Positions 1-64,000 of a stretch of DNA of 64,000 nt are shown here, one piece after another. The DNA is from Pseudoduganella lutea (GTDB lineage Bacteria; Pseudomonadota; Gammaproteobacteria; Burkholderiales; Burkholderiaceae_D), in contig NZ_CP035913.1 of NCBI RefSeq assembly GCF_004209755.1, positions 3,348,001 to 3,412,000 on the forward strand, in the 5' to 3' direction. A program made the translations under genes and the position numbers. Position 1 is the stretch's first letter. Each line of letters starts with the position of its first letter. The notes beneath the pieces are model-generated. The model was not told where the DNA came from. It did not search any database and was given only the letters and a program-made list of their open reading frames with translations.

Positions 1-559
1 GCACGGCGCGGGCCAGGAAGCGCTTGAAGCGGCGGCCGTCGCGCAGGAAGAAGAAGGCCAGGAACGGCGCCAGCAGCAGCGACGGTACCCAGGCGGCAGT
101 CGTGACCAGCACGCCGCCCAGGTGGCGCTGGAAGAATTCGCGCGAGTACTCGGCCAGGTTCAGGTTCACCGAATCGCCCAGGCGGGCCGGCCGCAGGAAC
201 GGGAATTGCCGTTCCAGCGCACTCAGCATGTTGCGCAGGAAGCGTATGCCCGCGTCGAGGTAGCGGGCCGGCATGTCCTGCCAGTCGGTGGCCGGCGCGG
301 GTATCCACACGAAGGCCACCAGGAAGGCAAGCAGCATGCTCAGCACGAACGCGGCGCCGACCAGCATGGCTGCCGTGTTGCGCGTGAAGCCCATGCGCAG
401 CAGGCGCTGGAACGGCGACAGCAGCACGTAATACAGGATGATCGCGAGCAGGAAGGGAATCGACAGCCACAGCACGCGCTGCAACAGGTACAACAGCACG
501 CAGGTCGCGGCGATGATGCCGCACCAGACGATGGGCCCGGACTGCTGCCGGTCGGCCAT
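1..559 (-). CDS. AI-2E family (PerM/UPF0118) transporter, N-terminal part
   Basis: This is the 5' part of a minus-strand gene whose 3' end lies outside the window. Translation from the ATG at 559 begins MADRQQSGPIVWCGIIAATC. It is rich in hydrophobic helices, including LLYLLQRVLWLSIPFLLAII near residues 19-38 and a second long segment near 70-90. It then reads into the hydrophilic loop and the stretch LAPFLAFFFLRDGRRFKRFL, which matches the AI-2E/PerM permease family (LxPxLxFFxLRD). Members are inner-membrane proteins proposed to export small molecules or ions; the substrate cannot be told here. The ATG overlaps the stop codon of the upstream cyclic-nucleotide-binding gene by one base (TGATG), which suggests translational coupling. 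The family call is confident; the function is not. Confidence 0.8.
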   Translation of the reverse strand, partial: MADRQQSGPIVWCGIIAATCVLLYLLQRVLWLSIPFLLAIILYYVLLSPFQRLLRMGFTRNTAAMLVGAAFVLSMLLAFLVAFVWIPAPATDWQDMPARYLDAGIRFLRNMLSALERQFPFLRPARLGDSVNLNLAEYSREFFQRHLGGVLVTTAAWVPSLLLAPFLAFFFLRDGRRFKRFLARAV

Positions 560-1044
560 CACAGTACCTCGACGTGCGGCGAATCGATCGACATCCGCTC
601 GCGCAGCCGGGCGCCGATATGGCGCGCCAGCGCCAGCGAGATCTTGTAGCCGATGACGGCATCCGTTTCCATCAGGCTCATGAAATCGGCGCGGAAGAAC
701 ACCGCCAGTTCGCAGTCGTCCCAGGCCCGGGCCTGCGCGGTGCGGGGCGAGTTGTCCAGCAGCGCCAGGTCGCCGAAGAATGCGCCGGGGGACAGCTCGG
801 TAATGATCTCGGGCATGCCGTTGATGTTACGGTTGATTTGCACGTGGCCCGATGTGATCAGGTAGAGCGCCTGGCCTTCCTCGCCTTCGTCGAAAATGAT
901 CTCGCCCGCCAGGTAGCGCCGTTCATGCATCAGGCCGTCCACGATCTTCAGTTCCAGCGGCGTCAGCGAATTGAGGAGGACGGTTTCGCGCAGCCTGGCC
1001 AGGCGTGGCGAGAGGGCGGGCGGCTTCAGAAAACCGAAAATCAC
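559..1044 (-). CDS. Cyclic nucleotide-binding (CRP-like sensor) domain protein without DNA-binding domain
   Basis: About 161 residues containing one cNMP-binding beta-roll. It has a GEIIFDEGEEGQALYLITSG strand pair near residues 46-65 and a phosphate-binding-cassette-like segment GAFFGDLALLDNSPRTAQAR near residues 85-104. No helix-turn-helix follows, so it is a stand-alone sensor module and not a CRP/FNR transcription factor. The reading frame is open upstream, but I chose the GTG at 1044 because GGAG lies 7 bases before it and the residues further upstream are low-complexity and unlike the family. It is followed with a one-base overlap by the AI-2E-type permease gene, so the domain may regulate that transporter (inference). 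Ligand specificity is not predictable from the sequence seen. Confidence 0.75.
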   Translation of the reverse strand: MIFGFLKPPALSPRLARLRETVLLNSLTPLELKIVDGLMHERRYLAGEIIFDEGEEGQALYLITSGHVQINRNINGMPEIITELSPGAFFGDLALLDNSPRTAQARAWDDCELAVFFRADFMSLMETDAVIGYKISLALARHIGARLRERMSIDSPHVEVL

Positions 1045-1512
1045 GTAGGGCTCCAGGGAAGGGGTGGTTGCGCTGTCATTGTCGCCGGTTTTGTGGGGGC
1101 GGTGGTGTTGTGGGACGCACACAGCGGAGAGAAAGCGGAAAAGCGCGGCGGAGCGTGTTTTTTGGGATGCTGCCTGTGCAGATGGGGGAGAGTTGCGCGT
1201 GGAGGGGGGATTTCGGCGAAGCGGGGGGCGGAGTAGAAGGGCTGCGGGGATTTCAAGCGAAGCAGCGCTTCGCGCGTGCCGTGCCTTTGCAAGGCACGGC
1301 GGAATAATGAGCTGGCAGTGAAAAGCCCGGCGAGCCGGGCCGATTTTCACTGGCAGCTTCGGAGCGGACGGGCTCGCCGACATCCTGCCGGCCGCGGAAT
1401 CGCTGGTAGGCGATTCCCTTCGATCCCCGCCGTGCTTCCCGCAGGGGAAGCACTCCGCTGCGCCAGCATCAGACGCAAAAAAGCCCGGCAAGCCGGGCTT
1501 TTTTACTGATGC
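1045..1512. other. Intergenic region with long hairpins, no gene seen
   Basis: No convincing gene lies in this stretch between the cyclic-nucleotide-binding gene and the first tRNA; open frames here are low-complexity and change frame often. It holds two long inverted repeats (1311-1357 and 1461-1517, listed separately). The left part should carry the promoter of the minus-strand gene starting at 1044, but I see no confident -35/-10 pair. Confidence 0.5.
1311..1357. repeat. 47-nt imperfect inverted repeat with GC-rich core
   Basis: The outer arms are 14 bases (GCTGGCAGTGAAAA against its complement, one mismatch). They flank an inner GCCCGG/CCGGGC stem. The core is the same type of GCCCGG hairpin as the tRNA terminators at 1461-1517 and 1645-1667, but it lacks a clean T run on one side. 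It may be a duplicated terminator or a palindromic repeat element. Confidence 0.55.
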
Positions 1513-1517
1513 TGGCG
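1461..1517 (-). terminator. Terminator of tRNA-Asp copy 1 inside a longer perfect inverted repeat
   Basis: An AGCCCGG/CCGGGCT stem flanked by A6 and T6 forms a bidirectional rho-independent terminator just downstream of the first tRNA-Asp (minus strand). Perfect 12-base arms (CGCCAGCATCAG and its complement) surround it. The right arm includes the last bases of the encoded tRNA 3' end, so the tRNA terminus itself is mirrored beyond the terminator. Confidence 0.75.
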
Positions 1518-1589
1518 GAGCGGACGGGGCTCGAACCCGCGACCCCCGGCGTGACAGGCCGGTATTCTAACCAACTGAACTACCGCTCC
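1513..1589 (-). tRNA. tRNA-Asp (GTC), copy 1
   Basis: A 77-nt minus-strand cloverleaf starts GGAGCGGTAGTTCAGTTGG and ends CCGCTCCGCCA, with CCA encoded. The anticodon arm is CCGGC-CTGTCAC-GCCGG, giving anticodon GTC (Asp). The T-arm sequence GGTTCGAGCC is present. An identical copy lies at 1681-1757. Confidence 0.97.
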
Positions 1590-1644
1590 AATCAGCGCTT
1601 GCGTAAGCAAGTACTGAAAAAAACTGCGTCGCTGCTGCGACAAG

Positions 1645-1667
1645 AAAAAAGCCCGGTATGTCGGGCT
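1645..1667 (-). terminator. Rho-independent terminator between the two tRNA-Asp genes
   Basis: On the minus strand an AGCCCG stem, a 6-base loop and CGGGCT are followed by a run of T (complement of the A run at 1645-1650). It lies just downstream of tRNA-Asp copy 2. Confidence 0.7.
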
Positions 1668-1680
1668 CTCTTCAGAATCC

Positions 1681-1757
1681 TGGCGGAGCGGACGGGGCTC
1701 GAACCCGCGACCCCCGGCGTGACAGGCCGGTATTCTAACCAACTGAACTACCGCTCC
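1681..1757 (-). tRNA. tRNA-Asp (GTC), copy 2
   Basis: This is a 77-nt minus-strand tRNA identical to the copy at 1513-1589: anticodon loop CTGTCAC (GTC) and CCA encoded. It is the upstream copy in the direction of transcription and has its own terminator at 1645-1667. Confidence 0.97.
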
Positions 1758-1778
1758 AGGTCTTCAACATCGACTGCG

Positions 1779-1854
1779 TGGTGGGCGCTGAGAGGCTCGA
1801 ACTCCCGACCTAATCCTTGTAAGGGATCCGCTCTACCAACTGAGCTAAGCGCCC
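1779..1854 (-). tRNA. tRNA-Val (TAC)
   Basis: A 76-nt minus-strand tRNA starts GGGCGCTTAGCTCAGTTGG and ends AGCGCCCACCA, with CCA encoded. The anticodon loop is CTTACAA, so the anticodon is TAC (valine). It lies 21 bases upstream of tRNA-Asp copy 2, so the three tRNAs may be one transcription unit. Confidence 0.95.
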
Positions 1855-2024
1855 TCATCATCACCTTCGATGCTTCGAACGTTTGTCACAACGTTCAGAA
1901 GAGGCCGTATTCTACTGCGCAGTTTTGAGATTTCGCAAGGACTTTCGCGAAAATATTTCCAGCCGGCCTCGTCTCGTGGGCACCGGCGATGCTACGCTGC
2001 GGTTTTTCCAGCCGGGGAGAGCCG

Positions 2025-3299
2025 ATGAACGCCAGCGCCACTGCGCTCGATGCACTGTATGGGCGCGTCAGCCGCCGCCTGCTGCCGTTCCTGTTCCTGT
2101 GCTACGTGGCCGCCTACCTGGACCGCGTCAACGTCGGCTTCGCCAAGCTGCAGATGCAGGCCGACCTGGCACTGTCCGACACGGTCTATGGCATCGGTGC
2201 CGGTATCTTCTTCGTCGGTTATTTCCTGTTCGAGGTGCCGTCGAACCTGCTGATGGAACGGGTGGGCGCGCGGCGCTGGATCGCGCGCATCATGATCAGC
2301 TGGGGGCTGGTCTCGGCGGCCACCATGTTCGCCACCGGCCCTGTCAGCTTCTACGTGCTGCGCTTCCTGCTCGGGGTGGCCGAGGCAGGCTTCTTTCCGG
2401 GCGTGGTGCTGTACCTCACCTACTGGTATCCGGCGCATCGGCGCGCTCGCATCGTGGCGCTGTTCATGAGCGGCGTTGCCGTGGCGGGCGTGCTGGGCGG
2501 GCCGCTGTCGGGCGCGATCATGGCGGCGTTCGCCGGCCAGGCGGGGCTGCATGGCTGGCAGTGGCTGTTCCTGCTGGAAGGCATTCCATCCGTCGCGCTC
2601 GGCATCTGGACATTGTTCTACCTGGACGACGGCATCCGCGCCGCGCGGTGGCTGGGGGACGCCGACAAGGCGGTGCTGGAACGCGAGCTGGCCGCGGAAG
2701 CGGCGTCGAAGCGTCACCTGCCGCTGCGGCAGGTGTTCGCCAGCGGCACCGTATGGCTGCTGGCTCTCGTATACTTCCTGTTCGTGATGGGCCTGTATGG
2801 CGTGAGCTTCTGGCTGCCGCAACTGGTGAAGAACAGCGGCGTGCAGGACGTGTTCCATATCGGCCTGCTGACGGCGATCCCGTATGGCGTGGCCGCCGTC
2901 GTCATGGTGCTGGCGGCGCGCCATTCGGACCGCACCGGCGAGCGGCGCTGGCATGCGGCCATTGCCGGTTTCGCCGGCGCCGCCGGCCTCGTGGCGGCCA
3001 CCGTATGGGCGGACGATACCGTGCTGGCCCTGGCCGCGCTGTCCCTCGCCACGGCCGGCATCCTGACCACGTTTCCCATCTTCTGGAGCCTGCCGACGGC
3101 GCTGCTGGGCGGCTCCGCAGCGGCGGCGGGCATTGCGCTGATCAACTCGGTCGGCAACCTGGCCGGCTTCGCGAGCCCTTATCTCGTGGGCGCGATCCGC
3201 GATGCCACCGGCAGCACGGCCATCGGCATCTCGCTGCTTGCGGCCAGCCTGGTGCTGGGCGGCCTGCTCGTGCTGGCACGCGGGCGATTACCCGCGTAG
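2025..3299 (+). CDS. MFS transporter, ACS (anion:cation symporter) type
   Basis: A 424-residue, 12-helix major facilitator. The first helix ends in the signature YLDRVNVGFAKLQMQ typical of the ACS group (tartrate, galactonate and 4-hydroxyphenylacetate transporters). Helix 4 carries LLGVAEAGFFPGVVLYLTYW, another hallmark. The MFS loop 2-3 motif appears as RVGARRW. The substrate is probably an organic anion (inference from the family). I chose the ATG at 2025 because GGGGAGAG lies 4-10 bases upstream; an in-frame TTG/ATG further up would add residues that do not match. No regulator or catabolic gene adjoins it, so the substrate stays open. It converges on the chemoreceptor gene with a 13-base gap. 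Confidence 0.9.
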   Translation: MNASATALDALYGRVSRRLLPFLFLCYVAAYLDRVNVGFAKLQMQADLALSDTVYGIGAGIFFVGYFLFEVPSNLLMERVGARRWIARIMISWGLVSAATMFATGPVSFYVLRFLLGVAEAGFFPGVVLYLTYWYPAHRRARIVALFMSGVAVAGVLGGPLSGAIMAAFAGQAGLHGWQWLFLLEGIPSVALGIWTLFYLDDGIRAARWLGDADKAVLERELAAEAASKRHLPLRQVFASGTVWLLALVYFLFVMGLYGVSFWLPQLVKNSGVQDVFHIGLLTAIPYGVAAVVMVLAARHSDRTGERRWHAAIAGFAGAAGLVAATVWADDTVLALAALSLATAGILTTFPIFWSLPTALLGGSAAAAGIALINSVGNLAGFASPYLVGAIRDATGSTAIGISLLAASLVLGGLLVLARGRLPA

Positions 3300-3312
3300 C
3301 GCAGCACCTGGC

Positions 3313-5064
3313 TTAAAACTCTTCCCAGTCGTCGCCTTCGGGCGCCTTCTTGGCAGGCGGCGTCTTGGACGTGCTCTTGCCAGCGGCTGCCCGCGCCTGC
3401 ACCGGTGGCTTGCTGGCCAGCTTGGGATAAGGCGGGTGCGCCACGGCGGAAGCCGGCGGGACCGTCGGCCGCACCGGTGGGGAAACGGCGGGCACGGGGA
3501 AGGCCGGCGCGATGGCCCGGTCGTCGATGCGGAATGTGGAGATCGCGGCGACCAGGCGCTGCGCCTGCTCGCGCATGCTGGCCGCCGCAGCGGCCGCTTC
3601 CTCGACCAGCGCGGCATTCTGCTGCGTGGCGGTATCCATCGTGGTGATCGTGGTGTTCACCTGGGCGATGCCGGAACTCTGTTCCTGGCTGGCGGACGCG
3701 ATCTCGTTCATGATGTCCGCCACCTGCTGCACCGACGTCACGATGCGGTCCATCGTGGTGCCGGCCTGGTCCACCAGGCGGCTGCCCGCATCGACCTTGT
3801 CGACCGAATTGTTGATCAGTTCCTTGATCTCCCGCGCGGCGCTGGCCGAGCGTTGCGCCAGGTTGCGCACCTCCGATGCCACCACCGCGAAACCGCGGCC
3901 CTGCTCGCCGGCGCGTGCCGCTTCCACCGCGGCGTTCAGTGCCAGGATATTGGTCTGGAACGCAATGCCGTCGATGACACCGATGATGTCGACGATCTTC
4001 GACGAGCTTTCCTTGATCGAGCCCATCGTCTCGACGACCTGGCTGACGACCTGGCCGCCTTCGTTCGCATGGCTGGCGGCCGAGACCACCAGCTGGTTCG
4101 CCTGGCGCGCGTTTTCCGCGTTCGCCTGCACGGTGGACGTGAGTTCCTCCATCGACGATGCGGTTTCCTCGAGGCTGGCCGCTTGCTGCTCGGTGCGGTT
4201 GGACAGGTCCATGTTGCCGGCGGCAATCTCGGCCGCCGCCGTGTTGATCGTGTCCGTACTGTCGCGCACGGTGCGCACGGTGCCGGTCAGCGCCGTCGTC
4301 ATGTCGCGCAGGGCGCCCAGCAGGCGGCCCATCTCATCCTTGCGCGTGGTAACGATCTGCGCCGTCAGGTCGCCCGCCGCCACCGTTTCGGCGATCTGCA
4401 CGGCTTCGCTGACAGGGCCGGTAACGGAGCGCGTGATCAGCCACCCGATCACGGCAGACACGATCGTCGCCACCACCAGCAGCACGATCATCAGCGTGGT
4501 CGCCGATTTCGCCGCCGCGGTCGCGTTTTCGGCATCGTTCGCCATCAGTTCGCGCTGTTTCTTCAACAGCTCGTCGAGATGGCGGAAATACACCGTCTGC
4601 GCCGGGATGACCTGGCCGAACAAGGCTTGTACGGCACCTTCGCGGTCGCCGCCACGGTATTGCGCGATCGCCTTGTCGAGCAGTTCCTTGTAGGCGTAGT
4701 ACGCGGTGTTCTGCTGGTCGAACACGGCGCGCACGTCGGGCGTCAGGTCCGATTTATGCATTTTTGCGGCCGATACGCCGCCGGCTTCGTCAGCCGCGGC
4801 CATCTGGCGCAGGAATTCCTGCGTCTGCGCCGGGTCCGGCGTCAGCATCGCGTTGCGCACCGCCTGCGCGCCGCGGTTGACCTGGCTGCGCATGTCGTTG
4901 AGGAGCGTGACCTTGACGTACCGGTCATTGACGAGCTGGTCGGTACGCGCGGCCACTTCCTGGATGCGGCTGATGCCGACGAGCGACATGATGAACATGA
5001 TGACGATGGTCACCGCGAAACCGAGGGCGAGACGGGCGCCGATGCGCATATTGGAGAGGTTCAC
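3313..5064 (-). CDS. Methyl-accepting chemotaxis protein, 4HB/HAMP/MA type
   Basis: A 583-residue transmembrane chemoreceptor. TM1 is near residues 9-31. A periplasmic four-helix-bundle sensor reaches to about residue 185. TM2 is [24 protein letters not shown] domain follows ([20 protein letters not shown]). The long cytoplasmic MA signalling helices contain the conserved tip [21 protein letters not shown] proline- and alanine-rich linker leads to the C-terminal pentapeptide DWEEF, which fits the aromatic-x-x-aromatic CheR/CheB tether pattern, so it is probably a high-abundance receptor. I chose the GTG at 5064: AAGGA precedes it by 8 bases, and the resulting N-terminus VNLSNMRIG matches receptors of this family. 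The ligand is unknown. Confidence 0.93.
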
Positions 5065-5080
5065 GATCGATTTCCTTCGG

Positions 5081-5299
5081 TCAGAATGAGTGGCGCACGC
5101 CGAGGCCATGGCTCATGGCGGACGGCAGCGTGGTGATGCAGTCGCCATGCAGCGTCGTCGGCGTGATATCGCCGCTGTTTGTCATCGAGCCCACGAAGGC
5201 ATCGACACCGCCCGTGAGCGTGACCGACGTTTGCGCCGCGGCGGGCAGGGCGCAGGCAAGAAGTGGAACCCAGCAATAAAAACGGAGTTTGGCTGCCAT
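5081..5299 (-). pseudogene. Porin relic: signal peptide plus first strand joined to the terminal strand
   Basis: A 72-codon frame with ATG at 5299. It begins MAAKLRFYCWVPLLACALPA, a good signal peptide with cleavage after AQ. It continues TSVTLTGGVDAFVG, which resembles the first beta strand of Gram-negative trimeric porins (QSSVTLYGxVDAG). After a short linker it ends [10 protein letters not shown], which matches the C-terminal strand of the same porins, with the final Phe needed for outer-membrane assembly. Intact porins are about 350 residues, so the whole barrel between is missing without any frame loss. Either this is an in-frame deletion remnant or, less likely, a tiny functional outer-membrane peptide. 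The stop lies 16 bases before the chemoreceptor start. Confidence 0.6.
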
Positions 5300-5463
5300 G
5301 TTCGCGCAAGTGGTTGAAAGATCCGATGGTACGCGCCTTTCTCTCGCGCACGATACTTGTGCGCTGCTACTGTTGCGTAAAAACGATGGATAAAAAAGCA
5401 CTAAGTAATTGAAAAATAAAACAATTAATGCAACGCGCCGGGCGCTGGCGGAGCCTGCTGCAC

Positions 5464-5481
5464 ACTGGATATAATCACAGT
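5464..5481 (+). promoter_or_regulatory. LexA-like SOS box upstream of dinB
   Basis: The 18-base site ACTGGATATAATCACAGT matches the LexA consensus ACTGTATATATATACAGT at 14 of 18 positions, including the CTG..CAG ends. It embeds a perfect TATAAT -10 hexamer (5470-5475) and lies 42 bases before the dinB ATG. Binding here would block that promoter. Confidence 0.7.
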
Positions 5482-5523
5482 GCCCGCATTTTTTCATTTT
5501 GAATACAAGCCTGCCGACAAGCC

Positions 5524-6675
5524 ATGGTTCCGCCGCGCCGCATTGCCCACCTCGACATGGATGCGTTTTTCGCATCGGTGGAATTGCTGCGCTATCCCGA
5601 GCTGCGTGGCCTGCCCGTGGTGGTCGGCGGCGGCTCGCGGCACCAGCCGGTGCTGCAGCCGGACGGCACGCGCCGTTTCTCGAAACTGCGCGACTACGCG
5701 GGCCGCGGCGTGGTCACCACGTCCACCTACGAAGCGCGCGCACTCGGCGTGTTTTCGGCGATGGGCACGATGAAGGCGGCGGCGCTGGCTCCCGAGGCGA
5801 TCCTGCTGCCGACCGATTTCGAGTCCTACAAGCGTTATTCACGCCTGTTCAAGGCGGCCGTGGCGGAGATCGTGCCCGACATCGAAGACCGCGGCATCGA
5901 CGAGATCTACCTCGACCTCACGGACCACCCGGAAGAAACGCGGGCCCTCGGCATGCGGCTGAAGGAGGCCGTGAAGGCGGCGACCGGGCTGACGTGCTCG
6001 ATCGGCATCGCGCCCAACAAGCTGCTGGCGAAGATCAGCTCGGACCTGGACAAGCCCGATGGCCTCACCATCGTGTCGCTGGAGGACGTGCCGGCGCGTA
6101 TCTGGCCGCTGTCGGCAAAGAAGATCAACGGAATCGGCCCGAAAGCCTATGCGAAGCTCACGTCGCTCGGCATCGAAACGGTGGGCCAGCTCGCGCAGGC
6201 GGACCCGAAGCTGCTGCAGGAACACTTCGGCCTCAATTCCGCCGAGTGGCTGCACCGCGTGGCGCACGGGCATGACGAGCGCGAAGTCGTCACGCGTTCC
6301 GATCCGAAAGGCGTGAGCCGCGAAACCACGTTCGAGCGCGACCTGCACGCGAAGCATGACCGCGACACGCTGTCCGAAATCTTCACGCGGCTGTGCACGC
6401 GGCTGTCGGAAGACCTGCACCGCAAGCGCTATGCCGGCCGCACCGTGGGTATCAAGCTGCGCTATGCCGACTTCCGTACCGTGACGCGCGACGTCACGCT
6501 GCCGTCGCCCACGGCCGATGCCGCCATGATCCGGCGCGCCGCCGGTGAATGCCTGCGGCGCGTGCCGCTGGAGCAGCGCTTGCGCCTGCTGGGCGTGCGG
6601 GTCAGCGCGCTGGTGCCGCTTGACGAGGCCGAGCGGTACAGGGCGGGGGAGCAGGGGGAATTGTTCCCGGGGTGA
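5524..6675 (+). CDS. dinB: DNA polymerase IV (Y-family translesion polymerase)
   Basis: A 383-residue Y-family polymerase for error-prone lesion bypass. Catalytic acidic residues are visible in HLDMDAFFASVE near residues 9-20 and GIDEIYLDLT near residues 125-134. The thumb helix-hairpin-helix follows (INGIGPKAYAKL). The little-finger domain ends in EQGELFPG, a beta-clamp-binding motif (QxxLF). Compared with E. coli DinB there is an insertion of roughly 20 residues between VVVGGGSRHQ and GVVTTSTYEA, reading PVLQPDGTRRFSKLRDYAG, which marks a subfamily. The LexA-like box at 5464-5481 suggests SOS control. The Shine-Dalgarno sequence before the ATG is weak, so the exact start could be slightly different. 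Confidence 0.93.
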   Translation: MVPPRRIAHLDMDAFFASVELLRYPELRGLPVVVGGGSRHQPVLQPDGTRRFSKLRDYAGRGVVTTSTYEARALGVFSAMGTMKAAALAPEAILLPTDFESYKRYSRLFKAAVAEIVPDIEDRGIDEIYLDLTDHPEETRALGMRLKEAVKAATGLTCSIGIAPNKLLAKISSDLDKPDGLTIVSLEDVPARIWPLSAKKINGIGPKAYAKLTSLGIETVGQLAQADPKLLQEHFGLNSAEWLHRVAHGHDEREVVTRSDPKGVSRETTFERDLHAKHDRDTLSEIFTRLCTRLSEDLHRKRYAGRTVGIKLRYADFRTVTRDVTLPSPTADAAMIRRAAGECLRRVPLEQRLRLLGVRVSALVPLDEAERYRAGEQGELFPG

Positions 6676-6859
6676 GCCGGCGGCGGATGCGCCGGCTTGC
6701 GCCACCGGGCTGTGGTGTTGCACGCCGCAGGGGGGCACTGCCGCGCACAAAAACACGCTCCCCGGCAGGCGCCGTTTCAACAAGATCGCGGTGGCCCGGC
6801 TGCTGAGCCGGGTGTAGAATGATGGGCTTTGCAACGCGTAAGAACAAGGGTCTTCCAGC

Positions 6860-7756
6860 ATGTGGTTCAAGAATCTACAGATCTACCGACTGCCCGCGCC
6901 ATGGGCATTTGCTCCCGAAAAACTCGATGAAGCCCTGCGCCCCGCGGCGTTCACGCCGGCCAGCAGCAACGAGATGCTGCGCCAGGGCTGGGACTCGCCG
7001 CGCGGTAACGAATCGCTCGTGCACGTGGTGAACGGGCAGATGCTGCTGCTGCTCGGCACCGAGAAGAAACTGCTGCCGTCGACGGTGGTCAACCAGGTGG
7101 CCAAGGCCCGTGCCGCCGAGATGGAAGAACAGCAAGGTTTCGCTCCGGGCAAGAAGGCGATGAAGGAATTGAAGGAGCGCGTGCACGACGAACTGCTGCC
7201 ACGCGCGTTCACGATCCGCAGCAATGTGTGGACGTGGATCGACCCCGTCAACGGCTGGCTGGTCGTCGACGCGGCCAGCCCGGCCAAGGCGGACGACGTG
7301 ATCAAGCTGCTGCTGAAGGCGGTCGACCGCATGCCGCTGGAAAGCTTGCGCGTGCAGCGCTCGCCGGTGGGCGTGATGACGGCCTGGCTGCAGGAAGATG
7401 AAGCACCGGCCGGCTTCACCGTCGACATGGATACCGAACTGCGCGCCACCGGCGAAAGCAAGGCGGCCGTGCGCTATGTGCGCCACACGCTGGAACCCGA
7501 GGAAGTGCGCCGCCACATTGCCGCCGGCAAGCAGTGCACGCGCCTGGCGATGACGTGGGAAAGCAAGATCTCGTTCGTGCTGACCGAATCGCTGGCGATC
7601 AAGAGTGTGAAGCCGCTCGACGTGCTGAAGGAAAACGATGCCGTCACCCGTAACGACGACGAACGTTTCGACGGCGACTTCATGCTGATGACGGGCGAGC
7701 TGTCGCTGCTGCTGCGGGACATCGTCGAAGCCCTGGGCGGCGAAGCCACCGCCTGA
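6860..7756 (+). CDS. rdgC: Recombination-associated protein RdgC
   Basis: A 298-residue protein starting [20 protein letters not shown]. The opening WFKNLxIYRL and the internal [19 protein letters not shown] are typical of RdgC. In E. coli this protein forms a ring-shaped dimer that binds double-stranded DNA and limits RecA activity. The length matches the family. The gene lies 184 bases downstream of dinB on the same strand, so two DNA-repair and recombination genes adjoin. The spacer holds a GC-rich hairpin just after dinB (around 6677-6697, no T run), so it need not be one transcript. I see no separate LexA box. Confidence 0.93.
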
Positions 7757-7820
7757 TCCTCACGGATCGCCGGCGGCGGAGGGGCGCCAGTATGTGCGGC
7801 CCCGTTCCGCCGCGCAGTGA

Positions 7821-9362
7821 CTAACCGACGGCGCCCAGCCGTGCCAGCAGCGGCAATGTCTTGTCGCGGAACTCCAGGGCCCGGCTTACCAGCCTGTCCA
7901 GCTGGTGCCCGTCCGTTTCCGCCGGTTTGCCGTCGATCATCAGGCGCTGGCCCTGGCGTACCAGGACCTGGTGCGCGAAGCTGGCCCATGCTTCCGGCTC
8001 CCTCGCTCCCCGCATTCGCGCAAGCAGGAACAGCAGGTGGAACCGGTCGGCGGGGAATGCACCGCCGGTGCCTGGCAGTGCCAGCCATTGCAGCTCCGTA
8101 TTCGACATGGCCAGCTCGCATAGGCGCTGGTTCAGCCTGCGCGCTTGGGGGCCCGCGTGGGCGATCACGGCCTCTTCCTGCAGCGTCGCCACGTGGCCCA
8201 TCCCCACCAGCATCGTGACCGCCTGGACCACCTGCGGTGACGTCAGGCCATGGCGCTCGCGGGCAACTTCGAGGAACGCACCGATCGTGTGCGCTTCCTG
8301 GTCCGCCAGGAAATCGAGCAGCGGTTCATACACTTTCGCCTGCAGCCGCACTTCGCCGGCCCTGCCTGCAGCCTTCATCGGTACGTCGGCGCGCGGCGTC
8401 GTCAGGACGATACGCGTGCGCAGCAGCTGTTCATCGCGCTCGATGGCTCCCAGCCGGCGCGCACCCTTCACCCAATAATCGCGCCGGAACGACTGGTTCA
8501 CCATGTAGTCGCGTACCGTCTGGGCAAACACGGGATCGGCGATCTCGCCCAGCAACTGGCGCTGCTCCGCAGTCAGGTTGATGGGGTCGATGTTGTCCAG
8601 GTAATGGGCGGAACACGCGTAGTCGAGCTTGGCCGGTTCCAGCCAGCCGGCCATCTGCGAAAACGAGTAGGGCATCCAGTCGCGGTTGAAGTATTCATGG
8701 GCCAGGTAAGCGTGGTTCTGGTCCTTGAGCTTGGCGAAGCGGGAGGCAACGCGCGGGTTCGCCGTGAGGAACGTGGGGGCGGTGGCGAACAGGCGCTCGG
8801 CGAATGCGATGCTCTGGCCTACCCTCCCGGCGGAACCGGCGCCGGCCGGCGTCATGGTGGTGGCGTACTCGTTGAGCAGGTCGCGCACCGGTGCCATCGC
8901 AGCCCACCCGGGCTGGGTGTTGTAGCTGATGTAGAGCACGCCGCCGACCTTCAGTTTGCGCCGGATGAAGTCGACGACGACGCGGCGGTTTTCGTCCGAG
9001 ATCCAGCTGAAGATGCCGTGTAGCCCGATGAAGTCGAACTCGGGCAGGTCGGTGCGCGAGCAGAATTGCGCGAAGGCTTCGTCATGCAGGGCCACATCGG
9101 CACCGGAAGCGGCGGCCAGTTCCTGGGCGAATCCCGCCTGGGCCGGGTTGAAATCCGTGCCATGCCACGCCACGTTCGAGGCGGCTGCGTGGATGTTGAC
9201 GGAAAGGCCCTGGCCAAAGCCCAGCTCGCATGCGGTGGTCACCGCCGGCGGTGTCAGCCGCGCCGACAGGAAGGCCAGACGCAGCCGGTGGGGATTCAGT
9301 TCGGGGTAGGTTCCGTAGGTATATCCGATGTCGGCGACATAGCCGGCAGACCATTCGGGCAT
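7821..9362 (-). CDS. Class I SAM-dependent methyltransferase with methyltransferase regulatory domain
   Basis: A 513-residue protein. The N-terminal Rossmann methyltransferase has the SAM motif ACELGFGQGLSVNIHAA near residues 39-55, an acidic ribose-binding position in WHGTDFNPAQ, and DFIGLHGIFSWIS as motif IV. The stretch VGGVLYISYNTQPGWAAMAP and the roughly 290 residues after it match the predicted methyltransferase regulatory domain family. Its substrate is unknown; in several bacteria such enzymes sit in O-antigen or protein-modification loci. The ATG at 9362 has AAGGA 7 bases upstream. It follows the asparaginase-domain gene by 20 bases on the same strand, so the two probably share a transcript. 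Confidence 0.82.
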   Translation of the reverse strand: MPEWSAGYVADIGYTYGTYPELNPHRLRLAFLSARLTPPAVTTACELGFGQGLSVNIHAAASNVAWHGTDFNPAQAGFAQELAAASGADVALHDEAFAQFCSRTDLPEFDFIGLHGIFSWISDENRRVVVDFIRRKLKVGGVLYISYNTQPGWAAMAPVRDLLNEYATTMTPAGAGSAGRVGQSIAFAERLFATAPTFLTANPRVASRFAKLKDQNHAYLAHEYFNRDWMPYSFSQMAGWLEPAKLDYACSAHYLDNIDPINLTAEQRQLLGEIADPVFAQTVRDYMVNQSFRRDYWVKGARRLGAIERDEQLLRTRIVLTTPRADVPMKAAGRAGEVRLQAKVYEPLLDFLADQEAHTIGAFLEVARERHGLTSPQVVQAVTMLVGMGHVATLQEEAVIAHAGPQARRLNQRLCELAMSNTELQWLALPGTGGAFPADRFHLLFLLARMRGAREPEAWASFAHQVLVRQGQRLMIDGKPAETDGHQLDRLVSRALEFRDKTLPLLARLGAVG

Positions 9363-9382
9363 TGACGTTCCTTTCGTTGGTG

Positions 9383-9868
9383 TTACATCGGTTGGAAGAC
9401 CCCGGCCGCACGATTCTTCTGCACGTTGTCCCATGCGAAAATCTGGCCGTTCATCGCCACATACACGCCCACCGGCAGCGCCTGTGCGACGCCGCAGGCA
9501 AAGCCCAGGTTGAAGAAGGCATCGGAACCGGCGATTTGATAGGGAATCATTGCGCCGGTGAACACGATGGTCTTGTCCAGCGCGGCGGGACCCAGCACGG
9601 CGGCCGTTTCCTTCATCGTGTCGGTGCCATGCACGATGACGATGGCGCGCTCCGGTGCCGCCTGGCACGAAGCCAGCACGCGTGCCCGGTCGGCATCCTG
9701 CATGTCCAGCGAGTCGAGCAGCGGCAGCAATTCGAGTTCAACGGGCGCGGTCATGCGGGCGCGGGCGATGGCCTCGGGCAGGTGACTTTCGGCAAACCCC
9801 AATGTGCCGTTCAGTTCGTTGTAATGCTTGTCGAAGGTGCCGCCCGTGGCGATGATGCGCAAGGTCAT
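9383..9868 (-). CDS. Short asparaginase-domain protein (N-terminal domain only)
   Basis: A 161-residue protein carrying both catalytic motifs of asparaginase/glutaminase N-terminal domains: the nucleophile Thr motif ATGGTFDK near residues 7-14 and the second triad HGTDTM near residues 80-85. Full-length L-asparaginases are about 330 residues with a C-terminal domain that completes the active site across the dimer. Here the frame ends after the first domain without any sign of a frameshift, and 20 bases later the methyltransferase gene starts. It therefore looks like a genuine single-domain family member, not a truncation. Whether it hydrolyses asparagine cannot be said. Start ATG at 9868; it begins MTLRIIATGG. 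Confidence 0.8.
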   Translation of the reverse strand: MTLRIIATGGTFDKHYNELNGTLGFAESHLPEAIARARMTAPVELELLPLLDSLDMQDADRARVLASCQAAPERAIVIVHGTDTMKETAAVLGPAALDKTIVFTGAMIPYQIAGSDAFFNLGFACGVAQALPVGVYVAMNGQIFAWDNVQKNRAAGVFQPM

Positions 9869-10158
9869 GGTGTTTCAGAAAAGGTTGCAGGAATCTTCAA
9901 TGATAGCCCGCGCCGGCATTGCGCCGTCAACAAAAAACTTTGTTTGCACTCGTCTGGCATGTTGTCACGTCGTTGAGTACACTAGCGAAGCGCTGATGTC
10001 TTCGTGGTGGCGATCTTGGCCACGAGAAAAAGCGCTTAGCTGCGTTGCAAATGGCCGTCATGCCCGGTATGGCGGCGACTGCCGCCTTGCTGACCATTTG
10101 TCGTGACCGATCTCATCCACCAAATCAGCGCTTCGCCAGGTTTTCTGCCCTTTACGCC

Positions 10159-10917
10159 ATGACCGCGAAAACGCCCGCTCCGGGAACCGTCATCTTCCAT
10201 CGCCATCGCGGCTATGGGGTGATCACGGCTGTCAACCTGCTGACCGGCTGGATCTCCGCCCGTTTCGGCAGCGAGTCGCGCACGCTCGACCTGAACCTTT
10301 CCACCGACGAAGTGCAATACGCCGACGGTGAAGCGATCCTGTTCCGCCGCGCGCCACCGGACCGCATGCCGCATGCGCGGCTGATGGCAATGGTGCGCGC
10401 CTTGCACCTGGCCGGCTACCAGAAGCTCTACCTGTATGCATGGCCAAAGCCTTCCGGCCTGCACTGGCGCTGGCACCTGTTCACCGGCCAGCGCGACTGG
10501 ATGCAGCGTTCCTGGCGCGAGGGGTGGTATGGCTCGGGGGCCGACTACAATGTCAATCCCGTGATGGGGTGGGGCGATTCTCCCGGTGCCACGACCGAGG
10601 AACTGATCCACGCGCTGGCGAAATTCGATCCGCAGGGCCTGGCGCAGGCGCTGGGCAAGGATGAAGACCACACGGCCTGGTTCGCCGGCGTGTGCGATGC
10701 GCTGTTGCCCGGCTATATGTACAGCCTGGACATGCAGCGCCCGGCCGGCGCGCCGCTGACGGACATGCCGCCAGTGCCCGTCGTCCCCGTGCGTGCCGGG
10801 CTCGCGCCTTACAGCGGCCCCGCCATCGGCTGGCCGCCCGGCTGGGCCGGGCTGTGGTCGAAGGTACACGCGATGTCGGCACCGCGCATCAACCTCACCG
10901 GCATTCCGGAAGCCTGA
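10159..10917 (+). CDS. Uncharacterised protein with possible Tudor/CarD-like N-terminal fold
   Basis: I do not recognise this 252-residue protein as a whole. The first 50 residues (PGTVIFHRHRGYGVITAVN followed by a V/I-rich strand pattern and SRTLDL) resemble the small beta-barrel of CarD, Mfd or the UvrD C-terminal Tudor-like domain, in which a G-x-V-x-H-x-x-x-G-x-G-x-I motif is common. This is a pattern impression, not an established match. The remainder is rich in Trp, Tyr and Pro (HWRWHLFTGQRDWMQRSW) and has no membrane segment or signal. The start is tentatively the ATG at 10159; the frame is open further upstream to 10045, but those residues look non-coding. It converges on the dehydrogenase gene with a 25-base gap. 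Confidence 0.6.
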   Translation: MTAKTPAPGTVIFHRHRGYGVITAVNLLTGWISARFGSESRTLDLNLSTDEVQYADGEAILFRRAPPDRMPHARLMAMVRALHLAGYQKLYLYAWPKPSGLHWRWHLFTGQRDWMQRSWREGWYGSGADYNVNPVMGWGDSPGATTEELIHALAKFDPQGLAQALGKDEDHTAWFAGVCDALLPGYMYSLDMQRPAGAPLTDMPPVPVVPVRAGLAPYSGPAIGWPPGWAGLWSKVHAMSAPRINLTGIPEA

Positions 10918-10942
10918 TTTCTCCAAGGTTCGACCGTAGGGT

Positions 10943-11947
10943 TCAACCGTAATTGCGCAAGTGATTCCGGTAGTCGGGGTTGAGGATCGTCTTGCACTGC
11001 CCATCGAAGAAATCGACGAGGTTCTGGAACGCGTGGCGGAAGTACAGCTCGTAGCTGTCCTTCTCCACGTAGCCCAGGTGCGGCGTGGCCAGCACGTGCG
11101 GCATGCGCAGCAGGACGGAGTCGGCCGGGAGAGGTTCGTTTTCAAACACGTCCAATGCCGCGGCGCCGGGGCGTCCAGCCCGGAGTGCTGCCTCCAGCGC
11201 CCCCTCGGCCACCAGTTCGGCACGGCTGGTGTTCACGAACAACGCCGTTGGCTGCATCCGCGCCAGGTCTTCCGCGCCAACGATGCCGCGCGTTGCGTCC
11301 GCCAGTCGCAGGTGCAGGGTCAGCACGTCCGCCTGCTCGAAGAAGGCTTCGCGTGACGGTGCCGCCGTGTGGCCGTCGGCCACGGCGGCCGCGCGGCTGG
11401 CATCGCTGCCCCACACCATGACTTCCATGCCGAACGCCTTGCCATAGCCGGCAACAAGCTTGCCGATCTTGCCGTAGCCCCAGATGGCCAGCGTGCGGCC
11501 CCGCAGTACCGTGCCGATCGTATTGAATGGCTGGCTGGTCGACACAGTCTGCCATGTGCCTTCCTTGAGGTTGGCGGCATAGGGCACGATCTTGCGCTGG
11601 GCGGCCATGATCAGCGCCCAGGTCAGCTCGGCCGGCGCGACCGGTGACCCCACGCCTTCCGCGATCGCGATGCCCAGGTCCGTGGCGGAGGCCACGTCGA
11701 TATGCCCGCTCACCTTGCCTGTTTGCGATATCAATTTCAGGTTCGGCAACCTGGCCAGCAAGGCCCGGTTCAGCGACGTGCGTTCGCGGATCAGCACCAG
11801 CGCATCGAATGGCGCCAGCCGGGCCGCCAGCTGGCCGAGCCCCCGGGTCGAGTGATTGAATACTTTTACGTCATGACTGTCGATAAGTGAAAAGCAGTCC
11901 AGTTCACGTACCGCATCCTGGTAATCGTCGAGTATGGCAATTTTCAT
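10943..11947 (-). CDS. D-2-hydroxyacid dehydrogenase family protein
   Basis: A 334-residue NAD-dependent D-2-hydroxyacid dehydrogenase. The cofactor fold shows GRTLAIWGYGKIGKLVAGYG near residues 148-167. The catalytic arginine is in FVNTSRAELVAEGALEAAL, and the conserved glutamate in AALDVFENEPLP. The usual His of the Arg-Glu-His triad is provided by VLATPHLGYVEKDSYELYF. The N-terminus MKIAILDDYQDAVRELDCF matches the subgroup annotated as D-2-hydroxyacid dehydrogenase family, close to phosphoglycerate-dehydrogenase-like enzymes. The substrate is unknown. It has its own promoter region to the right (the AT-rich part of 11948-12358) and stands alone. Confidence 0.88.
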   Translation of the reverse strand: MKIAILDDYQDAVRELDCFSLIDSHDVKVFNHSTRGLGQLAARLAPFDALVLIRERTSLNRALLARLPNLKLISQTGKVSGHIDVASATDLGIAIAEGVGSPVAPAELTWALIMAAQRKIVPYAANLKEGTWQTVSTSQPFNTIGTVLRGRTLAIWGYGKIGKLVAGYGKAFGMEVMVWGSDASRAAAVADGHTAAPSREAFFEQADVLTLHLRLADATRGIVGAEDLARMQPTALFVNTSRAELVAEGALEAALRAGRPGAAALDVFENEPLPADSVLLRMPHVLATPHLGYVEKDSYELYFRHAFQNLVDFFDGQCKTILNPDYRNHLRNYG

Positions 11948-12358
11948 GGGAGTTAGATGAAATTCCTTCTTAATTGGTAGCTAGTTAACGAGATTGTGAA
12001 TATCTCAAATAGCTTACTACTTTAGTCAACCATTTTTCCTACATTTTTGTCGGAAAGCTTTTGGGGCAGGTGTACAATCGGTCAAGCCGTTGAGCGCTGC
12101 AGTGCGCTCCAGCAATTACTCGTTCCAACTACTCGTTCCAACTCCTGTTGTAGCGCTCACAATAGCGCCGGGAGCGCGCCCTTGATCTTGCTATCGGGCG
12201 CACCGACAGACCGCCGTATCGCCGATGCATTTTCCATGCACTTCCGCGCGCAAGCCAAAAGCTGACGACGATCCTGCCACCCGAACGACACACGGGGCAA
12301 TGCACGTGAAGACAGCGCGGAACGAGACAGGATTCTTTATTGCATTGGAGGTAGTACC
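11948..12358. promoter_or_regulatory. Divergent regulatory region between the dehydrogenase and pckG
   Basis: This is a 411-base gap between divergent genes. The left 110 bases are AT-rich and should hold the promoter of the minus-strand dehydrogenase. The middle holds a GAGCGC-TGCAGT-GCGCTC palindrome (12092-12109), a perfect 13-base tandem repeat (12117-12142) and further GCGC half sites up to about 12180. The right end has GGAGG 7 bases before the pckG ATG. No open frame here looks coding. Confidence 0.5.
12117..12142. repeat. Tandem 13-base direct repeat upstream of pckG
   Basis: TACTCGTTCCAAC occurs twice head to tail with no spacer. Together with the GAGCGC palindrome just upstream it may be an activator or repressor site for pckG. 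No known regulator can be assigned. Confidence 0.5.
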
Positions 12359-14221
12359 ATGAACCAACCCATGATGGAGGGCGTTGCCGCGATGAACGCG
12401 CCAGCTTACATCAAACATCAAAAGCTGATCAATTGGGTGGCCGAGGTGGCCGCGTTGACCAAGCCTGATCGCATCTACTGGTGCGATGGCTCGCAGGAAG
12501 AGTATGACCGCCTGTGCGCCGAGATGGTGGCAGCCGGCACGATGAAGAAGCTGAACGCGGAAAAGCGCCCGAATTCCTACCTGGCCTGCTCCGACCCCAC
12601 CGATGTGGCGCGCGTGGAAGACCGCACGTTCATCTGCTCGGCAAAGAAGGAAGAAGCCGGCCCCACCAACAACTGGATCGACCCCACCGAGATGCGCGGC
12701 ACGTTGAACGGCCTGTTCGACGGCGCCATGGTCGGCCGCACGCTGTACGTGGTGCCGTTCTCGATGGGCCCGCTGGGTTCGCCGATCGCGCACATCGGCG
12801 TGGAACTGTCCGACTCGCCGTACGTGGCCGTCAACATGCGCATGATGACGCGCATGGGCAAGGCCGTGTACGACGTGCTGGGCGAGAACGGCGACTTCGT
12901 GCCCTGCGTGCATACCGTGGGCGCACCGCTGGCCGCCGGCCAGAACGACGTGCCATGGCCTTGCAACAAGACCAAGTACATCGTGCATTTCCCGGAAACC
13001 CGTGAAATCTGGTCCTACGGTTCCGGCTACGGCGGCAATGCGCTGCTGGGCAAGAAGTGCTTTGCGCTGCGCATTGCGTCGAACATGGGTTACCAGGAAG
13101 CGCAGCAGGGCGGCGCCGGCTGGCTGGCCGAGCACATGCTGATCCTGGGCGTGGAATCGCCGGAAGGCAAGAAGCACTACGTGGCAGCGGCCTTCCCGTC
13201 CGCCTGCGGCAAGACCAACTTCGCCATGCTGATCCCGCCCGCATCGTTCAAGGGCTGGAAGATCACCACGATCGGCGACGACATCGCCTGGATCAAGCCG
13301 GGTGCCGATGGCCGCCTGTATGCGATCAACCCGGAAGCGGGCTACTTCGGCGTAGCCCCGGGCACGAACGAAAAAACCAATTCCAACTGCATGGCTTCGC
13401 TGAAGGAAAACGTCATCTTCACGAACGTGGCGCTGACCGACGACGGCGACGTGTGGTGGGAAGGCATGACGAAGGAAGCGCCGGCGCACCTGATCGACTG
13501 GCAAGGCAAGGACTGGACGCCGACGTCCGGCACCAAGGCCGCGCATCCGAACGCACGCTTCACCGTGTCCGCCGTGCAGAACCCGGTGATCGACCCGGCC
13601 TGGGACGATCCGGCCGGCGTGCCGATCTCGGCCTTCATCTTCGGCGGCCGCCGCTCCACCACGGTGCCGCTGGCAACCGAGGCGCGCGACTGGGTCGAAG
13701 GCGTGTACATGGCCGCCACGATGGGTTCGGAAACCACCGCTGCCGCCGCAGGCCAGATGGGTGTGGTGCGCCGTGATCCGTTCGCGATGCTGCCGTTCAT
13801 CGGCTACAACATGAGCGAGTACTTCCAGCACTGGCTGGACTTGGGCAAGAAAGTGCAGGCCGCCAACCCGGCCGCGCTGCCGAAGATCTTCTGCGTCAAC
13901 TGGTTCCGCACCGACGAGCACGGCCACTTTGTATGGCCTGGCTTCGGCGACAATATGCGCGTGCTGAAGTGGATGCTGGAACGCATCGAAGGGACCGCCG
14001 GCGGTATCGAAACGCTGTTCGGCACCACGCCGCGCTACGGCGACCTGCATTGGGACGGCATCCCGTTCTCGCCGGAAGAATTCGAGACGATCACGTCGAT
14101 CGACAAGGATGCCTGGCGTGAAGAGCTGAAGCTGCACGCCGAACTGTTCGACAAACTGGCCTACCGCCTGCCGCAGGAACTGCTGGCCAACAAGGCCAAG
14201 CTGGAGCAGCGCCTGGGCTGA
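12359..14221 (+). CDS. pckG: Phosphoenolpyruvate carboxykinase (GTP)
   Basis: A 620-residue GTP-type PEP carboxykinase that converts oxaloacetate and GTP to phosphoenolpyruvate, GDP and carbon dioxide, the first committed step of gluconeogenesis. The kinase-1 P-loop is visible as [15 protein letters not shown] near residue 280. The guanine-binding and active-site segments [19 protein letters not shown] and [20 protein letters not shown] are present, as is IFGGRR. Length and motifs fit the GTP family and not the ATP type. GGAGG stands 7 bases before the ATG. A strong terminator follows at 14247-14275, so it is a single-gene unit with an unusually long, repeat-containing upstream region. Confidence 0.97.
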
Positions 14222-14246
14222 TCCGGCTTCGGGTGATAGACAGCAG

Positions 14247-14275
14247 GCGCGCACCGCAAGGTGCGCGCTTTTTTT
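14247..14275 (+). terminator. Rho-independent terminator of pckG
   Basis: A perfect 9-bp stem GCGCGCACC-gcaa-GGTGCGCGC is followed by seven T, 26 bases after the pckG stop. Confidence 0.92.
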
Positions 14276-14337
14276 ACGTCCGGCGCAACTGCCGCCGGCA
14301 CGGTATGCTGTGGCCTGCCGAACCACAGGAGCATTGC

Positions 14338-14859
14338 ATGAACCATCCCGATCCCAGCCAGCTCGACGACGACACCCTCGCATTCGCCCGCAAGGTCTTC
14401 CAGATGGCGCGCGGCGGCGAAACGGACGCGCTGGCCACGCTGCTGGCGCAGGGCATGCCGGCCAACCTGCGCAACGAACGGGGCGACAGTTTGCTGATGC
14501 TGGCCAGTTACAACGGGCACCCTGACACGACCAGGGTGCTGCTCGAGCGCGGCGCCGACCCGGAACTGCAGAACGACGCCGGCCAGAGCCCGCTGATGGG
14601 CGCCGCGTTCAAGGGCGACCTGGCGATCGCCACGCTGCTGCTCGACCATGGCGCCCAGGCCGACGGCCCGGGCCGCGACGGCAAGACGCCGCTGATGTTC
14701 GCCGCCATGTTCAACCGCGTCGACATCGCGCGCCTGCTGATCGCGCGGGGCGCCGACCCCTTCGCCGTCGATGCCGCCGGGGTGTCGATCCTGGAGGCTG
14801 CGCGCAGGATGGGCGCTGCCGATACCGCGGCGCTGCTGGAATCGCTGCCGCCGCGCTGA
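14338..14859 (+). CDS. Ankyrin repeat protein
   Basis: A 173-residue cytoplasmic protein made of about four ankyrin repeats. The consensus blocks GDSLLMLASYNGHPDTTRVL, GQSPLMGAAFKGDLAIATLL and GKTPLMFAAMFNRVDIARLL are spaced 33 residues apart. It has no signal peptide. The ATG at 14338 is preceded by AGGAG at 7 bases. Bacterial ankyrin proteins of this size are often partners of catalase or ion transporters; no such gene adjoins it here, so the partner is unknown. The gene stands between the pckG terminator and the convergent ZIP transporter gene. Confidence 0.88.
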   Translation: MNHPDPSQLDDDTLAFARKVFQMARGGETDALATLLAQGMPANLRNERGDSLLMLASYNGHPDTTRVLLERGADPELQNDAGQSPLMGAAFKGDLAIATLLLDHGAQADGPGRDGKTPLMFAAMFNRVDIARLLIARGADPFAVDAAGVSILEAARRMGAADTAALLESLPPR

Positions 14860-14895
14860 TGGCCGGAAGTCTGGGTTCCACCCCTGTCAGGACAG

Positions 14896-15651
14896 TCAGG
14901 CCCCGCCCAGCTTCGACAGCGCGAACGCGGACAGGAAGCCTGCCACGGTGATCAGGCCGGCATAGTCATGCGCTTCCTCGAACGCTTCGGGGATCATCGT
15001 GTCGACCAGCATCGCCAGGATCGCGCCGGCCGCCACGGCGGTGGTGGCCGCGATCACGGCTGGTGAAAAGCGCTGGAACAACGAATAACCGACCAGCGCC
15101 GCAGCGCCCGATGCCAGCGCGATGCCGCCCCAGATGCCGAAGATATACCGCACCGAACGGCCCGCCCGTTTCATGCCGGCGGCGCTGGAAAGCCCTTCTG
15201 GAATATTCGACAGGAAGATCGCCGCCACGGTCACCGTGCTGACGGCACCGCCTTTCAGCAGCGACAGGCCGATGACGATCGATTCCGGTATCCCGTCCAT
15301 CAACGCGCCGATCGCAAGCGCGGTGCCATTGCCTTCATCGACCTGCCGCCCGCTGGAGCGCTTGCGGTGCTTTGCACCGAATGACGCCAATATCCGGTTG
15401 GCCGCCGTGAAGAGGATCGCCCCGCCGAGGAAGCCGATCGCGGTGGCATTGAACCCGCCCTGGCGGAACGCTTCGTCCATCAGGTCGAACGACAGTGCCG
15501 AGATCAGCACGCCGCTGCCGAACGCCATGATGGCGGCGATCACGCGCTGCGGCACCGGCATCCAGTAGCCCACGGCCGCGCCCAGCAGCAGGGCCGAACC
15601 CGCCACGACACCCCAGAAGCCGGCCTGGGCCCACAATGCAATTCCTCCCAT
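14896..15651 (-). CDS. ZIP family metal transporter (ZupT-like)
   Basis: An inner-membrane protein of about 251 residues with roughly eight hydrophobic helices. The two metal-site helices carry MDGIPESIVIGLSL and SNIPEGLSSAAGM, the ZIP signature (HNxPEG in classical ZupT, with Ser-Asn here). The helix near residue 210 has AMLVDTMIPEAFEEAH with further possible metal ligands. It imports zinc or other divalent cations by family analogy. I placed the start at ATG 15651, but a GGGAGGAAT Shine-Dalgarno repeat occurs twice in a row, so initiation at a TTG 15 bases downstream is also possible. It is divergent from the TetR gene across a 135-base gap, so it may share regulation with it. Confidence 0.85.
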   Translation of the reverse strand: MGGIALWAQAGFWGVVAGSALLLGAAVGYWMPVPQRVIAAIMAFGSGVLISALSFDLMDEAFRQGGFNATAIGFLGGAILFTAANRILASFGAKHRKRSSGRQVDEGNGTALAIGALMDGIPESIVIGLSLLKGGAVSTVTVAAIFLSNIPEGLSSAAGMKRAGRSVRYIFGIWGGIALASGAAALVGYSLFQRFSPAVIAATTAVAAGAILAMLVDTMIPEAFEEAHDYAGLITVAGFLSAFALSKLGGA

Positions 15652-15758
15652 ATTCCTCCCTTGCGCCACGCGGCATGGCGCAATTGTCCAGCCATTCAGC
15701 CGCAAGTGGCGTCCGCCAGAAAGAACGGGTTCGCGGCCCCGCGCGAAATCGCTTGCTG

Positions 15759-15778
15759 TTTCGCACACGTGTGCTAAA
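15759..15778. promoter_or_regulatory. Palindromic operator in front of the TetR gene
   Basis: TTTCGCACAC/GTGTGCTAAA is a 20-base palindrome with one mismatch, lying 8 bases before the TetR ATG. It is nearly identical to the palindrome at 16443-16462. TTGCTG at 15753-15758 and TAAAGT at 15775-15780 could be a weak promoter with a 16-base spacer that the site fills. If so, the mRNA would be almost leaderless, which fits the lack of a Shine-Dalgarno sequence. Confidence 0.72.
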
Positions 15779-15786
15779 GTTCGTGC

Positions 15787-16401
15787 ATGAATACCACTGC
15801 GAAAAGCGAAACCACCTATGCCACGATCATCGCCGCGGCTATGGACATGGCGGCGGCCGAAGGCATTGGCAAGCTGTCGCTGGGCGAGCTCGCCAAACGC
15901 ACGGGCATCAGCAAGAGCGGCGTGTTTTCGCGGGTCGGGTCGCTCGAGGCCTTGCAGGGCGCGGTGCTGGACGAGTACGACCGCCGCTTCGCCGACGAGG
16001 TATTCATGCCGTCGATGGCGGCGGCGAAAGGCTTGCCGCGGCTCGTGATGCAGGTGAACCTGTGGCTGAAGAAGATCAGCAGCGAGGCGACCCGCGGCGC
16101 ATGCCTTTACACGGCGGGCGCTTTTGAATTCGACGACCTGGCCGGTCCGCTGCGCGACCGGATCGAACAGGGCGTGGCGCGCTGGCGGGCGTCGTTGCGC
16201 AAGACGGTATTGCAGGCGATGGAGGCGGGCCACTTGCGCCCGGATACCGATCCCGAACAGCTCGTCTTCGAAATCTACAGCCTGGTCATCGGCGTGATGC
16301 ACGACGTGCGCTTCCTGCGCGACGACACGGCGCCGAAGCGGATGGCGCGGGCCTTCAACCGCCTGATCTCGACCTACAAGAGTTTCAACGAAGTGGAATA
16401 G
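15787..16401 (+). CDS. TetR/AcrR family transcriptional regulator
   Basis: A 204-residue TetR-type repressor. The N-terminal DNA-binding domain has the helix-turn-helix LSLGELAKRTGISKSGVFSR near residues 30-49; the C-terminal helical ligand domain (residues 75-200) resembles the TetR_C_6-like group. No Shine-Dalgarno sequence is seen before the ATG. The gene probably controls itself and the downstream microprotein gene, because near-identical TTTCGCACA palindromes lie in front of both. The ligand is unknown. The divergent ZIP transporter gene is a further possible target. A terminator at 16411-16434 separates it from the microprotein gene, so the latter needs its own promoter at the second palindrome. 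Confidence 0.92.
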   Translation: MNTTAKSETTYATIIAAAMDMAAAEGIGKLSLGELAKRTGISKSGVFSRVGSLEALQGAVLDEYDRRFADEVFMPSMAAAKGLPRLVMQVNLWLKKISSEATRGACLYTAGAFEFDDLAGPLRDRIEQGVARWRASLRKTVLQAMEAGHLRPDTDPEQLVFEIYSLVIGVMHDVRFLRDDTAPKRMARAFNRLISTYKSFNEVE

Positions 16402-16410
16402 CTGCCTGGC

Positions 16411-16434
16411 GGACGGGCCATGCCCGCCCTTTTT
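16411..16434 (+). terminator. Terminator of the TetR gene
   Basis: A GGACGGGC/GCCCGCC stem with one mismatch and a 3-base loop is followed by CTTTTT, 10 bases after the stop codon. Confidence 0.75.
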
Positions 16435-16442
16435 CATTCATA

Positions 16443-16462
16443 TTTCGCACACCTGTGCGAAA
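16443..16462. promoter_or_regulatory. Second TetR-type palindrome, in front of the microprotein gene
   Basis: TTTCGCACAC/CTGTGCGAAA is a 20-base palindrome with only the centre mismatched. It shares its left half exactly with the site at 15759-15778 and ends 22 bases before the ATG at 16485. It is very likely an operator of the adjacent TetR protein. Confidence 0.72.
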
Positions 16463-16484
16463 TTAACCGATCGAGGAGGCTGTC

Positions 16485-16595
16485 ATGGCCGCTTTATGGT
16501 TGCTGGTGCTGCCCGTCGCCGGGCTGGCGTGGTATGTCGTGGTCGATGCCCTGCGCGGAATCCCCCGGTGCAACGAGGACTTCACGTTCTACTGA
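16485..16595 (+). CDS. 36-residue membrane microprotein under a TetR operator
   Basis: A 36-codon gene with a strong Shine-Dalgarno sequence (GAGGAGG, 5 bases before the ATG). The product begins MAALWLLVLPVAGLAWYVVV, a single hydrophobic helix, and ends in a short polar tail with Arg, Cys, Asn, Glu, Asp and a terminal Phe-Tyr. The layout suggests a small inner-membrane protein with a cytoplasmic or periplasmic tail of about 15 residues. A dedicated operator-like palindrome stands directly upstream, separated from the TetR gene by a terminator, so it looks like the regulator's main target. No family name is known to me. It may be a regulatory partner of a transporter, but that is inference. 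Confidence 0.72.
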   Translation: MAALWLLVLPVAGLAWYVVVDALRGIPRCNEDFTFY

Positions 16596-16597
16596 GA

Positions 16598-16725
16598 AAA
16601 ACTGGGGACGGACCCCTGTTTCCAGGAAACGTCCAGCGCCGCGAAATCGGAAACATGCCCAGCCGGTGTCTTGCAGGCGCTTTCAGTGCCGGTATTTCTC
16701 CTAAACAGGGGTACGTCCCCAGTTT
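16598..16725. repeat. 128-nt inverted-repeat element, GGGGACGTACCC family
   Basis: Terminal arms of 23 bases (AAACTGGGGACGGACCCCTG plus TTT, and its complement with one mismatch) flank about 80 bases of unrelated sequence. A near-identical arm sequence occurs at 55511-55574. It begins 2 bases after the microprotein stop. The element looks like a miniature non-autonomous repeat; no transposase is encoded inside. Confidence 0.7.
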
Positions 16726-16747
16726 GTTTGCCTGGCAATAGGGGGCG

Positions 16748-16776
16748 AAAAAAAGCCGGCTCGCTGGAAGCCGGCT
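16748..16776 (-). terminator. Terminator of uvrA
   Basis: On the minus strand AGCCGGCT-7 bases-AGCCGGCT (each half self-complementary, so they pair) is followed by a T7 run, 19 bases after the uvrA stop. Confidence 0.8.
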
Positions 16777-16795
16777 CGTGGGGCAGTGCGGAGGA

Positions 16796-19645
16796 TTACT
16801 TCTTCAGCAGCGGCACCAGGTATTTACCGGTCACGCTTTCCGGGTTCTTCGCCACATCTTCCGGCGTGCCGGTGGCGATGATGCGCCCGCCACCCGCGCC
16901 GCCTTCGGGACCCAGGTCGACGAGCCAGTCGGCGGTCTTGATCACGTCCAGGTTGTGCTCGATGATGACGAGCGTATTGCCCTGGTCGCGCAGTCGGTGG
17001 ATCACCTTCAGCAGCAGGTCGATGTCGTGGAAGTGCAGGCCTGTCGTCGGTTCATCGAGGATGTACAGCGTGCGGCCCGTGTCGCGCTTGGACAGTTCCA
17101 GCGACAGCTTCACGCGCTGCGCCTCGCCACCGGACAGCGTGGTGGCGCTCTGCCCCAGCTTGATGTAGCCGAGACCTACGTCGAGCAGCGTGTGCAGCTT
17201 GCGGGCGATCGTCGGCACGGGCTTGAAGAACTCGTGCGCATCTTCCACCGTCATGTCCAGCACTTCGGTGATGCTCTTGCCCTTGTAATGCACTTCCAGC
17301 GTTTCGCGGTTGTAGCGCTTGCCATGGCACACGTCGCATGGCACGTACACGTCCGGCAGGAAGTGCATTTCGACTTTCAGCACGCCGTCGCCCTGGCATG
17401 CTTCGCAGCGGCCGCCCTTCACGTTGAACGAGAAACGGCCCGCGGTGTAGCCGCGTTCCTTTGCCGTGGGCACCGTGGAGAACAGGTCGCGGATCGGCGT
17501 GAACACGCCCGTGTAGGTTGCCGGATTCGAACGCGGCGTGCGGCCGATCGGCGCCTGGTCGACAGAGATGACCTTGTCGAAATGTTCCAGGCCGCTGATC
17601 GATTCGTGCTCCGCCGGCTCGCTCTGCGAACCATACAGGTGGCGCGACAGGGCAGGGTACAGCGTGTCGTTGACCAGCGTCGATTTGCCCGAACCGGAAA
17701 CACCCGTCACGCAGGTCAGCAGGCCCACCGGCACGGACAGGGTCTGGTTCTTCAGGTTGTTGCCCTTGGCGCCCGTGATCACCAGCTGGCGGTTCGGGTC
17801 TGCCGGATGGCGTTTCGCCGGCACGGCGATTTTCTTCGTCCCGTTCAGATACTGCGCCGTCAGCGATTCCTTGTTCTTCAGGATATCCTTCAGCGAGCCG
17901 GCCGCGATCACGTCGCCGCCATGCACGCCGGCGCCCTTGCCCATGTCGACGATGTAGTCGGCGGTGCGGATCGCATCCTCGTCGTGCTCCACCACCAGCA
18001 CGCTGTTGCCGATGTCGCGCAGGTGCTTCAGCGTGTCGATCAGGCGGTCGTTGTCGCGCTGGTGCAGGCCGATCGACGGCTCGTCGAGCACGTACATCAC
18101 GCCCGTCAGGCCGGAACCGATCTGCGACGCCAGGCGGATGCGCTGGGCTTCACCGCCGGACAGCGTGTCGGCGGAACGGTCCAGCGACAGGTAATCGAGG
18201 CCCACGTTGTTCAGGAACGAGAGGCGCGACACGATTTCTTTGACGATGCGGTCGGCGATATCGCGCTTGGCACCCTTCAGCTTCAGCTGTTCGAAGAACG
18301 ACAGCGTGTCGCGCAGCGGCTTCTCGGCGATCTCGTAGATCGCCTTTTCCTGCTTGCCGGTGCCCACTTTCACGTGGCGCGCTTCCACGCGCAGGCGCGC
18401 ACCTTCGCACGTGGGGCACTTCTTCTCGTTGATGAACTTGGCCAGCTCTTCCTTGACGGCCATCGAATCCGTTTCGCGGTAGCGGCGCGCCAGGTTGTTC
18501 ACCACGCCTTCGAACGTGTGCTCCTTGACCACGGCGCGGCCACGTTCGTTGACATAGGAGAAGGCGATCTCGGTCTTGCCCGAGCCGTGCAGCACGGCAT
18601 TCTGCGCGGTGGCGTTCAGTTTCTCGAACGGCGCATCGAGGTCGAAACCATAATGGTTCGCCAGGCTTTGCAGCATCGAGAAATAGAATTGATTGCGGCG
18701 GTCCCAGCCCTTCACGGCACCCGAGGCCAGCGACAGGTTCGGGAAGGCCACGATGCGTTTCGGATCGAAGAACTCGATGTGGCCCAGGCCATCGCACTCG
18801 GGGCAGGCCCCCATCGGGTTATTGAACGAGAACAGGCGCGGCTCTAGTTCCTGCAGCGAATAGCCGCAGCTGGTGCAGGCGAACTTGTTCGAATACACAT
18901 GCTCGGTGCCCGCATCCATGTCATAGGCGACCGCGCGGCCATCGGCCAGGCGCAGCGCCGTCTCGAAGCTTTCGGCCAGGCGCTGCTTGATGTCCGGATT
19001 CACCTTGATGCGGTCGATGACGACGTCGATCGTGTGCTTTTCCGTTTTCTTCAGCTTCGGCAGGTCGTCCACTTCGTAGATCTTCGCCTCGTGCGTGCCG
19101 CTCTGCACGCGGAAGCGCACGAAACCCTGGGCCTGCATCTGCCCGAACAGGTCCACGTGTTCGCCCTTGCGGTTCGCCACCACGGGCGCCATGATCATCA
19201 GCTTGGTACCTTCCGGCATGGCCAGTACGGCATCGACCATCTGCGACACCGATTGCGCCGACAGCGCATGGTCCGGGTGGTTGATGCAATACGGCGTGCC
19301 AACGCGGGCATACAGCAGGCGCAGGTAATCGTGGATTTCCGTCACCGTGCCAACCGTCGAGCGCGGGTTGTGCGACGTGGCCTTCTGCTCGATCGAGATG
19401 GCCGGCGACAGGCCCTCGATCATGTCCACGTCCGGCTTTTCCATCAGCTGCAGGAACTGGCGCGCATACGCCGACAGCGATTCGACGTAGCGGCGCTGGC
19501 CTTCGGCGTACAGCGTGTCGAACGCCAGCGACGACTTGCCGGAACCGGACAGCCCGGTGATCACGATCAGCTTGTTGCGGGGCAGGTCGAGGTTGATGTT
19601 CTTCAGGTTATGGGTACGCGCGCCGCGAATGCGGATTTCTTCCAT
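16796..19645 (-). CDS. uvrA: Excinuclease ABC subunit UvrA
   Basis: A 949-residue damage-recognition ATPase of nucleotide excision repair, acting with UvrB and UvrC. The first Walker A is [20 protein letters not shown] near residues 31-50. The C4 zinc module has CTSCGYSL...CPECDGLG and a second CEACQGDG...[10 protein letters not shown]. Two ABC signatures, [19 protein letters not shown] and [18 protein letters not shown], and both Walker B aspartates are present. Length is normal. I chose the ATG at 19645 ([16 protein letters not shown]), the usual start, although the frame stays open upstream. The gene is divergent from ssb, with a LexA-like box in the shared upstream region, as in E. coli where the uvrA-ssb pair shares an SOS operator. 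Confidence 0.98.
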
Positions 19646-20003
19646 GTATGTATGTGCCTTGAGTAAGCGAGGAAACGACAGGAGACGGCCCACCTGGAAC
19701 GATTGCCCGCTGATGACTGACAATAAAAATGTGCAATAAAATGCGGCGTCCGGAGACCAAACCTAGCCACTATGCTGGCGTTCGATTCGATTTCAAGGTC
19801 TGCGGACGATTTTGATACGGATCAGACAGGAACAAACCCTGGTCAGTGAATACTGTATATAATACCAGTATTCAAATTCCGCTGCGCACGTCACGCGGAA
19901 AGCCTCAGGAATTGGCATCAAAAATTCGTCAATCGCGTGGTATGTCGTCCACAGGCGCTGTCTTATAATGTTCGTTTGGTAAAAATTCACGCAGGAGTAC
20001 TAC
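19646..20003. promoter_or_regulatory. Divergent uvrA-ssb regulatory region
   Basis: A 358-base intergenic region, AT-richer than the flanks. It contains the LexA-like box at 19851-19870 with an embedded TATAAT, and GCAGGAG before the ssb ATG. The half nearer uvrA has A/T-rich stretches (19719-19742) that may hold its promoter. No coding frame is convincing. Confidence 0.6.
19851..19870. promoter_or_regulatory. LexA-like SOS box between uvrA and ssb
   Basis: TACTGTATATAATACCAGTA matches the 20-base LexA consensus TACTGTATATATATACAGTA at 16 positions, with an exact left half. It contains TATAAT (19858-19863). It lies 134 bases from ssb and about 206 from uvrA. Confidence 0.82.
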
Positions 20004-20501
20004 ATGGCATCTGTCAACAAAGTCATCATCGTCGGCAACCTGGGCCGCGATCCGGAGATCCGCTACATGCCGAGCGGCGATGCCATCGCCAACATTGCCG
20101 TCGCCACGTCGTTCAAGTCGAAGGACCGCAACACGGGCGAGCAAAAGGAAATCACCGAGTGGCACCGCATCTCGTTCTTCGGCCGCCTGGCGGAAATCGT
20201 GGGCCAGTACCTGAAGAAGGGTTCGTCGGTCTACGTCGAAGGCCGCCTGCAAACCCGCAAGTACACGGACAAGGATGGCGTTGAAAAATACGCGACCGAC
20301 ATCATCGCGCAGGAAATGCAGATGCTCGGCGGCCGCCAGGGCATGGGTGGCGATGCGATGGGTGGCGATGACATGGGCGGCGGCTACGATGCTCCGCCAA
20401 GCCGCCCGGCACCGCGCCCGCAGGCTGCCGCGCCGGCACCGCGCCCGGCACCGAAGCCGGCGCCGAACTTCTCGGACATGGATGACGATATTCCATTCTG
20501 A
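20004..20501 (+). CDS. ssb: Single-stranded DNA-binding protein
   Basis: A 165-residue SSB. The N-terminal OB fold (residues 1-108) starts [20 protein letters not shown] and contains [21 protein letters not shown] glycine-, proline- and alanine-rich flexible linker follows. The acidic tip DMDDDIPF recruits repair and replication partners. A Shine-Dalgarno GCAGGAG precedes the ATG. It binds ssDNA as a tetramer in replication, recombination and repair. It has its own terminator (20529-20560). The LexA-like box upstream makes SOS induction likely, shared with uvrA. Confidence 0.98.
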
Positions 20502-20528
20502 TCGTACCGGGAGTCTTGTACTGATCGC

Positions 20529-20560
20529 AGCCCGCTGTTCGAAAGAACAGCGGGCTTTTT
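20529..20560 (+). terminator. Rho-independent terminator of ssb
   Basis: A perfect 12-bp stem AGCCCGCTGTTC-gaaa-GAACAGCGGGCT followed by a T run. Confidence 0.93.
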
Positions 20561-20591
20561 GTTATCGACATGGATCTTTCAGCATCTTCTG

Positions 20592-21302
20592 ATGACGACC
20601 AACGCATCTTCTTCCTCGCCGCTCGATGTCCTGCACGCCGCGGGCATCATCACCGCCGAGCATCACAGGCAAGCCCTGGCCCATCCCACTTTTGGCGAAT
20701 TCTCGCGAAACCCGAGCCTGACCGACCACCTGCTGTGGATGCGAATCGACAACATCATCGATGAAGACGTGCTGGAACAAGCCGAAGCGCACGTGGCAGC
20801 CACCTTCACGGGCGATGAGCGGGCGCGCTACCTGGCGGCGATCGAGGGAGCGCTCGGCCTGGTGCTGGAAATCGATGAACTGCACAAGGTCTGCCTTCGC
20901 CAGCTGCTGAAGGCGGATTGGATTACCCGGGATGAGTGCGACCGTGCGCTGGCGGCGATCGGGCTCGGGGAATCCAGTGTGACAGGGCCAGGTGGAATGC
21001 TCGCATGGATGGCTGGTCAAGGCATCATCGGCCCGGACCGCCTGACAGCGATCCGGGCCGCGGGCAATCCCGCCGGCGATCTGAAGAAGGCTCGCATGCT
21101 GGACAACCTGGAATGGGTCCTGGGTCAACCTGCGCGGCAGCGGCGCAAGTGGATCTTCAGGATCGTTGGGCTGCTCGCGGCGGGCCTGGTGGCATGGGCA
21201 ATGTTTCGGCCGGCACCGATACCCGACTGCTCTACTGGTGGTACCAGGCACACCATCGAGCAGGAGAGGGCCATTCGCTGTGCAGGCCGCCATTCGCCGT
21301 AA
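20592..21302 (+). CDS. Unknown protein with one C-terminal membrane segment
   Basis: I do not recognise this 236-residue protein. The first 185 residues are helical and polar (opening MTTNASSSSPLDVLHAAGII). They show two similar helical segments, around AAGIITAEHHRQALAHPTFG and LLKADWITRDECDRALAAIG, that suggest an internal duplication. A basic stop-transfer RQRRKW then precedes the single membrane helix IFRIVGLLAAGLVAWAMF near residues 188-205. About 30 polar residues with two Cys follow. This gives a tail-anchored or type II-like inner-membrane topology. I placed the start at ATG 20592; the frame is open upstream into the ssb terminator, which argues against an earlier start. It is not in an obvious operon. 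Confidence 0.7.
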   Translation: MTTNASSSSPLDVLHAAGIITAEHHRQALAHPTFGEFSRNPSLTDHLLWMRIDNIIDEDVLEQAEAHVAATFTGDERARYLAAIEGALGLVLEIDELHKVCLRQLLKADWITRDECDRALAAIGLGESSVTGPGGMLAWMAGQGIIGPDRLTAIRAAGNPAGDLKKARMLDNLEWVLGQPARQRRKWIFRIVGLLAAGLVAWAMFRPAPIPDCSTGGTRHTIEQERAIRCAGRHSP

Positions 21303-22022
21303 GTCAACCATCGGCCACAGGCCGCATCGTGCTGATGCCAGCCATTTCCTGACAGTCTCCGAACCACCGTCGTTCGCTGGGCCCCCATTCAGCTGCTGTG
21401 CCATAGCCGCATTTTCGACTGTGCACAGAGCGTATTCCTCAAGCGTCCATGCCAGCCTGCTGGGCTCAGTCTTGTTGTCATTATTGACAACAATGTTTAT
21501 TTCGGTGCAACTCCCTGAAATTTTTTACTTTCCCCTTGAAACCCGCGCCATTACTGGCTTTCAGCACATCCGTGCTGTTCTGGAATATTGCCAAAACATC
21601 GAGTTGCCGGCACAACACAGAGGCATCGAAAACAGTTCCCCACGGCAAAAACTCAGATATACTGGCGGTCAAGTTGCCTCACGGCACCATTTTGTTGGCT
21701 GCTTAGTATCGATTTCGCGAGCCGAAAAAGTTTACTTAAGCAGCGTGCCCGACTAGTCGCCTTGCCTGTAGGAAAGGGCGACTTGGCCGTCAAGAACAGA
21801 TGACATGCGGTTCAGGTTGCAAAAAATTCGCTGGCACAACGTCTGAATTTTTCTCGGGGTCTGTCGAAGTTTCCCTAAGTAAACCAGTTTTGTTGTCGTT
21901 AAGCATGATATCAGTCCGCACAAAAAGCGGAAAACAGAGAAATACGGCGTCTTGCCAGGGTAGAGAGTTGGAGCCAGGCTCCAGTGTTCCGTCAGTGTGG
22001 GCAGTGCCCCTAGGAGAAATAA
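21303..22022. promoter_or_regulatory. 720-base upstream region of the giant repeat protein
   Basis: There is no coding frame I trust in this unusually long, lower-GC gap. It contains a TTGTC-attatt-GACAA inverted repeat (21476-21491) and a hairpin AGTCGCC...GGGCGACT (about 21756-21783). The final AGGAGAAATAA is a clear Shine-Dalgarno sequence for the ATG at 22023. The length suggests a regulated promoter or structured 5' leader. I could not match it to a known riboswitch. Confidence 0.5.
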
Positions 22023-25000
22023 ATGAGTATCGTCACCAGTATGACAACCGCGCAGATCGCTGGTCTGACCACTGCGCAAATCGCAGCGTTGGCCACGGCA
22101 GATATTGCCGGACTCAACTCAGATCAGTTCCAGGCGCTGACCACCACGCAGATCGGGGCCTTCACGACCGCGCAGGTGCCGGCATTCACGACGGCCCAGG
22201 TGGCGAGCTACATCACGACCAACCAGGTCGTTGCGCTGACGTCGACCCAGGCTGGCGCGCTGACGACGAACCAGGCCGCCAATCTGTCCACCAGCGCGAT
22301 CGCCGCCCTGGAAACGGCGGATCTCGCCGCCCTGCGCACTTCCAGCATCGCCGCGCTGCGCACCCAGCAGGTCGCCGCGCTGACGACGAACCAGGTCGGC
22401 GCGCTCGGCACGCAGCAGGTAGCCGCACTCTCCACGAACAACCTCGCCAACGCGCTGACGACCAACCAGGTCGTGGCGCTGAAGTCGGATCAGCTCGGCG
22501 CATTCACGACCGCGCAATTCGGTGCACTGTCCACCAACAGCGTGGCAGCGATCGAAACGGCCGACCTCGGCGGCCTGAAGACGAACGTGATCGCGTCGCT
22601 GAAGTCCACGCAAGTCGGCGCCCTGACCACGAACCAGATCGCTGCCCTGGGCACGACCCAGGTAGTCGCGCTGAGCACTGCCGGCCTGCAAGGCCTGACG
22701 ACGAACCAGATCGTTGCGCTGACGAGCAACCAGGCATCCGTGCTGAGCTCCAGCCAGGTCGGTACCCTGTCCACCACCTCGATCGCCGCCATTGAAACGG
22801 CCGACATGGCCGCACTGAAGACGGCCACTGTCGCCGGCCTGAAATCGGCGCAGGTGGCTGCGCTGACGACCAACCAGGTCGTGGCGCTGTCGACCGCGCA
22901 AGCCAATGCGCTGAGCTCCGCACAGATTGCCGGCCTGACGACCAATGGCGTCGCCGCCATGGAAACGGCCGACATGGCCGCGTTGAAGACGTCCACCATC
23001 GCCGGCCTGTCGACCACGCAAGTCGCCGCAATGACCACCAACCAGGTCGGCAACCTGGCCACGACGCAGATCGCCGCGCTGACCACCAACCAGATGGCCA
23101 ATGGCCTGACCACGAACCAGGTGGTGGCACTGACGTCGAACCAGCTGGGCGCGCTGTCCACCAACCAGTTCAATGCCCTGTCGACCAACAGCATCGCCGC
23201 CATCGAAACGGCTGACATCGGCGGCCTGAAGACCAGTACCATCGCTGCACTGAAATCCACGCAGGTTGGCGCATTGACGACCAACCAGGTCGGTGCCCTG
23301 GGCACGAACCAGGTAGCCGTGCTGAGCACCGCCGCCCTGCAAGGCCTGACCACGAACCAGGTCGTCGCCCTGTCGAGCAACCAGGCATCCGTGCTGACCT
23401 CGGCACAAGTGTCGAGCCTGTCGACCGCTTCGCTTGCCGCAATGGAAACGGCCGACCTGGCCGCACTGAAGACGTCGAGCATCGCTGGCCTGAAGTCGGC
23501 ACAGCTGGCCGCCCTGACCACCAACCAGGTCGTGGCACTGTCGACCGCGCAAGCCAACGCGCTGAGCTCGGCCCAGATCGCCGGCCTGTCCACCAGTGGC
23601 GTTGCCGCCATGGAAACGGCTGACCTGGCTGCGCTGAAGACCTCGACCATCGCCGGCCTGAGCACCACGCAAGTGGCCGCACTGACCACCAACCAGGCCA
23701 GCAGCATTGCCACCACCCAGATCGCGGCACTGACCACGAACCAGATCGCCAACGGCCTGACCACGAACCAGATCGTGGCCCTGTCGTCGAACCAGCTGGG
23801 CGCGCTGTCGACCGCGCAATTCGGCGCACTGTCGACCACCTCCGTTGCCGCCATCGAAACGGCCGATATCGTCGGCCTGAAGACGAACGTCATCGCAGCG
23901 CTGAAGTCGACCCAGGTCGGCGCGCTGACCACGAACCAGATCGTGGCGCTGACCACCACCCAGGCCAATGCGCTGACCACCGTGCAGATCGCCGGCCTGT
24001 CCACCAGCGGCATCGCCGTCATGGAAACGGCTGACCTGGCTGCACTGAAGACGTCGAGCATCGCCGGCCTGAGCACCATGCAAATGGCCGCGCTGACGAC
24101 GAACCAGGTCGGCAACCTGGCCACCGCGCAGATCGCCGCGCTGTCGACGAACAACCTGGCCAACGGCATCACCACGAACCAGATCGTGGCCATGTCGTCG
24201 AACCAGCTCGGTGCCCTGTCCACCACGCAGTTCGGCGCACTGTCGAGCAATGCCATCGCCGCCATCGAAACGGCCGATATCGTTGGCCTGAAGACCAACG
24301 TGATCGCTTCGCTGAAGTCGACCCAGGTTGGCGCACTGACGACGAACCAGATCGGTGCCCTGGGCACGAACCAGGTCGTCGCCCTGAGCACCGCCGCACT
24401 GCAAGGCCTGACCACGAGCCAGGTCGTCGCCCTGTCGAGCAACCAGGCATCCGTGCTGAGCTCGGCACAAGTGTCGAGCCTGTCGACCGCCGCCGTTGCA
24501 GCGATCGAAACGGCCGACCTGGCCGCGCTGAAGACGGCAACGATCGGCGGCCTGAAGTCGGCGCAGCTGGCGGCGCTGACCACCAACCAGGTCGTCGCCC
24601 TGACCACCGCGCAAGCCAACGCCCTGAACTCGGCCCAGATCGCCGGCCTGTCCACCAGCGGCATCGCCGCCATGGAAACGGCTGACCTGGCTGCACTGAA
24701 GACGTCGAGCATCGCCGGCCTGAGCACCATGCAGATGGCCGCGCTGACGACGAACCAGGTCGGCAACATGGCGACCGCGCAGATCGCCGCGCTGACGACG
24801 AACAACCTGGCCAACGGCATCACCACGAACCAGATCGTGGCCCTGTCGTCGAACCAGCTGGGCGCGCTGTCTACCGCGCAGTTCGGTGCACTGTCGACCA
24901 GCGGTGTCGCCGCCATCGAAACGGCGGACATCGTCGGCCTGAAAACCAACGTGATCGCTTCGCTGAAGTCGACCCAGGTTGGCGCATTGACCACGAACCA

Positions 25001-28000
25001 GATCGGCGCACTGGGCACGAACCAGGTCGGCGCGCTGACCACGGCAGCCCTGCAAGGCCTGACCACGAGCCAAGTCGTCGCCCTGTCGAGCAACCAGGCA
25101 TCCGTGCTGAGCTCGGCACAAGTGTCGAGCCTGTCGACCGCCGCTGTCGCAGCGATCGAAACGGCTGACCTGGCCGCCCTGAAGACGGCAACGATCGGCG
25201 GCCTGAAGTCGGCACAGCTGGCCGCGCTGACTACCAACCAGGTTGTCGCCCTGACCACCGCGCAAGCCAACGCCCTGAACTCGGCCCAGATCGCCGGCCT
25301 GTCCACCAGCGGCATCGCCGCCATGGAAACGGCTGACCTGGCCGCCCTGAAGACGTCGAGCATCGCCGGCCTGAGCACCATGCAGATGGCGGCGCTGACG
25401 ACGAACCAGGTCGGTAACATGGCCACTGCGCAGATCGCCGCGCTGACGACGAGCAACCTGGCCTACGGCATCACCACGAACCAGATCGTGGCCCTGTCGT
25501 CGAACCAGCTGGGCGCGCTGTCCACCGTGCAGTTCGGTGCACTGTCGACCAGCGGTGTCGCCGCCATTGAAACGGCCGACATCGTTGGCCTGAAGACCAG
25601 CGTCATCGCGTCGCTGAAGTCCTCGCAAGTCGGCGCACTGACGACGAACCAGGTCGGCGCCCTCGGCACGAACCAGGTCGGCGCGCTGACCACGGCGGGC
25701 CTGCAAGGCCTGACCACGAGCCAGGTCGCCGCCCTGTCGAGCAACCAGGCGTCCGTGCTGAGCTCGGCACAAGTGTCGAGCCTGTCGACCGAAGCGGTCG
25801 CTGCCATCGAAACGGCTGACCTGGCCGCACTGAAGACGGCAACGATCGCCGGCCTGAAGTCCTCCCAACTGGCCGCCCTGACGACGAACCAGGTCGTGGC
25901 GCTGTCGACCGCGCAAGCCAATGCCCTGAGCTCGGTCCAGATCGCCGGCTTGTCCACCAACGGCATCGCCGCCATGGAAACGGCTGACCTGGCCGCACTG
26001 AAGACGTCGAGCATCGCCGGCCTGAGCACCATGCAGATGGCTGCGCTGACGACGAACCAGGTCGGTAACATGGCGACCGCGCAGATCGCCGCGCTGACGA
26101 CGAACAACCTGGCCAACGGCATCACCACGAACCAGATCGTGGCCCTGTCGTCGAACCAGCTGGGCGCACTGTCCACCGCGCAATTCGGTGCACTGTCGAC
26201 CAATGCCGTCGCCGCCATCGAAACGGCCGATATCGTCGGCCTGAAGACCAACGTGATCGCTTCGCTGAAGTCGACCCAGGTTGGCGCACTGACGACGAAC
26301 CAGATCGGCGCCCTGGGCACGAACCAGGTCGGCGCGCTGACCACGGCGGCCCTGCAAGGCCTGACCACGAGCCAGGTCGTCGCCCTGTCGAGCAACCAGG
26401 CATCCGTGCTGAGCTCGGCACAAGTGTCGAGCCTGGCGACCGCCTCGCTTGCCGCGATGGAAACGGCCGACCTGGCCGCGCTGAAGACGGCAACGATTGG
26501 CGGCCTGAAGTCGGCACAGCTGGCCGCGCTGACCACCAACCAGGTCGTCGCCCTGACCACTGCGCAAGCCAATGCGCTGAGCTCGGCCCAGATCGCCGGC
26601 CTGTCCACCAGCGGCATCGCCGCCATGGAAACGGCTGACCTGGCCGCACTGAAGACGTCGAGCATCGCCGGCCTGAGCACCATGCAAATGGCTGCGCTGA
26701 CGACGAACCAGGTCGGCAACATGGCGACCACGCAGATCGCCGCGTTGACGACGAACAACCTGGCCAACGGCATCACCACGAACCAGATCGTGGCCCTGTC
26801 GTCGAACCAGCTGGGCGCACTGTCCACCGCGCAGTTCGGTGCACTGTCGACCAGCGGTGTCGCCGCCATCGAAACGGCCGATATCGTCGGCCTGAAAACC
26901 AGCGTGATCGCTTCGCTGAAGTCGACCCAGGTTGGCGCACTGACGACGAACCAGATCGGTGCCCTGGGCACGAACCAGGTAGCCGCCCTGAGCACTGCCG
27001 CGCTGCAAGGCCTGACCACGAGCCAGGTTGTCGCCCTGTCGAGCAACCAGGCATCCGTGCTGACTTCGGCACAAGTGTCGAGCCTGGCGACCGCCTCGCT
27101 TGCCGCAATGGAAACGGCCGACCTGGCCGCGCTGAAGACGTCGAGCATCGCTGGCCTGAAGTCGGCACAGCTGGCCGCGTTGACCACCAACCAGGTCGTC
27201 GCGCTGACCACCACGCAAGCCAACGCGCTGAGCTCGGCCCAGATCGCCGGCCTGTCCACCAGCGGCATCGCCGCCATGGAAACGGCTGACCTGACCGCAT
27301 TGAAGACGTCGAGCATCGCCGGCCTGAGCACCATGCAGATGGCTGCGCTGACGACGAACCAGATCGGCAACATGGCGACCACGCAGATCGCCGCGCTGAC
27401 GACGAACAACCTGGCCAACGGCATCACCACGAACCAGATCGTGGCCCTGTCGTCGAACCAGCTGGGCGCACTGTCCACCGCGCAGTTCGGTGCACTGTCG
27501 ACCAGCGGTGTCGCAGCGATCGAAACGGCCGACATCGGCGGCCTGAAGACCAGTGTCATCGCGGCATTGAAGACGACGCATGTCGCCGCGCTGACGACCG
27601 GCCAGCTCGCTGCGCTGGGCACGGGGCAGATCGCCGCCCTGAGCACGGCCAACGTGGCAAACGGCCTGACGACCGCCCAGGTGGCATCGCTGACGACCAC
27701 CCAGGCCAACGCGCTGACCTCGGCGCAGGTTGGAGCGTTGACGACCAGCCAGATCGTTGCACTGACCACCAACGGCATCGTGGCGTTGAAGACCTCGACG
27801 ATCTCTGCCCTGAAGAGCGAGCAGGTGGCGGCGCTGTCGACGGCGCAGCTGACGTCGATCGAAACGTCCGACCTGGCCGCGCTGAAGACCGGCGCGATCA
27901 AGGGCCTGACCACCACGCAGGTGGCGGCACTGACGACGAACCAGGTCAAGGCACTGACCAGCGCGCAGATCTGCGCCTTGACCTCGACGCAGGTGCAGGC

Positions 28001-28829
28001 ACTGACTTCCTCGCAGATCGGTGCGATGGGCAACCCGGGCTTCTACAGCCCGGTGATCCTGGACCTGAACGGCAACGGCATCGAAACGCTGTCCCAGTCC
28101 GCAGGCGTGCAGTTCGACCTGCTGGGCAACGGCGAGACGCTGGACACCGGCTGGGTGGGTGGCGGCGATGGCCTGCTGGTCCTGGACCGTAACGGCGATG
28201 GCGCCATCAACGACGGCTCCGAGCTGTTCGGCGAAGGCACCACGCTGTCCAACGGCCAGAAGGCCAGCGACGGCTACCAGGCGATGGCCGAACTGGATAC
28301 GGATGGCGACGGTGCCCTGACGGCCGGCGACTCCGCGTTCAGCAAGCTGAAGGTGTGGGTGGATGGCAATGCCGACGGTGTCAGCGATGCGGGCGAACTG
28401 AAATCGCTGGCCGAGCTGAACATCACGAAGCTGAGCCTGGAGACGCAGGCCACCGCGACGATCAACAACGGCAACATCGTTGGCCTGACGTCGAGCTACG
28501 AGACGGCCGATGGCCAGACGCACGCAGCGGCCGACGTGTGGTTTGCGGCAAGCAAGTCCACGACCGGCAACACCAGCCTGTCGGCGGCCATCGCTTCCTA
28601 CGGCAGCACGTCGCCGGTCCCGGCCAGCGGCGCGACGAAGCTGGACGTGTCGGCGGCAACCAACCTGTCGGCCAGCGTGGCCAGCATGGCGGCATCGCTG
28701 AAATCGTTCGATGACGCCACGAAGCTGCGCACCGGCGCCGAATCGATGGCCTCGACCGACGACACGCTGCGCCTGAAGGCCCTGCAGGGCGCCAGCGCAC
28801 ACGGCTTCCTGGCCAGCCCGAACAAGTAA
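22023..28829 (+). CDS. Giant octapeptide-repeat protein, predicted type I secretion substrate
   Basis: A 2268-residue protein with no Sec signal. Residues from about 8 to 2000 are nearly pure octapeptides of pattern [T/S/K/E]-T-x-Q-[V/I/L]-x-A-L, for example TTNQVVAL, SSNQASVL, STAQFGAL. By length this is close to 250 octads. Charged octads of type ETADLAAL-KTSSIAGL recur at regular places; almost all others are uncharged. From residue 2001 the sequence changes to VILDLNGNGIETL, DRNGDGAINDGSELFG, DTDGDGALTAG and DGNADGVSDAGELKS. These are four EF-hand-like calcium loops of the kind found at the C-terminus of many RTX/type I substrates, followed by a roughly 150-residue tail rich in Ser, Thr and Ala. 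No RTX GGxGxD nonapeptides are seen. The type I exporter genes follow directly. The role is probably surface or matrix (inference); there is no known activity. Confidence 0.85.
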   Translation: MSIVTSMTTAQIAGLTTAQIAALATADIAGLNSDQFQALTTTQIGAFTTAQVPAFTTAQVASYITTNQVVALTSTQAGALTTNQAANLSTSAIAALETADLAALRTSSIAALRTQQVAALTTNQVGALGTQQVAALSTNNLANALTTNQVVALKSDQLGAFTTAQFGALSTNSVAAIETADLGGLKTNVIASLKSTQVGALTTNQIAALGTTQVVALSTAGLQGLTTNQIVALTSNQASVLSSSQVGTLSTTSIAAIETADMAALKTATVAGLKSAQVAALTTNQVVALSTAQANALSSAQIAGLTTNGVAAMETADMAALKTSTIAGLSTTQVAAMTTNQVGNLATTQIAALTTNQMANGLTTNQVVALTSNQLGALSTNQFNALSTNSIAAIETADIGGLKTSTIAALKSTQVGALTTNQVGALGTNQVAVLSTAALQGLTTNQVVALSSNQASVLTSAQVSSLSTASLAAMETADLAALKTSSIAGLKSAQLAALTTNQVVALSTAQANALSSAQIAGLSTSGVAAMETADLAALKTSTIAGLSTTQVAALTTNQASSIATTQIAALTTNQIANGLTTNQIVALSSNQLGALSTAQFGALSTTSVAAIETADIVGLKTNVIAALKSTQVGALTTNQIVALTTTQANALTTVQIAGLSTSGIAVMETADLAALKTSSIAGLSTMQMAALTTNQVGNLATAQIAALSTNNLANGITTNQIVAMSSNQLGALSTTQFGALSSNAIAAIETADIVGLKTNVIASLKSTQVGALTTNQIGALGTNQVVALSTAALQGLTTSQVVALSSNQASVLSSAQVSSLSTAAVAAIETADLAALKTATIGGLKSAQLAALTTNQVVALTTAQANALNSAQIAGLSTSGIAAMETADLAALKTSSIAGLSTMQMAALTTNQVGNMATAQIAALTTNNLANGITTNQIVALSSNQLGALSTAQFGALSTSGVAAIETADIVGLKTNVIASLKSTQVGALTTNQIGALGTNQVGALTTAALQGLTTSQVVALSSNQASVLSSAQVSSLSTAAVAAIETADLAALKTATIGGLKSAQLAALTTNQVVALTTAQANALNSAQIAGLSTSGIAAMETADLAALKTSSIAGLSTMQMAALTTNQVGNMATAQIAALTTSNLAYGITTNQIVALSSNQLGALSTVQFGALSTSGVAAIETADIVGLKTSVIASLKSSQVGALTTNQVGALGTNQVGALTTAGLQGLTTSQVAALSSNQASVLSSAQVSSLSTEAVAAIETADLAALKTATIAGLKSSQLAALTTNQVVALSTAQANALSSVQIAGLSTNGIAAMETADLAALKTSSIAGLSTMQMAALTTNQVGNMATAQIAALTTNNLANGITTNQIVALSSNQLGALSTAQFGALSTNAVAAIETADIVGLKTNVIASLKSTQVGALTTNQIGALGTNQVGALTTAALQGLTTSQVVALSSNQASVLSSAQVSSLATASLAAMETADLAALKTATIGGLKSAQLAALTTNQVVALTTAQANALSSAQIAGLSTSGIAAMETADLAALKTSSIAGLSTMQMAALTTNQVGNMATTQIAALTTNNLANGITTNQIVALSSNQLGALSTAQFGALSTSGVAAIETADIVGLKTSVIASLKSTQVGALTTNQIGALGTNQVAALSTAALQGLTTSQVVALSSNQASVLTSAQVSSLATASLAAMETADLAALKTSSIAGLKSAQLAALTTNQVVALTTTQANALSSAQIAGLSTSGIAAMETADLTALKTSSIAGLSTMQMAALTTNQIGNMATTQIAALTTNNLANGITTNQIVALSSNQLGALSTAQFGALSTSGVAAIETADIGGLKTSVIAALKTTHVAALTTGQLAALGTGQIAALSTANVANGLTTAQVASLTTTQANALTSAQVGALTTSQIVALTTNGIVALKTSTISALKSEQVAALSTAQLTSIETSDLAALKTGAIKGLTTTQVAALTTNQVKALTSAQICALTSTQVQALTSSQIGAMGNPGFYSPVILDLNGNGIETLSQSAGVQFDLLGNGETLDTGWVGGGDGLLVLDRNGDGAINDGSELFGEGTTLSNGQKASDGYQAMAELDTDGDGALTAGDSAFSKLKVWVDGNADGVSDAGELKSLAELNITKLSLETQATATINNGNIVGLTSSYETADGQTHAAADVWFAASKSTTGNTSLSAAIASYGSTSPVPASGATKLDVSAATNLSASVASMAASLKSFDDATKLRTGAESMASTDDTLRLKALQGASAHGFLASPNK
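22959..27275 (+). repeat. Higher-order 651-nt tandem repeat in the giant protein gene
   Basis: The anchor ATGGAAACGG recurs at 22959, 23610, 24021, 24672, 25323, 25974, 26625 and 27276. All intervals are exactly 651 nt (217 residues, 27 octads of which one is 9 long) except one of 411. Each unit holds three charged E-T-A-D octads, at octads 5, 15 and 25 counted from a TTNQVVAL octad. The units are very similar at nucleotide level, including synonymous sites, whereas the repeats before 22959 and after about 27560 are more diverged. Confidence 0.93.
23610..24020 (+). repeat. Shortened repeat unit lacking exactly ten octads
   Basis: This copy is 411 nt, that is 240 nt (80 residues, 10 octads) shorter than its neighbours. 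The junction reads KSTQVGAL followed by TTNQIVAL, which joins one charged sub-repeat to the equivalent point of the next. This points to in-frame recombination between sub-repeats. Confidence 0.85.
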
Positions 28830-28873
28830 TCGGGCACCTCCGACGGCCGGCGATCCCGGCCGAAGTGAGCGAA

Positions 28874-28905
28874 ACGGCAAGACATGCGTCTTGCCGTTTT
28901 TTTTT
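28874..28905 (+). terminator. Terminator of the giant repeat protein gene
   Basis: A perfect 10-bp stem ACGGCAAGAC-atgc-GTCTTGCCGT is followed by a run of T. It separates the substrate gene from the exporter genes, so the exporter probably has its own promoter or depends on read-through. Confidence 0.92.
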
Positions 28906-29012
28906 ATTGTTCTCCATCCCGACTTTCACCCCGCTGTTCGAGGTTTTGAGTGGCGCCTGAACCGCCATGCCTGGGGTAGAATCCTTTGGCGAAAACATTG
29001 CGTCAAAGCACA

Positions 29013-31157
29013 ATGCCCGAAAAATTTGCCCATACCGCCATCCAGTGCCTGACCGCCGTCGCTCAACACCACGGGCTGCAGATCAACCCCGAGCGTTTGA
29101 TCGACGAGTATGCGCTGGGCGCGGAGGAGCCGAATGACGGGGCGTTGCTGCGCATTGCCGGCGACATCGGCCTGAAAGCAAAGGCGGACAAGCTCACGTG
29201 GCAGCGCCTGCTGCACCAGCAGGGCGTGTATCCGCTGCTGGCGCGCCTCGATGAAGGCAATATGGTCATCATCGTCGGCAGCGAAGGCGAAGGTGCAGAT
29301 GGCAAGGTGGCCGTGCTGAACCCGGCCGCCAACAATGGCCAGGTCGTGCTGGTGGGGCATGACGATTTCATGCGCCACTGGTCGGGCCAGGTGCTGTTCG
29401 TCAAGCGCCAGCACAAGATGACGGACCCGGCGCAGCCGTTCGGCCTGAAGTGGTTCATACCCGAACTGCTGAAGCAGAAGACGGCATTCCGCGACATCCT
29501 GATCGCCGCCATCGTGATGCAGGTGCTTGCATTGGCGTCGCCGATCTTCTTCCAGCTCGTGATCGACAAGGTGCTGACGCACCAGAGCTATAGCACGCTG
29601 TGGGTGCTGACTGCCGGCATCGTGCTGGCCCTCGTGTTCGACGCGCTGTTCGGCTACCTGCGCCAGGTGCTGATCCTGGCGGCCACCAACAAGATCGACA
29701 TGCGGCTCACGCGCCGCGTGTTCTCGCACCTGCTGTCGCTGCCGATCGATTATTTCGAGACCACCACGGCCGGCATCATCACGCAGCACATGCAGCAGCT
29801 GGAAAAGATCCGCAACTTCCTTACCGGCCGGCTGTTCTTCACCGGTCTGGACCTGCTGTCGCTGCTGGTCTTCCTGCCGATCCTGTTCTCTTATTCGTTC
29901 AAGCTGACGATGGTCGTGCTGCTGTTCGCGGCGCTGATCGCCGGGGTGGTGATGGCGATGATCCCCACGTTCCAGCGCCGGCTCAAGGCGCTCTACACGG
30001 CCGAAGGCATGCGCCAGGCAATGCTGGTGGAGACCATCCACGGCATGCGCACCGTGAAGGCGCTGGCGATCGAACCTTCGCAGCGCCGCGACTGGGACCA
30101 GCGCTCGGCCGAGGCGATCACGATGCATTTCCGGGTGGGCCAGATCTCCATCACCGGTAACGCCGTCACGGATTTCCTGGGCAAGCTGCTGCCGGTGGTG
30201 CTGATCGTGCTGGGCGCGCAGGGCGTGTTCGACGGCACGCTGACGATCGGCGCGCTGATCGCGTTCCAGATGCTGTCGCAGCGTGTGACCTCGCCACTCA
30301 TCTCGATCGTGGGCCTGGTCAACGAATACCAGGAAACGGCGCTATCCGTGAAAATGATGGGCGAGGTGATGAACCGCGCGCCGGAAGGCCGCGCGGGCGC
30401 GGGCGGCCTGCGCCCCATCCTGGAGGGAGAAATCAAGTTCGAGGATGTCACGTTCCGCTACCCGGGCAGCCAGACCAATGCGCTCGACCGCACCAGCTTC
30501 ACGATCACGCCCGGCACCGTGGTCGGCATCGTCGGTCGCAGCGGCTCGGGCAAGACCACGCTGACAAAAGTGATCCAGGGCCTGTATGCGGTGCAGGAAG
30601 GGATCGTGCGCTTCGACGGCTTCGATGCGCGCGAGATCGAACTGGCGCACCTGCGCCGCCAGATCGGCGTGGTCCTGCAGGAGAACTTCCTGTTCCGCGG
30701 CACGATCCGCGAAAACCTGCTGATCACCAAGCCCGACGCCACGTTCGAGGAAATCAACGAAGCGGCCGCCGCCGCTGGCGCCGACGAATTCATCGAGCGC
30801 ATGCCGATGGGCTATGACACGATGCTGGAAGAGAACGCCTCGAATCTCTCCGGCGGCCAGAAGCAGCGGCTGTCGATCGCCCGTTCGCTGCTGGCCAAGC
30901 CGCGCATCCTGATCCTCGACGAAGCCGCTTCCGCGCTCGACCCTGAAAGCGAGGCGATCTTCATCCGCAACCTGTCGAAGATCGCCGTCGGCCGCACGGT
31001 CGTGATGATCTCGCACCGCCTGTCCACCCTCGTCAACGCGGATGCGATCCTCGTCATGCAGCGGGGCCGCCTGGTCGACGCCGGCCGCCACGAAGAACTG
31101 CTCACGCGCAGCGATACCTACCAGCACCTATGGAACCAGCAAACAAGCCACCTGTGA
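29013..31157 (+). CDS. Type I secretion ABC transporter (HlyB/LapB-type permease-ATPase)
   Basis: A protein of about 714 residues. The N-terminal 125 residues form a C39-peptidase-like domain. The catalytic Cys position (normally DCG before ACLxM) is replaced (HTAIQCLTAVAQHHG), and the His is missing too, so it is a non-cleaving C39-like domain as in HlyB. Six membrane helices follow (about residues 150-430). The ATPase has Walker A GRSGSGKTTLTKVI, signature NLSGGQKQRLSIARS, Walker B RILILDEAASALD and the switch His in VMISHRLSTL. It exports the upstream giant protein by strong context. I chose ATG 29013; a TTG at 28986 would add nine residues. Its 3' end overlaps the adaptor gene by 28 bases. 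Confidence 0.93.
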   Translation: MPEKFAHTAIQCLTAVAQHHGLQINPERLIDEYALGAEEPNDGALLRIAGDIGLKAKADKLTWQRLLHQQGVYPLLARLDEGNMVIIVGSEGEGADGKVAVLNPAANNGQVVLVGHDDFMRHWSGQVLFVKRQHKMTDPAQPFGLKWFIPELLKQKTAFRDILIAAIVMQVLALASPIFFQLVIDKVLTHQSYSTLWVLTAGIVLALVFDALFGYLRQVLILAATNKIDMRLTRRVFSHLLSLPIDYFETTTAGIITQHMQQLEKIRNFLTGRLFFTGLDLLSLLVFLPILFSYSFKLTMVVLLFAALIAGVVMAMIPTFQRRLKALYTAEGMRQAMLVETIHGMRTVKALAIEPSQRRDWDQRSAEAITMHFRVGQISITGNAVTDFLGKLLPVVLIVLGAQGVFDGTLTIGALIAFQMLSQRVTSPLISIVGLVNEYQETALSVKMMGEVMNRAPEGRAGAGGLRPILEGEIKFEDVTFRYPGSQTNALDRTSFTITPGTVVGIVGRSGSGKTTLTKVIQGLYAVQEGIVRFDGFDAREIELAHLRRQIGVVLQENFLFRGTIRENLLITKPDATFEEINEAAAAAGADEFIERMPMGYDTMLEENASNLSGGQKQRLSIARSLLAKPRILILDEAASALDPESEAIFIRNLSKIAVGRTVVMISHRLSTLVNADAILVMQRGRLVDAGRHEELLTRSDTYQHLWNQQTSHL

Positions 31158-32509
31158 TGGGCGAACGCCGCTCGGCCGCCCGCCGCATGGGCGAGGAGAC
31201 CGAGGTCGAGTTCCTGCCCGACGCGGACGCGATCGAACGCATGCCGCTGCCGCGCTACATCCGGCTGACGCTGCACCTGCTTGTACTGGCCCTCCTGCTA
31301 TTCATCCTGTGGGCCAGCTTCTCGAAGATGGAAACGGTCGTCACCGCCCATGGCCGGCTCGTGAATCCCACGGCGAACATCGTCGTGCAGCCGCTGGAAA
31401 CTTCGATCATCCAGCGTGTCCACGTGCGCGCGGGCCAGGTGGTGAAGCAGGGCGATGTACTCGCCGAGCTGGACCCCACGTTCACGCAGGCCGACGAACA
31501 GCAGCTGCGCAATCGCCTGTCCAGCCTGGATACGCAGGTGGCGAGCCTGCAGGCCGAGCTGGCCGGTACGCGCCCGCCGTCCGGTGCCGGCGGCGGTGCC
31601 GACAACGCGCTGCAGGCGCAGCTGTCCGGCGAACGCCAGGCCAATCTCGATGCGCAGAAACGCCGGCTGGAAGAAAACGTGCAGCGCCTGCGCGCCACCA
31701 TCGAAACCAACCGGCGCGACCAGACCGTGCTTGCCGAGCGCCTGAAGTCGCTGCAGCAGATCGAGTCGATGCAGGAGCAACTGGTCGCGGAAAACTTCGG
31801 CGCCAAGATGCAGTTGCTGGAAGCACGCGACCGTCGCCTCGAAGTGGAGCGCAGCCTGATCAACGGCCGCAGCCGCGACCTGGAACTGGCCAAGGAACTG
31901 GCCGCCGCCGAAGCCGAGCGTGCCGCGCTGAACCGCGGCTGGCGGCAAAAGACACTGGAAGACCTGCTGAACGTGACGCGCGAGCGCGACAGCATCAACG
32001 AGCAACTGGCCAAGGCCGACAAGCGGCGCCAGATGGTGCGCGTGGCGGCGCCGGTCGACGCGGTGGTGCTGGAAATGGGCAAGCTCTCGCAAGGCTCGAT
32101 CGTGCGCGAGGCGGAAGCGATGTTCACACTGGTACCGCTGGGCGCGGAGCTGGAAGCGGAAGTGGAAATCGATTCGGCCGACATCGGCTACATCAAGGCG
32201 AATGCGCCCGTGCACCTGAAGCTCGATGCGTTCCCGTTCCAGAAGCACGGCGCCCTGGACGGCAAGCTGCGCACCGTCAGCTCCGATTCGTTCAAGCGCG
32301 AGCAGGTAACGCCGGGGCAGGGCACGGATGCGTACTACCTGGCGCGCGTCGACTACGGCAATGCCGGCCTGCGCCGGATGGAGGCAGGCACGCGCCTGCT
32401 GCCGGGGATGACGGTGACGGCGGAAATCGTTACCGGCGAGCGCACGATCATGTCTTATCTGCTGTGGCCGCTGACGAAGGCAATGGACGAATCGATCCGC
32501 GAGCCGTGA
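31130..32509 (+). CDS. Type I secretion membrane fusion protein (HlyD family)
   Basis: A 459-residue periplasmic adaptor. A cytoplasmic N-terminus of about 45 residues precedes one membrane helix (LHLLVLALLLFILWASF). The lipoyl/barrel-sandwich half ETVVTAHGRLVNPTANIVVQ follows, then about 200 residues of alpha-helical coiled coil (for example RLKSLQQIESMQEQLVAENF), a second lipoyl half and the HlyD beta-barrel with VEIDSADIGYIKANAPVHLK. It links the inner-membrane ABC transporter to a TolC-type outer-membrane channel, which is not encoded in this window. Start at ATG 31130 inside the end of the transporter gene implies coupled translation. The region to the convergent operon (32510-32633) is short and non-coding. 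Confidence 0.93.
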   Translation: MEPANKPPVMGERRSAARRMGEETEVEFLPDADAIERMPLPRYIRLTLHLLVLALLLFILWASFSKMETVVTAHGRLVNPTANIVVQPLETSIIQRVHVRAGQVVKQGDVLAELDPTFTQADEQQLRNRLSSLDTQVASLQAELAGTRPPSGAGGGADNALQAQLSGERQANLDAQKRRLEENVQRLRATIETNRRDQTVLAERLKSLQQIESMQEQLVAENFGAKMQLLEARDRRLEVERSLINGRSRDLELAKELAAAEAERAALNRGWRQKTLEDLLNVTRERDSINEQLAKADKRRQMVRVAAPVDAVVLEMGKLSQGSIVREAEAMFTLVPLGAELEAEVEIDSADIGYIKANAPVHLKLDAFPFQKHGALDGKLRTVSSDSFKREQVTPGQGTDAYYLARVDYGNAGLRRMEAGTRLLPGMTVTAEIVTGERTIMSYLLWPLTKAMDESIREP

Positions 32510-32633
32510 AACCGGCGGCCGGTACCGGGACCGATGACAGGCACCTGTTCATTTGCAACGGATGGTGCTGGCAAACCCATATCTGTGACCGGTTCTGCAA
32601 GCGATATTGTGGTCCGGGTCGCAATGAGAAGCG

Positions 32634-33902
32634 TCATGCGATGGCGCGGTATCCGCTGAGCAGTGACTGGTTGCTCCATAAATAATCCCATTCGCCAAAG
32701 CGGCCGCAGGTTGCGATGCCGGCGCCCGCGGCCCAGTCGCGCACGGTGGCGCGGTGCGCTTCCATGCCCCGTTCGAAGATCACGTTGCCGTACGGGAGAC
32801 GGCGGTGGTCGAGCACGACGATGTCGCCAGGCTGCGCGATGCCCATCTTGCCCAGTGCGTACACCGTGTTGTCCTTCAGCTTTTCCGCATCATGTGCGGT
32901 ACCGGTGCCGTAGTTGTAGATCTCGAACTGCAGCGAGCTGCAGCCGGGTGGCGCATTGTCGGGCGATTTCACGGAGGGCGAGTAGGCGCGGGCGGCGAGG
33001 ATGTCTTCGTCGTAGATGTAGAACCACAGGTCCTTCACGATCGGCTTGTCGAAGCCCACCGAGACAAGGTCGATCGACGTGGCGTGCAGCCGCGTGCCGG
33101 CTTCGCGCACTTCGCCGGGCGCATCCGCCACCAGTTGCACGAGCACGGGCAGCGGCAGCGTGCTGACCAGCGTGCCATACGCCACCTGCCGGCCGTTCGC
33201 GAAATGTACCGTGCGGGAGGTGGTATCGATCGAGGTCACCCTGTGGCCTGTGCGGATGTCGGACTGCGCGATCAGCGGTTCGATGAAGGCCTTGTAGCCG
33301 CCTTCGCGCGGGTAGCGCATCTCCTTCGTGTAGTACGTGTTCGGCGTGTCGCCGGTCAGCGCGCCGAACAGGATTTCGTCCAGCTCGGCGCGGCGCATCC
33401 GGTTGCCAACCCATTCGGTCGACAGGTGGGAGGCCGGCACGGCCCAGTACTTGACGGTGTAGCGCAACGGATAACGTTCGGCGATCGCGTCGCCATACTG
33501 GTGCCGCAGCCAGCTGTCGTAATCGTCGCCGGCCAGCACGTTCGGGCGCGCCAGGAACGACTTGATCAGCGCCACCCGCTCTTCGGGCGGCAGCGGGAAC
33601 AGGTTGTTCTGCACCGGGTGCTTCAGCCAGTAACCGTTGTCCCAGCAGTAGGAGTCGGCCGGGTGCGTCAGGTAGGGCGTACTGTCGAAGATCGCCCGCA
33701 CTTCGGGCTCGCTGGCGAACGACAGGTGCACCGCATGGTCGAAGCGGAACCCATCCACGGTGAAGTTGTCCAGCAGGCCGCCGGCGCTGTCGCGCGCCTC
33801 GAAGATCACGGCCTGCCGGCCCAGCTCACGGGCCTTCAGGGCCGCGCCCAGGCCGGCGATGCCGCCACCGAGGATGACGATGTCGATGTATTCCATGCTC
33901 AT
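32634..33902 (-). CDS. FAD-dependent oxidoreductase, UDP-galactopyranose-mutase/protoporphyrinogen-oxidase-like
   Basis: A 422-residue flavoprotein starting MSMEYIDIVILGGGIAGLGA, a classical dinucleotide-binding GxGxxG fold followed by FEARDSAGGLLDNF. The second flavin segment near the C-terminus is seen in ATCGRFGEWDYLWSNQSLLSGY. This class is common in O-antigen and exopolysaccharide loci and is often annotated as amine oxidase or UDP-galactopyranose-mutase-like; the reaction here is unknown. It is the last gene of the 14-gene minus-strand operon. It starts with an ATGA overlap at the stop of the RmlD-like gene. The second Met (33896) is an alternative start. Confidence 0.82.
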   Translation of the reverse strand: MSMEYIDIVILGGGIAGLGAALKARELGRQAVIFEARDSAGGLLDNFTVDGFRFDHAVHLSFASEPEVRAIFDSTPYLTHPADSYCWDNGYWLKHPVQNNLFPLPPEERVALIKSFLARPNVLAGDDYDSWLRHQYGDAIAERYPLRYTVKYWAVPASHLSTEWVGNRMRRAELDEILFGALTGDTPNTYYTKEMRYPREGGYKAFIEPLIAQSDIRTGHRVTSIDTTSRTVHFANGRQVAYGTLVSTLPLPVLVQLVADAPGEVREAGTRLHATSIDLVSVGFDKPIVKDLWFYIYDEDILAARAYSPSVKSPDNAPPGCSSLQFEIYNYGTGTAHDAEKLKDNTVYALGKMGIAQPGDIVVLDHRRLPYGNVIFERGMEAHRATVRDWAAGAGIATCGRFGEWDYLWSNQSLLSGYRAIA

Positions 33903-34789
33903 TTTCCCGCCGATTCTCCATTGACATGAACGGCGAGTCCCGTCGCCAGGTAGGTGGCGAGACTGTCGCGCCAGTCCGGCATGGGCGGCCAGCCCAGCGT
34001 GTCGAATTTCCAGTTCGCCGCCATTTCGTTGTCCGAGACACGTGCCTTGCGGTTGAACGCGGCGGCGCTGGTGGGCTGCACGTCCAGCGGCAGACCGGCG
34101 AGGCGCACGATCTCGCTCACGTATTCATGGCGCGAAGCGGTACCGTTATTGACACAGTTGAACGTGCCCGCCAGGCCGGAGGCGGCCAGGTCGAGCATCC
34201 GCGCCGCCACGTCGTCGCTCCAGCATGGTATGCCGCGCTGCTGCGTGTTCGAGCCCATGGCCGTGCCGGCGGCCAGCGCGGCACGCGCTTCGTCGATACG
34301 GCGCGCCACGAAATTCTTGGGATTCGCAGGCGGTCCCCCGAACAGCCAGCCCGTGCGCACCACGAGGTTGCGCGGGCTGGCGGTAAGCACGCGTTCCTCC
34401 GCCAACGCCTTGCTGCGGTGGTGGTGGGTGGTTGGCTGCACGGCATCGTACTCGCAGTAAGGCTCGCTGCCGTGCGCACCATAGACGCCGGTGCTCGAAA
34501 CGAACAGCATCCTGGCGTTCGCACGCACGGCGCCCGTGGCGATCAGTTCCGTCAACAGCAGGTTGTCGCGGTAGCATGCCGGTGGGTCGGCCTCGCATGC
34601 CTCGACATTGGTATTGGCGGCAGCGTGGATGACGAGATCGCATTCGCCGTCGAGCAGGGCGTCCAGCAATGCCGGCAGCTCGGGCAGCGGCGGGCGGGGC
34701 ATCGGCCGGCATGTCCATCCGCGCGCGGTGGCGGCGGCATTGATGGCGGAGCCCAGCAAACCGCCGGCACCGGTGAGCAGGATCTTCAT
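33899..34789 (-). CDS. NAD-dependent epimerase/reductase of RmlD-like SDR type
   Basis: A 296-residue short-chain dehydrogenase. The N-terminal MKILLTGAGGLLGSAINAAA is the cofactor-binding GxxGxxG. The catalytic-type Ser-Thr-x-x-Tyr occurs as FVSSTGVYGAHG, and the Lys of YxxxK may be in HHHRSKALAEE. IHAAANTNVEACEADP resembles the RmlD family (dTDP-4-dehydrorhamnose reductase). Next to an RmlC-like cupin and the CDP-glucose enzymes it probably reduces a CDP-4-keto-6-deoxy sugar (inference). It overlaps its neighbours on both sides by ATGA. Confidence 0.82.
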   Translation of the reverse strand: MKILLTGAGGLLGSAINAAATARGWTCRPMPRPPLPELPALLDALLDGECDLVIHAAANTNVEACEADPPACYRDNLLLTELIATGAVRANARMLFVSSTGVYGAHGSEPYCEYDAVQPTTHHHRSKALAEERVLTASPRNLVVRTGWLFGGPPANPKNFVARRIDEARAALAAGTAMGSNTQQRGIPCWSDDVAARMLDLAASGLAGTFNCVNNGTASRHEYVSEIVRLAGLPLDVQPTSAAAFNRKARVSDNEMAANWKFDTLGWPPMPDWRDSLATYLATGLAVHVNGESAGK

Positions 34790-35202
34790 GGGAGCGGAAA
34801 GGTGGACAGGTCCACGTTGCGGGCCTCGGCCGGATCGTGTGCGATGCTGGCCAGGTTGCACACCAGGTTGGTGCCCGCGCCGGTGCCGGTAAACGCCATC
34901 CACCAGCCTGGCGGCACCGTCAGGCGCGCATAGTTGCCTTCGCCCAGCGTGTGGCTGGCGGTGCGGCCGGTGCCCGCATCGTGAAGGTGGAACGTGACTT
35001 CACCGGCGACCACGACCAGGTTCATCACCATCCGCGTGTGCTGCTTCCATCCCTTCGTCACACCATGGAGCACGGTCGTGAAATAGGCTTCGCCGAAGCC
35101 CGCATAACCTTCATCCGTGGCCTTCAGCGCATGGTAGACGTCGCCCTTCGGATGGGCGATGCGTGCCAGCGGTGTCAGCGTGCAGGGCGTCAGCGGGTCC
35201 AT
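34786..35202 (-). CDS. RmlC-like sugar 3,5-epimerase family (cupin) protein
   Basis: A 138-residue cupin. The region FTTVLHGVTKGWKQHTRMVM corresponds to the RmlC RG-x-H-x-Q segment. LTVPPGWWMAFTGTGAGTNL matches the strand with the PPGxxHGF motif, here with Met-Ala instead of His-Gly. The end of the barrel is shortened compared with RmlC (about 180 residues). It may act on a CDP-4-keto-6-deoxyhexose made by RfbF/RfbG (inference). The start at ATG 35202 overlaps the rfbG end by 13 bases; its end overlaps the RmlD-like gene by ATGA. Confidence 0.72.
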   Translation of the reverse strand: MDPLTPCTLTPLARIAHPKGDVYHALKATDEGYAGFGEAYFTTVLHGVTKGWKQHTRMVMNLVVVAGEVTFHLHDAGTGRTASHTLGEGNYARLTVPPGWWMAFTGTGAGTNLVCNLASIAHDPAEARNVDLSTFPLP

Positions 35203-36290
35203 GCCAGTCCGCGTGCCGCCGCCTGTTCCTCGTACTCGCCGATCTGTGCCATCGTGAGCGCATGCATGTCGGCCTGTTCGCGGTAATAGCGGTAGTACCA
35301 TTCGCTGACGAGGCGCACACAGTTCGCATAGTCCAGGTTCGCTTCCCAGCGCAGGTGGAACAGTGCCTTGTCGCAGTTCAGCTTCAGCAGGCCCGCTTCA
35401 TGGAACGGGATGTTCCCGGTCACCTCGTAGGCCTGGTCGGGGCTGGCGAAGTGCCAGTGGCGCGACAGGTCGCCCAGCAGCTCGAGCACGGTGCGGCTCT
35501 GCTCCGCACGCGGGCCGAAGTTGAACGCCTCGCCGGACAAGGCGGGATTGCGGGACAGGGCCGCGCCCAGCGTCAGGTAGCCGGACAGCGGCTCGAGCAC
35601 GTGCTGCCAGGGCCGCGTGGCCTGCGGGCTGCGGATCTCGACCTTCTTTCCCTCCGACCAGTTGCGCATGCAGTCCACCACGATGCGATCCTTCGCCCAG
35701 TCGCCACCGCCGATGACGTTGCCGGCGCGCCCGCTGGCCAGGCGCACCTTGCAGTCCGGCGCACGGAAGAACGACCAGTAATACGCATGGATGATGACCT
35801 CGGCCGCGCCCTTCGAGCCGCTGTACACGTCGCGGCCGCCGATGTGGTCCGTTTCGCGGTAGCCCCACAGCCATTCGACGTTTTCATAGCACTTGTCGGA
35901 CGTGATCATCACCGCCACGCATTCGTGGTCCAGCAGGCGCAGCGCCTCGAGCACGTTGGTGGTGCCGATCACGTTCGTCGTGATCGTGTCCACCGGCTCG
36001 GCGTACGAGACGGAGACGATCGGCTGCGCCGCCAGGTGGAACACGAAGTCGGGCTGGAACGACGCGATCGCATTCTTGACGGTGTCGAGATCGCGCACGT
36101 CGCCGAAATGGTGCTCGATGCGGCCTTCGAGACCGGTCTCCTCGAAGATCGAAGGTTGCGTGGGAATGCAGTCGGACAAGCCTGCCACGCGCGCGCCCAG
36201 TCTGAGCAGCCACATCGCCAGCCACGTACCCTTGAACCCCGTATGGCCGGTGACCAGCACCTTCTTGCCGCGGTAGATATCGCCGAACAT
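35190..36290 (-). CDS. rfbG: CDP-glucose 4,6-dehydratase
   Basis: A 366-residue extended SDR that converts CDP-glucose to CDP-4-keto-6-deoxyglucose. The cofactor motif is VLVTGHTGFKGTWLAMWLL. The catalytic stretch has TSDKCYENVEWLWGYRETD (Thr-Ser-Asp-Lys) and RDVYSGSKGAAE with YxxxK. GRAGNVIGGGDWAKDRIVVD is a family signature. The ATG at 36290 is preceded by GGGAG, and the stop of rfbF overlaps this leader region. It lies directly after rfbF, its pathway partner. Confidence 0.95.
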   Translation of the reverse strand: MFGDIYRGKKVLVTGHTGFKGTWLAMWLLRLGARVAGLSDCIPTQPSIFEETGLEGRIEHHFGDVRDLDTVKNAIASFQPDFVFHLAAQPIVSVSYAEPVDTITTNVIGTTNVLEALRLLDHECVAVMITSDKCYENVEWLWGYRETDHIGGRDVYSGSKGAAEVIIHAYYWSFFRAPDCKVRLASGRAGNVIGGGDWAKDRIVVDCMRNWSEGKKVEIRSPQATRPWQHVLEPLSGYLTLGAALSRNPALSGEAFNFGPRAEQSRTVLELLGDLSRHWHFASPDQAYEVTGNIPFHEAGLLKLNCDKALFHLRWEANLDYANCVRLVSEWYYRYYREQADMHALTMAQIGEYEEQAAARGLAWTR

Positions 36291-36292
36291 CG

Positions 36293-37066
36293 TCACTCCC
36301 AGGTTTTCCATGGCGCACGGCCGCTTTTCCACAAATCCTCCAGATGCATCTTGTCGCGCAGTGTATCCATCGGCTGCCAGAAATCGTGGTGGAAAAATGC
36401 CTGCATCTGCCCGTCAAGCGCCAGCCGTTCCATGGGCTGCTTTTCCCACGTGGTGGCGTCGCCCTCGACATAGTCGATCGCCTGAGGCGACAGCACGAAG
36501 AAGCCGCCATTGATCCAGGCGCCGTCGCCTTGCGGTTTTTCCTGGACGCTGGTGATGCGCTCGCCTTCCAGGTTCAGCGCGCCGAAGCGTCCGGGTGGCT
36601 GGATCGCCGTCAGCGTGGCCAGCTTGCCATGCGCGCGGTGGAAGGCGATCAGGTCGGTGATGTTGACGTTCGATACGCCGTCGCCATACGTGAAACAGAA
36701 AGCTTCCTCATCCTTGACGTATTCGCGCACGCGCTTCAGGCGCCCGCCGGTCAGCGTTTCGTCGCCGGTGTCGACCAGCGTGACTTTCCATGGCTCGGCG
36801 CTGCGCGTATGCACTTCCATGCGGTTGTTCTGCATGTCGAACGTCACGTCGGACGTGTGCAGGAAATAGTTGGCGAAGTACTCCTTGATGACGTAGCCCT
36901 TGTAGCCGCAGCAGATCACGAAGTCGTTGACGCCGTGCGCGGAATACCCCTTCAGGATGTGCCACAGGATCGGCTTGCCGCCGATTTCCACCATTGGCTT
37001 GGGTTTCAGCGAGGTTTCTTCGCTGATGCGGGTGCCGAGGCCACCCGCGAGGATCACAGCTTTCAT
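36293..37066 (-). CDS. rfbF: Glucose-1-phosphate cytidylyltransferase
   Basis: A 257-residue nucleotidyltransferase producing CDP-glucose from CTP and glucose 1-phosphate. The N-terminal signature [20 protein letters not shown] and the internal [20 protein letters not shown] and [20 protein letters not shown] match Rfb[21 protein letters not shown] is also conserved. Immediately followed by rfbG. No CDP-4-keto-6-deoxyglucose 3-dehydrase (rfbH/ddhC) is present, so the product is probably not a 3,6-dideoxy sugar. Confidence 0.95.
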
Positions 37067-37076
37067 GGTTCTTTCC

Positions 37077-37838
37077 TTAAAGGCGGCCAGTTTCAGTCAG
37101 CACGGTCAGTGGGCGCGCGATCACCCGCTCCGGGCCATATGCCAGCACCTTGCGTGTCAGCAGCAGCGAATGCAGCCGTTCACAGCACAGGCCCATGCTG
37201 CGTTCGTCATAGCCTTCGCGGCGGATGTAATGGTTGTGCGAGAAGCGTGCAACCACCTTCTCGATGTCGCCCAGGATGTCGACAAACCAGTCGACCGGGA
37301 TCACCCCCACGTTGCCGGCCGTGATGAACGAATTCCCGCTCAGGAACTGGGCCGCTTCGTCGTTGGTGACCACGCCGCTGTCGATCGCATCGCCGAAGAA
37401 CATCAGCAGGTCGCGGCCGACCGCGTTGGCGGCATACTGCTGCAGCACCGTGCCGGCGAAGCCGACCGGGACCGAGATGATCGGGGTGGCGCCGTCGGCA
37501 TAGAAGGCTTCCGGCGCCAGTTGCCGCAGCTGGTCGGGGTGCGCATGGAAATTGAATCCGCGTGCCTCGCCGATTTCCACCGTCAGCGCGTAGCGGCGGT
37601 AATGGCAGATGCCGACGAATCCGGTGGCGTGCGCCTCCTCCAGCACACGGCGAATCATGAACAGCGCCGCATACTCTCCCAGCTGATTGTTCTTGAAGGC
37701 GAACTGGGGGCAATGGACGCTCATGCCGATGCCGTGTTCCGGCACGTAGCCGCCGGTACCGACGACGGTCATGAACGGCGGCAGCGGCCAGCCGGGATCC
37801 TTGTGGCTGATGCAATAGAACGGTGGGGCGGTGGTCAT
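37077..37838 (-). CDS. DUF4422-like glycosyltransferase-associated protein
   Basis: A 253-residue protein opening [20 protein letters not shown]. The stretch [20 protein letters not shown] followed by [14 protein letters not shown] resembles DUF4422 proteins of capsule and LPS loci, which contain YIGLCHYRRYF after an E-x-(T/Y)-A helix and are thought to be glycosyltransferases. Residues around [20 protein letters not shown] and [16 protein letters not shown] have no function I can assign. Its place, tight between rfbF and the GSCFA gene, supports a role in assembling the same glycan. Confidence 0.6.
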
Positions 37839-37866
37839 GGTGACTTCCTGTCTGCTTGCCGCGCCG

Positions 37867-38934
37867 TCAGCGCGGCGCCTCGTTGTAGATTTCCTCGCAT
37901 TCGGCCTGGATGAAGCGGGCCGTGTCCGCAGCCGGGTCGAATGCCGGCTGGGCCGGGGCTGCCGCGACGGCCGTGCCGTCGTCGGGCGACAGCAGCGTGG
38001 CGATCAGGCTGCCCATCACGTGTTCGACGCCACGCTGTGCCACGTCGCGCAGGTCGGACGCCAGATATTGGCCGAACGAAGCGGCGTGGCTGATGATCTC
38101 GTACGAAGGGAAATATTGCACATAATCGTAGCGCGGCTCGACGGCGCCGACGGCGGCGCGCAGCACCGATTTCGAATAGCTCGACGCGACCAGCACATTG
38201 TCGTTCGTGTACGTCGCCACCAGCGGCACCGGCGATACGGTCAGGATGATCTTCACGGCCAGGTTCACGCCGCGCACCGCCTGCACCAGGGCATCGAGAT
38301 CGCTCTCGACCTCGGCACAGGTCAGGTTGCGGAACAGGTGGATGGCCGGGTCGAACACGCCTTTCGCGGTGCCCGGGCAGGCCGGATAGGTGTGGCCACC
38401 CGCCGCGTGGTACCAGCTTTCGGTCAGTCCCAGCGTAAAGACGAACACTTCGGCCGTCGTGAACATCGTGCGCACGCAGGCCAGGTGAAAGCGCCGGTCG
38501 TGCCGCGCTTCGTCCCGTGTGGCGAAGCCGTCCGGCACGGCATTCGGTCGCATCAGGTCGTACCAGCGGCCGTCGTGCTCCGCGTAGTCGTCGATCACGG
38601 GCATCTGTCCGAATGCCTGGCGAAACAGTTCGAGCGCCTGGCGCGCCGTGTAGATGTTGCCGTAACGGGCGGTGAACAGTTCGTAGCTAGCCGTTTCGCC
38701 GCCGTGCGCCACGGCCAGCGGATGCGGCTGTTCGGCGAGGTAGCGGCCGCAGCCGGCATGGTTCAGGTAGCGCGCGATGTGCTGCGCGAAGCAGCTGCCG
38801 GCGGTGGCGATGCGGTCGCTGCGCCGTATCATGAATTTCGGCGTGCCGCACAATTGCAGGTCGCGCCATGGCGTTTTCGCCACGAAGCGGTTCCAGAAGT
38901 TCCTGTCGGGCAGGTTGGAATACGGATGCATCAT
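37867..38934 (-). CDS. GSCFA domain protein
   Basis: A 355-residue protein with the name-giving motif in RIATAGSCFAQHIARYLNHA near residues 42-61. GSCFA proteins belong to the SGNH/GDSL-like hydrolase superfamily and are found in polysaccharide loci, where they may add or remove acyl groups (family knowledge; activity not shown here). FVFTLGLTESWYHAAGG and VKIILTVSPVPLVATYT match conserved blocks, with a Glu-Ser and a Ser-Pro-Val-Pro turn. Start at ATG 38934 or the adjacent ATG 38931 (both after a GGGGGG stretch). It overlaps the preceding gene's stop. Confidence 0.85.
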   Translation of the reverse strand: MMHPYSNLPDRNFWNRFVAKTPWRDLQLCGTPKFMIRRSDRIATAGSCFAQHIARYLNHAGCGRYLAEQPHPLAVAHGGETASYELFTARYGNIYTARQALELFRQAFGQMPVIDDYAEHDGRWYDLMRPNAVPDGFATRDEARHDRRFHLACVRTMFTTAEVFVFTLGLTESWYHAAGGHTYPACPGTAKGVFDPAIHLFRNLTCAEVESDLDALVQAVRGVNLAVKIILTVSPVPLVATYTNDNVLVASSYSKSVLRAAVGAVEPRYDYVQYFPSYEIISHAASFGQYLASDLRDVAQRGVEHVMGSLIATLLSPDDGTAVAAAPAQPAFDPAADTARFIQAECEEIYNEAPR

Positions 38935-39767
38935 GGCCCCCCGTCGTCGTAAAGCCGTTTCAGCTCGGCGGCCAGCAACGCACCGTATGCGTCGTTGCCG
39001 TGCGTCGCGCCGAACGCATATTCCGCCTTCAGTCCGCCGCTGGGCGCCAGCGCCTGGCCCGGCGTTTCCACGAAGTGCACCGACACGCCCATCGCCTGCA
39101 GGCCTTCGCGGATGATCCGGTTCGACAAGTGGTAGTACTTCAGCCGCAGCGACAAAGGCGCGATACCGTAGTGGTCGAGGTACTGGCGGAAACCTTCCGG
39201 CACGCGGCGGATCTCGTCTTCCGATTCCGTCGGCGGTGGCGCGAACACGTGCACCAGGCGGATCTCCGGCAGCGCCACGCGGGCCAGTGCCAGCGCGGCG
39301 ACCGTCGATTGCTGGTAGGGGGCGAGCTGGCTGCGGATCACCGCTTCGGCCACCGGCTGCGCACCCTCGATGAAAGGCAGGTCCTCGTGGCCCGGCAGGA
39401 CAAAGTCGAATGGCTGCGGGTGGCGCACCAGCGACAGCGCCGAATGCGCGCTGCCATGCAGGATCGAGACCAGCATCGCGTCGTGCTGCCGCGGCTGCAA
39501 TTGCGACAGCAGTTCGATAAAGCCCGGATGGCCCTGCAGCATGCGGCTGCCATCGCCGGCCGGCTGCATCTGGACGATATCGCCCCAGCCCTGGTCCGAA
39601 ATGATCAGGCTGTTCAGCATGTCGCCTGGCAGCATTCCCGGTTTCGTGGCCACCGGCGTGAAATCGGTGGCCTTGCTGGTGATCCATTCATCCAGCTCAG
39701 GTGCCCGGCCCGCGGCGACGGCGCGCAGCAGGCAGACGGTATGGCTCATGCCCATCACGTAAATCAT
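38931..39767 (-). CDS. Unknown protein of the glycan operon
   Basis: I do not recognise this 278-residue protein with confidence. It starts MIYVMGMSHTVCLLRAVAAG and ends with AFGATHGNDAYGALLAAELK. The opening strand followed by Ser-His, and the closing His-Gly-Asn-Asp-Ala-Tyr-Gly, are reminiscent of SGNH-type hydrolases in polysaccharide clusters, where a late His-x-x-x-x-Tyr-Gly segment is common. This is an impression only. There is no signal peptide or membrane helix. It is embedded between the acetyltransferase gene and the GSCFA gene, the next gene downstream, with overlapping or one-base spacing. A joint acyl-modification role with GSCFA is possible. Confidence 0.55.
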   Translation of the reverse strand: MIYVMGMSHTVCLLRAVAAGRAPELDEWITSKATDFTPVATKPGMLPGDMLNSLIISDQGWGDIVQMQPAGDGSRMLQGHPGFIELLSQLQPRQHDAMLVSILHGSAHSALSLVRHPQPFDFVLPGHEDLPFIEGAQPVAEAVIRSQLAPYQQSTVAALALARVALPEIRLVHVFAPPPTESEDEIRRVPEGFRQYLDHYGIAPLSLRLKYYHLSNRIIREGLQAMGVSVHFVETPGQALAPSGGLKAEYAFGATHGNDAYGALLAAELKRLYDDGGP

Positions 39768-39768
39768 G

Positions 39769-40269
39769 TCAGTCCTCGTGGGGCGACGTTGGTGGCGGCG
39801 CCTCGGCCGGATCCAGGTAGCGGACCAGGCGTGCGGGGTTGCCGGTGACCAGCGCATGCGGCGGCACGTCGCGGGTCACCACGGCGCCCGCACCCACCAT
39901 CGCATGGTGGCCGATCGTCACGCCCGGCAGGATCACGGCGCCGGCGCCGATCGACGCGTGATGTTCGACCACCGTTTGCGGGAAGGCGTCGGGATACTGC
40001 TTCGAGCGCGGATAGCGGTCGTTGGTGAACGTGGCGTTCGGGCCGATGAACACATGGTCGCCTACCCGCAATCCATCCCACAGGTAGACGCCGCACTTGA
40101 CGGTGACGCTGTCGCCGACGATCACATCGTTCTCGACGAGGCAATGGGCGTTGATGTTGCAGTGGTCGCCGATCACGGCACCCTGCAGCACCACGCAGAA
40201 TTGCCAGACGGTGGTCGAAGGACCGATCTGCGTGCTGTGCACGTCGGCCAGTGGATGGATTTTCGCCAT
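39769..40269 (-). CDS. Hexapeptide-repeat acetyltransferase, FdtC/QdtC-like
   Basis: A 166-residue left-handed beta-helix acyltransferase. The segment [20 protein letters not shown] followed by [20 protein letters not shown] and [17 protein letters not shown] is very close to FdtC/QdtC/WlbB enzymes, which N-acetylate dTDP-3-amino-3,6-dideoxyhexoses with acetyl-CoA. The RxPxSKQYPD loop and the following beta-helix coils ([20 protein letters not shown]) are typical. It sits directly after the aminotransferase and ketoisomerase genes of the same pathway. Start ATG 40269. Confidence 0.85.
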
Positions 40270-40277
40270 GGCGTTTC

Positions 40278-41387
40278 CTACAGCGCCGCCACGGCGGCAC
40301 GTACGGCCGCGGCCACCTCGTCCACCTGGGCCGGTGTCATGCCGGGCGCGATCGGCAGGCTCAGCACTTCGCGGTGGATCGCCTCGGCGATCGGGAAGGC
40401 GCCCTCCTGGTAGCCCAGTTCGGCATATGCCTGCTGCATGTGCGGCGCGATCGGGTAATGGACGATCGTGCCGATACCCGCTTCGGCCAGCTTCGCCGCC
40501 AGCGCATCGCGCCGCGCGTGCCGCACCACGTACAGGTGCCACACCGGCTCGGCCCATTCGGGCACGAACGGCAGCGCCAGCCCGTCGATACCGGCCAGCA
40601 GTTCGTCGTAGCGTGCGGCGACGGCGCGGCGCGCGGCGTTGTCGGCGTCCAGCGTTGCCAGCTTGACGGACAGGAAGGCCGCCTGCAGCTCGTCCAGCCG
40701 CGAGTTGAAGCCCTGCACGAGGTTTTGGTATTTCTTTTGCGAGCCGTAGTTGCGATAAGTGCGCACGATATCGTTCAGTGCCGTATCGTCGGTGACGATG
40801 CCACCCCCATCACCCAGCGCGCCCAGGTTCTTGCCCGGATAGAAGCTGAATGCGCCCGCGTGGCCCAGGCTGCCCGTGCGGCGGCCGCGGTAGCGCGCAC
40901 CGTGCGCCTGCGCGGCATCCTCGATCAGCTTCAGGCCATGCCGGTCGGCCAGTGCGCACAGCGGGTCCATGTCCGCCGGCTGGCCATACAGGTGCACTGC
41001 GATGATTGCCCGCGTGCGCGGCGTGATGGCCGCTTCGACCAGTGCCGGATCGAGGTTGTACGTGGCTTCCACGGGTTCGACGGGAATCGGCACGGCGCCG
41101 ACCTGGCTGACCGCCAGCCAGGTGGCGATGAAGGTATTCGACGGCACGATCACCTCGTCGCCGGGGCCGATGCCGTAACCCTTCAGCACCAGCATGATCG
41201 CGTCGAGGCCGTTGGCCACGCCGATGCCGTGCCGCGCCTCGCAGTATGCGGCGAACGATTGTTCGAATTGCTCGACTTCCTTGCCGAGGATGTACCAGCC
41301 GGAATCGAGCACGCGCCGGAATGCCGCCTGCAACTGATCGGCATGCGCATGGTTGAGGGCCTTCAGGTCGAGGAATGGAACGCTCAT
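40278..41387 (-). CDS. PLP-dependent sugar aminotransferase, FdtB/QdtB-like (DegT/DnrJ/EryC1)
   Basis: A 369-residue aminotransferase of the DegT/DnrJ/EryC1/StrS group. The PLP lysine lies in [20 protein letters not shown], and [20 protein letters not shown] precedes it. Substrate-site segments [16 protein letters not shown] and [16 protein letters not shown] are present. Beside the FdtA-like ketoisomerase and FdtC-like acetyltransferase it should aminate dTDP-3-keto-6-deoxyhexose at C3, giving a Fuc3N- or Qui3N-type sugar (inference). Its ATG overlaps the stop of the ketoisomerase gene (ATGA). Confidence 0.88.
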
Positions 41388-41818
41388 GGCTTGCTTTCCG
41401 CTGCGTCGCGACGGCGCACCATCGCCGCAAAATCGTCGTAGTCGTAGTGGTAATCGGCCTTGTCGAACTTGGTCGACGCCAGCACCAGGCACACGCCTCC
41501 GGACGAAAAGTTTTCCACTTCGCGCCACATCATCTTCGGAATGTAGAGGCCGTAATAGGACCGGTTCAGGTGGAACTTCTTGCGTTCGTAGCCATCGTCG
41601 ACGATCACGTCGAAGCTGCCGGACATCGCGATCATCAGCTGCTGCAGCTCGACGTGGCCGTGGCCGGCGCGCGACGAGCCGCCCGGCACGTCATACAGGT
41701 AATACACGCGTTCGATGTCGAACGGCACCTGGACGCCGCCTTCGATGACCGACAGGTTGCCGCGCGGGTCGGCGTGCTTCGGCAGGTCGATGATGCGGCA
41801 GTGCTCCATCATGCCCAT
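41384..41818 (-). CDS. dTDP-4-keto-6-deoxyhexose 3,4-ketoisomerase, FdtA/QdtA-like cupin
   Basis: A 144-residue cupin of the WxcM/FdtA family. DPRGNLSVIEGGVQVPFDIERVYY is typical (listed here only as the run around DPRGNLSVIE and IERVYYLYDVP). GGSSRAGHGHVELQQLMIA carries the active-site His pair, and YYGLYIPKMMWREVENFSSG and LVLASTKFDKADYHYDYDDF complete the family pattern. It isomerises dTDP-4-keto-6-deoxyglucose to the 3-keto form used by the aminotransferase. Whether it makes the galacto (FdtA) or gluco (QdtA) product cannot be decided here. The start is 41818 or ATG 41812. RmlA and RmlB, which supply the substrate, are not in the window. Confidence 0.87.
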   Translation of the reverse strand: MGMMEHCRIIDLPKHADPRGNLSVIEGGVQVPFDIERVYYLYDVPGGSSRAGHGHVELQQLMIAMSGSFDVIVDDGYERKKFHLNRSYYGLYIPKMMWREVENFSSGGVCLVLASTKFDKADYHYDYDDFAAMVRRRDAAESKP

Positions 41819-41822
41819 GGTG

Positions 41823-42701
41823 TCAATCCTTCAACGGTTGGAGATAAGTCTGGTAGCGCTCGTACGAGTCGCCGATCTGGGTGAACACGCCGCGCAGCGA
41901 TTCCCAGGCGCCGCGCACCTGCTCCTGCGTGGCCAGCAGCTCGTCGTTCGAGATCACACCCGTCGCGTGAGAGGCCAGCAGCAGGTCGAAGTAATCGGAA
42001 AAGCAGTAGCCGAAGTTGGGGTTGGCGTTGATGTTCGAATTGGATTGCAGCACCGGGTCGCGGCGGAAATAACTCAGTTCCTCGTCGATATAGAACGCGG
42101 TGCCGCCGGCGGCCAGGTTGAAATAGGCGGCCAGGTCGGCCAGGCCGTGCGTGCAGTCGTGCGGGCCGACGACAAACAGTTTGCGGGGGCCGATCTCCCA
42201 CAACTTGCTGCGGCGGAACAGGATCGTCGAGAACTCGCCGACGAAGTTGCGCATGCCCAGCGTGGAGCTGCGCTGCAGCTCCAGTCCGGTCATGCTGCCG
42301 CTGGCCTCGAACGGGCGGCGCGTTTCGGTACGCCCGTTGCGCGCATCGATCACCTGGCTGGCGGAAAACACCAGTTGCACGTCGGGCCGGTCCTGCAGCG
42401 CGGCCACCATGCGCTCGATACAGAACGGGTGCAGGATATCGTCGTCGAACAACGGCTTGACCAGTTCGCCCTTGGCGCTGAAGAAGGCCGACAGCACGTT
42501 TTCCTCGCGGATCACGCTGTTGCGCTGGTAGATCACGCCGGGAAAACGGGCGCAGATGTCGCGGATCGCCTCGGTCGGGCAATTGTCGCTGACGAGGATC
42601 TCCGTGTTCAGGTAAGTCTGCCCGATCGCGGAGCGCAGGCACTGTTCGAAGTGCTCGGCCTTGTACGACGGGATGACGATGGAGACTTTCGGGAATGGCA
42701 T
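41823..42701 (-). CDS. Glycosyltransferase family 2 protein
   Basis: A 292-residue GT-A enzyme. MPFPKVSIVIPSYKAEHFEQ, followed by TEILVSDNCPTEA and VKPLFDDDILHPFC (Asp-Asp-Asp metal site), is the GT2 core, though the acidic motif is DDDI rather than DxD. The second half (HDCTHGLADLAAYFNLAAGG, FYIDEELSYFRRDP) is the acceptor-side region. There is no membrane helix, so it probably works in the cytoplasm on a lipid-linked or protein acceptor. Start ATG 42701. Tightly packed with the ketoisomerase gene on one side and the fusion glycosyltransferase on the other. Confidence 0.88.
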   Translation of the reverse strand: MPFPKVSIVIPSYKAEHFEQCLRSAIGQTYLNTEILVSDNCPTEAIRDICARFPGVIYQRNSVIREENVLSAFFSAKGELVKPLFDDDILHPFCIERMVAALQDRPDVQLVFSASQVIDARNGRTETRRPFEASGSMTGLELQRSSTLGMRNFVGEFSTILFRRSKLWEIGPRKLFVVGPHDCTHGLADLAAYFNLAAGGTAFYIDEELSYFRRDPVLQSNSNINANPNFGYCFSDYFDLLLASHATGVISNDELLATQEQVRGAWESLRGVFTQIGDSYERYQTYLQPLKD

Positions 42702-42710
42702 GCGTTGTCC

Positions 42711-44030
42711 TCAGACGAGATGGGCCACGATCACGTATTGCCAGGCCAGGGCATCCTGCGCTGCCTGTTCGCCGTCGTTGCCGCTGGCCTGGGCCAGCGC
42801 GCGGATCGCGGGCAGGAAGGCATCGCGCCCCGGCTCGTCGCGGATCACCGGCGAGCCGGCCGCGAACTCGAAGCCGGCCTGGCGCAGCGCGTCGAGCACG
42901 GTGCCCCGGGTGTACAGGTGCAAGTCGCCGGGCGTCACGATTCCGCCTTCGCGATAGCGCAGGTCGCCGATCGCCAGGCCAGCCTGCACGCTCCAGTGCT
43001 GGGCGTTGCGGATCGACAGCACCAGCTTGCCACCGGGGGCGATCAGGCGGCGTATCGTCGCCAGCACGGCGGCCGGGTCGCGGAATTCGCCCAGCACTTC
43101 GCCAAGCACCCAGCAATCGGCACCGGCCGCATGGGTCAGCAGCCGTTCGTCGGCCAGTTCCATGTCGGCGTCGAACACGTAGTCACAGTGCGGTCGCGCC
43201 AGGTCGGCCTTCGCGCCATCCTTTTCGATGCCGGTATAGCGGCAGATCGGGAAGCGGGCACGGTAGGCTTTCGCGAACGTGCCGTCGCCGCAGCCGATAT
43301 CGACGATGCGCTGCGCATCCTGCGGCATGAAGTGCAGCAAATGGGCATTCACCTCGCTGCCGGTGGAGGGCAGGTCGTAGTGGTAGCCGCCGGTGCGCAG
43401 CACGGTTCCCTGCCATGGGTGCTTGATGTAATGGATCGCTTCGGGCGAATGGAAGTCGTCTTTCACCCAGTCCACGTGGCCGATCAGGTCCCGGTTGCCG
43501 CTCTGGTGCAGCGCCAGCATCGTGGTGATCAGCGGCGCGCCGTGCTTGATCGGCAGTGGCCATTGGCGCACCACGTCCATGTTGACCAGCATGCAGGCCG
43601 GGTGCAGGTAGGCCACGGGGCCGTCGTCCGGCCGGTCGTAACCCTGTTCGTTGACGAGCTGGATGCCGCCCACGCCCCACATGCCGGGTTGCAGGTGGGA
43701 CTGCAGCGATTCCAGGAAGCCTGCACGCTTGATTTCCACGTCGGAATCGAGGAACAGGACCTGGCCTTCCAGACCCAGGTTCTCGATCGCCCACGTCATG
43801 CCCGGACCGTGGTGGATGTTGTAGCCGAACGGGATGAATTCCACGTTCTCGAAGCGCTGGGTGATGGGGCCGATCTGCGCCGCGATCTCCGGCCGCGAGC
43901 CATCGATCACGTACACCTTGTTCGGGTAGAACTGGCGAAACGTGCGCAGCAGCGCCTCGATCAGGTCCGGCGAGTTGTACGACACGGTCACGACCGGAAT
44001 GTCCTGGACTGGGATGGCGTTGGTTTGCAT
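42711..44030 (-). CDS. Fusion of GT2-like glycosyltransferase and class I methyltransferase
   Basis: A 439-residue two-domain protein. Residues 1-215 are a GT-A-like transferase (PVVTVSYNSPDLIEALLRTF, VLFLDSDVEIKRAGF with the DxD). Residues 215-439 are a methyltransferase with the intact SAM motif AQRIVDIGCGDGTFAKAYRA, IEKDG as the acidic ribose site, and LIAPGGKLVLSIRNAQHWSV as a later strand. The last segment (AQDALAWQYVIVAHLV) is clearly related to the C-terminus of the neighbouring GT41 protein (EQDALPYQYLVRAIAA). It may add and methylate the terminal sugar of a chain (inference). Start ATG 44030. Confidence 0.8.
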   Translation of the reverse strand: MQTNAIPVQDIPVVTVSYNSPDLIEALLRTFRQFYPNKVYVIDGSRPEIAAQIGPITQRFENVEFIPFGYNIHHGPGMTWAIENLGLEGQVLFLDSDVEIKRAGFLESLQSHLQPGMWGVGGIQLVNEQGYDRPDDGPVAYLHPACMLVNMDVVRQWPLPIKHGAPLITTMLALHQSGNRDLIGHVDWVKDDFHSPEAIHYIKHPWQGTVLRTGGYHYDLPSTGSEVNAHLLHFMPQDAQRIVDIGCGDGTFAKAYRARFPICRYTGIEKDGAKADLARPHCDYVFDADMELADERLLTHAAGADCWVLGEVLGEFRDPAAVLATIRRLIAPGGKLVLSIRNAQHWSVQAGLAIGDLRYREGGIVTPGDLHLYTRGTVLDALRQAGFEFAAGSPVIRDEPGRDAFLPAIRALAQASGNDGEQAAQDALAWQYVIVAHLV

Positions 44031-44046
44031 GATGTGCCTCTTATTT

Positions 44047-46560
44047 TTACGCGGCGATCGCGCGCACCAGGTATTGATAGGGCAGCGCATCCTGTTCGGC
44101 CAGCACCGGATCGGTGCCGGCGGCTTCGGCGAGCTGGCGAATCGCCGCAAGGACCGCGGGCGGTGGCTGGTGCGCATGCACGGCCGTCATTTCGACGACG
44201 GCGAACCCGCAATCCTGCAGCAGCGTGGCCACCGAGGCGCGCGTAAACAGGTGCAGGCTGCGGCGGTCCGGCATGCCGCCGGCCTGGTAATGGAAATTGC
44301 CGGAGGCGAGCAGCGACTGCACCAGCCAGTTCTGGGCATTGTTCACGCACGCGATCACTTCCACCCGGCCCAGCGCCTCGCGGCGCAGCCGGTGCAGGAA
44401 GGCCCATGGGTCGCGCAGCCGCTCGAGCGTTTCCGGGAAGAGCCAGCACTGGGCTGGCGCGGCTTGCTGCCATTGCGCGTCATCCATCGTTTCCGGCTCG
44501 GCGCGGATCACGTTCGTGCTCCAGCCGCCGGCTTCAGGGTCCGTCGTGATGGCGGTGAAGTGCGATTTCGCTTCACGCGCGCGCCAGGCCTGGCCCAGCG
44601 TGGCGCCGCCCACTTCGACGACGCTGTGCATGCCCGCGCGCATGAGGGCCAGCATGCTGTTCTGCTGCACGCTGAGCTGCCCCGGCGAAGGATCCGGCAC
44701 CGCGTGGGTACGGATCGGATCCGGTTCGTCCGACAGCGGCAGGCCGGCCGGGCGCTTCACCACCGAGGCCAGCAGGTCTTCATAGTCGCGCACGAAGCGC
44801 GGCGTGTCGAACAATGGGCTGGCATCGCGGTTCGCGGCCAGGCGGGCGCGCAGTTGCGCCATCCGTGCCGGATCGGTGGCCAGCGCCACGGCGGTTTCCT
44901 CGTAGTCCGCCAGCGAATGCGTGACCAGTTCCGGCAGCCCTACCGCATGCAGCAGGCTGCCCGCCATGCGCGAGCAGAAGGTCTGGCCGGCCCACGTGAG
45001 CACCGGCAGGCCGGCCCACAGGGCATCGCTGGCCGTGGTGCCGGCATTGAACGGATTGGTGTCGAGGAACAGGTCCGCCAGGCGGAAGCGGGCCAGGTAT
45101 TCGGCTGGCGGCACGCGGCCGGCGAACAGCAGGCGGCTGCCATCGACACCGCGGGCTTCGGCTTCGCGCACCAGGTTGTCCCGCGTGGGTTCCGCGTCGG
45201 CCACGATCCACAGCACGCTGCCAGGCACCCGCTGCAGGATGCGCATCCACGCGTCGAACACGCTTGGTGTGAACTTGAAGTTGCTGTTGAACGAGCAGAA
45301 CACGAATGCGCCTTGCGCGCCTTCCGGCAGGCCGCTGGCCGCGCGTTCCGGCGTGGCACCGATGGCGCGCTGGCGGTCGTTGATCTGGAACGTGTGCGGC
45401 ATGCGCAGCGGCTTTTCGGTGAAGTGCGGCTCGAGCTCGGGCGGCAGCACGAACGCATCCGCCACCACGTAGTCGACGCCGGGGATCGCCGTTGGCCCCG
45501 GGAAGCCCAGCCACGTGAGCTGCACGGGCGCCGGCCGCCAGCCGAGGATCCCTGGGCGGGCGCCCAGCGTGAGGCCGTGCAGGTCGACCAGCACGTCGAT
45601 CTCGTGCGAGCGGATGCAGCGCGCCGCTTCCTCGTCCGTCATGCGGTCGATACGGATGTAGTGGTCCATCGCGCCGACCACGCGGGCGCGCAGCGGCGAA
45701 TTGTCTTCGCGGCTCCACGAGAAGGCATAGACTTCCACGCGCGAGCGGTCGTGCAACTCATACAGCTCGGCGGTGAGGATCGATACGGCGTGCGAGCACA
45801 GGTCCGATGACAGGTAGCCGATGCGCATGCGCTTGTGCGGGTAGCCTTCCGGCGGCGCCAGCGCAGGGCCGGCATCGGCCACCTTCTCGGCGATGAAGTG
45901 GCGCGACGCGGCCAGCTGTTCGGCCGGATCGGGCGACGCGCCCAGCATCGCCAGCGCGGAAGTGTGGCGCCGCATCGTCTCCACCGTGATGCCGGCGAAC
46001 GGCTGGTAGACGGGCCAGCGGCACAGCTTCTGGCGCAGGTGCACCCAGTGCGTGAGCACGTTCGGCTGGTCCGGATTCAGTTCCAGGCTGCGCGCCAGGA
46101 TCTCCTCGGCTTCCGGCAGGCGCTTGCGGATCTCCAGCAGGCGGCCGAGGTTGTTCAGCGTTTGCACGTGCAGCTTGTGCTGGTCCGCGAGGTCCGGCAC
46201 TTCGGCCAGCACCGCGTTCCACGTGGCCAGCGCATCGTCCGGCCGCCCCAGGCGTTCGTACAGCGTGCCCAGGTTCAGGCGCGCCTCGATGAAGCGGGGA
46301 TTCTCGGAAATGGCCTTGATGTAGCCGCGTTCGGCGCTGGTGTCGTTGCCCGTGCCGCTGTAGGCGATCGCCAGGTTGAACCACACCGCATAGGCCAGCG
46401 GCGAGCGGGTGTGCTCCAGCCAGGTTTCATAGAGCCGGATCGCCGCATGTGGCGCACCTTCGTCGATCAGCGTTTGCGCCCCCTGGAACAGTTCCCCGAG
46501 GGGCAGCACGCCGCGTTCGGCCTGGCGGAACAATGCATCGGGGATCGCGGGTACGCTCAT
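44047..46560 (-). CDS. TPR-GT41 O-GlcNAc-transferase-like protein with C-terminal methyltransferase-like domain
   Basis: An 837-residue protein. Residues 1-200 form TPR-like helices (EARLNLGTLYERLGRPDDAL). Residues 240-600 are a GT41/SPINDLY catalytic region: MRIGYLSSDLCSHAVSIL, VDLHGLTLGARPGILGWRPA, FVFCSFNSNFKFTPSVFDAW (a Lys at the UDP-sugar position) and LDTNPFNAGTTASDALWAGL. The last roughly 200 residues resemble the methyltransferase part of the fusion protein encoded next to it, but the glycine motif is degraded (EVGGATLGQAWRARE), so it may be catalytically dead. GT41 enzymes transfer sugars to Ser/Thr or Asn of proteins, usually in the cytoplasm. It is the first gene of the 14-gene operon. 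Start ATG 46560. Confidence 0.85.
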   Translation of the reverse strand: MSVPAIPDALFRQAERGVLPLGELFQGAQTLIDEGAPHAAIRLYETWLEHTRSPLAYAVWFNLAIAYSGTGNDTSAERGYIKAISENPRFIEARLNLGTLYERLGRPDDALATWNAVLAEVPDLADQHKLHVQTLNNLGRLLEIRKRLPEAEEILARSLELNPDQPNVLTHWVHLRQKLCRWPVYQPFAGITVETMRRHTSALAMLGASPDPAEQLAASRHFIAEKVADAGPALAPPEGYPHKRMRIGYLSSDLCSHAVSILTAELYELHDRSRVEVYAFSWSREDNSPLRARVVGAMDHYIRIDRMTDEEAARCIRSHEIDVLVDLHGLTLGARPGILGWRPAPVQLTWLGFPGPTAIPGVDYVVADAFVLPPELEPHFTEKPLRMPHTFQINDRQRAIGATPERAASGLPEGAQGAFVFCSFNSNFKFTPSVFDAWMRILQRVPGSVLWIVADAEPTRDNLVREAEARGVDGSRLLFAGRVPPAEYLARFRLADLFLDTNPFNAGTTASDALWAGLPVLTWAGQTFCSRMAGSLLHAVGLPELVTHSLADYEETAVALATDPARMAQLRARLAANRDASPLFDTPRFVRDYEDLLASVVKRPAGLPLSDEPDPIRTHAVPDPSPGQLSVQQNSMLALMRAGMHSVVEVGGATLGQAWRAREAKSHFTAITTDPEAGGWSTNVIRAEPETMDDAQWQQAAPAQCWLFPETLERLRDPWAFLHRLRREALGRVEVIACVNNAQNWLVQSLLASGNFHYQAGGMPDRRSLHLFTRASVATLLQDCGFAVVEMTAVHAHQPPPAVLAAIRQLAEAAGTDPVLAEQDALPYQYLVRAIAA

Positions 46561-46720
46561 CGGTGGTGGAGTCTCTCGAAGATGTAAGTGAAGCGTAATC
46601 ATACTCTGTAGACAGTGGCGCCAGCGTGGATTTTGTAGCCTTTGAGCAACTGTGTCGCCTATTCAACGCATGCCGGCGGAACTCGGTAAGATGAGGCACC
46701 CGAAGCGCACCGATACCGCC

Positions 46721-47572
46721 ATGCTCCAGACACCCTCCGCATTCACGCCATTGATCGATACCCCGCGCGACGACGCGAAGTCTGCCGCACCGCCGCTGAC
46801 GTTCATCTTCCATCGCGGCAAGCTCCTGTTGCGCAGTACGGGCCTGGATGGCGCGGAACCGGCGCTGCCCGCCAGCCTTGCCGGGCTGGAGATCCCGCCG
46901 GAACGGCTGCACCCGGTCGGCACCTGGCACGGCCGCTATTGCCAGGCCACGTGGGCCGACGATGACGCGCTGCCCGATGGGGACCATGCATGGTACAACC
47001 TGCGCGCGCTGTTCGGCATTGCCGACGATGGCTTTCTCGGCCTTGCCGGCCGGGCCAGCCAGATCGCCGAATGGGCGCGCACGCACCGCTATTGCGGCGT
47101 GTGCGCGACGCCCATGGCGCGCGCCGCCGGTGAACGCGCCTACAAATGCGCGGCGTGCGGATTGACCGCCTATCCGCAGATCTGCCCGGCCATGATGGTG
47201 TTGATCCGCAAGGGCGACCAGGTGCTGCTGGCGCTGCATACCAATACGCCGGTGCGGCGCTACACGGCGCTGGCCGGCTTCCTGGAGGCGGGCGAATCGA
47301 TCGAGGAAGCGATCCACCGCGAGGTGTACGAGGAAGTGGGACTGCGCGTGCATAACCTGCAGTACTTCAAGAGCCAGTCATGGCCCTTCCCGAATTCGCT
47401 GATGATCGCCTTCACCGCCGAGTACCTCGATGGCGAGATCCGCGTCGATCCGGCCGAGATCGAGGACGCCCGCTGGTTCGGGCCGGATGACGAATGGCCG
47501 GAGTCGCCGCACGCCGTGTCGATCGCCAGTGCGCTGATGGCGGCGCATCGTCCGGGGCGCCATGGTCGGTGA
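46721..47572 (+). CDS. nudC: NAD(+) diphosphatase NudC
   Basis: A 283-residue Nudix hydrolase that splits NADH or NAD+ (and de-caps NAD-RNA in E. coli). A four-Cys zinc site is visible as CGVCATPM and CAACGLTAYPQICPAMMVLI around residues 127-160. The Nudix box is GFLEAGESIEEAIHREVYEE plus VGL, and the specific SQSWPFPNSLMIAF motif of the NADH-pyrophosphatase branch follows. I chose ATG 46721; in-frame ATG codons at 46652 and 46670 would add residues with no family match. Divergent from the glycan operon across a 160-base gap that must hold both promoters. Confidence 0.95.
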   Translation: MLQTPSAFTPLIDTPRDDAKSAAPPLTFIFHRGKLLLRSTGLDGAEPALPASLAGLEIPPERLHPVGTWHGRYCQATWADDDALPDGDHAWYNLRALFGIADDGFLGLAGRASQIAEWARTHRYCGVCATPMARAAGERAYKCAACGLTAYPQICPAMMVLIRKGDQVLLALHTNTPVRRYTALAGFLEAGESIEEAIHREVYEEVGLRVHNLQYFKSQSWPFPNSLMIAFTAEYLDGEIRVDPAEIEDARWFGPDDEWPESPHAVSIASALMAAHRPGRHGR

Positions 47573-47628
47573 AAGGTCACTATTTTATGTATACTGGCGG
47601 ATACCCTTTCATTTGAGCAGCATTCATC

Positions 47629-48192
47629 ATGTCTAAAGACGCATTTTCCGATCACGACTGGCGCCGTTTCCTGACCTCGCTGGGCGAGGACCCGGATCGC
47701 CCGGGCCTGGCGGAAACCCCGCACCGCGTGGCCAAGGCCTGGAAGCACTGGACGTCCGGCTATGACCAGGATCCGGTCGAACTGCTGAAGGCGTTCGAGG
47801 ATGGCGCGGAGGAATACAACGAGCTGATCGTCGTGCGCAACATCCCCGTCTACAGCCATTGCGAACACCACCTGGCGCCGTTCTTCGGCAAGGCCACCGT
47901 TGGTTATGTGCCGAATGGCAAGATCGTCGGCCTGTCGAAGCTGACCCGCCTGGTCGACTGCTTCTCCAAGCGGCTGCAGGTGCAGGAGCGCATGACGGTG
48001 CAGATCGCCAATACGCTGATGGAAGTGCTGGAACCGAAGGCCGTGGGCGTCGTCGTCAAGTGCCGCCACATGTGCATGGAAAGCCGCGGCATCCGCACGC
48101 CGGGCGAGGAAACGATCACGTCGGCCATGCTCGGCGAGCTGCAGCCGAACCTGGCCCTGCGCACCGAGTTCCTGGCGCTGGCCCGGGACTGA
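47629..48192 (+). CDS. folE: GTP cyclohydrolase I
   Basis: A 187-residue enzyme converting GTP to 7,8-dihydroneopterin triphosphate for folate and related pterins. The zinc and active-site residues are seen in VYSHCEHHLAPFFGKATVGY and VGVVVKCRHMCMESRGIRTP (Cys-His-His and later Cys). LSKLTRLVDCFSKRLQVQER is the conserved helix. Length fits the type IA family. TATACT at 47590-47595 may be its -10 box. A long hairpin follows at 48211-48281. Confidence 0.96.
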   Translation: MSKDAFSDHDWRRFLTSLGEDPDRPGLAETPHRVAKAWKHWTSGYDQDPVELLKAFEDGAEEYNELIVVRNIPVYSHCEHHLAPFFGKATVGYVPNGKIVGLSKLTRLVDCFSKRLQVQERMTVQIANTLMEVLEPKAVGVVVKCRHMCMESRGIRTPGEETITSAMLGELQPNLALRTEFLALARD

Positions 48193-48210
48193 GCCAGGAT
48201 CCGGTATTTT

Positions 48211-48281
48211 AAGAAATATTGCCGGGAAAATGGGGTACGCCGGAGCGCCGTACCGCCCCATTTTCCCGGCAACTATTTCTC
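48211..48281. terminator. Long bidirectional hairpin between folE and the lipoprotein gene
   Basis: Arms TTGCCGGGAAAATGGGG and its complement pair perfectly over 17 bp, extended by further bases (GAAATA / TATTTC) on the outside and TACG/CGTA inside. The right arm covers the last two codons and stop of the minus-strand lipoprotein gene. Probably a shared terminator of two convergent genes, unusually long for one. Confidence 0.7.
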
Positions 48282-48671
48282 GTTTGCTTCATTGAAGATG
48301 ATCTGATCGATTTCCGCCCGGAAATCGCCTACCTTCGTTCCCGTTGCCGGTCCTTCCGTGGACACGAGCGAGCATGTCTGTGTCTCCACGTGCCATACCT
48401 GGCTGCCGGCGCGCAGCGCCCACTGGTTGTCGCCCTCGCTGAACAGTTCCACGGTCGTGTCTTCCAATGGCAGTTCGGCCAGGTCGATGCGCCGCTGGCA
48501 CTCCGGCAGGCGCGTAGCCATCAGCACGAAGCGGCCTTCCTCGCTCCAGAAATGGTCTTGCTGGCGCCGCACGGTCAGCGTGTGTTCCTGGGTACTGTCC
48601 GCATAGTAGGTGGCGGAATCGTTGTAGCAGCCGGCCAGCAAAAGTGGGGTCAGCAGAATCAGCTTGCGCAT
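48273..48671 (-). CDS. Predicted small lipoprotein of unknown function
   Basis: A 132-residue protein with a clear lipoprotein signal: MRKLILLTPLLLAGCYNDSA, cleavage before Cys15 (lipobox LLAGC). The mature part has four more Cys-free strands and two Cys (PECQRR, TQTCSLV) that may pair. The residue after the lipid Cys is Tyr, not Asp, so an outer-membrane location is likely by the +2 rule known from E. coli. I recognise no domain. AGGA stands 8 bases before the ATG. Convergent with folE, with the shared hairpin at its stop. Confidence 0.78.
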   Translation of the reverse strand: MRKLILLTPLLLAGCYNDSATYYADSTQEHTLTVRRQQDHFWSEEGRFVLMATRLPECQRRIDLAELPLEDTTVELFSEGDNQWALRAGSQVWHVETQTCSLVSTEGPATGTKVGDFRAEIDQIIFNEANEK

Positions 48672-48789
48672 CGTGGAGTCCTGGCGGTGGTCGTCTGGTC
48701 GATTATAACGAACCACGCACGATTGCCCTGCCGGGCACCACTCGTTGCATTTAGGATAAACTTGTCCTTTTCCCGTCCAGCTCGCGCAT

Positions 48790-51700
48790 ATGCCTCACAC
48801 CCGCATCGACGACCAGAGTTTCCGCCGCATCCTGTTCCGCAACATCACGCTGCCGCTGGCCGCGGGGATCGTCAGCGCCGCCGTTTTCATTGCCGTATTC
48901 GCCTACCTGCTCAATGCGCTGACCCTGGTCGAGCATTCCGAGCGGGTGATCGGCAATGCCCAGGAATTGCGCAAGCTGGCCGTGGACATGGAAACCGGCA
49001 TGCGCGGCTACCTGTTGACCGGCGAGGAATCGTTCCTGGCCCCTTATAAGCTGGCCCGGCCAAAGATCGATACGGCCCTGAACACGCTGACCGAGCTGGT
49101 GGAGGACAACCCCGCCCAGGTCGACCGGCTGCGCAATATCCGCGCCCAGCAGAAGCAATGGGAGCGGGCCGCGGAGGAAATGATGAACCTGCGGAAAACC
49201 GGCGGCGACTATCTGTCGACGGTGCGGGCACAGCGCGGCAAGATCGAATTCGATGAATTGCGCTCGTTGTTCATTGCGTTCATCTCCACCGAAGAGCGTC
49301 TGCGGATGGACCGCAACCGCGATGCGAAGACCGTTACCTACGTCACGGTGGTGGGCTTCCTCACCGTCAGCCTGGTGCTCAGCGGTTTTCTCGCCTGGTT
49401 CGGCCGCAAGGAGCTGATGCGCCTTTCCGAAGCCTATAACGAGGCCTTGTCCGAGCAGGGCAAGCATGCCGAACGCGTGCAGCGGCAATCGTGGATGCGT
49501 TCCGGCCAGAGCCAGATGGCCGAGCAGGGCATCGGCCAGCTCTCGACCCAGGCCCTGTCGACGACGCTGCTGCATTTCCTGGCCCGTTATCTCGATGTCG
49601 TGGTCGGCGCGATGTACGTGCGCGAGCCGGATGGCCTGATGCGTCGCACCGCCGCCTTCGGTTTCTCGGCCGAGGATGAAGAACGCGGGCGCCTGCTGGC
49701 ACCCGACGAAGGCGTGGTGGGCCAGGCTGCGCAGATGCGCCGCCTGATCCACCTGGAAAACCTGCCGCCGGATTACCTGAAGCTGTCTTCCGCGCTGGGC
49801 AGCGCCACGCCCACGCAGGTGCTGGTGCTGCCGGTGGCCAGCGATGGGCGCGTCAATGGCGTGATCGAGCTGGGCTTCCTGCACCCGGTGGGGGAAAAGG
49901 AAACGGAATTCCTGAACCTGGTGGCGGACAATATCGGTACCGCGATCGAAGCCACGCTGGCGCGCCAGCGCATGCAGGAGCTGCTGGTGGAAACCCAGCA
50001 GCTGAACGAGGAACTGCAGGTGCAGCAGGAAGAGCTGCGCACGGCGAACGAGGAACTGGAAGAGCAGTCGCGCGTGCTGGAGGAATCACAGGCCAGCCTG
50101 GAAAACCAGAAGGCGGAACTGGAACAGACCAACGAGCAGCTGGCCGAGCAGGCCGTGGCACTGGACCAGAAAAACACGGCGCTGAACGATGCCCAGTCCC
50201 AGCTGGAAGAACGGGCGCGCGACCTGGAACGCGCCAGCCAGTACAAATCGCAGTTCCTGGCCAATATGTCGCACGAGCTGCGCACGCCGCTGAACAGCTC
50301 GCTGATCCTGGCCAAGCTGCTGTCCGACAATACGCAGGGCAACCTGAACGAGGAACAGGTGCGTTTCGCGCAAACGATCTACTCGGCCGGCAACGACCTG
50401 CTGAACCTGATCAACGACATCCTTGACATCTCGAAAGTGGAAGCCGGCAAGCTGGAGCTCAATCCGGAAGAGCTGCGCCTGCAGCAGGTGATGGAAGGCT
50501 TGCGCCGCACGTTCGAACCGCTGGCCCGCCAGAAGGGGCTGGACTTCGCGCTGGTGCTGGCGCCGGGCCTGCCGGACACCGTTTATACGGATTGCCAGCG
50601 CCTGGAACAGATCCTGAAGAACCTGCTGTCCAACGCCCTGAAGTTCACCGACGAGGGAGCGGTAACGCTGCGCGTGGAACCGGGATCGAACGGCCAGGTG
50701 TGTTTCGCGGTGACGGACACCGGCATCGGCATCCGCGCCGACCAGCACGAGGCGATCTTCGGCGCCTTCCAGCAAGCCGATGGCACCACCAGCCGCAAGT
50801 ACGGCGGCACGGGCCTGGGCCTGTCGATCTCGCGCGACCTGGCCATGCTGCTGGGCGGTACGATCACGCTGCACAGCACCGTGGGCCAGGGCAGCACCTT
50901 CACGCTGACCTTGCCGGTGCAGTGGTCGGCGGCGCCGCACCGCGTGGAATCGTCGCTGGCACCGGCGCCCGCGCCGGCACCGGTGCCCGTACCAGCCACC
51001 CCTGCCATGGCCTCGTTCAGCGCAGCACCTGCGGGCGCACCGGCACCTGCGCCCGTGCAGCGTGCATTCGAGGACGACCGCGACCAGCCGGCACCGCCCG
51101 AGCGCACCGTGCTCGTGATCGAGGACGAGCCGGCGTTCGCGCGCATCCTGTATGACCTGGCGCACGAGATGGATTACCGCTGCCTGGTCGCGTTCGCGGC
51201 GGACGAAGGCCTGCAGATGGCCGAGCAGTACCAGCCGACGGCGATCCTGCTGGACATCCGCCTGCCCGACCGCTCCGGCCTGTCGGTGTTGCAGCTGCTG
51301 AAGGATAATCCGCGCACCCGCCACATTCCTGTCCACGTGGTGTCGGCGTCGGACGCGGGCGAGGCGGCGCTGCACATGGGCGCGGTGGGCTTCGCGCTGA
51401 AACCCGCTTCGCGCGAGGACCTGCAGGAAGTGTTCGCCCGCCTGGAGCAGAAGTTCACGCAGAAGATCAAGCGCATCCTGCTGGTCGAGGACGACGCGCG
51501 CCAGCGCGACAGCGTGGTGCAACTCATTTCGGACGAGGATATCGAGATCGAGGCGGTGGCTTCGGGCGAGGAAGCGCTGGCCCTGCTGCGCACCAATGTC
51601 TTCGACTGCATGATCATCGACCTGAAGCTGCCGGACATGCAGGGCAACGAACTGCTGCAGCGCATGTCGCACGAGGAGATCGCCTCGTTCCCGCCGGTCA

Positions 51701-52284
51701 TCGTGTACACGGGTCGCAACCTCACGCGCGCCGAGGAAGCGGACCTGCACAAGTATTCGCGCTCGATCATCATCAAGGGTGCCCGCTCGCCGGAGCGGCT
51801 GCTCGACGAGGTGACGCTGTTCCTGCACAAGGTGGAATCCGAGCTGTCGTCCGAGCGGCAGACGATGCTCAAGACGGTGCGCTCGCGCGACCGCGTGTTC
51901 GAAGGCCGCCGCATCCTGCTGGTGGACGACGACGTGCGCAACATCTTCGCCCTCACTTCGGCGCTGGAGCAGAAGGGCGCCATCGTGGAGATCGGCCGCA
52001 ACGGCTTCGAGGCGCTGGAGAAGCTGGAACAGGTGCAGGAGATCGACCTGGTGCTGATGGACGTGATGATGCCGGGCATGGACGGCCTGGAGGCCACCCG
52101 CCGCATCCGTGCCGACGGGCGCTGGAACCGGCTGCCGATCATCGCCATCACCGCCAAGGCGATGAAGGATGACCAGGAGCAGTGCCTGGCCGCCGGCGCC
52201 AACGATTACCTGGCCAAGCCGATCGACCTGTCGCGCCTGTACTCGCTGCTGCGGGTATGGATGCCGGCCCTGGACCGTATCTGA
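48790..52284 (+). CDS. Hybrid sensor histidine kinase: CHASE3-GAF-HisKA-HATPase with three receivers
   Basis: An 1164-residue membrane kinase. TM1 is near residues 17-43, a CHASE3-type periplasmic helical sensor ([16 protein letters not shown]) follows, then TM2 near 188-208. A GAF domain spans about residues 255-395. A coiled coil with E/Q repeats covers 400-485. HisKA has the phospho-His in [18 protein letters not shown] (about residue 492). HATPase has [20 protein letters not shown] and GTGLGLSI. Three receivers carry their Asp in [26 protein letters not shown] and [13 protein letters not shown]. The first two are degenerate in part: the Lys of the second is IIKGA. First gene of a four-gene unit with cheR, cheB and a receiver-kinase. 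No output DNA-binding domain. Confidence 0.93.
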
Positions 52285-52285
52285 G

Positions 52286-53128
52286 ATGACGACGATGCAG
52301 CCGATCCGTGCCCAGCACAGCGATACCGACATCGAGCTGAAAATGCTGATGGAGGCGATCTACCTGAAATACAGCTACGACTTCCGCGACTACACCGGCG
52401 CTTCGCAGAAGCGCCGCGTGGTGCACGCGATGAAGGAGATGCGCTGCGAGACGATCTCGCAGCTGCAATCGCGCGTGCTGCATGAACCGGCTGCGTTTTC
52501 CGAGCTGCTGCAATACCTGACGATTCCCGTCACCGAGATGTTCCGCGATCCGACCTACTTTGCCGCGCTGCGCGAGCACGTGATGCCCGTCCTGTCCACC
52601 TACCCGTCGCTGAAGATCTGGGTGGCCGGCTGCAGCACCGGCGAGGAAGTGTATTCGCTGGCCATCCTGCTGAAGGAGGAAGGGCTGCTCGAGCGCAGTA
52701 TCATCTACGCCACGGACATCAATCCGCAGTCGCTGGAAAAGGCAAAAAAGGGGCTGTTCCCGCTGGAGAACATGCGGGCCTACACGGAAAACTACCAGGC
52801 CGCGGGCGGGCGGCGCGCCTTCTCGGACTACTACACGGCAGCGTACAATGCCGCTTTGTTCGACCGTTCGCTGGCCGAGAACGTGACGTTCGCGGACCAT
52901 AGCCTGGCCACCGATGCGGTGTTCGCGGAAACGCAGTTCATCAGCTGCCGCAACGTGATGATCTATTTTAAAAAGAGGCTGCAGGAGCGCGCGCTGGGCT
53001 TGTTCCACGAGTCGCTGTGCCATCGCGGTTTCCTGGGCCTGGGCAGCAAGGAGAGTATCGACTTCTCACCCTATGGCCCGTTGTTCGAGCCGATCGTCAA
53101 GCGCGAGCGGCTGTTCAGGAAACTGTAA
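52286..53128 (+). CDS. CheR-type protein-glutamate methyltransferase
   Basis: A 280-residue CheR-family methyltransferase. The N-terminal helical domain has FRDYTGASQKRRVVHAMKEM. The SAM-binding domain has LKIWVAGCSTGEEVYSLAIL near residues 107-126 and IYATDINPQSLEKAKKGLFP. CRNVMIYFKKRLQERALGLF is the conserved C-terminal strand. It has no TPR. It starts 1 base after the kinase stop and its TAA overlaps the cheB ATG by one base, so translation is probably coupled. Without a receptor or CheA next to it, the substrate may be the kinase unit itself or a distant receptor (inference). Confidence 0.92.
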   Translation: MTTMQPIRAQHSDTDIELKMLMEAIYLKYSYDFRDYTGASQKRRVVHAMKEMRCETISQLQSRVLHEPAAFSELLQYLTIPVTEMFRDPTYFAALREHVMPVLSTYPSLKIWVAGCSTGEEVYSLAILLKEEGLLERSIIYATDINPQSLEKAKKGLFPLENMRAYTENYQAAGGRRAFSDYYTAAYNAALFDRSLAENVTFADHSLATDAVFAETQFISCRNVMIYFKKRLQERALGLFHESLCHRGFLGLGSKESIDFSPYGPLFEPIVKRERLFRKL

Positions 53129-53736
53129 TGGATGATGCCACCCTGGCGCTGGCCCTGGCGAAGCGCCGCATCTCCGCGATTGTCATCGGTGCTTCCGCCG
53201 GTGGCGTGAATGCGCTGATCGAGATCCTGCCCGGCTTGCCGCGCGCGTTCCCGTACCCGGTGCTGACGGTGCTGCACGTGATGCGCGCGCGCCAGAACCA
53301 GCTGGTGGAAGTGTTCAGCCAGCGCCTCGCCTTGCGCGTGGAAGAAGCGGTGGACAAAGGGGAGCCGGTGGCAGGCACGCTGTACTTCGCGCCGGCCGAT
53401 TACCACCTGTCGATCGAGGCCGATCGCGTGTTTTCGCTGAGCCTCGAACCGCCCGTGCATTTTGCCCGGCCGGCGATCGACATCACGATGGAAACGGCGG
53501 CCGACGTGTACGGCCCCGAACTGGTAGGCATCCTGCTCACCGGCGCCAACCACGATGGCGCGGCGGGGCTGGCCGCGATCGGCAGGGCTGGCGGCCTGAC
53601 GGTGGTGCAGGACCCGGCGGAAGCGCAAGTGAGCGTGATGCCGAATGAAGCGATCCGGCTGCGCGCGCCGGACCTGGTGCTGCCACTGCGGGATATCCGC
53701 AGGCTGCTGCAACTGTCGATGGAGAATTTGCAATGA
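53128..53736 (+). CDS. CheB-type methylesterase lacking a receiver domain
   Basis: A 202-residue catalytic CheB domain only. The triad Ser is in AIVIGASAGGVNALIEIL (about residue 25), the His in LTVLHVMRARQNQLVEVF, and the Asp in GILLTGANHDGAAGLAAIGR. Classical CheB has an N-terminal receiver that gates the esterase; it is absent here, so activity must be controlled otherwise, perhaps by the separate receiver of the downstream protein. Overlaps cheR by one base at the 5' end and the receiver-kinase gene by four at the 3' end. Confidence 0.93.
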   Translation: MDDATLALALAKRRISAIVIGASAGGVNALIEILPGLPRAFPYPVLTVLHVMRARQNQLVEVFSQRLALRVEEAVDKGEPVAGTLYFAPADYHLSIEADRVFSLSLEPPVHFARPAIDITMETAADVYGPELVGILLTGANHDGAAGLAAIGRAGGLTVVQDPAEAQVSVMPNEAIRLRAPDLVLPLRDIRRLLQLSMENLQ

Positions 53737-54968
53737 ATAATGTGCCCAACAAGGAATGCAGCCTGGGGTTGACGAGCGGCGCACCTGGACACCCCGTCGG
53801 CAACGTGACGAAGCTGTTGATTGTCGACGACCTGCCGGAAAACCTGCGCGCGCTGAACGCCATCATCCGGGCGGACAACCGCGCCGTGTACCAGGCGTCG
53901 TCCGGCGAGGAAGCGCTGGCGCTGCTGCTCGAACACGATTTCGCGCTGGCCATCCTGGACGTGCAGATGCCGGGCATGGACGGTTTCGAGCTGGCCGAAC
54001 TGATGCGCGGCACGGACAAGACGCGCCATATCCCGATCGTGTTCGTGAGCGCGGCCGGCAAGGAACTGAATTACGCGTTCAAGGGCTATGAAACGGGGGC
54101 CGTCGACTTCCTCTACAAGCCGCTCGATCCCGACGCGGTGCGCAGCAAGGTCAACGTGTTCGTCGACCTGCATTGCCAGCGCATGGAGATCCGCCGCCGG
54201 GTCGAAGAGCAGCACACCATGATGAACGAGCTGCGTGCGGCCCAGGAAGAACTGCGCTATGCGCTGCGCGTGCGCGACGAGTTCATGTCGATGGTGGCGC
54301 ACGAGCTGCGCACGCCGCTGAATACGCTGTTCCTGGGCACGCAGATGCGCAAGATGCAGCTCGAGCGCGGCAACCTCGAAGCGTTCGGCAAGCCGGCGCT
54401 GGAAAAGATGGTGGAAGGCGATGGCCGCCAGATCCAGGCCATGATCCGGCTGATCGACGACATGATGGACGTGTCGCGCATCCGCAGCGGCGTGCTGTCG
54501 ATCCGACCCGCCTGGACCGAATTGCAAGCCATGCTGCGCCGCCTGACGGACGACCTGTCGCGCCAGGCGCAGGATGCCGGCACCACCTTCGAGCTCGAGG
54601 CGCCCGAGACCGTGAGCGGCTGGTGGGACGAGTTCCGCATCGAGCAGGTGATCGTCAACCTGCTGACCAATGCGCTGCGCTATGGCGGCGGCAAGCCGGT
54701 GCGCATCCGCCTGACGACCAGCGACACGGAGGCGCGGGTGGACGTGATCGACCAGGGCCCCGGGATCGATGAAGCCATGCAGGCGCGCATCTTCCTGCCC
54801 TATGAGCGGGTGGCCGGCAACGGCGTGCCTTCCGGGCTGGGCCTGGGCTTGTACATTTCGCGGCAACTGGCCGAGGCGCACCGGGGCACGCTGACGGTGG
54901 CCAGCCGGCCAGGCGAGGGTTCCGTGTTTACGCTGGCGCTGCCCCGCCAGGAAAAGCCAGCCGCCTGA
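53733..54968 (+). CDS. Receiver-histidine kinase protein (REC-HisKA-HATPase)
   Basis: A 411-residue soluble protein. Residues 25-145 are a receiver (LLIVDDLPENLRALNAIIRA, phospho-Asp in AILDVQMPGMDGFE, switch Lys in YKPLD). A short helical linker leads to HisKA with [20 protein letters not shown] (about residue 188). The HATPase follows (NLLTNALRYGGGKPVRIRL, DQGPGIDEAM, GLGLGLYISRQLAEAH). The order receiver-then-kinase is that of a relay that reads an upstream kinase and controls another output. It overlaps the cheB gene by ATGA and ends the operon. Confidence 0.93.
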   Translation: MNNVPNKECSLGLTSGAPGHPVGNVTKLLIVDDLPENLRALNAIIRADNRAVYQASSGEEALALLLEHDFALAILDVQMPGMDGFELAELMRGTDKTRHIPIVFVSAAGKELNYAFKGYETGAVDFLYKPLDPDAVRSKVNVFVDLHCQRMEIRRRVEEQHTMMNELRAAQEELRYALRVRDEFMSMVAHELRTPLNTLFLGTQMRKMQLERGNLEAFGKPALEKMVEGDGRQIQAMIRLIDDMMDVSRIRSGVLSIRPAWTELQAMLRRLTDDLSRQAQDAGTTFELEAPETVSGWWDEFRIEQVIVNLLTNALRYGGGKPVRIRLTTSDTEARVDVIDQGPGIDEAMQARIFLPYERVAGNGVPSGLGLGLYISRQLAEAHRGTLTVASRPGEGSVFTLALPRQEKPAA

Positions 54969-55042
54969 TCCGCCGGCCGGTTTTCGTGCCATGCTTGCCC
55001 GTTTTCCTGCGTTTCGTACAATGCACTGAAGGAGGGCATGCC

Positions 55043-55501
55043 GTGAAGCGCGATTGGCCCATCGATGGCAGGCGGGAATGGCTGGTGCGGCGCAACTGTT
55101 CGCTGACACCACGGCAAACCACGGTCGCATGGGCGGCGTTGCTCTGCCTGTCGCTGGCCATCGGGCTGTTCTTCACCTGGCAGGGCGCCTGGTACGTGCT
55201 GGTATTTTCCGCAGTGGAAATGACTGCCGTGACGGCCGCCTTCATCGTCTACAGCCGGCATGCCACCGATAGCGACCGCATCGTGTACGAGGACCATGTC
55301 TTGTACGTGCAAAAGGTGCGCGGCGGCCACACCTCCACCATCTCGCTCGACCCCACCTGGCTGCGCATCGTGGCCCCGCAACGGCGCCGCGACCCGATCC
55401 TGCTCATCGCGCGCGGCATCACCGTCGACGTCGGCACCTGGCTGCCCGAAGAGCCCCGCCGCGCGCTGGCGCGTGAGCTGCGCAAGGAACTCGCCCAATA
55501 A
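55043..55501 (+). CDS. DUF2244 membrane protein
   Basis: A 152-residue inner-membrane protein with two adjacent helices (WAALLCLSLAIGLFFTW and YVLVFSAVEMTAVTAAFIVY) in the first 75 residues and a C-terminal beta-rich region. The pattern RNCSLTPRQTTVAW and LPEEPRRALARELRKEL are typical of DUF2244, found beside cytochrome oxidase genes in proteobacteria; no such gene adjoins it here. I chose GTG 55043 because GGAGGG stands 6 bases upstream. The repeat element at 55511-55574 begins 9 bases after the stop. Confidence 0.85.
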   Translation: MKRDWPIDGRREWLVRRNCSLTPRQTTVAWAALLCLSLAIGLFFTWQGAWYVLVFSAVEMTAVTAAFIVYSRHATDSDRIVYEDHVLYVQKVRGGHTSTISLDPTWLRIVAPQRRRDPILLIARGITVDVGTWLPEEPRRALARELRKELAQ

Positions 55502-55510
55502 CTGCCGGCA

Positions 55511-55574
55511 AAACTGGGGACGTACCCTGGTTTCCAGGAAATCTTGCCTGAGAACCAGGGTACGTCCCCAGTTT
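55511..55574. repeat. 64-nt inverted-repeat element, GGGGACGTACCC family
   Basis: Arms AAACTGGGGACGTACCCTGG plus TT, and their complement, pair almost perfectly around about 18 bases. The core ACTGGGGACG-ACCC is shared with the element at 16598-16725. It follows the DUF2244 stop and ends in a T run, so it can also act as a terminator. Confidence 0.75.
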
Positions 55575-55660
55575 TTCTTTGGCGCATTTGTCTACAGTCG
55601 TGATTGGAGCCCTACCTGTACGGCAAAACCTTCTGTAAAAAAATTGATACATGTCCAAAG

Positions 55661-55689
55661 TTGCCGGGACGAATATAGAAAGGTATAAA
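55661..55689 (+). promoter_or_regulatory. Candidate promoter of the iorAB-sox operon
   Basis: TTGCCG (55661-55666), a 17-base spacer and TATAAA (55684-55689) lie 50 bases before the first ATG in an AT-rich stretch. This is a sigma70-type guess; no activator site was recognised. Confidence 0.45.
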
Positions 55690-55738
55690 ACAAGTAATAT
55701 ATTTGCGCTGCGCACCCAAACTCTTCAGGAGACCAGGC

Positions 55739-56239
55739 ATGAAGCTGAACGTGAACGGACAGGTCCGCGAATTCGACGCGGAAGACGATACCCCGCTGCT
55801 GTGGGTTCTGCGCGAACAGCTGGGCTTGACCGGCACCAAGTACGGCTGCGGCATCGCCCAGTGCGGCGCCTGCACCGTGCACATCGATGGCGAGGCGATG
55901 CGCAGCTGCGTGCGGCCGGTTTCCACGGTGACCGAACAGATGAAGATCGTGACGATCGAGGGCCTGTCGCCGGATGGTTCGCACCCCGTGCAGAAAGCGT
56001 GGGCGGCGCTGGACGTGCCGCAATGCGGCTTCTGCCAGAGCGGCATGATCATGGCCGCCACCGCGCTGCTGAAGGAAAAACCAAAACCCACCGATGCCGA
56101 CATCGACATGGCGATGACGAACATCTGCCGCTGCGGCACCTATAACCGTGTGCGCAAGGCGATCCACGTGGTGGCGCGCGGCGGCGATGCGAAGAGCGCA
56201 GGTCTGGCCATCGAACACCGCGAAGGGAGCAAGGCATGA
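55739..56239 (+). CDS. iorA: [2Fe-2S] subunit of a molybdenum hydroxylase (IorA-like)
   Basis: A 166-residue ferredoxin-type subunit. The plant-type cluster motif is [20 protein letters not shown] near residues 38-57 plus a fourth Cys at RSCVRP. The second cluster helical domain has [20 protein letters not shown] and [16 protein letters not shown]. It shuttles electrons from the Mo cofactor subunit to an acceptor, like isoquinoline 1-oxidoreductase alpha and aldehyde oxidases. CAGGAG precedes the ATG. It overlaps the large-subunit gene by 4 bases. Confidence 0.92.
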
Positions 56240-58398
56240 GTAACGTCACCAGCCCGGCGCGCCGCCGTTTCCTGGGCCAGTCCGCCGGCCTCGTCGTCGC
56301 GTTCCACATTCCGTTCGCCGCGCAGGCGCAGGCGGCACCAAGCCCCGAAGTCAACGCATGGGTCGTCGTGAAACCGGACGATACCATCGTCATCCGCATC
56401 GCGCGCTCCGAGATGGGGCAGGGAACCTTGACGGGCCTGGCGCAGCTGGTGGCGGAAGAGCTGGACGCGGACTGGAGCAAGGTCACCACCGAGTATCCGA
56501 CTCCGGGCACGAACCTGGCCCGCAAGCGCGTATGGGGCAGTTTTTCCACCGGCGGCAGCAACGGCGTGCGCGGCTCGCATGAGTACGTGCGCAAGGGCGG
56601 CGCAGCCGCGCGGATGATGCTGGTGCAGGCCGCGGCGACGCAGTGGGGCGTGCCGGCAACGGAATGCCGCGCCGCGAACAGCGTGATCACGCACGTGCCG
56701 AGCGGTCGCACCGTCACGTATGGCAAGGTGGCCGATGCGGCCGGCAAGCTGGAGGCGCCGCAGGAAATCGTGGTAAAGGATCCGAAGGAATGGAAGATCG
56801 CCGGCAAGCGCCTCGCGCGCCTCGATACCGTCGACAAGACGACTGGCAAGCAGGTCTACGGCATGGACCTTGCCATGCCCGGCATGCTGAACGCGGCGAT
56901 CAAGGATTGCCCGGTGTTCGGCGGCAAGGTGAAAAGCTTCAACGCCGACGCGATCAAGGGCAAGCCGGGCGTGAAGAAGGTGCTGCAGGTCGGCGATTCC
57001 GCCGTGGCCGTGGTGGCCGATACGTGGTGGCGCGCCAAGACCGCGCTCGATGCGCTGCCGATCGAATGGGACAAGGGGCCGAACGCGAACCTGTCCAGCA
57101 AGGACGTGGCGGCAACGCTCAAGGCGGGGCTCGATGCGCCGGAAGCGGCGGTCGGTAACGAGAACGGCGATGTGAAGGCCGCGCTGGCCGGTGCTGCGCG
57201 CCGCATCGAGGCCGTATATTCGTATCCGCACCAGAACCACGCGACGATGGAAACGATGAACGCCACCGCGCGCTGGACACCGGAGCGCTGCGAGGTCTGG
57301 ACGCCCACGCAGAACGGCGAGGCGGCGCTGGCCGCCGCGTCGGAAGCGGCCGGCCTGCCGCAGGATAAATGCGACGTGTACAAGATCCACCTGGGCGGCG
57401 GCTTCGGCCGGCGCGGCGCCGTGCACGACTGGGTGCGCCAGACGGTGCAGATCGCCAAGGAAATGCCGGGCACCCCGGTAAAACTGATCTGGACCCGCGA
57501 GGAAGACATGTTGCACGGCCGCTATCACCCGGTCACGCAGTGCAAATTGACAGCAGGGCTGGACAAGGCAGGCAATGTGACGGCGCTGCACATGCGCATT
57601 TCTGGCCAGTCGATCGTGGCATCGCTCTTCCCCGGCAATATCAAGAACGGCAAGGATGGTGCCGTGTTCCAGGGCCTGAACGCGCCGGGCACGGATGCGT
57701 CGATCGGCTATACGGTGCCGAACCTGCTGGTGGACCATGCGATGCGCAACCCGCCCGTGCCGCCGGGCTTCTGGCGCGGCGTGAACCTGAACCAGAATGC
57801 CATCTACCTGGAATGCTTCATCGACGAGATCGCGCACGCCACGAAGCAGGACCCGCTGGCCCTGCGCCGCAAGCTGATGAAGGACAGCCCGAAGCACCTG
57901 GCGGTGCTGGACGCGGTGGCGGCGCGGATCGGCTGGAACAAGAAGCCGAAGAAGGGCGTCTTCCGAGGCCTGGCGCAAACGCATGGCTTCGGCAGCTACG
58001 TGGCCGCGTGTGCCGAAGTCTCCGTGGACAAGGAAGGCAAGCTCAAGATCCACCGCATCGTGGCCGCCACCGACCCGGGCCACGCCGTGAACCCGCAGCA
58101 GATCGAGGCGCAGGTGGAAGGCTCTTTCGTCTACGGTCTGTCCGCGGCGCTGTACGGCGAATGCACGGTCAAGGACGGGCAGATGGAGCAATCGAACTTC
58201 GACACTTACCAGGTCATGAAGCTGGACGAGATGCCGGCCGTGGAGACGATCATCATTCCATCCGGCGGCTTCTGGGGCGGCGTGGGCGAGCCGACGATCG
58301 CCGTCGCGGCACCGGCCGTGCTCAATGCGATCTTCGCCGCCACCGGCAAGCGGATACGCGACCTGCCGCTGAAGAACCACAGCCTGAAAAAGGCTTGA
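56236..58398 (+). CDS. iorB: Molybdopterin-binding subunit of an IorB-like hydroxylase, Tat-exported
   Basis: A 720-residue molybdenum-cofactor subunit. A twin-arginine signal ([20 protein letters not shown]) places it in the periplasm. Mo-cofactor contacts are suggested by [60 protein letters not shown] and, near the end, [20 protein letters not shown] with the catalytic-type Glu. The family oxidises N-heterocycles or aldehydes; the substrate here is unknown. The usual partner is a membrane cytochrome c; here sox genes follow after 6 bases, so electrons may go to these cytochromes (inference). Confidence 0.9.
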
Positions 58399-58404
58399 GC
58401 AACC

Positions 58405-58908
58405 ATGGCCGGCTGCGAGGGCGGCAGCATAACGATGGCCGAGGGGACTGACCCCGCTACTGTTACCGCTTCCCCGTGGCTGGTAACGGTGGCCAGGGGT
58501 CTGTCCCCGGTGATGCTGGCACTGGCATCCCATGCCCATGCGTTCGACGGCATCCCCAACCCGCTCCCCGGCGCCACCGCCGGCGACCCCCAGCGCGGCC
58601 GTGCCATCGTGGCCGACCGCCACGTGGGCCTGTGCCTGCTGTGCCACTCGGCCCCGATCACCGAGGAGCGCTTCCAGGGCGACCTGGCGCCAAGCCTGGC
58701 CGGCGCCGGCAGTCGCTGGACGATCCCTCAACTGCGCCTGCGCATCGCCGACTCCTCCCGCCTGAATCCGGCCACAATCATGCCGTCGTACTACCGCACC
58801 GAAGGGTTGACGCGCGTGGCGCCAGCCCATGCGGGCAAGACGATCCTGAGCGCCCAGCAGATCGAGGATGTCGTAGCCTACCTTGCCACGTTGAAGGACA
58901 CGCCATGA
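58405..58908 (+). CDS. soxX: SoxX-like monoheme cytochrome c with an unusual N-terminus
   Basis: A 167-residue secreted cytochrome. The single heme motif is CLLCH near residue 77 (GLCLLCHSAPITEERFQGDL). TIPQLRLRIADSSRLNPATI, IMPSYYRTEGLTRVAP and QIEDVVAYLATLK match SoxX, which with SoxA attaches thiosulfate-type sulfur to SoxYZ. The predicted signal region is odd. The 66-base inverted repeat at 58443-58508 lies within it, so about 35 residues before the cleavage site (HAHAFDG) come partly from a repeat. Starts at ATG 58405, 58435 or 58513 are possible; only the first two give a long enough leader. It overlaps soxY by ATGA. Confidence 0.82.
   Translation: MAGCEGGSITMAEGTDPATVTASPWLVTVARGLSPVMLALASHAHAFDGIPNPLPGATAGDPQRGRAIVADRHVGLCLLCHSAPITEERFQGDLAPSLAGAGSRWTIPQLRLRIADSSRLNPATIMPSYYRTEGLTRVAPAHAGKTILSAQQIEDVVAYLATLKDTP
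58443..58508. repeat. 66-nt inverted repeat within the SoxX signal-peptide region
   Basis: Outer arms GGGGACTGACCCC and GGGGTCTGTCCCC pair with one mismatch. Inner arms ACTGTTACC and GGTAACGGT pair with one mismatch. The GGGGAC...GTCCCC ends recall the elements at 16598 and 55511, but the arms differ, so it is a relative at most. It stays in frame through soxX. Confidence 0.65.
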
Positions 58909-59369
58909 GTTCGCCGAACCAGCCCCTGAACCACCACTGCCGCCAACTGCTCGCTGCCGGCACACTGCTGGCGCTGGTGCGCCCGGTGGCGGCCACGCCG
59001 CAGCAGATGGCGTCCGCGATCTCGGCCTACACCGGCAACCGGCTGCCGCAAACGGGCCGCGTCAAATTCGAGATCGCCCAACTGATCGACAACGGCAATG
59101 CCGTGCCCGTGACGATCCGCGTCGAGAGTCCCTTGACCGCCGAAGATCACGTGACCGGTATCGCCATCTTCAACGAGAAGAATCCGGAAACCGATGTGGT
59201 GCGCTTCACGCTGGGCCCGCGCGCGGGCAAGGCGGAGGTATCGACCCGCATCCGCCTCGCCACGTCGCAAAAGCTGGTGGCGGTGGCGAAAATGAGCGAT
59301 GGCAGCTGCTGGCAGCAGACGGTCGACGTGATCGTCACGCTGGCCGCCTGCATCGAGGGAGAGGTGTAA
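58905..59369 (+). CDS. soxY: SoxY-like sulfur carrier with atypical C-terminus
   Basis: A 154-residue secreted protein. The signal region (MSSPNQPLNHHCRQLLAAGT and on) has no clear RR, unlike many SoxY with Tat signals, but a hydrophobic segment LLAAGTLLALVRPVAA is followed by AT. The SoxY fold is indicated by LPQTGRVKFEIAQLIDNGNA, VPVTIRVESPLTAEDHVTGI and the beta strands near the end. In SoxY the sulfur chain is bound to the Cys of a C-terminal GGCGG arm. Here the end is VTLAACIEGEV: a Cys is present, the glycines are not, and five residues follow it. Carrier function is therefore uncertain. ATGA overlap with soxX, one-base overlap with soxZ. Confidence 0.8.
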   Translation: MSSPNQPLNHHCRQLLAAGTLLALVRPVAATPQQMASAISAYTGNRLPQTGRVKFEIAQLIDNGNAVPVTIRVESPLTAEDHVTGIAIFNEKNPETDVVRFTLGPRAGKAEVSTRIRLATSQKLVAVAKMSDGSCWQQTVDVIVTLAACIEGEV

Positions 59370-59692
59370 TGGCGCGCGCCCTGGTTCACATGCCGAAAAC
59401 GGCAAAGGCGGGCGAGGTGATCGAGATCCGCGCCCTGATCGCCCACCCGATGGAGTCGGGTTACCGCCCCGGTGCCGATGGCAAGACAGTACCGCAGGAC
59501 ATTATCCGCCAGTTCACGTGCAGCTACGATGGCGAACAGGTGTTTGCCGCCGAGCTGCATCCGGCGATTTCCGCCAACCCGTACATCGCGTTTTTCACCG
59601 TGGCAGTAAAAACCGGCACGCTGGAATTCACGTGGGCCGGCGATAACGGTTTTACGCAGACCGAGCGCATGGCGCTCACCATCCTGCCATGA
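59369..59692 (+). CDS. soxZ: SoxZ-like sulfur-carrier partner
   Basis: A 107-residue protein, leaderless as usual for SoxZ, which is exported bound to SoxY. ALVHMPKTAKAGEVIEIRAL, IAHPMESGYRPGADGKTVPQ, IIRQFTCSYDGEQVFAAELH and AISANPYIAFFTVAVKTGTL match SoxZ well; the HPMESGxRxxxxG segment is distinctive. It starts inside the soxY stop (TAATG) and ends with an ATGA overlap into soxA. Confidence 0.92.
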   Translation: MARALVHMPKTAKAGEVIEIRALIAHPMESGYRPGADGKTVPQDIIRQFTCSYDGEQVFAAELHPAISANPYIAFFTVAVKTGTLEFTWAGDNGFTQTERMALTILP

Positions 59693-60465
59693 AAGCGGCA
59701 CTTGCCGGGCTGGTGGTTGTGGCGCTCGCCGCATCGGCGCAGGCACCGGCACCGGCACAATCATCAGCACAAGACATGCGCAAGTCCGGTTCGGCGTTCA
59801 TGGGCGAATCCACGCGGGCGATGCAGCGCGACGATACGCAAAATCCTGCAATGCTATGGGTAGCGAACGGGGAGGCTGCCTGGCATACGGGGGCGAAAAA
59901 AAGCTGCACCGCGTGCCACGGCGATGCAACGAAGAGCATGCGCGGCGTGGCGGCGCGCTTTCCGGCATTCGACAAGAGCGCCGGCAAGGTAATCACGCTC
60001 GGCCAGCGCATCGAACAGTGCCGCGTCGGCAAGCAGGGCATGCCGCCATCGAAGCCGGAAGCCGATGAATTGCTGGCGCTGCAGTCCTATATCGCGCTGC
60101 AATCGCGCGGCATGCCCGTTGCACCGCCGCGCGATGCCCCGACCAGTGCAGCGGCTGAACGGGGCAGGGCGCTGTTCGCCCAGCGCATCGGGCAATTGAA
60201 CCTGTCGTGCGCGCAGTGCCATGACGCCAACTGGGGCCGCAAGCTGGCCGGCGCCACGATCCCGCAGGGCCACGCCAATGCCTACCCGATCTACCGGCTC
60301 GAATGGCAAGGCATGGGCAGCCTGCAGCGGCGGCTGCGCAATTGCATGACGGGCGTGCGCGCGGCGGTGCCGCCGCCAGATGCGCAAGACCTGATCGATC
60401 TCGAAGCATGGCTGGCATTGCGGGCCGAAGGCATGACAATGGAATCTCCGGGAGTTCGTCCATGA
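59689..60465 (+). CDS. soxA: SoxA-like diheme cytochrome c
   Basis: A 258-residue secreted cytochrome with a signal peptide MKAALAGLVVVALAASAQAP. Heme motifs are SCTACHGDATKSMRG and SCAQCHDANWGRKLAG. QGHANAYPIYRLEWQGMGSL and RRLRNCMTGVRAAVPPPDAQ include the conserved Cys that becomes the active-site cysteine persulfide ligand in SoxA. It should work with SoxX to load thiosulfate-type sulfur on SoxYZ. ATGA overlap with the next cytochrome gene. Confidence 0.93.
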   Translation: MKAALAGLVVVALAASAQAPAPAQSSAQDMRKSGSAFMGESTRAMQRDDTQNPAMLWVANGEAAWHTGAKKSCTACHGDATKSMRGVAARFPAFDKSAGKVITLGQRIEQCRVGKQGMPPSKPEADELLALQSYIALQSRGMPVAPPRDAPTSAAAERGRALFAQRIGQLNLSCAQCHDANWGRKLAGATIPQGHANAYPIYRLEWQGMGSLQRRLRNCMTGVRAAVPPPDAQDLIDLEAWLALRAEGMTMESPGVRP

Positions 60466-60797
60466 AACGCATGACGTTGTCGACGCTGGCGCTGGTACCG
60501 GTGCTTGCGCTGGTGTGCACTCCGGCTTTTGCCGCCGAACCGGTCAGTGCCGGCGAGCGCCTGGCCGCCACGTGCACCGCCTGCCACGGCACGCGTGGCA
60601 ATACCGCCGGCACGGCGCTGCCGCCGCTGGCCGGCCAGTCAAAGGAAACGCTGCTGGCGAACCTGAAGGCGTTCAAGGAGGGCAGCCGTCCCGCCACCAT
60701 CATGACCCAGCTGGCCAAGGGTTACACGGACGAGCAGCTTGCCCAGATCGCCGCCTGGTTCGCCGCGCAACGCGGAGAAAAGGGAGAAAAGCCATGA
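60462..60797 (+). CDS. Small cytochrome c (c553/SoxE-like)
   Basis: A 111-residue periplasmic cytochrome with a signal peptide (MKRMTLSTLALVPVLALVCT). It has one heme motif CTACHGTRGNTAG near residue 37 and a Met ligand in ATIMTQLAKGYTDEQLAQIA, typical of class I c553 electron carriers. It is a probable electron acceptor of the following flavoprotein (flavocytochrome c pair) and perhaps of SoxXA or the IorAB enzyme (inference). ATGA overlaps on both sides. Confidence 0.9.
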   Translation: MKRMTLSTLALVPVLALVCTPAFAAEPVSAGERLAATCTACHGTRGNTAGTALPPLAGQSKETLLANLKAFKEGSRPATIMTQLAKGYTDEQLAQIAAWFAAQRGEKGEKP

Positions 60798-62050
60798 AGC
60801 GCCGCGACCTGCTGCAAGCGGCCGGCGCGGCAATGGTGCTGGCCGGCTGCGCCGCGGTGGCACCGCGCGCGAAGCCGCACGTGGTCGTCATTGGTGGCGG
60901 CTACGGTGGCGCCGCCGCGGCACGCTACGTGCGGCTGTGGAGTGCGGGTGAAGTGGACGTGACACTGGTAGAGCCGAATCCGGCCTTCATCTCGTGCCCG
61001 CTGTCGAACCTGGTGCTGGGCGGCTCGCGCCGCATCGGCGACCTGACGCACGGCTACGATGCGCTGGGTACCCGGCATGGCATCCGCATCGTGCGGGACA
61101 GCGCTACCGCCATCGATACCGACAAGCGTACGGTGGTGCTGGCAGGCGGTGACCGGCTGGCCTATGACCGCCTGATCGTCTCGCCCGGCATCGAGTTCCT
61201 GTTCGGCGAGTTGCCGGGCATGACTGCCGACGGGCCGATCCTGCATGCGTGGAAAGCCGGCGCGCAAACGGTCGCGCTGCGCGCGCAGCTCGAGGCGATG
61301 CCGGATGGCGGCGTGTATGCATTGACGGTGCCGCCCGCGCCATACCGCTGCCCGCCCGGCCCCTACGAGCGCGCATGCCAGGTGGCGCACTACTTCAGCC
61401 GCCACAAGCCGCGCTCGAAGGTGCTGCTGCTCGATGCCAACGAGGACGTGGTATCGAAGGGGCCGCTGTTCAAGCGGATCTGGAAGGAGCGTTATGACGG
61501 CATCGTCGAGTACCGGCCCGGCTTTCGCGCGGTGGAAATCGATACAGCCGGGCGCACTGCGGTGTCGGAACTGGGCGAGAAGGTAAAGGCCGATGTGCTG
61601 AACGTGATCCCGCCCCATCGTGCCGGCGCGATCGCCACGAGTGCCGGCCTGGCCAACGTCAACGCGCGCTGGTGCGAGGTCGATTTCATCACGTTCGAAT
61701 CGAAGCAGGCACCCCATGTGCACGTGATCGGCGACGCGATCCAGACCGCGCCGCTGATGCCCAAGTCAGCCCACATGGCGAACCAGCACGCCAAGGTGTG
61801 CGCCGCGGCGGTCGTCGACCTGCTCGCGAACCGCGCACCGAACGCCGCGCCGATGCTGACCAACACGTGCTACAGCTTCGTGTCGGACCGGGACGTGATC
61901 CATGTCGCATCGGTGCACGCGTGGGATGCCGCGAAGAAGACACTGCTCGTGGTGCCGGGCTCCGGCGGACTGTCGAAGGAGGCGAATGCGCTGGAGGGGG
62001 CGTATGCGCTGAGCTGGGCGGCGACCATCTGGGCCGATACGCTGGGGTGA
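60794..62050 (+). CDS. Flavocytochrome c sulfide dehydrogenase-type flavoprotein (SoxF/FccB-like)
   Basis: A 418-residue periplasmic flavoprotein. The N-terminus MKRRDLLQAAGAAMVLAGCA combines a twin-arginine motif with a possible lipobox (LAGC), so it may be a Tat lipoprotein. The FAD fold is HVVVIGGGYGGAAAARYVRL. The two redox cysteines of sulfide dehydrogenase are visible in FISCPLSNLVLGGSRRIGDL and LTNTCYSFVSDRDVIHVAS. It oxidises sulfide and passes electrons to the small cytochrome encoded just before. Last gene of the tight iorAB-sox operon. No SoxB, SoxC or SoxD gene follows. Confidence 0.92.
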   Translation: MKRRDLLQAAGAAMVLAGCAAVAPRAKPHVVVIGGGYGGAAAARYVRLWSAGEVDVTLVEPNPAFISCPLSNLVLGGSRRIGDLTHGYDALGTRHGIRIVRDSATAIDTDKRTVVLAGGDRLAYDRLIVSPGIEFLFGELPGMTADGPILHAWKAGAQTVALRAQLEAMPDGGVYALTVPPAPYRCPPGPYERACQVAHYFSRHKPRSKVLLLDANEDVVSKGPLFKRIWKERYDGIVEYRPGFRAVEIDTAGRTAVSELGEKVKADVLNVIPPHRAGAIATSAGLANVNARWCEVDFITFESKQAPHVHVIGDAIQTAPLMPKSAHMANQHAKVCAAAVVDLLANRAPNAAPMLTNTCYSFVSDRDVIHVASVHAWDAAKKTLLVVPGSGGLSKEANALEGAYALSWAATIWADTLG

Positions 62051-62129
62051 CGGCTTTCATCATCGCGGCCTGGGCATACTTGCCGCTTGCCTGGGTATAA
62101 TCGCCGGCCGTTTTTCTTTCCCACTTTTC

Positions 62130-62642
62130 ATGTCCATCGACTGGTTCTCGCCGGCGCAATGCGTCGGCTACGTTGCGTTCGTGCTGGGCGTCGGCTCCTT
62201 CCTGCAGACCGACGACCGCCGCTTCAAATTGTTCATGGCCGGCGAATGCCTGGCCTACGTGGTGCACTTCACGCTGCTCGGCAACCCGACGGCGGTGGCG
62301 AGTTCCACCATGTCCCTGCTGCGCTCCCTGCTCGCGCTGCGCACCCGCTCCGTGTGGGTGGCGCTGGCCGTGGTGGCAATCAATATCTGCCTCGGGCTGT
62401 ATTTCGCCAAGCAGCCCAGCGACTGGCTGCCGCTCGGCGCATCGTGCCTCGGCACGCTGGCGCTGTTCCTGTTGCAGGGCATTCCCATGCGGCTCGTGAT
62501 GCTGGTCGGGACCATCTTCTGGATCGCCAACAACGTGATCTCCGGTTCGATCGGTGGCACGGCGCTGGAAGTGGTGATCGCCGTGGTCAATCTGGTGACC
62601 ATTGCGCGGATGGTGCGGCAAAAGGCGGCGACTCCCACCTGA
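62130..62642 (+). CDS. YgjV-family inner membrane protein
   Basis: A 170-residue protein with about six hydrophobic helices (QCVGYVAFVLGVGSFLQTDD, then paired helices such as ASCLGTLALFLLQGIPMRLV). The block LVGTIFWIANNVISGSIGGT with NxxxGSIGG is typical of YgjV-family membrane proteins of unknown function, distantly PQ-loop-like in layout. Gene neighbours are unrelated. TATAAT at 62096-62101 may be its -10 box. Confidence 0.8.
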   Translation: MSIDWFSPAQCVGYVAFVLGVGSFLQTDDRRFKLFMAGECLAYVVHFTLLGNPTAVASSTMSLLRSLLALRTRSVWVALAVVAINICLGLYFAKQPSDWLPLGASCLGTLALFLLQGIPMRLVMLVGTIFWIANNVISGSIGGTALEVVIAVVNLVTIARMVRQKAATPT

Positions 62643-62714
62643 TATCGGGAGATGCTGGTACGGCGTGCCGGATAGTTGTATTTCAGCCCACTTCCATCTC
62701 AATACCCTTTCGGG

Positions 62715-62731
62715 GGACAGTCAAACTGTCC
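62715..62731. other. Short perfect hairpin upstream of the PEP-CTERM gene
   Basis: GGACAGT-caa-ACTGTCC is a 7-bp perfect stem, 56 bases before the GTG start and with no T run following. A regulator site or leader hairpin is possible. I saw no convincing sigma54 promoter (GG-N10-GC) nearby. Confidence 0.4.
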
Positions 62732-62786
62732 AGCTGGTGCTATTTTTTCCATACCAAGCGAAGCACCCAACCTGAAAGGGCAACGA

Positions 62787-63410
62787 GTGAAAAACCTGAA
62801 ACCGGTACGCAGTGTGATGTTCGCCGCCATCGCGGCATGCGCCCTGAGTGGAACCGCCAACGCGGCGGATTTGGTCAAGACGGTCACGCTGTCCGACGTG
62901 GCGAGCAACACGTATCTCAGCTGGGAAGGCAATACGATCGTGGAGATCGACCTCGGTGCCAGGGCGCACCTGAACACGATGGCCTGGGATGTAACGCTCA
63001 CGGCCAACCAGGGCAGCATGCTCAACGAGGCATACATGCAGCTCAGCGACAGCAAGCAGTGGAGCCAGCTCTACTTCCTGCCCAGCTTCCTGGCCGATCC
63101 GAACGGGGGCTACCATGCGGGGACCGAGCATTACTCGGGCAGCGTGGACTTCCGTGGCCTGGATACGGATGCGGAGCAAGGGGACTACAGCTTCAGCGTC
63201 GGGCCGGACGGCATCCTGCGCCTCGAGTTCGCGGAGAACATCGACAGCCTGCCGGGCGCCGATGCTGTCTGGAATTCGGCCACGTTCACGTTCGGCTATT
63301 CGGTTGCCGCCGTGCCGGAGCCGTCCACGTACGCAATGATGCTGCTGGGATTCGGGGCATTGAGTGCCGTGGCGCGCCGTCGCAAGCCTGAAGGCCAGGG
63401 GGAGCAATAA
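62787..63410 (+). CDS. PEP-CTERM sorting-domain protein
   Basis: A 207-residue exported protein. A signal peptide ends at about residue 26 (SGTANA-AD). A beta-rich mature part follows (YLSWEGNTIVEIDLGARAHL), and the C-terminal tripartite signal VPEPSTYAMMLLGFGALSAV ends in the basic ARRRK. PEP-CTERM proteins are cleaved and anchored or released by exosortase, usually together with exopolysaccharide production. GTG 62787 follows AAGGG by 6 bases. Its function beyond sorting is unknown, and no exosortase gene is in the window. Confidence 0.92.
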   Translation: MKNLKPVRSVMFAAIAACALSGTANAADLVKTVTLSDVASNTYLSWEGNTIVEIDLGARAHLNTMAWDVTLTANQGSMLNEAYMQLSDSKQWSQLYFLPSFLADPNGGYHAGTEHYSGSVDFRGLDTDAEQGDYSFSVGPDGILRLEFAENIDSLPGADAVWNSATFTFGYSVAAVPEPSTYAMMLLGFGALSAVARRRKPEGQGEQ

Positions 63411-63433
63411 AAAAGGGGCCGCAAGGCCCCTTT
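63411..63433. terminator. Bidirectional terminator between the PEP-CTERM gene and gyrB
   Basis: AAAGGGGCC-gcaa-GGCCCCTTT is a perfect 9-bp stem placed right after the PEP-CTERM stop and 22 bases before the gyrB stop (convergent). Confidence 0.85.
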
Positions 63434-63454
63434 CGCATTACCAGCGCAAGAACA

Positions 63455-64000
63455 TCAAACGTCGATATTCCCCGCCCGCAGCGCATTCATCTCGATGAAG
63501 TTACGACGCGGTTCCACATCGTCACCCATCAGCGTGGTGAAGATCTGGTCTGCCGCGATGGCATCCTCGATCTGCACCTTCAGCAGGCGGCGAACGGTCG
63601 GGTCCATCGTGGTTTCCCACAGCTGCTCCGGATTCATCTCGCCCAGCCCTTTGTAGCGCTGCTTCGACACGGTGCGCTCGGCTTCGTCGCGCAGCCATTG
63701 CATCGCTTCGTGGAAGTCCCGCACGGCGAATTCCTTGGTGCGCTCGCCTTCGCCACGGCGAATAATGGCACCCTCACCGATCAAACCGGTGAAGGTCGCA
63801 GCGGCGGTGGACAAAACGCCGTAATCGGCGCCACTGACGAAGTCCGCGTCGATCGTCGATACGCGCACATTGCCGTGATGGAGGCGCTCGATCCACAGCA
63901 GGTGCTTGTCCGACAGGTCGTCCGAGCGCACCGAGACGGTGACTGCCGGATCGTTGACGTTGTCGGCCAGCGCCTGCGCGGAAGCGCGGGCGGCGTCCAT
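63455..64000 (-). CDS. gyrB: DNA gyrase subunit B, C-terminal part
   Basis: The last 181 codons of gyrB; the 5' part lies beyond the window. The end is highly typical: [20 protein letters not shown], then [20 protein letters not shown] and [20 protein letters not shown], with terminal NIDV. This is the TOPRIM-linked tail that contacts GyrA. The preceding residues ([20 protein letters not shown] and on) belong to the insert found in proteobacterial GyrB. Confidence 0.97.

Follow-up and report, generated by a model that had tools for sequence, protein, structure and literature searches.

A giant ALTTAQ-repeat protein of Pseudoduganella lutea, encoded beside a type I exporter and near a GT41 glycosyltransferase gene, as a candidate mucin-like glyco-solenoid

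The 64,000-nucleotide stretch of the Pseudoduganella lutea genome that was analysed here (the window) encodes a 2268-residue protein that consists largely of octapeptide repeats, followed by the genes of a type I exporter and by a sugar-biosynthesis cluster with a glycosyltransferase of the GT41 family. We read this protein, as a probable though not a secure interpretation, as a type I-exported alpha-solenoid that is served by a dedicated cytoplasmic O-glycosyltransferase, ends in a calcium-folding module incapable of cleavage, and forms a mucin-like rod. The repeat, its predicted fold, the identity of the module, the lost Asp, the recurrent gene order and the co-localisation with GT41 are results of computation. 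Repeat, exporter and module are each of a known kind; the pairing with a dedicated GT41 enzyme is the new part.

Results

The octad array and its family

The reading frame of the protein (Table 1) starts with an ATG preceded by AGGAGAAATAA, a likely ribosome-binding site, and contains no internal stops. Using a weight matrix seeded with the octad pattern of a preliminary description of this DNA, we segmented residues 8-2002 into 248 octads; the only interruptions are 11 single residues, each of them Ile or Leu, at positions 64, 145, 362, 579, 716, 933, 1150, 1367, 1584, 1801 and 1882. That description had counted about 250 octads of the form x-T-x-Q-hydrophobic-x-A-L; the array stands, but the consensus is looser, with the strict form (xTxQhxAL) matched by 70 of the 248 octads and a relaxed form by 114. 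The second residue is Thr in 195 octads and Ser in the other 53, the fifth is always one of Ile, Val, Leu, Ala, Phe and Met, and Gln at position 4 and Leu at position 8 occur in 152 and 200 octads, respectively. Self-identity at a lag of eight residues extends to 773 positions, vs 232 +/- 14 in 1000 shuffled versions of the protein (maximum 276). A 217-residue unit, suggested at the outset, is borne out as a supra-unit of 27 octads plus one residue, with seven full copies plus one of 137 residues.

Two further features had been read correctly from the letters: RTX nonapeptides are absent, as no RTX family (tandem glycine-aspartate-rich nonapeptides) appeared among Pfam and NCBIfam matches at E up to 1, and four loops near the C-terminus, given as D-x-N-x-D-G and better written D-x-[ND]-x-[DN]-G, start at residues 2014, 2055, 2092 and 2114. 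Because the octads begin at residue 8, there is no space for the N-terminal retention module of LapA-type retained type I adhesins, and the protein lacks one; in relatives with a visible start the octads likewise begin near it, with the exception of one locus (L075).

Table 1. Features of the window (positions within the window)
Feature	Positions	Strand	Remarks
ALTTAQ-repeat giant protein, proposed type I substrate	22023..28829	+	2268-residue ORF; PF20080 E=0, 61 stretches
248 octads plus 11 single-residue insertions	22044..28028	+	residues 8-2002; short helix per octad predicted in the modelled parts
FrpC self-processing-module-like Ca-binding domain	28050..28553	+	residues 2010-2177; phmmer and Foldseek to 6sjw, ligand mapping
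C-terminal tail, presumed secretion signal	28554..28826	+	residues 2178-2268; endings alike in many relatives; pLDDT mostly low
Intrinsic-terminator-like hairpin, 13 pairs plus T tail	28871..28900	+	between substrate and exporter genes
HlyB-type T1SS permease/ATPase, C39-like N-terminal domain	28986..31157	+	TIGR01846, PF00664, PF00005, PF03412; ATG at 29013 also possible
HlyD-family periplasmic adaptor	31130..32509	+	TIGR01843 E 2e-91, 307 bits, above cut-off
FAD amine-oxidase-family protein, start of sugar/glycan cluster	32634..33902	-	PF01593; relatives near some ALTTAQ genes
RmlD-like nucleotide-sugar reductase	33899..34903	-	PF04321 E 1e-43
Nucleotide-sugar dehydratase-like (GDP_Man_Dehyd / Epimerase)	35190..36332	-	recurs near ALTTAQ genes
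Sugar nucleotidyltransferase-like	36293..37066	-	PF00483; recurs
GSCFA-family protein	37867..39687	-	PF08885 E 4e-46
Hexapeptide-repeat transferase-like	39769..40557	-	PF00132
DegT/DnrJ/EryC1 sugar aminotransferase	40278..41528	-	PF01041 E 1e-121; recurs
Methyltransferase with weak glycosyltransferase-2 stretch	42711..44177	-	PF13489; PF00535 E 9e-5, below cut-off
TPR plus GT41 (O-GlcNAc-transferase-type), C-terminal methyltransferase-like stretch; proposed octad glycosyltransferase	44047..46602	-	PF13844 E 6e-81

The preliminary description named no characterised protein of this build, but the octad region itself already has a family. The octads are the Pfam family PF20080, 'ALTTAQ repeat' (1528 bits vs a cut-off of 26.4; 61 stretches, E=0), from which the protein shows no sequence difference, and they also match the solved chain 9zem, 'HeliScrew4' (E 1.5e-13 and 2.8e-15), the best match by sequence among solved chains and perhaps, judged by its name, a designed or consensus protein. 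HeliScrew4 has 120 residues and often carries Pro at octad position 2, where the P. lutea protein has Thr or Ser throughout, so that the octad fold seems to have no need of a hydroxyl there. A functional paper on either the ALTTAQ repeat or HeliScrew4 was not found in the literature searched.

The repeat is carried by 49 of 294 genomes of the same bacterial family and by 6 of 369 genomes of the class, that of P. lutea included. Named relatives belong to Pseudoduganella, Duganella, a Burkholderiaceae MAG and a Leptothrix MAG (in one relative search octads were present in 11 of 24 loci), and relatives on plasmids to Cereibacter, Rhizobium, Shinella, Pseudomonas and others, with annotations that include 'hypothetical', 'heme utilization protein' and 'ICE nucleation protein'. 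In Pseudomonas asturiensis (L232, 6496-13938) the ALTTAQ stretch is split across three consecutive reading frames, one of them annotated as a heme utilization protein, and a Spiroplasma plasmid (L258, 7677-11142) encodes a distant octad-like protein with 26% identity to the unit and Ser or Thr at only 12% of its second positions.

Exporter genes

As first described, an exporter pair directly follows the substrate gene. The HlyB-type gene matches TIGR01846 at E 3e-192, yet below the cut-off (640 of 726 bits). Across 31 loci centred on ALTTAQ or its C-terminal module (the window, L038-L048 and L064-L082), the ALTTAQ gene is followed on the same strand by HlyB in 17 (16 of the 30 related loci) and by both HlyB and HlyD in 15 (14 of the 30), while 14 of the 31 have no exporter gene downstream within the stretches examined, some of which end early. 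With this recurrent order, and with a C-terminal module that matches a type I-secreted protein, the early suggestion that the protein is the substrate of the adjacent type I exporter has gained support; the exporter linkage of the ALTTAQ gene is well supported, and the protein would be expected to leave the cell through HlyB/HlyD. No TolC-type gene was among the genes identified beside the exporter operon; two above the T1SS cut-off lie elsewhere in the genome. The hairpin between substrate and exporter genes, one of 11 such sites in the region vs 10.1 expected from shuffles (near the chance number), could yield more substrate than exporter.

A GT41 gene linked to the repeat

About 15 kb downstream of the ALTTAQ gene, inside the sugar-biosynthesis cluster, the protein encoded at 44047-46602 combines TPRs with a GT41 domain (PF13844, 272.8 bits, cut-off 25). 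It matches the X. campestris OGT XCC0866 (2jlb) at E 3e-92 over residues 67-619, and the TPR-GT41 build is common to both, but XCC0866 has 568 residues and is without the methyltransferase-like tail, which here matches 3cc8 over residues 659-810 (E 1e-7). Given this tail and the separate methyltransferase at 42711-44177, the glycan may be methylated. No second GT41 was found in the 7.5-Mb genome, as both genome matches fall in that reading frame. Two reading frames at 46427-47353 and 47260-48261 (minus strand) gave no Pfam or PDB match and have relatives adjoining ALTTAQ or GT41 genes in several loci. The idea of an extracellular fibre had been put forward without regard to this enzyme and the sugar cluster, which were overlooked; given both, some 15 kb away, a glycosylated rod is more likely than a bare fibre.

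The association extends across genomes. In the family, a GT41 is present in 47 of 49 ALTTAQ-positive genomes (all but G255 and G284) vs 129 of 245 negative ones (Fisher p 5e-10, uncorrected for kinship), and within the genus in 20 of 20 positive vs 2 of 6 negative genomes, one of the latter two being weak. When 30 of the 49 were checked for distance, 27 had a GT41 within 30 kb of ALTTAQ (22 by distance search, plus G133, G047, G222, G171 and G155, added by hand from octad proteins seen otherwise); in G001 the two lie 521 kb apart and in G120 and G019 on other contigs. The GT41 falls inside the 10-21 kb stretch in only 2 of 30 relatives (L039 and L078, from the set L038-L048 and L064-L082) and is otherwise up to 30 kb off, so that in the family the two genes are linked by vicinity and need not be adjacent. 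Next-gene neighbours are seen in alpha-, beta- and gammaproteobacterial loci, and on annotated plasmids of C. sphaeroides, Pseudomonas and Rhizobium the ALTTAQ gene adjoins a gene of the O-GlcNAc-transferase or TPR type. In Cereibacter sphaeroides 2.4.1 and a strain derived from it, a plasmid carries the ALTTAQ gene next to GT41 and HlyB/HlyD. Among 72,556 plasmid records, 58 have ALTTAQ and 88 GT41, and at least 27 have both (60 of the 88 GT41 records being listed), 26 of them within 15 kb and 11 from C. sphaeroides, vs 0.07 expected if the two were independent and all plasmids alike; this co-occurrence is not independent of the GT41 idea, because the plasmids were its source. Carriers of ALTTAQ outside the family have a GT41 in 4 of 5 cases, on the ALTTAQ contig in one.

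As a control, none of 20 GT41 loci from ALTTAQ-negative genomes had HlyB plus HlyD at limits of 300 and 150 bits, with a weaker pair in one (L243); these loci were picked among the better-scoring, and two Pseudomonas ALTTAQ loci would also fail the same limits. A tree built from 51 GT41s mostly separates the enzymes linked to ALTTAQ from the rest; L235 is misplaced in one direction, and L224 and one L222 copy (of two) in the other. One GT41 of the linked group comes from G106, a genome of the genus without ALTTAQ.

These linkages bear on the alternative that survives best, an unglycosylated rod with the same export, in which the products of the GT41 gene and the sugar genes would build a neighbouring surface glycan or act on some other protein, and surface functions simply cluster. 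Sugar genes and adhesins do often share islands, 15 of the 27 plasmid ALTTAQ loci examined have no GT41 in the stretch, and the enzyme could act on another acceptor, but it is the sole GT41 of its genome, and the co-occurrence, the co-localisation and the next-gene neighbours described above all speak for a tie to the repeat. Flagellin is one conceivable acceptor, since FlmG glycosylates flagellin (PMC7591256, in part) and the Pseudorhizobium GT41 also lies near flagellins; here, no flagellin gene lies closer than about 240 kb. We consider a bare rod unlikely, while giving it appreciable weight.

Position 2 as a candidate acceptor

Returning to the glycosylated rod, the octad itself offers a candidate site. 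Ser or Thr occupies position 2 in 80% and position 1 in 58% of 14,979 octads from 66 proteins. The segmentation behind these values takes no account of positions 1-4 and 6 and therefore misplaces some octads (for position 2 it gives 91% in the P. lutea protein, where the true value is 100%). In 27 plasmid loci, position 2 is Ser or Thr in a mean of 75% with a GT41 nearby (n=12) vs 55% without (n=15; p 0.016, uncorrected for kinship), and position 1 does not differ (71% vs 75%, p 0.23). The correspondence is imperfect in both directions, with low values despite a GT41 in Shinella PSBB067 (13%) and R. rhizoryzae (51%), and with 78-87% in five Rhizobium-group loci that have no GT41 in about 12 kb. 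As a sign that position 2 is the GT41 acceptor, this composition is suggestive only.

A C-terminal FrpC-like module without the cleavage Asp

Residues 2010-2177 resemble the self-processing module of FrpC from N. meningitidis (6sjw, 6sjx) both in sequence (phmmer E 1.3e-33 to 6sjw) and in fold (Foldseek E 5e-15, TM by target 0.81). The calcium ligands reported for FrpC are D419/D421/D423 with D456, D462-E474, D499-D511 and D521-E532 (PMC7078468, in part); these positions map to Asp, Asn or Glu, with the last Asp of the third site (counted in 6sjw one place before 511) aligned with D2103, and four calcium-binding sites are predicted from sequence and model. FrpC cuts its D414-P415 bond through the D414 carboxyl (same source, in part), and Ala at position 478 lowers its activity. 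The P. lutea protein keeps P415 and, unlike FrpC, has Ser2009 for D414 and Glu2071 for D478, with S-P at 2009-2010 in place of an Asp-Pro scissile bond; its module is C-terminal, and no RTX block was found. The resemblance of the C-terminus to type I substrates, as first noted, holds in that the region matches a type I-secreted protein, and has to be amended in that this is no merely generic likeness. With Ser in place of the scissile Asp, the module should fold with calcium without cutting.

The scissile position was compared across the window and L001-L196 after de-duplication, counting as octad-bearing any protein with at least four octad-pattern matches within 140 residues upstream. It is Ser (19) or Thr (52) and never Asp in all 71 readable octad proteins, that of P. 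lutea included (2 more unreadable), vs Asp 24, Ser 14, Thr 11, Glu 1 and Cys 1 in 51 readable non-octad proteins (2 unreadable), in a set that is no random sample, since its loci were found via the P. lutea protein or its repeat. A clip-and-link mechanism as in FrpC, by which the module would cleave itself with calcium and join the octad rod covalently to other proteins, is made very improbable by these substitutions at the positions of D414 and D478, even though the match to the FrpC module is strong (E 1e-33) and its fold and calcium sites are retained.

Several observations concern the wider distribution of such modules. The 25 of 51 readable non-octad domains that have S-P or T-P for D-P suggest that such modules may often lack the cleavage Asp. 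A second FrpC-module-like domain of the same genome (G000:C1:7274428-7274910; L063, L083) lies in a 1250-residue reading frame, with T-P and no octads by the pattern used. Two Pseudomonas ALTTAQ proteins do carry an SPM-like domain; it is absent from the alphaproteobacterial ALTTAQ proteins of L205, L207, L230, L231, L233, L234, L255, L257 and L259, which end in octads or a short tail. In Rhodovastum and Pseudorhizobium (L233, L234) the ALTTAQ gene adjoins flagellar genes and no FrpC-like module was found, so another export route is possible for these proteins.

Predicted fold of the octads

AlphaFold2 models of residues 346-594 and 1877-2268 give each octad one short helix and so an alpha-solenoid, in support of the regular solenoid that had been considered possible. 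For residues 346-594 the best model has a pLDDT of 93.2, and three of five models have 58-59; for residues 1877-2268 (45 sequences) the five models average 82-85, with 11 of 13 ten-residue octad blocks at 90-97 and the remaining two at 74 and 81. The regularly stacked helices are seen in prediction only, and on these models we regard the alpha-solenoid fold of the array as well supported. The best Foldseek match to the octad model is the mesothelin ectodomain (E 6e-5), and HeliScrew4 was not among the best 50 matches listed in either fold search.

Two further readings are very improbable. An ice-binding or ice-nucleating protein could be suspected from the regular spacing of Thr and from the 'ICE nucleation protein' annotation of some C. 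sphaeroides homologues, but the octads of known ice nucleators differ and form beta-solenoids, whereas the octad model is all-helical, and no ice-nucleation family appears among the Pfam or NCBIfam matches, so we give this reading even less credence than clip-and-link. A TALE-like nucleic-acid-binding solenoid, prompted by matches to Pfam TAL_effector (E 5e-9) and, in the profile search, to TALE chains (E 7e-11 at best) and by a similar short helix motif, is the least credible of all, as TALE repeats have a period of 33-35 and not 8, single stretches match weakly (best 0.08, to the top TALE chain; none passing in the Pfam search), and the gene adjoins an exporter.

Discussion

In the mechanism that we propose for the glycosylated rod, the 2268-residue chain would be synthesised in the cytoplasm, where the TPR part of the GT41 protein of the sugar cluster would read the octads and the enzyme would O-glycosylate the position-2 hydroxyl, perhaps also position 1, before export. 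The chain would then be exported with its C-terminus in front, by way of HlyB/HlyD and a TolC from another locus, and once outside, the FrpC-like module would bind calcium and fold, thereby pulling or locking the chain. With Ser for the scissile Asp there would be no self-cleavage, and the rod would remain attached to its folded end, while the octads would stack one after another into a long superhelical, regularly sugar-coated, mucin-like rod. Octad glycosylation we infer from linkage only, and export itself, the site of modification, the calcium-driven folding and the mucin-like role are likewise inferences.

The proposal has partial precedents. HMW1C, a GT41 enzyme, modifies the large exported protein HMW1 in the cytoplasm before its export (PMC3983070, in part), and in this it resembles the present system; it differs in being an N-glycosyltransferase with a non-TPR N-terminal fold, and HMW1 is exported via Sec and two-partner secretion, whereas here a TPR-GT41 enzyme is encoded with type I exporter genes. 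FlmG of Caulobacter, a TPR-type flagellin O-glycosyltransferase, is alike in that its TPR part binds an exported substrate and its GT part glycosylates in the cytoplasm (PMC7591256, in part), and unlike in that the substrate is flagellin, the sugar pseudaminic acid and the route flagellar export.

In the wider reading, ALTTAQ proteins would form a class of bacterial mucin-like glyco-solenoids, giant rods of one-helix octads that a dedicated cytoplasmic TPR-GT41 enzyme glycosylates at a fixed position in every octad, that leave by type I secretion and that a calcium-folding, cleavage-dead FrpC module nucleates outside. The set of substrate, HlyB/HlyD, GT41 and sugar genes would then make up a glycosylation system of a new, secretion-coupled kind, of which alpha-, beta- and gammaproteobacteria have their own forms; on this generalisation we are close to evenly divided. 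A repeat family that had a name and was functionally blank gains a fold by prediction, a probable way out of the cell and a modification that can be tested. The octad proteins also provide self-processing modules that naturally lack the cleavage Asp, in which calcium folding can be separated from cleavage during type I export. If the proposal is true, the octad rod would serve both to study the recognition of a regular solenoid acceptor by a TPR-GT41 enzyme and as a glycosylated scaffold of regular build, and the ALTTAQ proteins would be a bacterial counterpart of mucin-like coats.
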